From assembly GCA_947172415.1 (NCBI GenBank), contig OX359196.1:4094501-4158500 (forward strand): a stretch of 64,000 nucleotides of DNA, given 5' to 3'. The DNA comes from Chondrosia reniformis. Lineage: Eukaryota; Porifera; Demospongiae; Chondrillida; Chondrillidae. Numbering within the stretch: the stretch's first letter is position 1; each line of letters begins with the position of its first letter. The notes beneath the pieces were generated by a model, which saw only the letters and a list, made by a program, of their open reading frames with translations, did no database searches and was not told the DNA's origin. Shown here one piece after another: positions 1 to 64,000 of this stretch. Made by a program: the position numbers and the translations under genes.

Positions 1-750
1 ATACGTATACAATCAAGTTAAATGTGGCAATTTTAGTCATAGTGACGACTGCATGCATGCATGCATACACTGTATTGTATGGGCACCTTAAAATGTACTG
101 TATTTGTTCAATTCAATAAAGGCCTGGTTGCAAGTTTGTTCTGGCCATTTTTGACCCAGTCTCAATTCTAGCCCATGCAGCTTCTATATAATTCTCTTTG
201 CATTTGTGCCCATCTTCCTAGTATATAGCTGCTTATATTAATCTTCTCTGCACACCTCAAACCTGCCAGTGTGTTATACTTTGAGAGATCCAGGCCTCTA
301 TTGAAGACCTGGTCTTTTAGATAATTATTTACAAACCTTATGCAGGCTGGGAGAGATTTTAATTACACATGTACATGCAGTTAGTGCTTGGCATTTGCTA
401 TATATACATTCTATATATATTGAAGTGCACGAATAAGTATTGTATATATATAATAATAATTTTACAGTGATCTGACCAATTGATAATTGTTATATATTAA
501 TATATATAACACATGGTTTTTAATATATATACATAAAGTTCCTATAGGTTTTCTATAGGCTAATATTTTATATACAGATTTTGTCCTCGAGCTGTTTCTA
601 AACAAACGGAGGCCTAAATGAAAATCCCTTATGATACTATGCCCATTCTGTTTCTAGGTCCTTTTTTGCAAGGAGCCATATGAATTGTAACTTGCACTGT
701 ATATATATACATGTATAATATTATGTTATATTGTGTATATGTTTATACAG
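1..750. other. AT-rich stretch upstream of a terminal exon, no gene recognised
   Basis: The stretch is rich in TATATA runs and holds no open frame I can defend. A polypyrimidine-poor acceptor ending in ACAG lies at 747-750, so at least the right part is probably the last intron of the plus-strand gene whose final exon begins at 751. Confidence 0.4.
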
Positions 751-960
751 AAAAATGCTGCAAATAACAAGAAAAGTGCACCCAAGAAAGGTTCATCTAT
801 TGAAATGGGCACCTTTGCGAAAGCTGATACTTTGGAAAAATCACTAAATTCCATTGAAGATCTTACAAAAGAAAGTACTGCTGATATTGTAGATAATTTT
901 GTTAATGAAGACATGTCCAACACTTTGGAAACACAAGAATGTGAGATTACATTTGATTAG
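751..960 (+). CDS. terminal exon of an unidentified plus-strand gene
   Basis: An acceptor (TTTATACAG) at 742-750 opens a 69-codon frame that ends with TAG at 958-960. The encoded tail is lysine-rich at first (KNAANNKKSAPKKG) and then acidic and Ser/Thr/Asn-rich, with no recognisable domain; it reads like a disordered C-terminus. The gene body lies to the left of the window. It converges tail-to-tail with UTP20, whose stop is about 740 bp away. Coding use without stops plus a matching acceptor make it a likely exon, but I cannot name the protein. Confidence 0.5.
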   Translation, partial: KNAANNKKSAPKKGSSIEMGTFAKADTLEKSLNSIEDLTKESTADIVDNFVNEDMSNTLETQECEITFD

Positions 961-1162
961 AAATAATCAAATTTCTCTATAATGATGCATTTATGGCTAC
1001 GCATGTTTGTATTTATTGATTTTTTACTGTAATGTTTTGTTCTGAAAATGTACATGTATAGCCAGTATGTGGGAAAGTAAAGTATGCATGTTTATATATA
1101 TGTATGTGATTCATTGGTTATATACCACTGGAATATAAGTGAAAGGCTATATGTATTAGTTA

Positions 1163-1228
1163 TACCACGGCGCTGAGGTGTATATGGATTTTATACGTAC
1201 GAGTCATGAGGGCGCTAGCGCCGTGGTA
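1163..1228. repeat. short terminal-inverted-repeat element
   Basis: TACCACGGCGCT at 1163-1174 is repeated inverted as AGCGCCGTGGTA at 1217-1228. The 66 bp unit is GC-rich compared with its surroundings and looks like a small foldback or internally deleted MITE. No transposase is present. Confidence 0.5.
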
Positions 1229-1281
1229 TGAGTGATATATACTCCATTGCTTCTTATCTTTATTTTGGCGGGACTTTTAGG

Positions 1282-1398
1282 ATGGCTCATCTAGCGTCTG
1301 GTTGTTTTTGCTTAAATGCTGATGACTTCATAGAATGCTCTTGCCCTGACTACTCCAACTGTCCTAAATGTAAGGAGAATTGTCCACCCCCCAAGTAG
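1282..1398 (+). CDS. short cysteine-rich reading frame, doubtful
   Basis: A 38-codon frame begins at an ATG and ends with TAG at 1396-1398. The peptide has seven cysteines in 38 residues, including SCPDYSNCPKCKENC near the end. There is no signal peptide and no known family. It lies between two inverted-repeat structures in the gap between two convergent genes, so it may be part of a non-autonomous transposon, an unrelated small peptide gene, or chance. Confidence 0.2.
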   Translation: MAHLASGCFCLNADDFIECSCPDYSNCPKCKENCPPPK

Positions 1399-1428
1399 AA
1401 ACGTCTTAGTTTACCATATTTGGGCAGG

Positions 1429-1486
1429 GATATAACAGGATTTAAGAAGTTGATGCAGTATATAGCTTCTTAAATCCTGTTATATC
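1429..1486. repeat. perfect 21-bp hairpin in the UTP20 3' flank
   Basis: Positions 1429-1449 (starting GATATAACAGG) and 1466-1486 are perfect inverted copies separated by a 16-base loop. The hairpin lies about 220 bp downstream of the UTP20 stop, so it could fold in the 3' UTR or downstream transcript, or be a tiny foldback element. Confidence 0.7.
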
Positions 1487-1702
1487 AAGGTTACGAAATT
1501 TAAACACAGGTGGTTGCCCCGGCAACGGAGTATAATATATACATACGTATAACGTGTTTAACTTGATTGTATGTTATTCAAGCTTATCCCAACACTAAGA
1601 TAGATAGGGTGCAATTGATTTGGAAATAATCATGTACACTTCAGTCGTGTCATGCTCTGTCTTTAAAATATTTAAAATTCATTCAGCTGCAAAAGGGAAT
1701 TG

Positions 1703-4700
1703 TCATAATCTTGCCTTATGTAACTGTTTACGAATAAACCTTCTCTTCACATGTCTTTTTTGAAGATTCTTTTTAATCTTTCTTCTTGCATTAACTTCAG
1801 GATTAGTCACTGCCTTTATATTGCATGCAAAAGAGGTAACATTATTGCATTACCAATGAGACAAACCAGTTATTAGTGTACTTACATTTAAAGCTTTCTT
1901 TCGTTTCCTACTATCTCTTATCACTGTCACATTTTTAAGGACAGTTGCATAACTAGAAGCAAAGTTGTCACGCCCAACAATTTTTTTCATCATTTCTGAA
2001 ACTTCCCCAGCAAAATCATAAAGGTTGTCGCCTATGATGTCACACACACATACAATTTAATAATAAGTAGTATACACTGATATACGTATATACAAATGTA
2101 TGATACACATTGAGAAACTATTCACAGCCTATGCTTAAAAATATACTTCTAAAGAACTACAGTGAAACTCAATTAGTACAGTGCTTGGGACACTGTGGGA
2201 TACTTGCTTACACTGTACATGTGAAAGTGGCCAGATCCATGAGCATGTATATTTATACAGTACTTTTTGGGTTGGTTGTCCAGACTGGATGTTGCAATCA
2301 GTAACTCACAACTACTATTTGAACAAACTTTCCCACTAGAATGACACACCATGCATGCGGCGATAACCTTTTACGATTAATGTCCTGTCTGGACAACCGA
2401 CCCAAAAAGTACCGTACTCCTGTATCACATGTTATAGACCTGAAGTCTTATTGTTTAAGCACAAGCAATATCTGCACAATATTACGTACCTCCCAGATGC
2501 CTTTGATCACTCAAAACACTACAGACTGGTGTTAACAGTTTGGCTATGTAATTAGGCAGTCTCTCTGAACCAAGTTCCACTGCTACAGCACCAATCCATT
2601 TTAAAACACATGTTCTCTGTAAAACAATAAACAATGCTTCACTGATAAAATTGTCTACCAATTGTTATGGCTGCTTCTTTTTAGTTTCATATGAAAATTT
2701 AAAAGTCATATGTATATGTATACAGACACTGAAAGAAAAGTCTTAGAAAACAGTACTCACAACTATACCAATGTGCTAGAAGGCCTTTTCGGAGTATACC
2801 ACTCCTCATCAGTAGCACTGGGTAGTATTCTGGAGTTGCTAAGTTACCAAATACCCAGACTTTCGAAAGGGATTGGTCATCAAACAACAGCCTAGCAACT
2901 CTACTACAACTACAATTTCTACATCTCTACGACTAATAATTACCGTATATACAGACACATTGTTATTTCATACAGTGCACCCCCCATTTAGGAAATCTGG
3001 ATCCACGTGTTGTGAAAAACCTAATAGTCCACAACGGTCCAGGCTCTACCTAACAAGTAATTTAAATAAAAAAACTGTGAGGTTGCCATGCCCTGTACTT
3101 GAGTTACTTGGCTGCTTTGTTGGGCTTATATATGTAGTCATAATCTGGACCCTTAAGTGTCCTCAAGATTACAAACAATAGATAGGTTTAGTTAACTTAG
3201 GCTTCCAGACTGCCGTCCTTTCCAAATACATATGAGTAAAGTGTGCCTTGGTGAAATTAACACACATGGACGCATGCACCCACCCACACACACATTGTCT
3301 GAAGGTATATATGTCTTACACATCAGGTTTTCACAAGCAATAAATTACAAAGACTGTCTGTGCACCTTAATTGACTGCTTTGGAAAGTGTCCAGCCTCAT
3401 ATCTTGCCAACTGACTCATTTTCTTAATTAACGTCTCCACAGGATGCGAAGTTACAGTAATGTGACCCTTTGACATCTGATTGGTGGAATCTTGATACAC
3501 CAACAAAACTCTGGTCACATATATTAAATTCTTGACAACCTACAAAGCAACACATTATATTACACTTTATAATGGATAATGGTTGTACCAATAAATCCAC
3601 TCTATATACTGTATAGCGGGAAAATTTTGCGAGGTTTAATGTTCGCGATTTTCGCGATTTGACCTAATTAGCAATAGGGGTATAGGAATCGCAAAATGTT
3701 CGATTTTGCACGGAATTGCAAAATTTTCCTGCTATAGGACATTTATTATTTAAAATCAATACACACTAATAGGAAACTGATTGGCTTCCTGTTCAGTAAC
3801 CTTATACAACACAAGAAAATGTTACCTGATCTCCAAGGTCTGTCTCAAGGCTTTTCACTTGAAGCACTTTAGTGAAAGCATCAGTCAAGTCATTTATCTG
3901 CATGTTACATATATGTATGAAAAATAGTGAATTATGCAAGATATCCAGATTCTTATTCATAGAATTGACCTTCTGTTGTGTATTATCAAGAAGGTATTCT
4001 AGTGGTCGGTGGTCCTTGCATGAAAGCTCTTCATTTTGATTGGTGTCTTGCTGAATAGCATTGGCAACATCTTCTGGTTTGTATGCTGTAAAGAGCAAAC
4101 CAAACAGTCTGGTAGATGAGAGACGGACCCAAGCATGAGGGTGAAGCAACAGCTCTTGACTGGCTCCTGAAATAGAAAGGATTGTGATCAGCTTATATGT
4201 GCTTATATGGCAAAGTTGAATTACAGAGCAGTATCTCTAGCTATGTATATATTATTATGTAAGTAAGTAGTGGAAAAAAATTATTAAATACAGTTTGCTG
4301 TAGATGTCACATACGTACGTACATTACAAAATGCATGCTTACTGAAGATATCATTTAAAACTCCAATGTGTTCTTTGCTTCTAATAGAATCGCATGCAGA
4401 GAGAGTTTTACCCAAACAGGTAAGGCTTGTAAAAAGTAAATGGTCATAGGTAGATACATTATTATTAGAAGCAATCCTTTGCTCTTCAGGTAAAGTGTCA
4501 TTCTTGTCATCCTTAGTGGATGGAGATTCTGAGTCCATTGACTTGTTATCTTCCTCAGCAAGTTCCTTGTTATCTTCCTCAGCAAGTTCCTTGTTATCTT
4601 CCTCAGCAAGTTCCTTGTTATCTTCCTCAGCAAGTTCCTTGTTATCTTCCTCAGCAAGTTCCTTGTTATCTTCCTCAGCAAGTTCCTTGTTATCTTCCTC

Positions 4701-7700
4701 AGCAAGTTCCTTGCTATCTTCCTCCACTTCATTTAACGTTTTTTTCTGTTTAAGCTCCTCATGATCAGTAGCATCTGTTTGTAAAGTGATGCACTTTAGC
4801 AGCTGAGGAAGCAGTCCTTCAAGTCTAGTTCTAAATTCTAAACCCTCAACTTCAGCCAAAATTCCAAATGCTTGAATAGCAAGTTGACATTGGAGAACCT
4901 GGTAAGAAAGTGGGGTGCCTCTTATATATTATCAACTATACATACAATATGTTGAAAGTCTGTAATCTGCTTTTTGCATGGTCTACAAACCTTATTTTCC
5001 TTCAACCAAGTAAGTAGAAAAGAGGAAAGTTCAGTACGCTTTGCTACTCTTATCTGTATATTGTGTAATATATAACAATTATACGTACTACGTACGTACG
5101 TATGTAGCATATTAAACAATCAAAATAATCAGATCTTCATTAGTATTATTGAATTATCATTATTATTATTTGGCCATTGTAAATAAAGTGAGAAAAACTA
5201 ATCACGAAAACAAAAAACTGAATTAACATTATTATAATAGTAAAAAAATATAATAAGATTACCTTTTGGAAAAGAGTCTTGATATTGAGTGATGCCATTT
5301 CTCTGCAAAGTGGTGATGGATCATTCACAAGTTGGCAGCAAAGCGGAACAAAAAAGAAAGATGCTTGCTTTTGAAGTAAATGCTAATGGAAAAGTGAACA
5401 TAAATCAGTTACATAATTACAATCTGTCGCTTAATCATTTCAATTCCAAACTAACTGGAGGAAATTTGACAAAGATGCTGTTACAAAGTTCCAAAACAGA
5501 CTCTCTTCCACTTTGAACTTCATAACTAAATTAGTGGGAAAATGTTTCTTCAAACAATATTAAGTAAATCATCACAGCTACTCGTTCAATATTTTTGTTG
5601 TGTTCAGATTCTGAGTGTCTTGTTCTGATATTATAAGCCCTTACTAATTGTTACATGTATATGTACATTCTATAAAGGATTGATATTGAAGTTCATGCAT
5701 AATTGTTCTTAGCAAAGTATGTACACCCTCCTAGATTATGGGACTAGAGGTAGATTGCAAAGAACTGTTAAATGGAGAATATGTGTTTATCTTTGGCTAC
5801 TCTCGGTACATTGTAAATTCTAGTTGAGCTCCTCTACTCTCAACTCTACTATGGAAAGTGCCTGTTTCTCATGGGTGTATCCCCTTTTAAATGATATGTA
5901 CTGATTAAACAGTTGTGGTTTGAATATAAATACAATTATTCATGTGCAGAACTGGCCTATACATGTATATATGTAGTTTATATGTGTATTTGAGCAGAGC
6001 TAAAAGAAGTACTATATGCAAAATTTGAAAAATAAGACTAACCTGAGATTGGAGACCACCAATGAAAGGTATTTATGTATCTTATTACCAAGTGGATAAT
6101 CAAGTAAAAACTGTATGAAAACCTACAAAGTTCAAAAATACTTATGTACATAAATATTGGTGTACTGCCACATTTACATATTATGGAATTTCCAAAAGCC
6201 AAATAATTTGACCACTGAAGGTTTATAGCAACTTAGTTCTGTGCATTTGCCAGGCATTCCTTGACTACTAGAGCCTCACCTGTCTACACTGGGCCCTAAT
6301 TGTATCTGACTCTGATTTGATAGCCAATTGTCCAATGCTTGTCATTACTTCAAGCATTTCATCTGCAACAAACTTCTTTGATAAGATAGCCTTTACAAGA
6401 TAAATCATTATACATACAATGCTGAAGTTTTACATATGATTAACACCCAAAAAATGACTAATTTACTGTTTAAATTGGTCTGGTAAAAATGAGGCATAAC
6501 AGTTCTGATTTTATTAATATGATTGGGAATTGTTGTGAGCTGACAGCAAGGAATGTTACATATACAGCTCTACACGCAGACCTACGTATATGTACAGTAC
6601 GTAGGCATCAATAATGAAGCATAATTTCATGGAGTACCTTGAGCAAAGGAAAAGCGGTTACTTGTCTCTGACTATCATGAATGTCTTCTTCAATAAAAGT
6701 GAGCAAGAGCTATCAAAATATAGTGAACATGTGATTGTTATAAATATCAATACAAAACTTGAGTAAAGTGTATAAGGTGAAAAATGTAACATCTTCAAGC
6801 AGACAAGATGGCTGTCAGATTTGAACAAAGAAATGAAAACAAGAGCATCCAAAGACTGATATTTATATAATATATCATTTCAACCCGTTTGAAATCCCAT
6901 TAAGCCTAATACTTAAGTACCCTTTTAGTTACGGAACCTTGCTATTCTGTAGTATTCCGGCCATTTTTCTTGGCGAGGTAAGGTACGTAATAAAGTGGTG
7001 ACAAAGGTTGATTACCACTCGCAAAAAACTCAAATCATTTCAGAACACTACAGATTGGATGCAATTGGATCAAGAACCACTTGTTGTACTATCCCCACTA
7101 ACTTCCAGGCTAAACTCAAACGATATAACAACAACAGAAACAGCCACCTTCTTTTCCGAGGTAGGTTTTTTCCTCCTTCATCTGAGGAAAGCAACTCCTG
7201 AGGATGCAATCAGTTGATGTCATGCAGGAGCACCACACTGTTAACAGGATTCGTGATGTGATTATTTGGACAAAAAGGCTGTCTCAATTGAAAAATCAAG
7301 CTCGAAGGAATTTTACACATCTGACCCCTTGAATTTTCTAAATGCAGTCTGTGCCCACAATCGAATGAAGCAAGCAGCAGGAGCAATGGAGCACCAGTGT
7401 AGCACAAGAAAAGAGAGGGGAAGGATTCAAGAAGAACCCATAGTGGTTTGCTCAGTCACCAGTTATCCCAAATAACAAGTCTCAGCAGGCAAACTTCACC
7501 AAGGAAGCTTTTTTCAAGATATCGCTTGAGGAAATGATAGGTCCAACCTTAGCCATATTTCCGACTGCGTTAAAGATTGTATGCCAAATGGCACCCCTAT
7601 AACTTTGACATTATTGAACAGTTGTATGGATATCAACAACACTGACATACAGTAAAACTTGCTGATATCAGCAGATCGAGGTGAGAGAGTTATGAAACTG

Positions 7701-9739
7701 GGGGTCTAAGTGCTGTTATCAGGATGGTTGGTGGAGAAACAAATGAAGGATTTATGGTGAGCATTCGCGGACTAGTTGTGAGATTGAGAATAGCTTACCT
7801 GCAATTGGTCATCAGTTATGTGGATTTCTGAGTTACTTCTTAACACTGCTGTCATTGCTTTAAATGCTGCATTAACCAGCTCCTGATTGTCACCTATTGC
7901 TGCCCCCTTTCTTGCATAGTTACCAAGAATTGTAAACAGACTTTCTTTTATTCCATTAGCATGTCTTGCAAGGGATGGAAGAGGAAATCTGAGAATCCCC
8001 TGGAGGCAGCGCAGACTTAGGGATAATACCTACGTACGTACGTACAAATAGGTACGTAGGTCATTTGATAAGTATTTCAAAAAGAAAGTAACACCTTGCT
8101 ATGGTACATTATGGAACAGTTGAATGTGATACTTCCAAGAAGTTATCTAATGTCAGATCTTTCATGATTATTGAGCTATGAATGGCATACATGGTCTTAG
8201 TAACTACAATTTTGAATGCTGATAAAAATACTTCTCTGAGGAAGGGGACACTATCTCTTCTTTAAAAGTATGCCTCTTAGATGATATATGTACGTATAAT
8301 ACTGTGTATTTAATTAGCTGCTTACCCGAACTTGCTTAGCTGTGATCATATTAGTGATTAATGGAACAAAAGGGTCTAGCATTTGAATATGTTCTGTGGA
8401 AGATGCAATAAACTTTTCCTTTTTAAAACCAGCAAACAGCAACTACATGACAACAGCAGATGAACAAGAGCATTATTAAAACATCCAGTAAAGAAAAAAA
8501 TATTCATTAATTTTACAAAGATATATTTGAGAAATTTCGGTGTAAGGGGAAATCAACAGTATATGACTGTCACAGACTATGCATGCAGTTAATGAGGTAA
8601 ATGGAATGTATGACTGCTCACCTGCAGTCCAAACTGAGTCAGTAGATGACCACTAACATTGTGTTGCACTGTAGGTTTAGGCCCTCCCCTCTGAGGCTCT
8701 GATGGTATCAGAAAATTGTGCTGTGTATTGGTAGGTAGCACATCTGAGGGTTTTACACTTGTAAGGGGAAACAGAGAATCAAATCAAATGTAACTTCATG
8801 GGAAACTCTCATGGTCGGATACATAAAATGCAACTCCACTCACAAGTTTCGGTTGACTGTCAACTGTGGTATGGCATCCATCAGTAGGTCATAAATAAAC
8901 ATAAGATAATGTTCCACTGTGAAACCCTGATTGTTTTGAATGCCATGTGATATTTTCCATAGAGAATCTTCCACCCTTTTGGCCACCTTGGCAGTAGGAT
9001 TTCCTTCTATCATCTAAATTATACACAGACACAAATTTGTACTGGGATTGGAGAGGATCAGTAATAATGATTTCTTTAGAAATGAATGTGTTTAAACAGA
9101 TGTCAGGTGACAGTTGGTAAAGAAATTGTTGTAATAAAAGTGAGCTGAATATTCATTCAATGAGATAAGCGTGAATTTATAGCAGGCAGTGTTAATTGAG
9201 AAATTTATTTCTGGGTCCATTTTTTCATGCACAGCACAACACAATTACTGTAGATCCGATTTGGAATGACTTTTTCAATTAACATTACCTACTAAACATT
9301 CATTTTATCTTGCTCAAAAGTCAGTTTAGCCTTGAATTGGTCATTTTTAAGGAATTTATTGTTGTTGATGTTTACTAATCGTTAAATTTTCAATTCATTA
9401 TGACTGCAACAAATATTCCTTGTAATTTCATTTACTGCATGGATCAGTGGGTAACTAGTCTGTCTGTCTCACCTCTTTCAAGGGTAAAATCAAATCTGGA
9501 AGAAGACTTGGGCTAAGTTTGGATGCAACAAGAGCATAAGAATCAAAGCTTTTGGTTGACTTTGCTTCAGGTAATTTGCTAATGGCTTCAGGTGTCTCTC
9601 TTTCCTCAGCAGGTACACCAAAGAGATCATTGGTAAGAATATCACTTATCTCTGCTAAGCAAACATCCAAACAACCAACACTGAAGTCACTTGAGAGTCC
9701 GTTTAGCAAAACAAACAAGCTGTGACTTAAAACGTGAAC
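1703..9739 (-). CDS. UTP20: UTP20 exons 41-57 (C-terminus)
   Basis: Exons: 9473-9739, 8844-9013, 8622-8757, 8326-8442, 7799-8029, 6638-6709, 6280-6390, 6043-6110, 5456-5525, 5263-5367, 4991-5053, 4343-4898, 3826-4166, 3366-3539, 2490-2616, 1886-2031, 1703-1813 (stop 1703-1705). Matches to human UTP20 include SLRCLQGILRFPLPSL (exon 45), EEDIHDSQRQVTAF (exon 46), REMASLNIKTLF (exon 50), HPHAWVRLSSTRLFGLLF (exon 53), RTCVLKWIGAVAVELG (exon 55) and the Lys/Arg-rich tail. Exon 52 contains a species-specific acidic repeat. The last exon is strongly basic (ARRKIKKNLQKRHVKRRF), fitting rRNA binding and nucleolar targeting. Confidence 0.93.
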
Positions 9740-12700
9740 CTAAAGATCGTAAAGATAAACACAGTGTAGCACAGCAACATGCTAGAGGTTGGAAACAATT
9801 TTACAAGTACAGTGATCTCTTCTATGATTTATAAAGAGTTTAGCAATAAAATGAAGGTGATTACTGGTTGCCATTCTATAAAGCTTGGGTCTCCCAACCA
9901 AGATAAGATGTCAGTCATTTGGTTGGTCAGATGTAATATCTCCCAGTGATTAATTATTTCTATCAAGAAGTAAGTTATTGTGACCTAAGCAATCTCTAAT
10001 TTAGTACTATACAGCATTAATTATGAAGCTTGGAAAAATTTCATATGAATAATCAAAGTGATAATCAAACCACAAATAATCATTTTCAAGCATCATGAGC
10101 TACAATAGCCACAGCAATGCTCAACTATGTCTCCCTCTACTTTGTAGTTAGTATAATAGGGAGACAGTATATGTAAATCACGATTGTTATCAAGACCTAA
10201 AACTTGATCCCAAATTATTAAATTTTAAAATACAATGACCTGGTCATCTACGGGATATAATTTTTCTGGCTGCATTAGACAGGAAACTAGATTATCAGGG
10301 TTATAAAAATAGTCTGAATATTGAGACTCAATGACTTTAAGCAAGACACCATCAAATTGAGGTGACCAGTCTTACAGGCTTTACTGTATACAGTATCAAA
10401 TAGCAGACAATACCACTTTCACCCTTTAGGTGTGAAACCTACCTGGTAGCCCTTAGTAAGAGCCTGCTTCATTTCTTTGACTATATAAGGAAAGTATTTC
10501 ACTCCTAAACTCTGTGTCATTTTTAACAGTGTATGTCTAGCAGCATCTCGAACATCTCTATCTCGATTCTTCAGGCAGTTGCAAATCTTCAGTAATACTC
10601 TGTAGTTATACCACCACATTAAATACAAGCAAGACTTATATAAGACCTGAACATGCAAGTCATGGATTGCTAAGTGAAATCTCATACCATAGGAGTATTT
10701 ATTTTCGCAATATCCTGGAGAAAGCCTTGTAGTAAAATTTTCATGGATTCTCTATTTTGCGATTTACACCACGCGCGAAAATATATATCGAGTATAGTCA
10801 AAGTGTGACCTATATGAGCTGAGAGGAGCGTTCTATAAAGAAAGGTACTGATACGATATGGCAGCGACTTACCTGTGCAATTCTAGCATTAGAAGCTATC
10901 ACGTATACCAGAGTGTGTGGAGTGCGGAAGAGGGGGAGAACCTCGTATGCAAGCGGGAGATGAATAACCTGTGCGACAATTACGCCGTCATTGTAGTAAA
11001 AAGCGAACAGACCATAGGACACTTGCCGTGGAAGATATCGCGCCTCTTCTCCCTCTTTCTTTGAAAAGGCGGTTCCATCATAGCGACTGTCACAGGAACA
11101 AGACGACGTTCGGTCGATCTTCCCCAAGGGATATTTATATTTATATTATACGAATATTTTGCATGTACAAATTTTTGCGAATTAGGGAACAAACCGGGAA
11201 AATAGCGAAAATTTGTCTTGCGAAAAAAATACTCCTATGGTATGTCACCCTGAAGAGGTTAGTATGAATAAAACATTGTCATTAAAACATAACCATCATA
11301 TGGCAGTAGTGGTATTCATTGTACAACCATAATAAAGTTACAATGAAGAGTATTTTATGACTGATAAATATTAGTTGAGCGTTTTACTGCAGCAGAGCGA
11401 AACTTGAACAATTATTGGAACGTTTCAGTCCGTAGACCTTCCTCAGCCAACGATTGATGAGAATAAAAAAATTACACTTGAGAGACAGCACTTAAAAACA
11501 CAAATTAGGTGGGAAAAAATGATGTAAGGCCAAGTAAAATATATTACTTGTTTATTGTCCCTCTCCGTTCCTCAGCATATACCACTGCCTGGACAGTTTA
11601 TATACCCTGACCATGAATGTACGTAATTAGGTTTTAAATACCTGTGACCAACATACGAGAACTGTACATAAAGACGTTACGTAGAACGTTGCATTTATTA
11701 AACGTTGCGTTGCATAACATGTGTGCATAGGTCTTATACCGTTACAACCGGTGTCACAGTAAATTCTATCCCCCTAAATTTTATCCCCCCGGATAAATTA
11801 TATCCTACTCTAGGATAGTATATCCTAGGATAATTTATCCTAATCACTTAGTATATAGGAATGTTAATTAATAATAATAAGCTTGTGATCACTCGCTGCA
11901 TCACCACCTCTCCTGTGTCATTCTTCACGGTTTTTCGAAATAGAACGCCGTTCCGTTTATCAAATTTCTCGGCCTACTGTCTCAATGCTGTCTTATCGTT
12001 AGCCGTGAGGATGGCTGAAAATCCTAAAATTGTATCCCCTTTTCAGCCCAAGGTTGCTTCTTATGTATATAAAGGATTTCATGATGATATGCTTAAATCG
12101 TAGAGTATATAGGATAAATTATCCTAGGGTAGGATAAAATTTCCTAGTTTCGTTTATCCGTCGGGATAGTTTATACTATCCGGGCGGATAAAATACACGG
12201 GGGATAAAATATCCTGTTACACCGGCTCCCATTTTGTGGACGTGAGAATGAACTATGCACTGATAATCCAGGCTATTATCCCTATGTACTTTGTGTGCCG
12301 GAAGGGAGAAAGTTCAAAAGCGTACATGTTCCTTCACACCTGGACCTAAGAAATAATCAATGTGGAATCCTTATACTAGGCATTTGTATATTTGTCATTT
12401 TCCATATGCACTGTTCACTGTCTGCATATTAATATAATAAATTTATTGGTAAATATTATGTACTCAATTTCTACCTGTACACACACCTGACTGTATCTGA
12501 CAATTGATTTTGTACTTGATTGAAATATTTGAATAAATGTATACCTATATATTTGAGTTTCACAAGATGTACATGGACCAATAAGACAAAGTAAAAAATA
12601 AAATTAAAAATGGACCTCCCTCCTCTATCTCATGATCACTGTTGGACGATAAACAAGTAATATATTTTACTTGGCCTAATATGATGGAGTATTTTGACAT

Positions 12701-15700
12701 ATCTACCCATAACTTAACAGTAGCAAGTAGACTTAAAGACACATGGTTACCAAACCCAAGAGGTAACGTTAATATCCAATACTTCCAGCTGTTGGTGGTG
12801 CATCTCTATCCACGTTTGAATTATTTTCGTTTGCATTTCATTGTATGGAAATGAAAAATTTGAACGCCTCTGGAAGGTTGCAGTCAAATCCTGGTGTCTA
12901 ACTAAGCAGTCCAGCTTTGCCTTTGTAACTTTCAAACCGAGGAAATCTACTACTTTAATGAGTTCTGCTTCTAAATTTGTTTTCAGTGTTTCATAGCTAA
13001 GAAAATGAATAGTTTGGTTTCCATTAAACACTCTTCGCCATAACATATCCCAGTGACGATAATACTTTTCAAATGGCTTGTCAGGTATACTTAGTTGTGT
13101 AGTGCTTGCAAAGGATGACGTGTGATCGCGAAAGCTTTGAAAAGTGTGATACGATACGAAAGCATGCCAAGGATTGCGATATAGAAAAATCATCTTTTTA
13201 ATCCAACCATTGACATTGTGAGTTTTTATAGCTACAACGGAGCCATCAGCTATTTCCTCGCCAAGCATTCCGCCACAGAGTAGCTTCTTGTCCTTGTAGA
13301 CAGATCCTGTAAAGCATCCCGTCATTTCCTCCAAGAGAAGCCGACACCACGTGTTTCCTGATCCAGGAAAGCTAACTAAACCAACCCGTTCTGTTTTATT
13401 TCTCATAAATTTCATTTCGCGGTATCCTGTGCAGGCCCTTTTCTCGAACTGAAGACTGCTTTTCTTGCATTGCTTGGCGACATTACGACCAAATTCCTTC
13501 TGTATATCAGCCAAGGTAAATATAAGTTTCTGTTTACCGAACGATTCACTTGAATTGGTTATTACAGTTTTAGAAATAACTGTTGATTGACGAAGCAATA
13601 GAGTAGAAGGCTGCTGGAAAAAGGTTGAAGGTTTTCTTGACTGTGACTTATTCTTTGCCGAAGCAGGCAGAGAAGGTCCAGGACTAGAAGTGCCTCTTGT
13701 CGTGGTATCATTTCCCAACGCATTTGTAACTGCTAAGTGAGTTAGAGCGTCCCTCGCTGTTGTAGATAGCTTACTAGGATGGTTTCCTAAAAAAGGTGAA
13801 CGTTCAAAAAAATAGAGAAAACCGGTCGTAAAACTTAACAAGACAATTAGTTTGACCCGTAACAGCTTCTTATTCCAGAGCAATCTCAGAAACATGTCCA
13901 ATCTTTGTTTCACATTCAACCTTTGTTGAAGTGAACTTTACTATTTACAAATTAGGGGGGCGGGGTTACCTAATTGTTACAATTTCTATAGCTTCTAATC
14001 ACAAAACTGAATGATGTGTGACTTTAGTAACTGGCTAGTTGAAGAGAACGTGTGTTGTTTACAGATCAGTGTGATTCTTAGTCTGCAGAAGTGTATTTTT
14101 GCAGATATACTAGTGTCACTGGTGAACACTGCCATTCCTACTTCTAACATCATTTTGGTAAATGTTTTTTATTTACTTGTATTCCTCCTTTTTCTTGTGA
14201 AATATTTAGTTTTGAAAGTTTTCTTGGCGAAAATCTCGAAATAACATCTCAAACAAGAGAAATATACCGAAATCCATGACCACTTATCTAAAAATGGCAG
14301 TCGAGAAGACCACAATTTTCACTTTTCACAATTAACATGTTTCATGTAGAGTGCATTCAGACTTAGGGCTATCTAGTCCCTAGTTCGGAAACTAGATAGC
14401 CCTAAGTCTGAATGCACTCTACATGAAGCATGTCATTAATTTAACATAACATTTATGACAATTTATAACTTGTATGTGTCTGCATAAATTTGCATATTAG
14501 TGATAGTCCATTTGAAAAAAGATGAAAAAAAAACTAATTTCGGAAATTGGCATATTCCTGGTTAACGGCTTTTTGAACGCTGTAGAGTGTTGAAACATGT
14601 TTTGGCATTTAGAAAAGCATGCATGAATGCCTGTAAATAACCGAAAATCGATTCATTGATGATTTATGAGGTGTTGCTTGATAATACATTAGATAGGACG
14701 GCCATATTTTTTCGGCCATTCCTACTTACTACCATACTATACTCTCTGATATAAATCTGTCTACAGCAGACTTCTTAAAAGGGTCGCTTGTATGCGCCAA
14801 ACTTATCTTTGAGATCGTTTTCTTTTGAGTATCAGAGACGCAGTTTTTCCAAAAAGAACAAACTGTGTCTCTAGATGCTGAAAAGACTAAAAGATGAAAA
14901 TCTCAAAGATAAGTTAGATGTGATCAGAAAATTTTATTGCAGCTTTATAAGCCAGGAGATTGCCTATGAGTGTGGTTTAAATGTTACGCGTACTGTGCGG
15001 AACATTTCCATGCAACTATCTCATCTATCTATGGTATATGGTACAGGCTCTTTTGCAAAAGTTACCACATGCAAAATTTATTGACTTTACGATATATATA
15101 TATATATATATATATCTACATTGCCATGGTAACCGCCATGGTAGGCTGGCACTCCCCTATGCACTTAGAACAGAGTTGAGGGTCTGGGTAGGAATACTCA
15201 ACAAAGTCACCCACACACAAGCAAAAGTACTTTGGAGGAATGGAACTCTTGACGTCGCCCGCTAGTCCAAAAGCAAACCATACTCCCACCAAAGAGTGTT
15301 TATAGAGCCATGGCAATGGGAGATATAAGAGTCATAGACCTCTTAGACTAAGTGCATTATGTGATGCATAATAAGAGGTCTATAACTATTACATAAATTA
15401 TACAGTGCAAGTTACAAAATACCATATACGTACATATAGAAATAGAGAGAGAGAAAGAGAGTAAGTATGAGAAACCTACAAATATATGGCATAACAGTGT
15501 CAACATATGCAAACTATTAGTGGATTATAGCTTATCTAGGTAGGTATGTATTAAATAGCTTACCCAGGTAGGTGTGTGTTTAATGTCCCTTCAGGCAGGG
15601 ACTGAAGTAGTTTAACCATAGCAAGAGCCAGGGGAACCCTCAAAATGTCGACCTCCTCAAAATGAGTCAAACCCCTGTACTTTTGACCTAATGTTTCACC

Positions 15701-18700
15701 CTGTAGAGGATATCACACATATGATTGAATATAGTACAGTAGAAACTGCTTAACTCAAAGCCGGTTAACACAATATACTGGCCTCACCAAAGAAACAGCA
15801 CTCCTACACAATTGATTTTAAGTTGAAAATATTTGAAGAGATTGATGCTAAGAAACTTTCTAAAACCAAATTTGCATGGGATACGACTCGACACTAATGA
15901 CTCTCCTTAAGAAATGGGAGAAATTGAAAAGCAGCTGCTAAATTTAGCAAACACTTCAATAACCACATTACCATAGAGGCAGAGTAGGTTAGACAATTTC
16001 TTTTACTGCTATATGTATTTCATGTATCTCTGTGAACTTTATATCTTTATTATTATGCTGAATTCTTTATACTGTTAACAAGAAATACTGATAACGAGAA
16101 AGACTTTGCCCTGCACTGTAGATTTCTCATTAACCAGTTTCTACTGTAATTATGTAATAAATCATATATTTTAAAAATGTATTTATGAAGTATTTAATTA
16201 AATCTTTGCCAACACTGACTCACCTGTTTTGCCAGAGATTTCTTAAGCTCGGGAAGGAGAGAGTGTATTATAGAGTTATGGATCTTTTGTGAGAGTGCTA
16301 ATGGTTCTTCAGTATGCATGGCCAAATCAATGTCTACCTCCTCACTGTTAACATCCCCATCCCCCATTTCTACATCTAAAGGATGGTCCTCCTCAGAGAC
16401 TTGTTTTGATGGAGGAGGGTCACAGTCATTTGAGTTATTTATGGGCAAATCTGTCAAGCTGAAGTGAAATCCATTGAGTACAGCTACAATCAACCTATGT
16501 ACGTAGGTAATATATATATACATACGTATATATACATAAAATCATTGAACTCGTGATCAACACAGTGGAAAGCTAGAGACATGTATTGCTAACTTGACCA
16601 GTGGTTTCTGCATATCTGGTTTCTTTGGTAAGAGTCTCAAGTACTTCATGAGAAGAAAACGATACGAAGACCATTTCAGCTGATGGGCAATAGCTCCAAT
16701 AACACTAATAGCTGCTTCCATCAGATTGTGATCCTTGCGAGCAGAGGAACTAAAGAAAACATGAGTTCCTATTGGCAGAAAGAAGGAGGTGATAACAGTT
16801 AGAGAAAAGCGATTCTCGATAATCAGTTTCTCCAATTTACGGAGGGCTCTTCCTCTACGATGCACCTAAAGAATAAATAAAAAATAAGTAGTGTGAGGAG
16901 GATTTATTATACGTAAAAAGAATAGAAGATAGCTAGAGTAGAGACTGCATAATGTCAACAAATTGAACAAATAAAGCAAAATTAAAACTGCTGAACATAT
17001 ACAGTATCATAGCATGAGTTGTATTGCAATTGCACTGAATAAAAGATGAGTATTAGTTATCATCATGTTAATGTGACAAGACGTACTTGAATATGTTTCA
17101 TATTCTCAAAGAAGTCAGCTTCAGGATCAGGACTAGACAAGATGGACAGCTGCAGGAACCTTTGATGTGAAGAGTTCACCTTTATCAATTGACCAAGAAG
17201 GGCCAAACTTTCAAAGTGAGCAGTCTGCAGGGAAGGCAAGTAAACATCCATAAAGAAAGCTACTTAACTAGAAAGGTAAACTTGTAGCATATGTAATTGA
17301 GCTATTACGAAAGAAAATACATAGGTCATAAATGGTTTCAGTAATTTGTACCTCTTTCTTTGAGTGTAACCCTTGAATTAAATGCGGTAAAAGTGTCTTT
17401 AAAATTATTGGAAGAAATAGTTCTATATCTACAGATATCATACAAAATAATTAACAAAATATATGAACACAGCAGACCATGTAAAAGTACAATACAAAAT
17501 ACCTACCTTCTGAGGTGATGTGGTTTATAAGTGCAGCAATATAGCTAGCAGCACTATCACGAATTGACAGGTCATCAGACTGCAAATTAGTGAAGTCATT
17601 TAACCATTAGATTAACAAACTGTAATGTACTAAACCAAGTAGGTATAAATACTGTAAAACAGCTTACATACTTACATTTAGGATGAAATACACTGCATTG
17701 TTCATTGGTGGCAAAATGTTCTCTAATGTTGGTGATTGCAGTAGTTCCTTACAAAGGAAAAACCCTTTTAGTCGCTCTTCGTAATCTGGTTCACCCAAAT
17801 GCTTCACATCCCAAGCATTTGCCAAGGATAATGCTCTAGACACTTCTTTAAGAGGCTTATAATTAATCCCAATCTCCTAAAATTATAACAGATATTACTA
17901 AGAAATCCTACGTATATAAGATACACATACATACGTATATCATAGTATACGTATCTCCTATAACATACATACATACGTACATGAAGACAGTGAGCTACTT
18001 ACTTTGAATATATTGCAAAGTTCCTCTCTGGATTCTCTTTGGGAAAGAGTAAAAAGTAAACACGACAAGGGGCTGTAGGGGAAGAAAGAGATTTAAATTA
18101 AGTAGAGGAAAATAAACATTTCAGAAGTGAAATTGTTTTTTTTTTACAAAAATTCAGAGAGTGACGTACAAATTCTGTCTGGCAATTGTATATGATCTAT
18201 TGAACACACCTAATTAGATGACTTGGCTGCTGAATGTATTTCACTAAATTTCTTATTGTGAGCAACATTTTGGCATCTGAACCATGCATCTATTTGCAAA
18301 GAGAGAAGTAAAGTAGCATTTTAGAGTAGATATCCACAAGGCAATGACTAATATCTAACATGAGACTTGGTCAAGGAAGACTTGGTCAAGAATTGAAGCA
18401 TTAACTGGCTCAATTGATGAGCTTCTTCTTGTTCAGTGACAAATCTGCTTATCCTAAATAAAAACCACAAGTATTACACTAAATAGAAGGAAGAAAGGAT
18501 AACTTCTTTTCATACATTGAGAGTACTACAAGTTCCTTCTTTAAGTTGTATTGCTGAGATGGCCCTTGGATGCACTTTGCAACTCTTTCACTTATATACT
18601 TCATCAGTATACTAACATGTGGCATCACAAGTGTGTAACCATGACAACTATGTAAAGTGTCCCCTTCCTCTGTGTCAGTGATTTCCTTTAGAAGATTTTC

Positions 18701-21700
18701 TGTTAGGGTCATCACCATGGTAATGACCTTGGACTGGACTCCTTTGGCAAACAAACATTCATAGACAAATGAGAGTATTCTGCTGTCTTCTCCTTTAGCA
18801 AGTGATGAAGGTAAGGGCTTTAGAAAGTACCCATGTAATCTGTAGGAATGAGTACACATACTGTACATGCATATAACACAACCAGGTCAGGCTACTAATG
18901 ACACTGTTATATATAGTTACACATACGTACATACATACGTACAATAGTATAAAGTACACATATACCATACCAAGGATTCACAGAAGATCAAGATAAAGAA
19001 AAAGACAAAGACTCCCAGGATCACTGATGAAGGGTGGAATTCCCAGAAACGGCTGTCTGACCCAGTGGAGAAGAAGATGAAAGAAGGGAAAAGAAGGAAG
19101 AAAAGACTCCTAGTATCTCCATCCAAAGTTCTCTTCAGGTTTAGTTCCCTTATAGGCTTTTACAGAATAGGCATATAGCATGTAGGAAAATGGTATCTTA
19201 GATTTTTCATATGCACATACAAATAAGCTGAAGTTTTATACGAATCAGTTACCTATTAGATGGGTGGTGAATATACTCATACTTACGTAATGCATGAAGA
19301 ACTGTGCATACTTACCTGGAATAGTTACTCCATGTGTGGAACAACTTCAAAAGGGGAGTTGGTGATTGAATGGCTTCATGTGGTAATTTTTCTAGCTGTT
19401 GAATATAAGAACATAACATGTTTTCCTCAGACAATACATAAGGATGCTTATGCACTTTATTCTTTATTCATACCTGTGGCCAAACAATTGAAGTAAACAT
19501 CACATCCTCTAAATCATTCAGGTTAAACTCTTCAATACATTCATGTACCTATAGAGTTTATTAATAGGTATATAAAGGCAAGTGAACAGCACTACAGGGA
19601 GTTTATTTGAACATGTCTGCACTATAATCCAAATACACATAGTGTACGTATACGTACGTACAATGGTACAATACGGAAGGGACTAAAACTTGAATACCTG
19701 TATAACTGTCTGTATTCCTGATTGACGAATGTTCTTAAGTGAGTTGAAAAACTTAGGATTGATCTGAAAATAGGCAATCAAGTAAACATGTGCATTTTAT
19801 AGTAAATTAGCAGCTTTCCCAGTCACATGATATAATACACAGAGCCATAACATTGATATGCATACATATACGTAATCCATGCAATAATGATTCATCACAA
19901 GGGATGAAAATAGTAAAGCTTTATGGAGGAAACCTACGTAGTTCACTATCTCTTTGGTATTAAAAGTGGGCAATTTAAATTTCTCCAAGGAAGGAGAAGG
20001 AATATTATAAAGAGGAGACAAATGCCCCCTTCCCCCTAAAAGAATCCTAAAAATGTACTAAATTGCCTGCAAACACTTACTTTATCCCTCATACCCAACA
20101 GATCAGAAACCTGCCAGGAAATACGGAGCACAAGCTCAGTAAGTGTGTTGATGCAAAACCTAAGATTGTTACTTAGGTGGAGGACCATTTGACCCACGAG
20201 ATCAAGGAAACTGTAGAACACATAGACAAAGCCTTGTGTAAGCTTCAATGTACTTACACAACTACTTTCAGTCAAACCTTTTCTGTGTCTTAAGAGGAAC
20301 AACAGTCGTTGGATTAGGTTGAAGTAATAGTGCTTCTCTTTGGGTTAAAGGAGCTCTTATTATTGTAATAAATTGAGATAACTCATTACCGGTACAGGAC
20401 CCAAAGAATCTCAAGATGGTCCCTAGAGTTGCTGTTCTGGCGCTACCAGACATCTGTAATCTTCCATATACCAGCCTGACCAAGACAGGAATCAATTCAG
20501 CTGTATGTTCCTCCTTCACAATATATAGTTCAGATCCTGAACAGAAACTTAAGATTTCATCACTGAAGGTAGATTCATCCAATAACTTTTCCAAATTACC
20601 CCTGTATAATGGCACGTCAAGTCAAAATGAATTTCTTTATATTAAAATCAGACCTCAAGATAGGCAATACACTACAGAGTATACTGAAGATGAGTGCACT
20701 CTGTTATCTAAACTTGTAGAAAAATTTCAAAATACATATACTTAAGTACATCCACTCAATTTCAACTGGGACTGGTACAGTATACAGTTCCACTAGCCTA
20801 CATATGTAGACAAGACACATACACTTTAATTTTTTGACAGTAGAAATCCAGCCAACTATACAAAATGTTTACTTTGTTAGCCTTATTAAAAATACATATA
20901 CGTACATATGTGCATTAACAAGTAGACGACAGGACAGTAGATCATAGTTATATCCCAGTATAAGTGTAATATTGAGTTATCATTCAAATACGTATATGGC
21001 TTTTGTTCTAAGCTGACATCAATTTGATTACATTTGGATGAAGACACATTACTTGTGCTACGTAGGTAATGTCAGAGTGTGCAGTCAGTATTGAATGTTA
21101 TTTGGGCAATAATGCTTAGGTTTGAAACAGCTGAAGAGTTGTTTTTGTATTCTGTCCATTCCCAGTTGCTAAGTTTGGCTATTCATTTCATTAATACCAT
21201 AGGAGTATTATTGTCAGGTAATGAATAACTCGGTGAATGCATTCTACAGTCAACTCAGTAAACCTTACTTATACAAGAGTAGACTCTTAGACTTGTATGT
21301 AGCTAAGCACTTCAGGGCTAGCAGCTGAACAGATGAATCATGACTCATAAGCAGCTGCAAAAACGAAACCAACATTAATATGCAGACAGTTGGTACACAA
21401 GAAGGTGATGAGAGACGTACACTCGTGTACAACTTGTGCAGCTCCTCCTGCTTGTACATAGCCTTTGGATTCTTGAAACTAGAAAGTACTTTTAACATTT
21501 GCTTTAGAGTTCTAAGCAATAAAAAGGTAATATACTGTCAAAGTAGTTATAATTTAAAATACAATACAATACACATAGTGTACAATGTAGGTTGATCATT
21601 TACCAAGTAAACCTACTAACTTCTAGAAATGATGGGAAGAACGAAAGAGGCAACAATTCACCATTTATCAGTGACTAAAGAAGACCCTCAGGATCAATAA

Positions 21701-24700
21701 ATCTGATAAGAATTTCAAACTACATCTTTAGATGCTCAAAAGAGATTGAAAGATGAACCTTTCTTACTCGGGTTCTCCAGTACCTAAACTGTTATCCAAA
21801 AATGTCTGTATGGTATCAATTTTCACAACTTACTTAATGATATACCTTCCTTTTGTTATTGTATCTGGAAGCTTTGAGGACTGGGATTGATCAGATGTGA
21901 TGGCATTCACAATCTCAGTGTTATCAGTAGAAAGATTCTGATCATCCTGAGTGTCCATTTCATGTTCATCCATACCCAGACCGTTGTCATTTAGATTTGC
22001 ATCAGTGAAGAGAACAGTGTCCTTGCCAAACTTCTCTTTCACCTTGTTGCTATCTTTAGTGGCACTTGCACTAATATCTTGTGCCTTCATTAGGCTGTCC
22101 TCCCACAATGTTACCTCCTTTTCACAAAAATCCAAAAATACAGGAACTACTATTCTGGAGCGGCTCTCAGCATAATCAAGAAACAGTTCCATACACTTCC
22201 ACAAGAGATACCTAAAGTTGGCATAGTCCACACGACCACTCTCACCCAAAAATAGAGTGTTGGCATATTCCATTTCATACAGCTGATTGTGATTAGCTGC
22301 AAACTTCACATCTTGGCCAGTGATGGCTTGAGAATTCAAATCTATTGAAATGAAATATACAGAATGCATAGTACATGATAAAAACGTGATAATGCAATAC
22401 TTTGTTAGAAAGGTAAAATTGTTGCAATTTTTGTATCTACACCTGTACATACATTACTAAATATACATTTTTTATAATCCAATATTCCAACGGTTTGAAC
22501 ATCATAAGCTAATTAAATTTCACTAAAGTATTCAAGAAGAGTAATGTAATGTACGAAGAAAGGATTAAGGTCTGGGCCATGCTAGCTAATGCTACCTGTC
22601 TCCTTGGAGCTTGGCAGCATAATTTTGAAAAGTCAAGGATATGGATGCCAAGGAGGACAAGAAATGTCTGATAAAGAATCTTCTTGAGTGGCCTTAGCTT
22701 TTTCCACCTATGTGGCAGTGCCCTCCCTACATGATCCAACTCGTGCAAGTGGACTATTTACTGTACCTACTCCTACGTACATCATTATATCATTATGCAT
22801 ATGGCAAGGCAGGGCCAGCCAGGTATGTGGCTCCGCTATGGTCAGGCCTTTAGGAAGGCCGCTCCCCTCAACTCCTCCCTGCAATGGGATAGGTGTGACA
22901 CTGATACTGGCTGCCGAGTCTGAGGAGGCACCAGTCTCATATCATTCCAGGCCTTACCCCACTGGATACTCCACTGCATACCCCATGGTACGTATACCCT
23001 GCAGCCCATCAGGAGATCTGCCGTCTTTGGAACCAAAGTTCTGGTGTGGGGCCCTGCCAGTTTCGACATGAATGCCTGCAAAGATTCAGGACACTAGCTA
23101 GGGACTGCCACTTCTTCACCTACCAGCATGTCGCCCCCTCAACAGAGTTGCCTATACTAGCTCAAGACTACTCCCACTGAGTGAACAGTCAGGTTGCTGA
23201 TATTTGACTGCAATCTCTTTTTGGTTACCTCTGACTTTCAGTTCTGTGTGTATGCAGGTATATTTTCATTGCTCATTCAAATTCACCATATGCAGACTCC
23301 TTACATATTGCTGCATCTTTATACATAACACCTGGAATAACTTAATCATATGTAGACGTAGGTATGTTAGTGAGTGAGGCTTTATATATACAAGAGGTAC
23401 AGTTCTGGATCCAGATTTGCATATATATACGTATATATGGAAATGGAGAATGATGAAGACATATAGATTGTTTAACAGCGCCACAGTCACTGCATGTGAG
23501 AATTGGATGTTTATAGCCTAAGGATATATACAACTATTGGCAGGAGTCATTACAGTAAGGATGGACCCGACTATGAGAGTATACTGGGATGTGGGAGTAG
23601 GAAGAGGATTAATCTGAAGAGTAGCTAGAGCTAGCGATATGGAGGGATACACACTGGAAGGTGACTGAGAAACTGAGGAGATTTGTACAAGAAAGAATTC
23701 AGATTAAAGACTATTATTATAATATTTGTCTTGTCTTATTGTATAGTACGTATATTAACAAATTAGTTTTGGACATCATAGTGACTCATGATCATGGGCC
23801 CTAGCTTGGCCTTGTGTTTTCTGTTCTTCACATGACACATGTTACTGTAATAAATAACAATAATAATAATATATCCTTGCTGAGGGCTGCAAGCTTGCTC
23901 ACATGCATGCATGCATGCACCATATGTAGATATGGGTCCACAGGCCCCCAGTGACCCTCACACTTAATTTCCACTGCATTATGTGTTGCAGATCTGCCAG
24001 CTCCTAGCTCATCGGCAGTGGTGTCTTGTCATGGCGTGGCAGTTTATCCATCTGCAGAACAATCCGCTCTATCCAACCATAAGAGAAGGGCTGACCTCTT
24101 GAGCATAGACAGTTTCACTTAGGCAGTACTTTGGGCAGCTTGCTGTGTAAGTTTTATGGTTTCCTCCGTTGTGCAGAGTTCTTGACCCCAGATGATGCTG
24201 GCTTGATCCAGCTGTTCATTTGGCAATGGAGGATATTCATTTAGACACAGACTCAAACCTGTGAAAGTTCCTCCTACATGTTAAAGGGTCTAAAACTGAT
24301 CAGTTTAGGGAGGAGGCTACAATAGTCCTTGATGCTACCGGAGGAGAGCTTTGCCCAGTGGCAGCTTTGCTCCAGTATGCCAATTTGAGAGGTACAGTGC
24401 CCCTGGTCCACTGTTTCGATTTGAAATTTTTCCTGTCTGTATTCACGATTTAACTCTAAATATGTTTACATATGCCAAATTATTTTATTACAATCTAATG
24501 TTATAGAAGTAGATATACAGTGGACTCTCCATCCAAGGGACGGGCTGGTACGATAGCAGTTGTCTGTTGTATGGAAATGTCCTTAACTCAGAAAGTATTG
24601 GAAAATCATATTATAAGCAAATTAACACACCGCTATCAATTAATGAAAGTGCTACAATCACAAAAGCACCAATCTACACCTTTTGAAGGGCAGGTACTCA

Positions 24701-27700
24701 GCTGCAGTGCAAACCATTAAATCCAAAGGACAGACTCACTGTGATTGTTTGCCTGGACGGCGAGACAGTCAGAAGAGTTCCTGCTAATCTTGCTCCAACG
24801 TTTTCTCCATTTCTAGCAAGGGAGTGTAACACCATCACAGCAACCATAACTGATGCTCGAGTCAATTGTGGAGCAGGTTTGGATCTGGAGGTTCCTTGCT
24901 GCTACACACTAACTGGGCCAAAATGTTACGTGCAGCGTGCAAAGGAACTTCTGACCCATTTAAACTAGCCTGCTTGTTGTTTGAGACGTTTCTGGTACTT
25001 TTATTGATTTGCTGGTTCTTTGTGTCCGTTCATAGAGAGAATTTTGTTCACAATATTCGCAATCAGGAACTTTAAAGCGTCCGTTGGACGGTATTGAGAG
25101 TGTCCGCATTTGGGAGATTAAAACGTATTAACGTCATGCACGGGAGAAACCATGACCGCGTGGAGGACGTTGCAAAGCGACTGATCGTTACTGGGAGAGT
25201 CCGTTAATGGAGAGTCCACTGTAGTATAATCCTTTATGTGGCCCCTCTGGGGCCTAGGGTCCTTGCCCCAGGTGTGTCCTCTTGTGTAAGGGTGCAAAGT
25301 ATAGGGTTCAAAGGACATGGGGTGTGGCCCAGGTCCCTTAAGCAGAGGAGGTTGTGGAGTCCCTCTTAATTGGTTTCTTCCTTGAATATTTAGATATTTA
25401 CATCAAGTAAAGTGATGCTACACACAACGGGTCTAACTTGTATTCTTAGCAGCTCCTTCTAAGAGATCCCCAAACACTTTCCAGAAGACTGTCTTGCACT
25501 CTTCAGTGGCGTAGGAGGCTATCAGCTCACCGACTGGTTCCCACAGAGGACTAAAGTTCACATAATACATTCCAAAGAGATAAAGCAAGGGGATCTAAAA
25601 AGGAGATGAGACAAGTGTGAAACAGGAAATACTGTATATACATTTAAGTACGTACGTATGTAATACTTTAATAATATACGTACGTAGTTACATATGGTAC
25701 ATGCATATGCAGATACTGACAATTCACTGAGGTAACTAGCAAAATTAAAGTATATTTTAATGCTAAAATTAGGGGATTGGTGCGTTGAATTACTGCACAC
25801 ATATGCAGTAGTCTCCAGTAAAATTTCATAACAGCAATATTGTGAATAATCATGTGTAATAAAGTGTAAGTTACTGTAGCATCAACTGCTGTCCAGTTAG
25901 AGACATTTACATGTAACGATTATTATGCCCCGCAGGAGGGTCTAGTCCATCACAACTCTAAGTAGAATCACCTCAATCAATAATCAATAATCAACAAACT
26001 CAACATACGTACATACGTATCAAAACAAAGGATATTGTCTTTAATGTGTATACACAATGCACACTTAAAAGTGTACACCTATTATTAACATAATATAAAA
26101 ATAAGTTCTCAGTATATGGTTATCAACTACATATGTACATATGTATGTATGTACTGCACATAGAAACATATTCATTATCTATTCACATCAAATACTGTTT
26201 ATAATAATAGTGAACAAATGCTAGAAAGCAGATATATACGTATATACAGTGAGACCTCACTTAACCGTATACATCCGTTTTATGCAAATATTCGGATAAA
26301 CTGAGGGAATTGGATAAGTGAGGATATATCTAATATGTCTTTATATCGATCTTAATATCCATTTGGTCAGAAATACTCCTGAATGGCATGGTATCATATG
26401 TTGATATAGGGTGTGTTTGTTGTGCAGGCATATTTCTTTCTTATCTTTTCCTGACAGTCCATTCCCTGGCCTTTTTGGTTACAAACAAGCAGCCATTAAT
26501 TCTCTATTTTACTAAAAATAACGCTGGATTATCGAGGAAAAGGTATACGGAAAGTGAACTTTAGTATACAAAACAACGCAACCTGATGCGGACACCTGAT
26601 AAGTGCTGTATAGCAAAACAGCAATGGAACATGCGGACACTGGTTATGAAAATTATGGTCTCACTGTACCTAAATCAGTTTAGCCAAGAAAATTTACAAC
26701 TATTAAAATTAGATTAAAAAATATAACCTACCTACCAAATAGCAAATCTTATCTACAATGACTAACATTTCTAGTAGCCATGTCATTCCTAGTAATGGAC
26801 ATTTAGTTACATATATGTGCAGTTATTAATCAACACTTTCAATACAATAACAAATATAATCGTAAACTGAAGTTGCAGAAAAATGCATCACATACGTAGT
26901 TTAAACCAATTCCCACATAAGTACTGCACATGTACAGCATCATGAAAAAACAGCACAACTTCAACTGTCATTCCAAGAAGGGTCTGGCTGCCCTTTTACC
27001 TGTGATTATCATATTCAGTCTTAGTCTGTGAAGGGCACTGGTCACTCCTAATTCAGTCAACATTTCATCATTCAAACAAACAAAGATCTGTCCATTAACT
27101 TGCTCAGCCAGAAAGGCTCCCTTATAGCTATGTAGGTCTAGGGCTTCTAAGAGGTGCTGCACTGCCATGCAGGAGAGATCTTTCAGGTAGCTCCTGTTTT
27201 CTGCTTCTGTGTATACTCTTTGAGATTCAACACTTTCCTTTTGCCCTGTTGTAGGGAGACAGGGTGGCTGCGGTGACGTCTCAGAGGGACTCTCTGAATA
27301 CACATTACCCATGGATTTCTGGGACTTCAATTTAGGAGGTATCTTAGGGGGAAGGGGTGGGGAACACATGGCAAGAGAAGTTCCTTCAGATGCCTGACAT
27401 GAAGTAATGGAATCCAGCTGTCCTGATGACTTATTCCTAAGTAACTTTTTTCTCAGCTCAGTTATGTTCTCGTAATCAGCTCTGGCCTCACAGTAGATAT
27501 GCTCCATTTCCCTTTTATCCCTGGGTTCCATTACTTCAATGAAGAGATTCAAGCTTACAGGAATTTCTAGAAGAGGCATTTCGATCATTTCCTCAAACTT
27601 TAGAAGTGCTATCAGCACATTTTCACTGTGTACTTCTCTAAGGTGCACATATGGAATACTATCAATATCATCATCATCTGAAACAGGTCGAGCCATCACT

Positions 27701-30700
27701 GGTAACTGAATATATTTCATGAGGTCAGAGGGTGGCAGGGTTACATCTCTCTCAGATGTAGAGAACAGGGCCTGGCAGCTGTTCTTAATCACTACTTCCC
27801 CCAAATTTGAGAGAGCTTTTACAGATCTACGGTCACTGCGTAATACTGAAGCAAGAGCACTTGGTTTAGTTGTATTTAAATACAAAATAGTACCTCCTGG
27901 AATCTTATAACCACTTGCATCATCAAACGGTGATGTTGGGGCTACTGCTGGAGGCAAGCTTTTAGCCTTAAGAAGTTGAGGAGTTGAATATTCACTCTTC
28001 ATGCCTTCTATCATGGGAGCAAACTTTATAAGATCACTATCCTCTGTAACTTTAAAAACCTCATCTGACCCATCAACTCCCGTCAGAACCCTCATTTGTA
28101 CAACATCCACTACTACCAACAATTGGCCTACAGCCAATGTTAGGGTACCTAGAGGGGAGTGATAGTTACCTTTAACTCGAATAATCTTGGGAGTACTAAA
28201 GAGCTTCACAAACTTGGCCAAACTAATAGAGCCTGTCACAGGAACAAAAAGGTCATTGTTATGGCTATGAATATCTGAGAACTCTTGAGGTAAGCTTTTA
28301 CTCATCTCTGCCAAAAGCCCAGACTGAAGTGAATATCTGTAGCAAACAAACTAGTTAACTAGGAACTCATTAGGGAATTTAGTCAAAACCGCCATTCAAA
28401 ATCACCTAATTGAAAATAGGAAACCTTGACAAAGTGACTGTTTACAGTAATACATGGTTAAGGTTAATGTATACTGACATCTCCCACATAAGTAGACCTT
28501 TATAAAAAAAAGACAAGGACAAATAAAAGTGATCATCTTGAAATATTTAATATAATATGCATGTGAGATGTACGTACGTACATATGTACACACATACATA
28601 ATCTTACAATAACATACATAATTCCATTTCCCTGATAAGACATACATATCTCTTTGTGGCTCTTAAGACAATGTAAACAGACTATTAAGTAGTTGCTATA
28701 GAGGAATTCATACTAATATTCTATATACATACATAGAATGTTTAGTTCAGTATATGCAAACATATGCCAAAAAGCCTTATATGGAAAACTGTTAGAACCT
28801 GTGAGCAATATAGTCACTATTGTAATAGTACGATCCTCTGCTGACTAGTATAAAATACATTTTAGCTTATCTACACACATACATACATATGAAAATTGAT
28901 AACAGAAGTGTGATAAATACATTTACTAAGCTAGATAAGACTATAATAAGGCACATCTATACTGAATATAGCTTTGACAATTATAGAATTAGGGTTTCTT
29001 CTAATTGTGTTGAACTTCTTTTGGATGGTTCATCTTTCAACTGAACATCTAAAGACACAGTCTATAAATCCTTTGTTGGATGTTACAACACTGAGGGGGT
29101 TCTTCAGAAATGGGCAGAGTTGCTGTAGAAGACTCATGAGGAACCATCCGAAAGATAGTTTTGTAGAGTTTATAGAATGTGTACAATAAGAAACCAGACT
29201 AACTGAAAGCAAGAATATGACTATTACATAACAACCAATAAAGCATACATATGTACACAGAGTACATATCGAGCACAGTACATAAAATAATAATATTTGT
29301 AGGCATTTTCAGAAAGGAAAGCATCACATACAATGGACATTTAGTTTCAACAAAACATGCCATGTTTGAGCAGCACCTTGCATCAGTTCTAAAATATGTC
29401 TATTAAACCAAACAAACATGCATATACACATGGCACTTGCACCCTTTTGACATTATGCATAAGAATCAGCAATGGCTTAACAAATATTTTTTTGAGTTAA
29501 AAACCCGTGGGGCGCCTGGGTACCCCAAATTCAAACTATTTGCTGATACCATTAATCATTTTAATCACATGGAGTGTTTCATCAATTCTAGTTCATTGTT
29601 TGACTGGTATCAATTTCAAGTACGTATATGTAATAAAACCTTTTGCAAAGTGATATGATGATGCTATGATAGTGAATAGTGATAGTGAATAGTGATAGTG
29701 AATGGCGGCGAAAATGGCGGTTTGATTTCAGTTTAGTGTCAGTTACAATTCAGTTCAGTTTAGTTTCAGTTACAAGTTCAGTTACAAGTTATTTAGTGTC
29801 AGTAGAGTTGTGCAAGCTGATAGATTTCAGTGATGTCCTTTGATCAAATAACATCAGGGGAGCAGGAGGTGCAGTTCAATGGTGAGTCATCAGTAGTGCA
29901 CTAAAGTACTGCGTCGGGAGTCCCGGAACATACTCAGGCTACCACCACCTTATGTGCCCCGTGCCCTGAATGCCAACGATTAATGCCTGTGACCAAGGCT
30001 GGGTTGATACGCATTCACAGTCCCATCAGCAAACGAGCGCAGGTTCTGGTAGGACTCCCTGCATACGCAATTGTACGGCTGAAGCTCCACCCTTACCTTC
30101 GAATCCTGTGCATCATCCCTCAGAAGGCTTCACACCTCCTTTTGTTCACCATTCCAATCGTCATCAGCTGTCATCTAAGATTCTGAAGAGGATCCCCTGG
30201 GCATCCTGGATACATGTAGCCAACAAGCTATCCTCTATCTTAGATTGTAAGGAGGAATGACGACCGTTCCTGGGACCGCCTCTTTAGATTTAGTTCCCGT
30301 TGCCTACGTATTCCCAAGAGGGGGGTCATAGACGGAGTTTAGCAGGGGAAGCTAACTGATTGGTCAGCGATGAAGCAGACCCACCACCTCCTCTTCAACC
30401 TAGCAATTAGCGTCCAAGGGCAGCCCGTGACACTCTTCAGTCCCTTGCTTCCCAGGTTTCATCTAAGCTGGAGGAAGGGGACTACCGAGCAGCTGTATGT
30501 CTTGCCTGCAATGAGGATTCAATAGCCGAATTGAATGAAGGCACACTTGTGGCCTTTCAGTTAAAACATCCATCTCCACACCTTGACTCCTGCATCCCCT
30601 GGAGACCTCCAGGCCTCCGCCACCCCAGTGTCAGTGTCTGAGGAGGAGGTTGCCGCGATCATAACCTCCTTCCTCAATGGATCTGTAGGGGGACCTGATG

Positions 30701-33700
30701 GTCTCCGCCCGCAGCACCTGAAGGACCTCATTAGCACCTCAGCTGAGAGGGGAGGCAAGGAATTTTAAAGGGCCCTAACATCGTTTGTTAACCTTGTGCT
30801 GGAAGGGAAGACACCCCCCTCAGTTCGCCCATTCTCCTTTGGAGCCATATTGATTCCTTTGGGGAGGAAAGGAAGAGGTGTCAGGCCTATCGTGGTGGGT
30901 CACACGCTCCGCCAACTGGTGGCCAATGTGCTAGTGCCAGGGTAAGTTCCACCATTGGAAACCTCCTGGCCCCCCTGCAAGTCGGCTGTGGAATTTCCAC
31001 GGGCTGCGAGGCAGTGGTGCATGCTGCCCATCTGTTTATTCACAATATGGAGCCTGGCCAAGTGCTGTTGATACTAGATTTTAAGAATGCATTTAACTGT
31101 TTGAGACGGGACAAAATGCTCATGGCAGTAGCAGAACACACCAGAGCTGCTTGACTTCATCTATTCTGCATATGCACAACCATCATCCCTCTTTTGCAAA
31201 GACCAAATCATCCAGTCTTCTGAGGGAGTCCAGCAGGGTGACCCCTTGGGTCCCCTACTGTTTTGCATAACAATCCAGCTTATTCTATTGAAGTTGCAAT
31301 CAGAAATTAAAGTCTTCTATTTAGATGACGGAACCCTTGGTGGCAACCTTGAAGAAGTACCCTGCGACCTCCAGTTGGTAGAGAAGGAAGCAGCAGACTT
31401 GGGCCTGCAGCTCAATCGCAACAAGTCTGAACTCATCTGTTAAGACCTAGCCACAAGAGACCAGATGCTGATGGCTGCCCCAGGCCTCCAGACGACTGAT
31501 ATGGATCAAGCTGAAATCCTGGGTGCACCAGTAGGCAGTGAGAAGTCACTAGATGATGCTATTGTAGATTGCTGGATGTTATGGGGAAGAGGCTGCGACT
31601 CCTCCAGACCCAGGATGCCCTGCTGCTACTACACCACTCCTTTGCCATCCCTAAAGTTCTTCACATCCTTCGCTCCTCACAATGTTTTGCCTCTTCATTC
31701 CTGGGGGGCTTTGATGATCTACTCAGGAACATCCTCAGTGATATCATCAATGTGAGCCTTGGGTCAGAGACTGCATGGCTGCAAGCCTCTCTACCAGTGA
31801 GGACTGGGGGAATCAGAATCAGAAGCGCAGTTCAGCTGGCACCTTCTGCCTCCTGGCCTCTGCTGCTGGCTGTGCTGAACTGGTTTGCCAGATCCTCCCC
31901 TTCAGGCTAGAGGATGCCACTAACCCATGCATATCCAGAGCCAAGACTATCTGGAACCAAGGACACCACCAGGCCCCTCCCAGCCCTCCAGCCGCTAATC
32001 GCCAGCGGGCATGGGATACTCCTAGAGTTGAGGCCCTCTACCAATCCCTACTGAAAATCCTCTTCTGATTCCAACACCAGAGTCCGCCTCTTAGCTGTGG
32101 CTACAGCAGAGTCTGGGGCTTGGCTGAGCGCACTTCCAGTGGCCTCATTAGGCCTGTGTCTCGACAATAAGGTGGTCAGAATTGCTATGGGGCTGTGCCT
32201 TGGCCTGCCTCTTTGCCTGCCACACCAATGTCTCCACTGTGATGCCATGGTGGACGACCTGGGCACTCACGGCCTTAGTTACTGCTTTAGCAAAGTCCGC
32301 CATCCCCGCCCTGCCGCTGTTAACAGCGTATTGAAAGATCCCTGGAGGCAGCAAAGTTTCCTGCGCATCTAGATTCTGCTGGCATCTACAGAGCAGATGG
32401 CAAACATCCAGATGGCGCATCCATTGTCTCGTGGAAGGGGGACAAGGTGTTAGTCTGGGACGTCACATGCCCGGATACCCTGCCCCCCCTCCTTCTTATG
32501 CACCACTTGCAACTAGAGAAGCCGGGGTGGTGGGGGCAGAGATGGAGCGTAGGAAGAGGCTGAAGTATGCCCATCTTGATACCAGCCACTTCTTTGTTCT
32601 AGTGGCAGTGGAGACTTTGGGAGTGATGGGACCAGAGGCAAGACAATTCCTTGAACCTTGGCAGACGCATTGCAGCTACCCATGAAAAAGAGTGTTACAA
32701 CAAAAGCTGAGCCTTTCTTTCCTTTGGCAGAATGATCAGCCAGATATTCCAAAACTGTTTGTAGGAGTTTCCTAAAGCAATACTTCCAGCTGTGGTTTTT
32801 GGACAGTAGCTGTAATGTCTTGGCTGCATTCCTTCCAATGTGGATGCCAGAACCTTTTGAAATCTCTACCAGATCCAGCTGTGAGAAAGTAGGTCGGAGG
32901 TTGTACCTCCTGCAGTGGGTGTCAGCGGCTGTCAGGCGAGGTAATGCAGTGGCCATTCTGGGAACTGCTGAGAAGGACCCAGCCGCAGAGTAGACCGTAT
33001 TAATTAATTAATTATCAATTAGTATTATTATTAGAGGTCTAACCCTAACCTGTCACTTGTTAAAGATTCCATGTATTATAAGTGAAGATTTCAAATTCCT
33101 GGGAGCTACCATTTCACTAGCCAACTCCTTAAATACCAACAAGAAATGTATGCTCTTAAAGCTTCTTGACTGTGTTGATGACTTTAACCAGACAAAAAAA
33201 ATTTACGCCTCTACAAGTATGGCATCCTTCCCCATCTTCTGTGGAACCCAACAATAAATGACCTCCCTTAGAGCTGGTTACAATAGTGTTATGGAATGCC
33301 AGCTCCATGTATCTTAATTCTCAAAATAACAATCCCTTTTGAAACTGGGGTTTGTGGAGGTCAGACAAAGGAAGGAAGAGAAATAGCATCACCTTATTGA
33401 AAGATGTAGGAAGAAAGGCTACAAGGCTAAAACCAGCACAATAGAGGTTGGGTCTAGAAGTATCTTCTTCTCAAGGTCTTGTCCGTTTCTTGGCACAGAC
33501 CAGCCTGTAGACACAGTCAAAACTGTCTGTGTTCAAGACCATCAGAACTTGTCTACAATGCTCCTATGAACTAAAGGAAACTAGGAAGATCCCACACTTA
33601 TAACTGATTAATAGATACTGCAAGGAAGTTGCACTTACATTTTCTTATTTTGCAATTCGTTTGTATGGTTTCATGTTACGGAATATACATACGCACGTAT

Positions 33701-36700
33701 ATGCAATGGTTTTAGCACAGAAGCGAGGACTATAGCCAAATATAATACGAGGCTGAGGCTGAGTAAATATATTTTGACAGAAGTCCAGGATGATGGGCTA
33801 TAGCTGATTTATACCATATTGCCACAACATCCAAGTAGCCTGGGATCAAATGGCTAAAAGGGTGAAGGAAGTCATGAAATTTGTTTAAGGGACTAATGAC
33901 AATCGCTGGTAACTTAGAAAACGAATGCTAAAAAATTAATTCACTTCTTATTCACACTGTATAACATATTAATCAATAATTGAATTTCATGCTGTATAAG
34001 GTAGATAGTGCCCCTCCTTATCATCTCGTTGCATGGCAATGGAGTATTAATATATATGTATATATGATACATACGTAACACTTTATTTATACATTTTGCA
34101 AATGGCAGAGGTTAGGATGCTCAAAGCTTTTCTATCATTCTTTATAATTTTAAGCATTAAGAATCATTAAGATTATGACTGAATATAAGTCCAACAAAGT
34201 GGCCAAGTAATTTGAGTGTGGGAAGCGACAGCTCCATGAGTTTTTAACTCTCACAATAAACTTTTGACCTCTGAGCTAAGGCCAGGCTGTTAACTGTGTG
34301 GTGTTTTTAATGACATGTTTAGCAAGGTCTGGGCAACCTTAGCTATCATGTGCCTTAGCTGTATCACCATTTAAGGCATTTTCTTCTTAATGTTAATTTA
34401 TTTTACTTTGTTTTCCCCATATTACACTCATACAAAAAAGTTTATTGTAACAATGACTAGGCTGTGTAGGAACAAAGAGAGAGTACGTATATGCATACAG
34501 TAGCTCTGTATATGTACAACTTTATTATTAGCAGAGGACCACATTAACATCATTCTTCAGACAGCAACCACATACCCTAGTCATTAAATATTGTTACCTA
34601 CATGCCTAGCAAGGTTCACATTCAATCACTTACAGTCTCTTACCTTCTTATTGTATGTTGTAAAATCTACCTGTTAATTTACTTTGTAATCAACTACATA
34701 CTGTATGTACAAATGTTTAATATCAATTCAACTTTATACTATATACAGTCAAAGTGATTGTCATTCCTTCTTATTACTTTGTAACACACTTTCTTCAATC
34801 AGCATTAAGTAAATATTTATTAGTAAAGTTGTTACAATAATGATGGTAATTAAGACACGAGAGGGAAATATGATTAGAAAGAACGTCCGTACGCAATAAA
34901 ATATTAGATTGGATATGAAAATTAAACATTATACGTATATAAACATATATGCACAAAGTATGATCAATTAATAAAATTAAGAGAAATCAAATGAATACAT
35001 TGTCAATCATCAATCATTCTAAATAATATTGTACAATATAATCAAATTATGTGTGTTCTTATTTATTAGGCAATCATTTGTTTACAAAGGATGGGGATGA
35101 GCAATTAAATTCATTAAAGTCACAGACAGATTTTCAAATGTTTTATGTTGCTTTGGAAGCTCCTATGACCTTTAGATCTTTGATAGTATTTTTTGATAAG
35201 CATCTTTGGATTGGGAAGTATTTATAGCAATGATAAGCAACAATTAGAAACAACTGCATAATCAGCAAGAGTATTGATACATTGCTGTTAAAGTACTTAA
35301 CTGTTGGACCCTGCAAGTCCACTACAGCAAATGGTGTAAGTATTATATTAAAGAGGAACAGAGGGTCCAAATTGTTAGGGTGTAGAAAGTTCTGAAATGC
35401 AAGTAAAAACTTTGCTTTACAAGATGTTTCATTTTCACTATCATTTTCATTTGGAGTTGTGTGTAGTTGAAACGGCTTCAAGATTAATTCAATTACAAAA
35501 ATTAGACAAATACTATAAAAGAGAATATGTGTGAAAGTATTGGTTGATGTAGAAATTCTCACAATAGAAAAAAAAATTCTTACTAACAATCTTAATCCAA
35601 GCCAAAACCCAAGTTTCCTTCTGAATGCTCCATAGAATACATCAAGAAAGTGACTAAACCAAAGCTTCCTGGTGTATCGTCTGAGTATATCACCAAAGAG
35701 TAAAATAAATGTAAGAGGAAAGAGATAAAAGAGTGTGAATGCTAATGAGAGAATTACTAAAACAAGATGCTTTCCTTGAAAGTATGGTATGTCTCCTTGT
35801 TGAAGCCAAACAGTTGTAGTCTCACCGTTGGTTGAGTAGATGGTGGAAAATCTTAGAGGAATAATGACAGCTCCTGCAATATTGCTGTATGTCAACAACA
35901 TCATGGTAGCTAACACAGGAACAGCTCTCTTAGCAATAAAAGGCACACGAAAGATCTTCCAGTTATATTTGTGTGCACCAATGATAATGACTAGCAATAT
36001 AACAAAGAGGTAAGTTGGGAAAACAAATTGAAGGATTGCCTTAGTAAACTCATCCATGCCATCAAAGAAGCACAGTTCAAAGCCAACTCCAAAGTTTAGC
36101 CAGGACAGGATTGCGTATAGAAATGGTCCTCCATATTGCTCAAAATAGTCACTGTACAAATATGTGATGTTTGCATAGAAACTGACACCAAGAATGGTTC
36201 CTTGCAAAACAGTCAAATTAAGAAGAAACAGAATCACCACTAACAACAAGCCAACAAATCCCAAGATAATAGCTAGCAAATACCATGGACCCTGGCACTT
36301 TCGACAAGCAGAGCTCCCGAAAGTGGTACTGTACCCTTTTGGGCAACTACCACAAAGTTTGCCAACCCTACCATTGCTACACTGCACTTCAGATTGTTGA
36401 TTTGAGGATTCAAGAGTAATGCCTTTCTCAAAAAGGATGTCGTTACAATAAACGGTGAGACAATAATCACTGTAAAGTACCGTTTCCTTGTCAATTTGGA
36501 TCCAGTAATGGGGCAGGTGAGCTTGATAATGTACACCAAAGTTGGTAATTGTACATTTGATGTAGTTTGACAAATGTGGCATGCAGATGCAATGTTTGCT
36601 TGTTTGATTATAGCCATATTTAGACAATGAGAATCCTGGTGGACAAGCAGAAACATTTACCATTACCAGATGTATAATATTGTATTTGTCATAGATTTGT

Positions 36701-39700
36701 TCTGCCTCAAGTTCAACTTGATAATCATTAGTTAATGAATTATTTGATAGCATGGGTATTTCCACTGCAGAACATGCACCTGTCACAAAGTTAAAGTTAG
36801 CTGCTTGGCTTCCTTTAATACTACTTCTCAAATGATATTGCAAATTTATTCCTAAGTCACCAAGTATGCTTACATATAGAAGGAGTTTCTGCCCAGGATA
36901 ATGACTTACTTTACTTCTATCACTGCAATTCCATCTGTGTTGAACAAACCTATTTTGGCTGTTTTGTGGACATAAGCAAATATGATATGGCGGAGATGAA
37001 ATATCTCCTTTCCAGTGTTCAATATCAATAAATGTCTTCAATAGTGGTAAATCTGCATTTATCAAGCCTTCTGTAGTTAGCAAACTACAGTTAAAAAGAT
37101 GTCCATTAAATATTTCTGGTTTTGTATTTTTATGAAGATATATTTTGGCTTTGATGCTTAGTAAATCCTTCTTAGATAAGAATTCCTTGTTACTACTTAG
37201 CAATTGAAAGATACAGAAACCGCTGCAATTCTGTTTTTTAACATAACAATTAATAAAGTGAATAAATGTACTTTGCTTTGGTTCTGATACAAAAATTCCC
37301 TTGTATTCATTGTTTGAAATATTTAGAATTGAGTTATTCAGAAGAGCTATTTGAGAATCAACCGATAGTTGGAATACACTTGAGTGCCTAAAATGTTTGA
37401 GGGACTTCAGGTTATCAATAATTTCATTATATCCTCCTATTAATAGTTTTGTACTTTGGAGTACTGCTACATTGGCTATGTTATTGTGAATTTTGTTTCC
37501 ACCACTAAAGAAAACTGGAAAGACATTAAATCCAGACAAATACATCAAAACAAAAGGATCCACTTTTCTTCTTCTGCAAAGGATTTGTTGCATTTTCTGA
37601 TTACAGCTAATGGTACAATTTTTGATTTCCCAAATAGGATTGTTGGACTTACACATAGTGTTTTGATGGAGAAAGTTTCCAATAATTATATATTCAGCCT
37701 TACTTTTTTCAATAATTGTATCTTGAATTAAAAGTAAAGGTCCAGTAGTCATATTGGAATTTACAGTAAAGTCTGAATAGTTGGCAGATAGCTGCACATT
37801 GAGTACAGATATCTTATAAGCCGGCCTAGAGTAAGAACAATATTCCTTATCCAAAGGCTCTAAGCTGTAGAAGTGGCATTGAAGTATCCTTACGTAAACT
37901 TGAGGAGAATGGTTTAAATTTGAATACCATTGGTCTTGATTTAGTGACACTTGAAAATATACATATATGATGTGTTTCATGAAAACTTTAGGACCGCTGA
38001 TATTATATTCAAAAGCACATCTATCAAAGGTTACCTGCAAAAACTGAAGTGGTCCATAGTGATTTGGTGATCTCAAATAAAAGGCTTTATTAAAGAAATG
38101 TCCTCTTTGGATTGCAATATCTATCTTAGAGTATGACGGAACATCTTCTATTACTGCGTATAATCCTGCTTGTACACCACTTGGTATTATTTTACAATCA
38201 GTTAGAAGAACAAAGATATTTAAGAAGAAATCAATTCCAAATGATGTAAAGTGAAAATGTACCTCAGAGAAGGTACAATATTTTGCAACTAATTCATTTA
38301 TAGGATTTAGGTAATGCATTTTAATATGTTCTGTTGCATTAACATGATAAAGCAGCAGATTAGAAATATAAGTGAAAAGTAACTCTGACAATTCAGAAGA
38401 AAATAATTGTAAATTCTGAATTCTTAAATGTCCCACTAAATATATTACTGAGATACTACCATTTGGTAGAATAAGTGTGCATTGGTTTGCAAAACATTCA
38501 TCTTCACCTCTAAGAGTGACATTCTCAACAAATTCTAAATTCAAAGGAAATGGCATCACATGCTGACCTTTGAGAAATATCCAAGTAACATTGGACCTGT
38601 TCAAAGTAATATCTTCTTCCTTGTAGCCTTCTAGAGTGTTGCATGGCCATTTGTCTTTGCACCGATCTAGGGAGGTACTCACCCAATATATTTCCACTTT
38701 ATCGGTTTCAGAAGAAGCAATAACAAAGCTGATATTCAGAACTGCTATTAGAATAGCAGCTACAGTTGACATGGGTAACATTCTAATCTTACATGAATTG
38801 AGATCTTAGAATCCAGCCAGCTAAATTCAACTTTCTAACTATTTCTCCTGTACATATACTATATTAATTGAGGCTGTAGAAACTGAATCTTTATAAATTA
38901 TATACAGTATTAACTATATAGATAATTCAATAGGCATTTCAAATTTAAATCAAAGGAGGAATAAACATGTTTTGCTGAAATAAGCCTCAAATTCAAGATA
39001 TGTAGCCTATTATGGTATTCATTAATAAACGTATGTATACGTTATGCCCTATTCATGGTTTTCGACAAGTTTCAAATTAAATGATATGTACGTACATAAT
39101 TAAAGCATGAATAGGTGCAAATAATGCATGAAACTGTAAATATCTTAGACTTGCTCCTTCCACTGCCAGCCACCTAAGATTTAGCTAAGATGATAACCAA
39201 AATACTCAATCCTCTAGTGGGTAAATCCTGTCATTGTGTCCAAAACTCCACCCATTTTGTCTAGCTACTCCATAGCTTCGATTTACAACCTAATGACATG
39301 ATGGTCAGTTTTGATGTAGTTAGCCGCTTCACCAAGGTTCCAGTTGCAGAGGCCGTCGACATCATATCAGGCCGTCTCCACAAAGATTACAGCCTTGAAG
39401 AGAGAACTGATCTGACACCAAACATCATCATTGACCTGCTGAAGTAGTGCTTAACAACCACTTATTTCCAGTATCAAGACAAATTTTACCAGCAGACAGA
39501 AGGTGCAGCAATGGGTTCACCCCTCTCCCCTCTCATTGCCAACATCTATATGGAGTTCTTTGAAGAACTAGCTATTGAGACTGCCAAGGACAAATCATCG
39601 CTCTGGCTCGTTACGTAGATGACACATTCGTTGTATGGAGACATGGAGAGGAGAACCTAGGAAACTTCTTCAGCCACCTCAACTCCATCAGAAGCACCAT

Positions 39701-42700
39701 CCAATTAACAGTAGAGAAAGAAGAGCAAGGACAGTTGCCTTTCCTGGATGTTTTAGTCAGAAAAGATACCTTGAGCCAACAGTTTCATTTCAGTGTCTTC
39801 AGGAAACCGACGCACACTGATAGATACAAATCCAATCACCACCCTGCTACCAAGATTGCCACCATCCTTTGCCTAAGAAAAAGAGCCGAAGACATTTGCC
39901 AAGGAGAAGATCTAAAGAAAGAACTCAACCACATTGAAGATGCCTTCATTACCAATGGCTATCCCAGAGGACTTGTGAAGAGGACTTTACACAAAAGGAA
40001 AGGCAACAGACAACCAGAGGAGGAAACAGATGAACAAGAGAGGATACTGTGCCTACCTTACATCAAAGGCATCAGTGAAAATCTCCATAGGACCTGCAGA
40101 CCCCTCAAAGTCAGGATAGTACACAAGGCTCCCACCACTTTGCATTCCCTACTGACCAGGTTAAGCCACCAACCCCCAAGGACCAGGTGACTGGAGTCAT
40201 TTACCAGATCCCCTGTGAGTGTGGAGACAACTACATTGGGGAAACCTCAAAGAACTTAAATGAAAGGCTGAAGGAACACCAATGGGCTATAAGAAGAATG
40301 GACAACAACAACTCTGTTGCTGTACATGTGAGAGACACTGGACACAACATCTCATGGGAAAATGCTAAAATAATGCTGAAAGAAGAAAACAAGATGAGAA
40401 GAAAGATGAAAGAGGCAATCAAGATCAAGACCATCCCCTGTTTCAATATGGACCAAGAAATCTATTTGGATCCTATCAGGAATGACTTTATTTAATTAAC
40501 ACTTGTAATTCATTTTTATCCTCATTAAATATTCAGCACACTTTTTTCATTACATCATTTTTCACACCTGCCAACCAACTTCTATTTAAACACCAACCTT
40601 TCCTCACTTTTTCATATTGCTGATGAAGAACTGCGGGTTGAAATGTCTATTCCAAAGATTTAATGTTGCTGTTGCTCAATAAACTTCATATATCATCATG
40701 ATCACGACAAATAAACCCTATCACTTCATATATTAATGAATACCATAAAAGGCTATGTACATATCTTGAATTTGAGGCTCATTTCAACAAAACATGTTTA
40801 TTCTTCCTTTGATTTAAAATCTGAAATACCTATTATTCATGCTTTAATTAATAATATAAAATGCCTATTGAAATAATGGTATAAAGATATTTACAGTTTC
40901 ATGCATTATTTGCACCTATTCATGCTTTAATTATGTATGTACATATCATTTAATTTGAAACTTGTCGAAAACCATGAATAGGGCATAACGTATACATACG
41001 TTTATTAATGAATACCATAATAGGCTACATATCTTGAATTTGAGGCTTATTTCAGCAAAACATGTTTATTCCTCCTTTGATTTAAATTTGAAATGCCTAT
41101 TGAATTATCTATATAGTTAATACTGTATATAATTTATAAAGATTCAGTTTCTACAGCCTCAATTAATATAGTATATGTACAGGAGAAATAGTTAGAAAGT
41201 TGAATTTAGCTGGCTGGATTCTAAGATCTCAATTCATGTAAGATTAGAATGTTACCCATGTCAACTGTAGCTGCTATTCTAATAGCAGTTCTGAATATCA
41301 GCTTTGTTATTGCTTCTTCTGAAACCGATAAAGTGGAAATATATTGGGTGAGTACCTCCCTAGATCGGTGCAAAGACAAATGGCCATGCAACACTCTAGA
41401 AGGCTACAAGGAAGAAGATATTACTTTGAACAGGTCCAATGTTACTTGGATATTTCTCAAAGGTCAGCATGTGATGCCATTTCCTTTGAATTTAGAATTT
41501 GTTGAGAATGTCACTCTTAGAGGTGAAGATGAATGTTTTGCAAACCAATGCACACTTATTCTACCGAAAAAATGTTTTTCAGAATTACATCTAATTAGTG
41601 ATGTTAAGATGATTAATATATATATAAAAACACTCAAAAGAATGAGAATTAACATTTACTTTGCTAAAGGATTCTGGCTTGAAAATGTAACTTTCTCACC
41701 AAATATCACATTACACTTCGTAAATCCTTTGGATATATTTCATGCTAAATACTGCAATTTTTCACAACTTACTTTTGAGTTTAAAGCCAAAAAGACAAAT
41801 GAACAACCACATATTTTTGTGATTATATCAGATTGTACTTTTGTTCCAAAACAGAGTATCGATGTAGGTTTAAGAGTGTCAATACATGAAGACATAGACA
41901 GAAACATAACTGTGATAACTAAAAACAGCTACTTTTATAATCAAGCATTTGGATTTTTTGGTGAATGTTATGGTCTTTTACATACAATCTCAATTGTATT
42001 CGACCAATGTACGTTTGAATATCATATCAGAACTCTTTCCAGGCAGCTCAGTAGAATTGTACAGATCATTTTGGAGCCTGTGCAGAATACAGTCATATCT
42101 AAAGTCCAAATAGTTGTGAATATGAAAAATTGTCAGTTTCAAAATGTAAGACCATTAGAGCCCCAGTATATAGTTGACTTAAGGACTGTAGAAGGAGTTT
42201 CTATTATATACGTACAAGTAAACAACACTAGAGAAGATCAGAGATTAGGCATTAATTCAGAGATGCTTGATGGTCCAATTATTCAAATTCAGGACACAGT
42301 ATTTGAGAATACACAGGCTCATCATATATTTAGAGGAAATATTCTTCAGAATGGTTTAGAAAACACTCATGATCAGTCCGTAACATATAATCCTATTTGG
42401 GAAATTGTAAATTGCACTTTCAGATACAACCATGGCATGACTCATTTACATTTTTCTTTGATGCTCCTGGAAAACTTCAATCAATATCCAATGCAGTTTA
42501 GCAATGGTAACAGTGTTACTCAAAATGTACCATGTGAATTGCAATTAGTAAATACAAAGCTCCTTATTAAAGGATACAATGAAATCTTGGACAACAATAT
42601 TGGAAAAGTTTCAGAAATGAATTGCATTGAACTTGACAAATCTTCTAAGATTGTACTCTTCAATAATTCTGTTTTGAATATTTCTAGAAATTTAAATAGG

Positions 42701-45700
42701 GGTATCACTGTACTAACTCAATCAATTAGTAACTTTGCTGATTTTGTGCGTTGCTATGTCAAAAAAGTAAATTGCAGTGGTTCATGTATCTTTCAATTAT
42801 TAAGTAGCAATGGCAGACTCTTGTCAAGGAAGGAGTTAATAAACATCAAAGCTACCATATCTCTTAATGGAAATATAAAACCAGAAATATATAATGGACA
42901 TCTTCTAAACTGTAGTTTGCTAACTACTGAAGGATATATTTATGCAGATGTATCATTGTTGAAGAAGGTTATTCATGTAGTAGACTGGGAAGATGCTATT
43001 TCATCTCCCCCATATCATATATGTCTGTGTCGTCACAACCAACAGATAAAAATAAACCAATGGAACTGTAATGAAAAAAGCCAAGCCATTCAGTATCCTG
43101 GACAGAAACTCCTTTTGTATGTAAGTATAGTTGGAGATCTAGGACACATTTTAAAACAGAAAGTGAACATTGCAGTAAAAGGAAGTGAGTCATCCAACGT
43201 AACATTTATTACTGGTTCCTGCACTAAATTAGAAGGTTTTGATACACCAAATAATGAAATTGATAGCTATCAGGTAGAGCTTAGTGCAGAAGAAAAAGGA
43301 ATATTTCAAACTTATAAAATAAGGCATCTGGTAATGGTAAATGTTTCTGCTTGTCCACCAGGATTCTCATTGTCTAAATATGGCTATAATCAAACAAGCA
43401 AACATTGCATCTGCATGCCACATTTGTCAAACTACATCAAATGTACAATTACCAACTTTGGTGTACATTATCAAGCTCACCTGCCCCATTACTGGATCCA
43501 AATTGACAAGGAAACGGTACTTTACAGTGATTATTGTCTCACCGTTTATTGTAACGACATCCTTTTTGAGAAAGGCATTACTCTTGAATCCTCAAATCAA
43601 CAATCTGAAGTGCAGTGTAGCAATGGTAGGGTTGGCAAACTTTGTGGTAGTTGCCCAAAGGGGTACAGTACCACTTTCGGGAGCTCTGCTTGTCGAAAGT
43701 GCCAGGGTCCATGGTATTTGCTAGCTATTATCTTGGGATTTGTTGGCTTGTTGTTAGTGGTGATTCTGTTTCTTCTTAATTTGACTGTTTTGCAAGGAAC
43801 CATTCTTGGTGTCAGTTTCTATGCAAACATCACATATTTGTACAGTGACTATTTTGAGCAATATGGAGGACCATTTCTATACGCAATCCTGTCCTGGCTA
43901 AACTTTGGAGTTGGCTTTGAACTGTGCTTCTTTGATGGCATGGATGAGTTTACTAAGGCAATCCTTCAATTTGTTTTCCCAACTTACCTCTTTGTTATAT
44001 TGCTAGTCATTATCATTGGTGCACACAAATATAACTGGAAGATCTTTCGTGTGCCTTTTATTGCTAAGAGAGCTGTTCCTGTGTTAGCTACCATGATGTT
44101 GTTGACATACAGCAATATTGCAGGAGCTGTCATTATTCCTCTAAGATTTTCCACCATCTACTCAACCAACGGTGAGACTACAACTGTTTGGCTTCAACAA
44201 GGAGACATACCATACTTTCAAGGAAAGCATCTTGTTTTAGTAATTCTCTCATTAGCATTCACACTCTTTTATCTCTTTCCTCTTACATTTATTTTACTCT
44301 TTGGTGATATACTCAGACGATACACCAGGAAGCTTTGGTTTAGTCACTTTCTTGATGTATTCTATGGAGCATTTAAGAAGGGGTTTGGCTTTTGGCTTGG
44401 AGTTAGATTACTTTTGAGAATTATTATACTAATTTTGAAAATAAAGACATCAATGAATGCTTTCACCAACATAATATTTCACATTTTAAGTATCTGCATG
44501 GCATTTGAGTTAATTGCAAAGCCATTTATAGTTCACAAAAGATGTGATTACTGTCAAAAGAACAAATCCCCCCTAGTTTTACGTCTAAGAAAAGGTTTTC
44601 ACACACAAATACATCCCAACATGATGGATCCACTATTGCTGTTTACTGCTATTGTATTTACTTATGCAGCTCTTCAGGATGGAAAAATGTTATTACGTAA
44701 TTTTAATACCAAATTTAGCTTTCTAGTGTATTTGTCACTTGTATTACTTCTATTGCTTTTTCATGGGTGTAAATACTTTCCACTACCTACAATCATTTCT
44801 CAAAAGTCACGTGCCTTTGGAAGTGCATTGCAGAAGAGATTTTTTCAAAAGAAAATCCAAGAACAGCCTCATGTAGGGATTAATGTAGCTTTAGCAGATG
44901 CTTTGGCAGAGTTCCCCTTCTATGAAGTGACTCATTTGCAATTGTTACAAGAGAGTGATCAGGAAGAAGAAACATTTTCCTCAGAAAATACTGATTATTT
45001 TACAAGTAGTACTGCTTCTAATTATTGAACTATTGATTGACTAACATTATGCATTAAATAGTGGATATAACACACATAACAAGTTTATTCAGCTATGCAT
45101 ACCTAAAAAGTGTGCATACAATATATGCCGAGTTGCTGACATTATATCTATGTACTATGCATGATGATTTATATTTTTTGATTGATGGTGGCAGGAGTGC
45201 ATTTTATGGTGTCCACCTATTACAGTGCAGTTACTAAAATTTGCAATATTTAATATTTAACTCGATTGTAATTGCCCCAGCAGTCAGAGCATTTTGTAAT
45301 TTACACTGTGTAATACTTGATTGTAGTTGTAGTAGTAGTACATACGTATATGTACATACACGTATGTGTACGTACGTAGTTGTATAGTTGTGGTTAAAAT
45401 GTAATAAATTTTCCTCCAAACTCCGTGCAATGCCTCATAGTTACACGCTATCAGTAGCCATTAGGTAGGCAGGAGTAGTCATGGAATCGTGAAATTTAAA
45501 AGTATGGTATTATAAAAGAATCCAACAAAGTGCTCTTGTTCTACGAAGATAAACCGATATCGTACTTGAAAATAACACTCCAATTCTTTGTGAAGCCATC
45601 ATAAGTAGGACATGCATCCTAGTGAATATACTAAAGGCTGGGGCTCTTGTACACACATACACACTAGGACATGAAAGGATGAAGTCTTGATGTATACATA

Positions 45701-48700
45701 ATAAAACAACAACCATTACATCATCATATAAAAATGGAGGGGAGGTAACAGTCTGGGCTATGCGAGACTATTCAAGGGCCTGTTCTCCTTCAGAAGTGAT
45801 GTTTGCATTGAAATGCGTTGGCAAAGTAAGTAAAATGGTTATAAGTAAGCTAAAAATATCACACAACCAATTCAAATAACAAGGGAGTCTAATATCCTAA
45901 GTTTTTTCTTTTGGGGGTTAAAAACTTTAAATACCCGGGACAAAGTAGCCTTTCATTAGGGACACAGCATACGTATATTTCCAGGACGGTCCCGAGCAAT
46001 CTGGGACAGTTGGCAACACTGTTACTAACTGTGACCCCTTAAAAGATTGGTCCTTTGCATATGGAATTAAGAAAGAAATATAGGGCCTACATTACATTAC
46101 ACGTGGTGGTAATAACTACTGATTGTGCATGAGGTATAGGAAATACATAATAATAATTCACAGCTACATACAGTTAACAAATAAGTACACATATAGAAAT
46201 GTATGAACTTACTTCAAGATAGCTTTCATTCATTCTGTCAGTCTGTACTTTGGAGTACTTCAGTTTACTTAAGATCATAACCTTCCTTCTTATCTACAGC
46301 ATGAATGGTAAATGTGCAAGTCAAATAAAGCTATCCAATGGGAGGGAGGTAAGTATGTAAATACATAGACATTTTTTCATGGACACCTACACATTAACAA
46401 ATTTCATCAATACAAGATATTAATCTATACCAGCATTTAAAAACAAGGTACTGTATAATTTGGATATGGGCTGTGATTATGCAACAGCTATAGAGACAAA
46501 AACTAGGTACAGTATCTAAAGTTGCTGTACAAGTTCAAAATTCTGTACATACTGTACCTAAATTATTGAATAACCTGGGAAAATGAAACTGCAATTTTCA
46601 AATCAGCTAACATCATTGAGAATAAAAATGGAGAAGTGGCCATAGATAATCATACTATCGATAGTGGCTCTAACTACCATTGCCATGACTACCACAGTTA
46701 TGTTCAATTAATATCCCTCTTCTTATAATGAAACCCGATTCATTTTCATTGTAAAATGGCAATTCAGAATTTCAGTTTGAGCTTCTAGTCTTTAACTTTA
46801 TTATTTTCACAAATAGTAGCACAATTTCATGGAATCCATAGCTAAATCATAAAAGTCTTTGAACTGCTCAAAAGACATACATTCATATAGTATGTTTGCC
46901 TGATTAGAGGCTAAACTGTAGATTTTAAAATGATAAGCACAAAACAAGAAAAGAAAGAAATTCCAGTAAGTTATTTTAGTCCTTTGATTGTAAAGGTTGT
47001 AGAAAACAAATGGACAATTGTTTCTATATAATACTCAAGATTGTATCTAGACACAATTGTTAATACTATCTTAGCAGTAAACACATAGAAGGTCACACGT
47101 TTTGAACTCACATTCTGCAAATCAGCATTCACTTGCTCAGCACTTAAACAGACTTGAAATAGGCTACAAGGCACGTCACCCTCTGCATCATTCTGTATTC
47201 TTGGTGGCAGTGGGTCAAATAGGTTCAAGATCTTCAATGTGGATAAACGAACCTAACAAATACAAAATATACATCTGATTGCAAATACGTATGTAAGTCA
47301 GGTAAACAGTAAAACACAGTGTCTGAAAACGTTTAATAGTCCATGGATGGCATCAGCATCTCGTACCCTCAAGTGTTCTCTAATTATTTCTTGATTGAAA
47401 CAGTTTATTATCAAGTATTACTTACACTGAGGTGCACTTTATTTGGTGTAAATACGGAACTTCATTTCTTTGGGAAAGAGCCTGTATTCTATATATACTT
47501 ATAAAGTCATATAACGCTAGTACTGTATACTGAGGCCATTAATTTGCATGTACGTACGTACTACAGTATAATACTCTCCATCAATTATGACTTGAGAGCC
47601 ACAGAAGGTTGGTATCTTCATTCAGGCCACTCATACGCATCCTTAATCATTCTATCACCTAATTATTGTTTAAAAGACTATGCCTAACTTGCAAACAAAC
47701 ACTTACTTAAAAGAAATAAACGAAATTTGAAAGCACATTTTATTACAGAAAGACGGTTACATGAATATCATATTTCTTGTGAAGATGCAATTGTACACAA
47801 AATAGGTAAGTATTCACAACGACATACCATGCTATAGGGAGAGACTAGATTCTCTTTCAACAATGGTAATATTTCTCCAAGCTTGTCACATACAGCAGCA
47901 CTACAAGCCTTCAAGAAACTGTACAATCCAGTCAGGAGTGATACATTTTGTGCGTAATCCCTTTAAAATGAGATAAAATACAACAGTGTGTTATTTTGGC
48001 CTATAGTGTACATTATGGTGTTTTAATAGGATTTAAGCACTCCGGTATACACAACATTTATCAGTACCTTTTAAATACAAAACATTCCTTAGAAAAATAG
48101 AAGATGTATCATTGAAAGGAAAACTTACTGCATCAACTTGACTACACTTGCAAAAGACAAGGCTTCCAGTAGCTTCATAGGATCCTTTATAACCAGACTG
48201 CCAGCATGGAGAGCATACCCGAGTAGAAATAGTACATCTGGTTTTAGTTCTACATCTGTCGATCCACTGTCAATTGCACACTGAAATAAACACTGTAACA
48301 GGCTAACTGTTACTGTTTCACTCTTTGAAGGGCTATACAGACATAAACATGTAAAAATGAATATATAAATACTCAGTAAACCTTGTCCATCCATTCACTA
48401 CATTTTGTCACTCTATCATAATTGTCTACAATGATGTGTCTTGTATTACACATTTGGTATGTACAATTCAGTTAATTGTTTAGATATGTACATTCAGCAA
48501 AGGAGTTTAGTAACATAGCATAGGCTATAAATTAATGAGACTAAAACATTGTCCTTGTATGCATGGGTACTTTACACCATATGTAAAAATGGCATTTTAT
48601 CTTAACCTATTGATAAGTGTATTGGTGTACTGATCTATCATTGGATAACGTAAGTTTGCTACATACAGTACGTAGTTTCCTAGCAACAGACCATTTACAA

Positions 48701-51700
48701 CACAACAAAATTCAAAGGGAAAACTATATGAATATATTGAGGAAGTAAAGCACAAAGTCCTGACCTTACTATACACACTGGCAGACAGATAACAGAGCAC
48801 CAGAGCTTGTGCAACTGTTCTGCAGTCCACTGGGGTGAGCTTGTATGGCTGATAGCATGACTGAGAGTTTCAAAAACCAAATCTACCATGCTGAGTGAAG
48901 TGCTATGACTTTTACTCTTCTGTTCCTCGAAACAAAAATCTTCAGACAATGCTCTAGAAGTACAGGAACTACAGAAAGAGCTCCATGTGTTGCTTGCACA
49001 CAGCACCATTTCAGAAGCAAAGAGTAAAACTACATCTTCACTGTCTGATCTAGAAGATCTTAGGCAAGCATCCAAGTATGAAGGAATAGTGGGGAGCACT
49101 ACCTACATACATATAAGTGTACATATAAGGCAATAAAATGAATACACCAGAGACACACAATAGAGGGTTACACAAGAAGACCTTGCCAAGATACACCATA
49201 TAATACAGTACTTATAATGTATATGCTGTTTTCCAAGTACACCTGCGCTTACTGTATTAAATCCTTCCCATTGAAGAAGCTGACGAGTGAAGTCTAAAAC
49301 AATCATTGGACAATCAGTCTTTAAAAAGACCTGAAATGATTTAACGCACAAACAATATAATATGTACGTTAGAGTTTAACACTAAAATACTGTATAATGC
49401 ATGGGGTTAATGCATCCATAACATAAAATTATCTTTTATTGCTGAAACTGATGTTGCTCAAACCTTTTTAATTAGTGTTTTACAATCCTTTACTGAAAGA
49501 GGGACAATATCCATAAAGGATGCACACAGTTGACACAGTGTGTTTTCAAGGTCATTGGGGAAATCTGTCTCACTTAGCACCTTTTCCAGGAACTACGTAG
49601 ATAGAGAAGAGTGGGGCTAAAATTTGTGTAATTTACACAACCTTCATAATCACAGAAACTCTACAGTCAAAAATTCTCTGTGACTGGGAAGAATGGCCAA
49701 GCAGTCATAGAAAATCTAGAGCAACCATGCAAACACAGCCTAGTGCACCTCTGTGGGACTGCACCTTCAGCTTTGTACACTGATACTCTGGGCTAAGATA
49801 TGTACTGTAAAACGTTCTAAAAAGTACTAAAATGGCACTTCTCCCTTCTCCAACGAGCTTTTCAAATTGTACCATAGTTCAAGCGTACGTATATTGAAGT
49901 ATATGCACCTAATTAACTTCAGTAGTTATCAATGGGCAATCAACACTAAAATCATTGCAAGAGCTCAGTTGACTGGAAACTGGCTAATGACAATCATGAA
50001 GCTTGAGTACAGGATCAACTTTGTGTTACCAGTTTTCTCAAACACTCTGTTTACTACTCTAATGTCCATATACAAGTATATTATAGATGTATAAAACAAA
50101 CAACACAAGTTTAAAGTCTTACAGAATATAGCTGCTGTCTATTAAATAGCCGAGACCCATTTCTCCATGAGACCCAGACTCCTGAAAAGTGAAGGATGCT
50201 TCTGAGTTGAGCTGCCACTCCTTCATCACAACGGTGACTGCCCCAATGATCTAGGACAAGTTCACCAGATATCTACAAATATAAATGAAGAATTGATTTA
50301 AACATAACATGGCTTCTGGGGGGACAACAACATAGTTTGTGTATATGTGCATTTAAAACCATGGAATTATTAGAGAGGAAAGAGAGAAGTTGAGGAGTTC
50401 TAAAAACCTAAATCTTACCAATAATTTATTCCAAACTACTTCAGAGTGCTCCCTTCTTGTGTACTCTGCCATTGACTGCATCATGACCTCTATGCATTTA
50501 AATACCTGTGTGGCACAAACAAGAATGCACCATAAACTATGAATACGTACGTACATGTACATACGTACGTAAGACTACTATATTATTAAACACAAACAAT
50601 ATTGCCTATATACATATATATGCATCTTTATTTAGGCATACATATAAAGAGTGTACTAAATGCCAGTTGGTAAAAGAGTGCCTTAAGTTTGTACATACTT
50701 CTGGTGAAAACTGCACAGGAGCAAAATATGCATTTGATTTGTCAACACAAACTGGCCCCAGTCGCGAGAACACTAATAACAAGATACTTCCAGTACAAGA
50801 ATGAAAGTGTTTCTGTACTCCTTTACACATCTCAAAAAGCAGCAAGCCAACACCTTCAACCAACTACAGACAACAATAAACAATCAAAACAATGCTTGTA
50901 GCAGGAAGATACGTAAGTAAATATCAACAACATGTACTGTACATTAAAAGTGAAGATGTGGCACACACATGCATATGGCCTGTTGTCAGATGTATAGCAT
51001 ATAGTACATGTAGGCATTAAAGGACAGCTATGAATAGGCTCCCTTGAAAAGGGGGGAAATACAGAGGAACTCATCTACAAGAAAAGACATAACAGTGACA
51101 GAGTTATGCTTAATAATGGTAGAGTTTTAATACAAAGTGATAGATCTAGAGTTTTTGCCAAATGAACAACTATGTATGTTAGCTCCATCTATGGCTCCTG
51201 GAATGTAGCCTTCTCTGACAAAGTCTATCATCATATCTTTTCATGTTTTTCTATTGGATAATGACTTGTATACCCATGGACATGCATTTGAATATTTTTA
51301 GTCAAAATGTATTTTTTATGCAAAATGAATGAAAAAGTGAGTCAATGGCAATTTTACTACTGACCTCTTTGTCTTCAATGACTGCTTCAAATATTAAATC
51401 AAAAAGATTTGGCAAGTTTCGAACCTGTGAATAAATAAAGAAAAAAGACAAAAATGTAAAAAAGATATTTTACTTAGGTATATATATTAATGTACACAGC
51501 AACTGTAAATAGCTTGAAATAACCCCTGACATGACTTTAAAACACAATAATTACCAACAAGAACGCCCATAAAGATCACTCAACACTCTGAGGATACTGG
51601 TCCAGTCTGTCCAGTTACGTAAGAAGCAGCAGTAGTTAGCCCTCTGACCCCACAATCTAATTCCTGTCAGTGAGTTACCTAAGGAGACAATTTCATCACT

Positions 51701-54700
51701 GCCATCATCTGAGAGTACAACAGATCATTCCCATGCAGCTTCTCTTACAACGCAAGTAGTGGAGGCGTCAAACAGAGTTGAGAAACCAGAGGCCTTTTGG
51801 GGCATGAAGCAACTCTACCACTGCCAGATGATGTGAAAAGAAGTACAGTAAAGCCTTACGACTGAATGGATGGATCAATTCAAAAGAATATTTGCATTTT
51901 GCTTTTATTACTGGATTCGTAAACTCTCGAATATTTTTGATTTTTTTTGTCATAGAACTTGCATACTTTACCTTGCTTAGATGGTTCCTTCTTTGATATA
52001 CTAATAGTGGCAATGGAGAAGAACCAAAGGAGAGCAGTAGTACTCCCATGGAATCTAACAGTGAGTCTAAACCAGAAACCAGAAACCAGAAAATACAATT
52101 GCCTCAGTCTATTTCCAACTGTATAAACACTGGCCCAAATAAGTGGGAGAACAAACAATATTTCCTTACTACAGTCAACATTTTAATAGTCATTGGAGTG
52201 TTATCCAAAAGGAGTGTGGAAATATGAGTGGAAGGGAAGTGATAAGTACTTGATTGTGCAAGGTCAGGTGTACTGAATATTTTATCCCTAAAAATTTGAA
52301 AAGATTATTGCTCTTCGCTAGATACAGGTTCTCCAAAAAAATGGAACACATTTTTAAGAGGCTCTGGATATTAAATGTATGTATATATTACAATTGTACT
52401 GACCCGTGTCTTATCTGTGAAGAAAGGGGAGACAAGACACCACAGAGATCATATGGTCTGACCAAGACACACATCTAATGGTTAACTGCAGAGCATTGTT
52501 CAAGATCAACAGAGAAAATGCAGCACAGATCCTTTTGGTAGCTTTACATGTGTTCAATATGTTATATACGTACTTGCTATGTATATGCGAACTGTCTTTC
52601 TCTTTGTTGACCATTTCTTATTTTTAATTAAAGGTTTGATGATTCGATGTGCCAAAAAGAAGTATACAATGCACATGCAAATATGTAACGTACTGTAGAT
52701 GCAAATGGGTGTCCAATCCCCATTGACAAATCTCTACCTGTGGCTGGACAAGTTCTACCCAGCTATACCAGGCCATGAAAATGAAGCCTTGTATCCCTGA
52801 TCCTCTAAGAGTTTTAATAGCTGTGTAGCTGTGGTTTCGTCATCTTCTCCCATGCCATCTTCTATAAGTGTTCCTATATGACTCCAGTTAATTTGAATGG
52901 CCTTCCAGATCCCGGGAGACAACAAATAGTACCATGTGCCTTATATTTTTGAATTGCTTTCCAAACTGTCTTAAACCCCAATTCCCAATTGTTCTCTAAT
53001 TGCCGAGCAGCGAGCGTGAGCAAGCGAAGCGAGGCTAATGAACGGGTTCTATTCGAGATTTTCGTATGTATATATATATACGTACGTATATACGTACAGT
53101 ACAAGTTACAATAATACTAAGGTAATCTAATCTAATCTAATCTAATCTAATCTAATATAATATAATATAATATAATATAAATAAATAAATTATATAAATA
53201 ATAAAATAATTCATATGGCTCCAAGAAAGGACCTAGAAACAAAGTGTACAGGGCTAATTATTAGGTTTCAATGATTTTGAAACTCACCTGAAAGCAGTGA
53301 AACCTTAAATAGTCTTGAAACTCGAAATCGTAAGTTTCAAACGATTTGAAACTGTAAAGAACTCTTTTCAAATGCCGTATTTGCTTGTGAAACTTTTAAA
53401 AGTGATTGCACAATTTGAATTCAAACGAAAATGGACGTCCTTGAAGCGCTTGGAGCTATTAAGTTACTATGACAAGACATCTGCATACGTATGCGGCATT
53501 ACAGGCTGTAATCTTCGCTTACTGTCACGAGGAAAAGTTGCATTCTGATGTGTTACGGTTAAAGTGACTTTTCATACAATTCTAGACAGGTAAGTTTTCA
53601 ATAATTAAGTTAATCAGTAAACTACCATACATAGTAGGGTTTAGACATATAGTTTGCAAATAATAATGACCATGGAACACATGTCATCAGAAGAATCTGA
53701 TGTAGAAGATGGCAACCACAGCTTCAAAGTCAGATGTCTTCCATGGCTAAAAAAGAAATATGTGAAAGCATTAAAGAGCATTGATGATGTGGCCTTCAGC
53801 AAGATGACAACAACTTCTAGAAAGCGAAGACTTCCAAGAAAGCCAGGAGCTGCTAGTTTCAGACCAACCTATTGAGAATGTACCAAAATGGTGTATAAAG
53901 GAATTCGAACTAATCCTATTGCAACATCAACGCCTAATAGTAGCTCTAGATTTGAGGAGGATGAAATTGATAACATAAGCAGTCTAATTTAGTAAGGATT
54001 GAACTCATTAGTTGTCATATACATTTATCTTCACTTTACATTTATCTTACACAGAGTTACCAGCACTACCTCAGGAGAATGGGCTACAACCTTTAGCCGT
54101 TACAGAGCGGGATGTGGCCCAAGCTATTAGATCCTTTCCCAAGGGTAGCATCTGAAGGACTTGATCAGCAACACTGTGGGCTTTGGGGGGAAGAAATTGC
54201 AAACAGCACTCACTTCCTTCACCAACCTTGTGCTATCTGGGAATACACCTACACAAGTACGGCCCCCTTTTTTGGAGCATCCCTGACAGCATTGAACAAG
54301 AAGGATGGCGGTGTGCGGCCCATCGCTGTTGGCTGTACTCTTCGACGCCTGGTGGCAAAAGTGGCAAGTAGAGCTGTCTTGGATCAGATTGGTTCTTTAC
54401 TAGCACCACTCCAAATAGGTTTTCCATGGAACATCTATGGGAGCAGAAGCGGCTGCCCACTCCACTAGGGCCTACCTCAACCTCCTCCCCACTGACCATG
54501 TCCTCCTCAAGCTCGATTTCAGAAACGCCTTCAACAGCGTTAGAAGGGATAAAATGTTGGAGGCGGTGAAGGAGACCATACCGGAGCTCTATGCCTTTGT
54601 CTTCTCCTGTTACTCCTCGCCATCTACCCTTCTCTTCCACAAGACTACCCTGCAATCTGCAGAGGGAGTCCAGCAGGGCGACCCGCTGGGACCCCTCCTT

Positions 54701-57700
54701 TTTTGCCTGACCATCAACCCCCTCATTGCAAACTTGAAATCGGAATTCAGGGTTTTCTACCTTGATGATGGCACAGTTGGTGGAGCCGAGGGAGAGGCTC
54801 TACAAGACCTTCAGTACATTGAATGCTCACTTGGGTCTACACCTCAACCGTGCCAAGACAGAGCTTATTTGGGAGGACTCGGCAGGTAGCCTCTTGCTGC
54901 AAGTAGCCCCAGTACCAGGCCTGTGTAAGGTAAAGCCTGAAGATACCTTCCTACTTGGTTCCCCCATTGGTCAGTTGACATCAATCAATTTGGCCATCTC
55001 TAGCCGCTTACATGCCCTGAAGACCATGGGATCCACTGGATTCTCCCAGACAGAGTAACAGAGGCTCCTCCCCCCCTCCTCCATGTGGTCTGCAATGAGT
55101 GGAAGCGCAGACACCAGCAACCACCACCCTCCACCCAAATGAAGCAAAAGCAGAAAGCCTGGGACAAACCTCACATAGAAGCAACGCAGCAGGAGCTTTT
55201 GAACTCGGCGACAGACCCCAGGGCACAAGCCAGACTTCTGGCAGCTCAGTGTAGGGAGTCTGGAGCGTGGTGAATGCACTGCCGTTGCCATCCCTGGGGC
55301 TTCGTGTGGATGACGAAGTCGTGCGCATTGCTGTTGGTCTCCGCCTCGGAGTGCCCCTCTGCCATCCCCACCTATGTAGACAATGCGGAGGGAGTATGGA
55401 TGAACTTGCCACACATGGCCTCAGTTGCAGGATGAGTGCAGGGCGCCTTTCACGACATACAGCAATTAATGCCATTGTCAAGACATCCCTGGCCAGAGCA
55501 CAGATCCAATCCTTGCTTGAGCCCCTCGGCCTCAGCCGGCTGGATGGTAAGCATCCAGATGGTGTCACTGTCACTCCTTGGGACGTCACCTGCCCGGAAA
55601 CCTACGCAGCCTCCCACGTGGCAGTGGCAACGAGGGAGGCAGGGGCAGTAGCTACCACAGCTGAGATGAAGAAGACCATCAAATATGTAGAGCTGGCTAG
55701 GACCCACCATGTGGCCCCTCTGGCAGTCAAGACATCTGGTGTGTTTGGCCAGGGGGCCTGCGATTTTCTCACAGAATTGGGCAGACGCCTGATCTGGGTC
55801 ACTGGAGATCCACTCTCCCGAAGCTACTTGACACAACAAATTTCAGTGGCCATGCAAAGAGGCAATGCTGCCTCTGTGCTGGGCACCTTTGAACAATGTA
55901 CCGTTAATGACAATTAATCTTATTATATTTATATTTTGTTTATTTAATTTATTGACAGTTTGGTTTGTTTTTCTTTCAGTTTTGTAATTACAATTTTAGG
56001 CTTCAATGACTTTTCTGCCCTTAAATTTACTTGAAATCTTACATTTCAATGACATTTCCCGTCCTTTTGATAGCATGAAACCTCTCTCAGAATAAGTTTC
56101 AATGGTTTTTCCAAATCTTGAAACTCAAAAACTGGGCGCATTATAAATTTGAAACTTATACTCCATGAAACCTGGCGTATCAAGGGGTATGAAGTTATTT
56201 CGCCCTGGGATGGGCATAGTATCATAAAGTTTAGGGTATAAAACTCATTATATATATATTTCCGTACCTTGTGCAAGTTTTCGCTTCAATTGCATAAAAA
56301 AACATTCTATTCAAGATTTGACAATTGTGTAAGCCAATTCGATCTAGCAGCTGAAGACAATTGCGTAAGCCAAGTCAATTGATTTTCCATTGTCCATTGT
56401 TCCGGTGTTTGTTCATCTAATATCTTGCTCATCACTTCTTGCTTTACTTGCCTTAATAAGGTTTCTGCATGGTTAAGAAGCGAGGCATGTGTTTGCGTAT
56501 TGCGTATGCCTAGTATACTTGAAAAACACCTTCGATCTTAATTGCCGAGCGGCGAGCGTGAGCAAGCGAAGTGAGGCCAATGAACGCGTTCTATTTGAGA
56601 TTTTCCTATTGATATATATATATATATGTGTTCGCACCTTGCGCAAGCTACATTCTAAGACAGTCAATCAGATAAATAATATATCCCTTGCAACACAGAT
56701 CACATCTAATGTTACCATTGGTAAAGTACATGGTCATACACACCTTTCTAAGTAAGAATGCAAAGCTCTCTGTAGCAAACTGTCGAATATGAGCACGTTG
56801 ATGGGATCCCAGAAGAGACCTGTACAGCCTAAAGAAAAATACAACACCCTACTATATACGTACTATATACATATGTAGTACATGTACACACTCAGTAAGC
56901 TAAACATAGTGAAAAATTCTAAACAATTTTGATTTATCTTTGCAAAGGTTCATCTTTCGACTTTGGGAGCGTCTAGAAGATAATTTCGACGCAGTTAGAA
57001 GAAACCCTTAATTTTGATTTATATTGGTTACAAAATTAGAACTACTGTACCAGCATACACAATTAGCACCAAGATCTGTGGTAAATTGGTAATTATAATG
57101 ATATATTTTGCAATTGCTTCAAATCTGCAAAGCAATTGTTCCATTATTAAATGTATGCATGTATAATAATATTAATCTTGATGCCTACCCAAATACTTCC
57201 TCAATGTCTCTGATCATTGACCTCCACATGTACTTGATCATGTATGCCAAACAAGTGAATATTTGCTGCACAAGTGATCAATAAGTACACATAGCACATA
57301 CAGCCCTTGTTATCAAGAATTTCTTTTGTGAGTCCTTGTGTATCTCACTTATGGCTCTGGAGCTCCATAGAAACATGTATTGTGACACAATAAATTAGAC
57401 TTAGATTAAAAAGAAGATAAAGATTCCCAGGGTCACTGATGAAGGGTGGAATTCCCAGAAACAGCTGTCTGGCCAATGGAGAAGTAGAAGGAGAAAACTC
57501 TTGTATCCTCATCCAAAGCTCTCACTAGACTTAGTTCCCTATAGGCCTTTACTCTAAAGTACGTAGATGTAGCATGTTCAATAATGGTTTGGTAAATTAT
57601 TCATGCAATATTCAGATTGGTATAGGGTATGTTGAGGAGGAAAGAGTACATTTATATACTTAACACGTAGATTATAGTGATATCTTTAACTGTATACAAT

Positions 57701-60691: not shown

Positions 60692-60759
60692 TTCTTTGAC
60701 ACACGTGTCTAGCTAACAACCAGGATCTATCGACAGGTCTATGATCAAATCATACCAAA
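60692..60759. promoter_or_regulatory. 68-bp bidirectional promoter with E-box
   Basis: Only 68 bases separate the UTP20 start codon (minus) from the EEF1AKMT2-like start codon (plus). A palindromic CACGTG E-box lies at 60702-60707, 10 bases from the UTP20 ATG. No TATA box is visible. Since such a site would fall in the 5' leader of UTP20 or at its start, the true start sites need mapping. Confidence 0.55.
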
Positions 60760-60951
60760 ATGGCGGCCAATTCAGATGATGACGATGCTACTGATAGATG
60801 GGGCTCCCTGCCTCCCTCTGCCCTTGGGGAGAAGGAATAGTGAGCTGGTGTAACACTTTTTGAATCATTAAAATTGATATGGTCTAATATTTATTTAAGT
60901 TGGGATAGGGTCTACGATGAAGAATTGCAGGGATTTGAAGACAGATTCAAT
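60760..60951 (+). CDS. EEF1AKMT2: EEF1AKMT2 (METTL10)-like, first exon and start of second
   Basis: Exon 1, 60760-60839, begins at an ATG in good context (AAAATGG), has an acidic start (ANSDDDDATDRWG) and ends LPPSALGEKE before a GTGAGC donor. Exon 2 starts after TTTAAG at 60900 and completes EYWDRVYDEELQGFED. The joined SALGxKEYWDxVYxxELQ motif is the hallmark N-terminus of the eEF1A lysine methyltransferase METTL10. In the conserved protein the next residues lead to the SAM-binding fold, but here the frame reaches TGA at 60952 as the LINE begins, so the exon is interrupted or the insertion lies at its edge. Confidence 0.7.
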
Positions 60952-60954
60952 TGA

Positions 60955-63900
60955 CTCATATGGTGTTAGAAAATGGCGGAAAGTCTAGTTTATAGAATAA
61001 AGTTGTTGATCCTTTTCGCAAGTTTCATCAGAACGACTGTTTCTACAGAAGCCAAAGTGTGTTACCCTAAGTGTATTCTATGTAATCTCCAATTTTGGAC
61101 GATTTCTTACAAGCGTTTCCGCCACGAAGATACCTTTTCCCACCTTCGCGATGCTCTCAGGACCTACTCATGGAATTGCCGTTACTTTTCTCTATCTCTT
61201 TCGGGTGATGTAGAGACTAACCCTGGACCTACAAGATCGTCTCGAAAACTAAAGACAAAGAAACTTACCGTTATCCACCTAAATACTCGTAGTCTGCTAC
61301 GGCACTTCGACGAACTTCAATACTTTGTTTCTGTCACTTGCCCAGAGATTCTCTGCCTCTCCGAGACGTGGTTGGACCCTTCTATCAACGATTCCGAGGT
61401 TTATCTTCGAGGATATTCTCTTTTTCGTCGAGATCAAAACCGCTCAGGTGGAGGTGTTGCTTGCTATATATCTGACACCCTTTCTAGCAAAGTCATCTCC
61501 TGTGGGACTACTAATAGAGTTTCTGTGGGTTGGCGTCGATGGGACCCTCCTTCCTTCACAGTTGTTGGTTGGCTGCTTCTATCGTCCTCCCAGCTCTCCT
61601 GTCCAGTCAGTGCACGACATATGTTCATCTATCGACAACATCCTCATCTCCTGTAAGTACTTCATTGCTTGTGGTGACTTTAATGTTGATTTTAGTGACT
61701 CTAGCAACCACCTCTCCAAGATCTTACATGACTTTGTCCACTCACGTCTCGTATCCCAACCAATTTGCCATCCCACTCGTGTCTCTGAGAGCACCAGCTC
61801 TATTATCGATTTATTCCTTATCTCTCCTGATGTTCCTTATACCCCAGCCGCAGTGCTAGATCATGCCATTACTGATCATTATCCAATTAGCCTCTTAACA
61901 TCCTGGTCATCTCCTAAGCCTTCTCCCAAAACTATCTCCTGCCGCTCATTTAAAAACTTTGATGCCTCCAAGTTCTTAGCTGACTTAGATCACATTCCCT
62001 GGCAGCTGATGGATACATTTAATGACATTGATGATAAGGTTATGGTCTTTGAAACCCTTTTTCTTGGTGTCATCGATCAACATGCCCCTCTTAAGACCAT
62101 AAGAGTCAAAAGCCACCCAGCCCCCTGGATTTCTAAGCCTATCAGACGTGAAATGGACAAACGTAACAAGCTACTTAAAGCCTTCCGCTCTAACCGATCC
62201 AATCAAAACTGGCAACAGTACAGGATACAAAGAAATTTCGTCACCAACTTGCAGAGACAAGCCAAACAATCCCATTTCGCTCACCTCATTTCCAATAGCA
62301 CTCATCCATCCACTCTTTGGAGGGCTCTGAAGGCTGCCAATCCTCGTCAGTCTTCACATAAGTGGAACGCTTTTGACTCTACCTACCAGTCCATTGCAGA
62401 TAAATTCAATGTTCACTTTACCTCCATCTCCAGCTGTGCCGGCACCACTCTATCAGACCTATATCAACCTTCTACTCCTTCCTCGAATCCACCCACCTCA
62501 GCTTTGTCCCCAACCATCGAAGACTGGTGTAAATCATCTCTCTCAGGACTAAACATCAACAAAGGTACTGGCTCTGATGGAATACCTGCTTCCATGCTCA
62601 AGCTAGCTTCTTCAGTTATCATGAAGCCCATCTGCTCCATCTTCAATCATTCTATCCAAACTTCCACCTTTCCAACTTCATGGAAGCATGCCATCGTCCA
62701 CCCTCTCCACAAAGGTGGTGATCCTTCCAGCCTCTCCAATTACCAGCCTCTCCAATTACCGTCCTATATCCATCCTACCTGCTTGCAGCAAGGTCCTTGA
62801 AAGGCATGTAAAACATCAGTTATACCATCATCTTTCTGTGAATGGCCTTATCTATCCATTGCAATCTGGTTTTCGCCCTGGCCACTCCACCACCACATCT
62901 TTGTTATTTTGTACCGATACTTGGTCCAAAGCCCTTGATTCTGGGAAGTTTGTAGCCACTCTGTTCATTGACGTGTCTAAAGACTTTGACACAGTAAATC
63001 ACTCACTTCTTCTCAGCAAACTCACCAACCTGGGTCTTGATCCATCTACTGTGCAATGGTTTAGATCCTACCTAGCCAATCGTTCCCAATCCACTCATGT
63101 GGAAGGTCACACCTCTACCTCTCGACCTCTGTCTTCAGGAGTTCCCCAAGGATCCATCCTAGGCCCTTCCCTCTTCTCGGCTTTCATTAATGATTTACCT
63201 GATACCATCACTGACGCTACCACCGTCCTATTTGCCGATGACACCACTATATTCGTTGCAGGCCATGATATCTCAAATATTACCAACACCCTGCAGAACT
63301 GTCTTAACCTTGTTAATCTTTGGATGAAATCCAATGGTCTCAAGTTAAACCCACTGAAGACCAACTCCATGCTACTCCACTCTAGTCGTAAGACTAATCT
63401 TCCACCACTTAACCTCTCCTTGGACGGTCACACTATTAAGCAAGTTCGAGTCTACAAATTTCTTGGTATCCAAATTAACGACACCCTGACCTGGAAGGAC
63501 CATATTGACTTTATCATTTCCAAAGCTTCTCGGCAGATCAACCTCTTACGGAGGCTATCTTGGTTCCTTCCAACACCCTTGAGGATTTTATTCTACAAAT
63601 CCTACATTATGCCTATCTTTGATTACTGTGATGTTGTGTGGCAGCGATGTACATCCCAGGAATCAACTAGACTAGAGCGTCTCCACAATCTAGCCATCAA
63701 AACCATTCTACACAAGAGTCGCTCTGACTCCGCCTCTGCCGTCAGACAACAGCTCGGGGTTACATCCTTGGAACATAGAAGGCGTCTCCACTTGGCACAG
63801 CAAGTTTTCAAATCTGTCAAGGGCATACACCCGCCTTATCTTAAAGACCTATTTAAACCCCCCACCCACCACTACCACACAAGAGGGAGTGCATCTGACT

Positions 63901-64000
63901 TCAACCTTCCTCCTGTGAAAACCAACATGGGCAAACAGTCCTACACCTACCGCGGCACCTCCATCTGGAGATCACTTCCAACAGATGCAAAGACAGCCTC
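60955..64000 (+). mobile_element. CR1/L2-like LINE with 2A peptide, runs off the window
   Basis: The frame starts at 60973. Residues 1-25 include a hydrophobic segment (LLILFASFI), and a 2A motif GDVETNPGP ends at residue 86 (about 61228). An APE-type endonuclease follows (HLNTRSLL, LSETWLDPSI, then GCFYRPP, IACGDFNVDF in another frame after a frameshift near 61510; IIDLFLIS, ITDHYPI). The RT spans from about 62520 (GTGSDGIPASML) through SGVPQGSILGP and FADDTTIF (63230-63253) to a C-terminal domain at 63900. A 16-bp tandem duplication at 62727-62758 breaks the frame again. Only the last residues and 3' UTR lie beyond 64000. Confidence 0.88.

What the first reader, a model, noticed from the sequence alone, without database searches (positions are those of the whole stretch)
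35143..45028. Inverted receptor pair with identical ends and membrane block but diverged ectodomain and tail
Two intronless genes face away from each other across a 1.7 kb spacer. 682 bp (5' flank to codon 105) and 1,049 bp (juxtamembrane/TM) are essentially identical, including silent sites, whereas the about 590-residue ectodomain middles and the C-terminal tails are strongly diverged. Sharp edges on four boundaries cannot arise by uniform divergence. They imply recurrent gene conversion of the frame plus diversification of the ligand-facing part, as in polymorphic recognition receptors. I know of no described family with this layout.
Basis: partly seen in the sequence, partly recalled or inferred. 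Interest (0 to 1): 0.9.

Follow-up and report, generated by a model that had tools for sequence, protein, structure and literature searches.

The report
Sponge receptor pair, patchwork gene conversion
Two back-to-back sponge genes for large cell-surface proteins have overwritten each other's start and membrane core with identical DNA while their outer parts and tails stayed different; some of their relatives in the same genome do the same, a known kind of process in a receptor-like family for which no description was found.

Summary
Two head-to-head, intronless sister genes (A 35143-38781 -, B 41249-45028 +) on chromosome 8 of the sponge Chondrosia reniformis share two tracts of 682 and 1,049 bp with one mismatch each. 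The ectodomain middle (43.6% mismatch) and codons 1043-1230 (51.1%) are old divergence, and all four edges are abrupt. Recent, patchy gene conversion between inverted sister paralogues explains this best. It recurs: 46 of 628 divergent paralogue pairs carry a silent-identity segment at p<=1/301 (about 2 expected), 36 of 46 between genes on the same chromosome, none overlapping ectodomain codons 106-690. Ectodomain, core and tail trees reject one another, and a chromosome 5 cluster carries two tail types on nearly one ectodomain. The rule has exceptions (L020/L021). Positive selection and polymorphism are not shown (pooled ectodomain dN/dS 0.59-0.66). Regional conversion of receptor paralogues is known (TLR1/TLR6, fugu protocadherins, EMR2). 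New here: the family, the variable TM6-9/tail as a second module, and an inverted layout that could swap ectodomains and tails by inversion. Function (recognition receptor) is inferred.

The parts
35143..38781 (-). Gene A: intronless ORF, 1212 aa; signal peptide, large ectodomain, Cys-rich stalk, about 9 TM segments, short end lacking the family's FPF tail motif
   Evidence: ORF; hydropathy and Cys/sequon counts; tail comparison
41249..45028 (+). Gene B: intronless ORF, 1259 aa; same architecture, with the family-type cytoplasmic tail (FPF, then acidic/Ser-rich)
38465..39146 (-). Block 1, copy A: 365 bp of 5' flank plus codons 1-105; 682 bp, 1 mismatch to copy B
40884..41565 (+). Block 1, copy B
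   Evidence: a DNA search of the genome gives these two copies and one partial 104-bp match beside them
36673..38464 (-). Diverged ectodomain middle of A
   Evidence: 43.6% nt mismatch to B over codons 107-692; only other DNA match found is B, 75% over about 400 bp
41566..43324 (+). Diverged ectodomain middle of B
   Evidence: only other DNA match found is A
35624..36672 (-). Block 2, copy A: end of ectodomain, Cys-rich stalk and TM1-TM5; 1,049 bp, 1 silent mismatch to copy B
43325..44373 (+). Block 2, copy B (codons 693-1042)
35143..35623 (-). Diverged C-terminal module of A: TM6-TM9 and a very short cytoplasmic end
   Evidence: 51.1% nt mismatch to B over codons 1043-1230; no tail motif seen in 3 frames downstream
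44374..45028 (+). Diverged C-terminal module of B: last TM helices and long cytoplasmic tail
39150..40730 (+). Spacer: copy of a multi-copy repeat with a GIY-YIG domain and broken frames (Penelope-like retroelement by recalled definition)
   Evidence: 546 first-look candidates, 40 scored, 68 matches in the genome; Pfam GIY-YIG 2.6e-5
40731..40834 (+). Extra 104-bp, 89% copy of part of the 5' flank (41003-41101) next to the spacer repeat

Best explanation
A and B are old sister paralogues, in inverted head-to-head orientation, of a large family of membrane proteins with a signal peptide, a probably beta-helical ectodomain, a Cys-rich stalk and about nine TM segments. Two recent ectopic gene-conversion tracts made the 5' flank/N-terminus and the stalk-TM1-5 core identical; the ectodomain middle and the TM6-9/tail module were not converted and keep their old divergence (shown). 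The same overwriting has happened repeatedly among other paralogues, mostly between genes on the same chromosome, favouring the N-terminal end and the membrane core; together with exchanges next to codons about 1042-1077 it has put like ectodomains on unlike tails and the reverse (shown). Inferred: the homogenised frame serves shared needs (expression, export, folding, a common membrane machine), while the ectodomain carries ligand specificity and the tail carries output, so the family works as a modular recognition or sensing repertoire kept compatible by conversion.
For: Abrupt edges and pS about 0 inside against 0.32-0.84 outside. A/B ectodomains are sisters with 100% support, the tails with 98%; DNA searches with each ectodomain find only the other, and the next protein relatives of B in the genome are at most 40% identical: divergence in place plus conversion of the frame, not cassette import. 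GC3 of the core in A/B is 0.38 against 0.26 in the ectodomain; over 37 ORFs 0.354 against 0.302, the direction expected of repeated conversion (test as described in PMC1852091 passages). Family: 46 of 628 divergent pairs have a silent-identity segment at p<=1/301, about 2 expected; 36 of 46 share a chromosome against 121 of 628 overall, label-shuffle p=0.0002; 0 of 46 overlap codons 106-690, which hold 28% of the comparable codons. Island conflict: L021 is nearer to L027 than to its own close relative L020 at codons 29-66 (7 v 17 of 120 nt) and 1005-1050 (5 v 14 of 141), though over 106-690 it is 822/1479 v 237/1686. L017 against L019: 39.8% over the ectodomain, 2.4% over codons 789-1055; the similarity begins at about codon 789 and ends before the stop codon, and no downstream flank match was listed. 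L011 against L019: 10.3% ectodomain, 4.7% core, 36% at 1060-1225, 4% at the end. Module trees reject one another, AU p<=1.5e-4.
Against: The rule 'core alike, ectodomain unlike' has exceptions: in L020/L021 codons 721-900 are more diverged (pS 0.43-0.62) than most of their ectodomain, and young pairs such as L025/L028, L021/L023 and the L035 group show no such mosaic. The biological role has no direct evidence: no structure (prediction tool off), no expression data, no ligand. Pairs are not independent, and amino-acid composition differs between regions (partly controlled, 21 of 37 sequences). Pooled ectodomain dN/dS is below 1. For A/B alone a single patchy event would do. The lack of tracts in ectodomains may only mean too little homology there for conversion to start. 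Gene A lacks the tail motif found in most relatives, so it may be decaying rather than specialised. Genome searches score only the best candidates, so a missed donor is possible.
Confidence: 0.86

Rival explanations
1. Recent inverted duplication of one gene, after which one copy received a foreign ectodomain and a foreign tail from other family members (cassette import).
For: Would give the same four edges. Tails are exchanged elsewhere in the family: the chromosome 5 cluster has nearly one ectodomain with two tail types.
Against: No donor found: DNA searches with the A and B ectodomains give only each other, and both the ectodomains and the tails of A and B are sisters in the trees. A lost or missed donor would be needed for each.
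Confidence: 0.06
2. Crossing-over between the inverted block 2 copies: the segment between them flips and exchanges which ectodomain sits on which tail; gene conversion is the by-product that keeps the arms identical. (Not exclusive of the best explanation.)
For: The geometry allows it: near-identical inverted arms of 682 and 1,049 bp. Homogenised inverted paralogues cause recurrent inversion in Saccharomyces (PMC9731477, abstract).
Against: No second orientation was seen, but only one primary assembly was available. For L017 both edges of the long tract lie inside the gene, as for non-crossover conversion.
Confidence: 0.12
3. Assembly artefact: copies of one gene or two haplotypes mis-joined.
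For: The sample may be highly heterozygous (k-mer completeness of the primary assembly 69.43%; inference).
Against: Gapless window; mean HiFi read about 12.9 kb, reported QV 69.8; the two copies differ at single sites and sit between different sequences; mosaics recur at other loci.
Confidence: 0.03
4. Pure constraint: the frame is identical because selection keeps protein and DNA.
For: The core is the most conserved protein region (mean pN 0.15-0.50 in bins 691-1050 against 0.42-0.64 in bins 91-690).
Against: Silent sites and 365 bp of non-coding 5' flank are identical bar one site each; across 628 divergent pairs the same core has mean pS 0.63-0.79; the islands conflict with the rest of the gene.
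Confidence: 0.02

Closest known systems
TLR1/TLR6 regional gene conversion in mammals (PMC2077338; abstract and first part of the Discussion read)
   Same: Linked receptor paralogues; a membrane-centred region homogenised at DNA level with nearly fixed boundaries; ligand-binding N-terminal part diverged, extreme C-terminus also left free
   Different: Tandem genes with LRRs, one TM segment (recalled) and a TIR domain, pattern seen in nine species; here inverted genes, about nine TM segments, 5' flank and N-terminus also converted, many paralogues, one species
EMR2 with the oppositely orientated neighbours CD97 and EMR3 (as described in the PMC2077338 Discussion)
   Same: Adjacent, oppositely orientated multi-TM receptor genes whose ectodomain and seven-TM part are converted separately
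   Different: EMR2 is a chimera of two partners; here two sisters share the core, and the last TM helices and tail are outside it
Fugu clustered protocadherins (PMC1852091; passages read)
   Same: Tandem cell-surface family; 3' part of paralogues above 99% identical, 5' ectodomain part diverged, GC3 raised in the converted part
   Different: Cadherin repeats encoded by variable exons; here intronless whole genes, N-terminus also homogenised and tail variable
Saccharomyces flip/flop region (PMC9731477; abstract read)
   Same: Inverted paralogues kept almost identical by continual homogenisation
   Different: There inversion is shown and flips 24 kb; here inversion is only possible, and the arms lie inside receptor genes
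PMP/beta-helix, Cys-rich, multi-TM proteins in public genomes (organisms not named by the search)
   Same: 581 proteins at E<=0.001 with B as query, 120 listed; some carry Pfam Beta_helix or Chlam_PMP
   Different: A and B themselves score no beta-helix model, only a sub-threshold DUF7630

Membership tests
Receptor paralogues under regional gene conversion (TLR1/TLR6, protocadherin type) | Silent-site identity in a tract between otherwise old paralogues | tested here: met
   pS 0-0.04 inside, 0.32-0.84 outside
Receptor paralogues under regional gene conversion (TLR1/TLR6, protocadherin type) | Tree conflict between converted and unconverted regions | tested here: met
   AU test, 3 modules, 20 of 37 sequences, p<=1.5e-4; island counts
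Receptor paralogues under regional gene conversion (TLR1/TLR6, protocadherin type) | Raised GC3 in converted tracts | tested here: met
   0.38 v 0.26 in A/B; 0.354 v 0.302 over 37 ORFs, sd 0.038 and 0.030; modest, and the tail part is also 0.352 over the family
Receptor paralogues under regional gene conversion (TLR1/TLR6, protocadherin type) | Recurrence at like boundaries in several species | not testable with these tools
   Only one genome searchable; for other organisms only unnamed protein clusters
Activating/inhibitory paired receptors (PILR, CD300 type) | Homogenised ectodomains with different tails (recalled) | tested here: not met
   Ectodomains differ at 43.6% of nt; tails do differ, A lacking the FPF motif
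Donor-array (cassette) conversion as in immunoglobulin or VSG systems (recalled) | Silent donor copies of the variable part | tested here: not met
   No other DNA match of either ectodomain found in the genome (best candidates only)
Polymorphic allorecognition receptors | High allelic polymorphism of the ligand part | not testable with these tools
   One primary haplotype; alternate assembly GCA_947172445.1 named but not available to these searches
Polymorphic allorecognition receptors | Positive selection in the ectodomain | tested here: inconclusive
   Pooled dN/dS 0.66 and 0.59 in 17 chosen close pairs; single pairs reach about 1.1; site models not run
Invertible gene switch | Both orientations present in a population or body | not testable with these tools
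   Needs reads
Right-handed beta-helix ectodomain | Match to a beta-helix profile or fold | tested here: inconclusive
   None in A/B; P0006 below and P0067 above the Pfam cut-off; fold prediction unavailable
Penelope-like element (spacer) | Reverse transcriptase plus GIY-YIG endonuclease (recalled) | tested here: inconclusive
   GIY-YIG met; no Pfam hit for the other piece searched

The most novel reading that the evidence does not exclude
The locus is an invertible receptor switch: the inverted, homogenised TM1-5 core lets recombination flip the 36673-43324 segment, so that either ectodomain can sit on the signalling tail of B or on the tail-less end of A, with the 5' blocks keeping expression equal. 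The family as a whole would be a germline (or even somatic) combinatorial repertoire of ectodomains and tails in an animal without adaptive immunity.
Probability: 0.13. Interest if true: 0.88.

Novelty: new variant of a known kind. Interest (0 to 1): 0.55.

Why it matters
Sponges tell self from non-self with remarkable specificity (abstract start of PMC5450542, seen in the listing), and as far as I know the receptors used are largely open. Here is a large receptor-like family whose genes repeatedly overwrite a shared membrane core and start while ectodomains and tails vary and are reassorted. It gives concrete candidate loci, fixed junctions for PCR and long-read typing, and a testable prediction: alleles and individuals should differ in ectodomain-tail pairing but not in the core.

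Tried and rejected
Prokaryotic genome contigs: no relative of B. PDB by sequence, single and profile: nothing meaningful (one chance-level hit at E 0.66). Pfam on A/B: only sub-threshold DUF7630. Cassette import disfavoured for A/B. Pure constraint rejected by silent sites and flank. Positive selection looked for at domain level, not found. Lost tail motif sought downstream of A in three frames, not seen. Sigma-70 scan of the spacer is not meaningful for an animal: 10 sites against 9.1 expected. Other organisms' proteins: block profiles of 43 of the 120 listed proteins (45 pairs printed, chosen for contrast) show conserved cores with diverged ectodomains, but protein data cannot separate conversion from constraint. 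Literature: eight searches; those aimed at a sponge family or at the layout listed no paper describing this family, judged from titles and abstract starts only; subscription papers and preprints are not held.

Rows dropped: of 50 whole-genome loci (L001-L050), 37 gave an ORF of at least 600 aa and were used. L001-L008 were left out as duplicates or partial DNA hits, and L039-L043 had no such ORF. Several of the 37 are incomplete or broken genes (L012, L024, L031, L034, L038, L047, L048). The silent-conservation profile used 21 of the 37, the module trees 20 of 37, dN/dS 17 chosen close pairs. The segment test called pairs 'divergent' at silent identity <=0.75 (628 of 666); A/B and five L017 pairs fall in the other 38 and are quoted apart.
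Full report
WHERE IT IS. The window is contig 8 of an assembly of 117,379,552 bases in 15 contigs. Window position x is chromosome position 4,094,500 + x.

OBSERVATION. Gene A (35143-38781, -, 1212 aa) and gene B (41249-45028, +, 1259 aa) are single open frames. Their alignment shows two tracts: 682 bp (A 39146-38465, B 40884-41565) with one mismatch in the flank, and 1,049 bp (A 36672-35624, B 43325-44373) with one mismatch at a third codon position. In 20-bp steps the mismatches jump 14 to 0, 0 to 10, 10 to 0 and 0 to 9 at the four edges. Forty-codon bins wholly outside the tracts have pS 0.32-0.84 (a last bin of 5 codons, 0.88, left out), many of them saturated; bins wholly inside have 0-0.04. 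The middle (codons 107-692) differs at 751 of 1722 nt and codons 1043-1230 at 239 of 468. The gene middles are homologous rather than unrelated: a DNA search of the genome with each finds only the other, and they are sisters with 100% support in the ectodomain tree (tails 98%).

ANATOMY. Hydropathy gives a signal peptide, then TM segments starting at about 824, 876, 905, 945, 995, 1045, 1071 and 1156 in B; A shows the same set and one more at 1138, plus a weak hydrophobic stretch at 176-203 in its ectodomain. Before residue 840 there are 17 (B) or 19 (A) N-glycosylation sequons and many Cys. Block 2 therefore covers the Cys-rich stalk and TM1-TM5; the 'tail' is the last three or four TM helices plus the cytoplasmic end. 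Pfam finds only sub-threshold DUF7630 in the stalk. B finds 581 proteins at E<=0.001 in the protein collection (120 listed, organisms not named); several distant ones carry Beta_helix or Chlam_PMP repeats, so a beta-helical ectodomain is likely but inferred. A cytoplasmic FPF-like motif was found by a loose pattern in 33 of 37 family ORFs; A, L047, L048 and L050 miss it, the last two having a variant. A has 25 residues from its YFP landmark to the end, against 54-111 in the other 35 ORFs where the landmark was found, and no motif was seen in three frames downstream. A is thus a tail-less and B a tailed member.

SPACER. The arms are 1,737 bp apart and the start codons 2,467 bp. Most of the spacer (39150-40730) is a repeat with many copies elsewhere (68 matches from 40 scored of 546 candidates; several at 93-95%) and a GIY-YIG domain (2.6e-5), hence probably a broken Penelope-like element (definition recalled). 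Without it the two starts would lie under 0.9 kb apart, so a shared bidirectional promoter region is plausible (inference).

FAMILY. With the stalk-TM-tail of B as query, the genome gives 77 matching stretches (76 of 93 candidates scored); by my hand count of that listing 49 of the 77 lie in stop-free frames of 1,000 aa or more. I aligned 37 ORFs of at least 600 aa, some of them incomplete. In 628 divergent pairs the mean silent difference is 0.63-0.80 in every bin, including the membrane core, so conservation alone does not make silent sites identical there. Codon-level silent identity in 21 of the 37, against an expectation for each amino acid, is highest in 12-codon windows starting at 1029-1044, 1003-1012, 907-915 and 50-61 (0.67 v 0.41 in the top window). 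A segment test on silent sites only, with 300 permutations per pair, gives 46 of 628 pairs at p<=1/301 where about 2 are expected; the segments lie at codons 23-66, 759-960, 980-1061, 1168-1186 and 1230-1255. None of 46 overlaps codons 106-690, which hold 28% of the comparable codons, and 36 of 46 pairs share a chromosome against 121 of 628 (label shuffle p=0.0002). The pairs are not independent; I guess about eight separate events. A/B and five L017 pairs fall in the 38 'close' pairs of that test: A/B codons 693-1041 with 337 of 338 silent matches, L017/L019 codons 789-1255 with 423 of 438.

CLEAR CASES (unless noted). L017 (chromosome 5, -) against L019 (+, about 100 kb away): 10.1% mismatch at codons 1-66, 39.8% in the ectodomain, 2.4% at 789-1055, 4.4% at 1060-1225. 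L036/L044: 45.4% ectodomain, 1.6% at 980-1061, 42.6% tail. L021/L027: 55.6% ectodomain, 3.5% at 1005-1050, 54.5% tail, and 5.8% at 29-66. L013/L016: 14.4% at 106-450 but 1.2% at 25-105 and 3.2% at 481-1230. L011/L019: 10.3% ectodomain, 4.7% core, 36.0% at 1060-1225, 4.0% at the end. L012/L014: 39.6% at 1077-1160 between flanks of 1.7% and 4.2%. So the tail module differs on its own, with its near edge at about codon 1042-1077 in A/B, the chromosome 5 cluster, L020/L021 and L012/L014. L021 is closer to L027 than to its near relative L020 in both islands although not elsewhere, which constraint alone would not produce. Trees of ectodomain, core and tail from 20 sequences reject one another (AU p<=1.5e-4).

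EXCEPTIONS. In L020/L021 codons 721-900 are more diverged (pS 0.43-0.62) than most of their ectodomain (0.08-0.44 in the bins from 91 to 690), the opposite of the rule. Young pairs such as L025/L028, L021/L023, L048/L050 and the L035 group are alike over the length compared, apart from the broken end of L047. Most divergent pairs, 582 of 628, show no segment at the strictest level.

MECHANISM. Most likely: non-reciprocal ectopic conversion between paralogues, most often on one chromosome, seeded where protein conservation keeps DNA alike (N-terminal motif, membrane core). For A/B it acts between inverted neighbours with starts 2.5 kb apart and is very recent. Raised GC3 in the core (0.38 v 0.26 in A/B; family 0.354 v 0.302) agrees, though the family tail part is as high (0.352). 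Which gene was donor cannot be told. Whether selection or lack of homology keeps tracts out of ectodomains cannot be told either. The inverted layout would also allow crossing-over in block 2 to swap ectodomains between tails; no data here show it. The roles (ligand part, signalling tail) are inferred from architecture.

SELECTION. Pooled over 17 chosen close pairs, dN/dS is 0.54 (N-terminus), 0.66 and 0.59 (ectodomain), 0.44 (stalk), 0.36 (TM core), 0.47 (tail), 0.59 (end). Single pairs reach about 1.1 in the ectodomain, and one pair (L037/L045, codons 106-500) has dN 0.017 with no silent change. This is weaker constraint outside the core, not proof of positive selection.

KNOWN OR NEW. Regional conversion that keeps a membrane-centred part alike while ligand parts diverge is described for TLR1/TLR6, including a free extreme C-terminus and fixed boundaries; the same Discussion describes EMR2 with oppositely orientated neighbours (PMC2077338, abstract and first part of Discussion). 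It is also described for fugu protocadherins (PMC1852091, passages). Homogenised inverted paralogues that cause inversion are described in yeast (PMC9731477, abstract). The literature searches listed no description of this family. I therefore rate it a new variant of a known kind.

LIMITS. One haplotype of one individual; no reads, expression or structure; prediction tool off. Genome searches score only the best candidates, so counts are lower bounds and absences are not proof.

Noticed in passing
window 39150-40730: Spacer between the two genes is a broken multi-copy repeat with a GIY-YIG domain, probably Penelope-like; several of its genomic copies adjoin fragments of themselves in the opposite orientation.
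   Followed up: partly
window 35143-35300 and L047: Gene A and L047 lack the FPF-like cytoplasmic motif that most of the aligned family carries: tail-less members beside tailed ones.
   Followed up: partly
chromosome 5 (C5) 1.373-1.431 Mb (L011, L022, L018, L030, L019): In this tandem cluster the tail type changes once along the five intact genes: the first two carry one tail, the next three another, under nearly the same ectodomain.
   Followed up: partly
chromosome 8 (C8) 1.866-1.959 Mb and 1.519 Mb, chromosome 14 2.106 Mb, chromosome 5 1.387-1.397 Mb: Several relatives of B in broken frames, i.e. probable pseudogenes of the family.
   Followed up: no
window 26968-28305 (-): 445-aa ORF with a C-terminal SAM domain; the rest was not identified.
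   Followed up: no
window 12747-13895 (-): 382-aa ORF with a sulfotransferase domain.
   Followed up: no
window 54437-54889: Reverse-transcriptase fragment (Pfam RVT_1), remains of a retroelement.
   Followed up: no
window 58490-58683, 14335-14433, 59705-59920, 60036-60240: Palindromes (97%, 90% and 74% identity to their own reverse complement) and a short direct repeat in the self-comparison.
   Followed up: no
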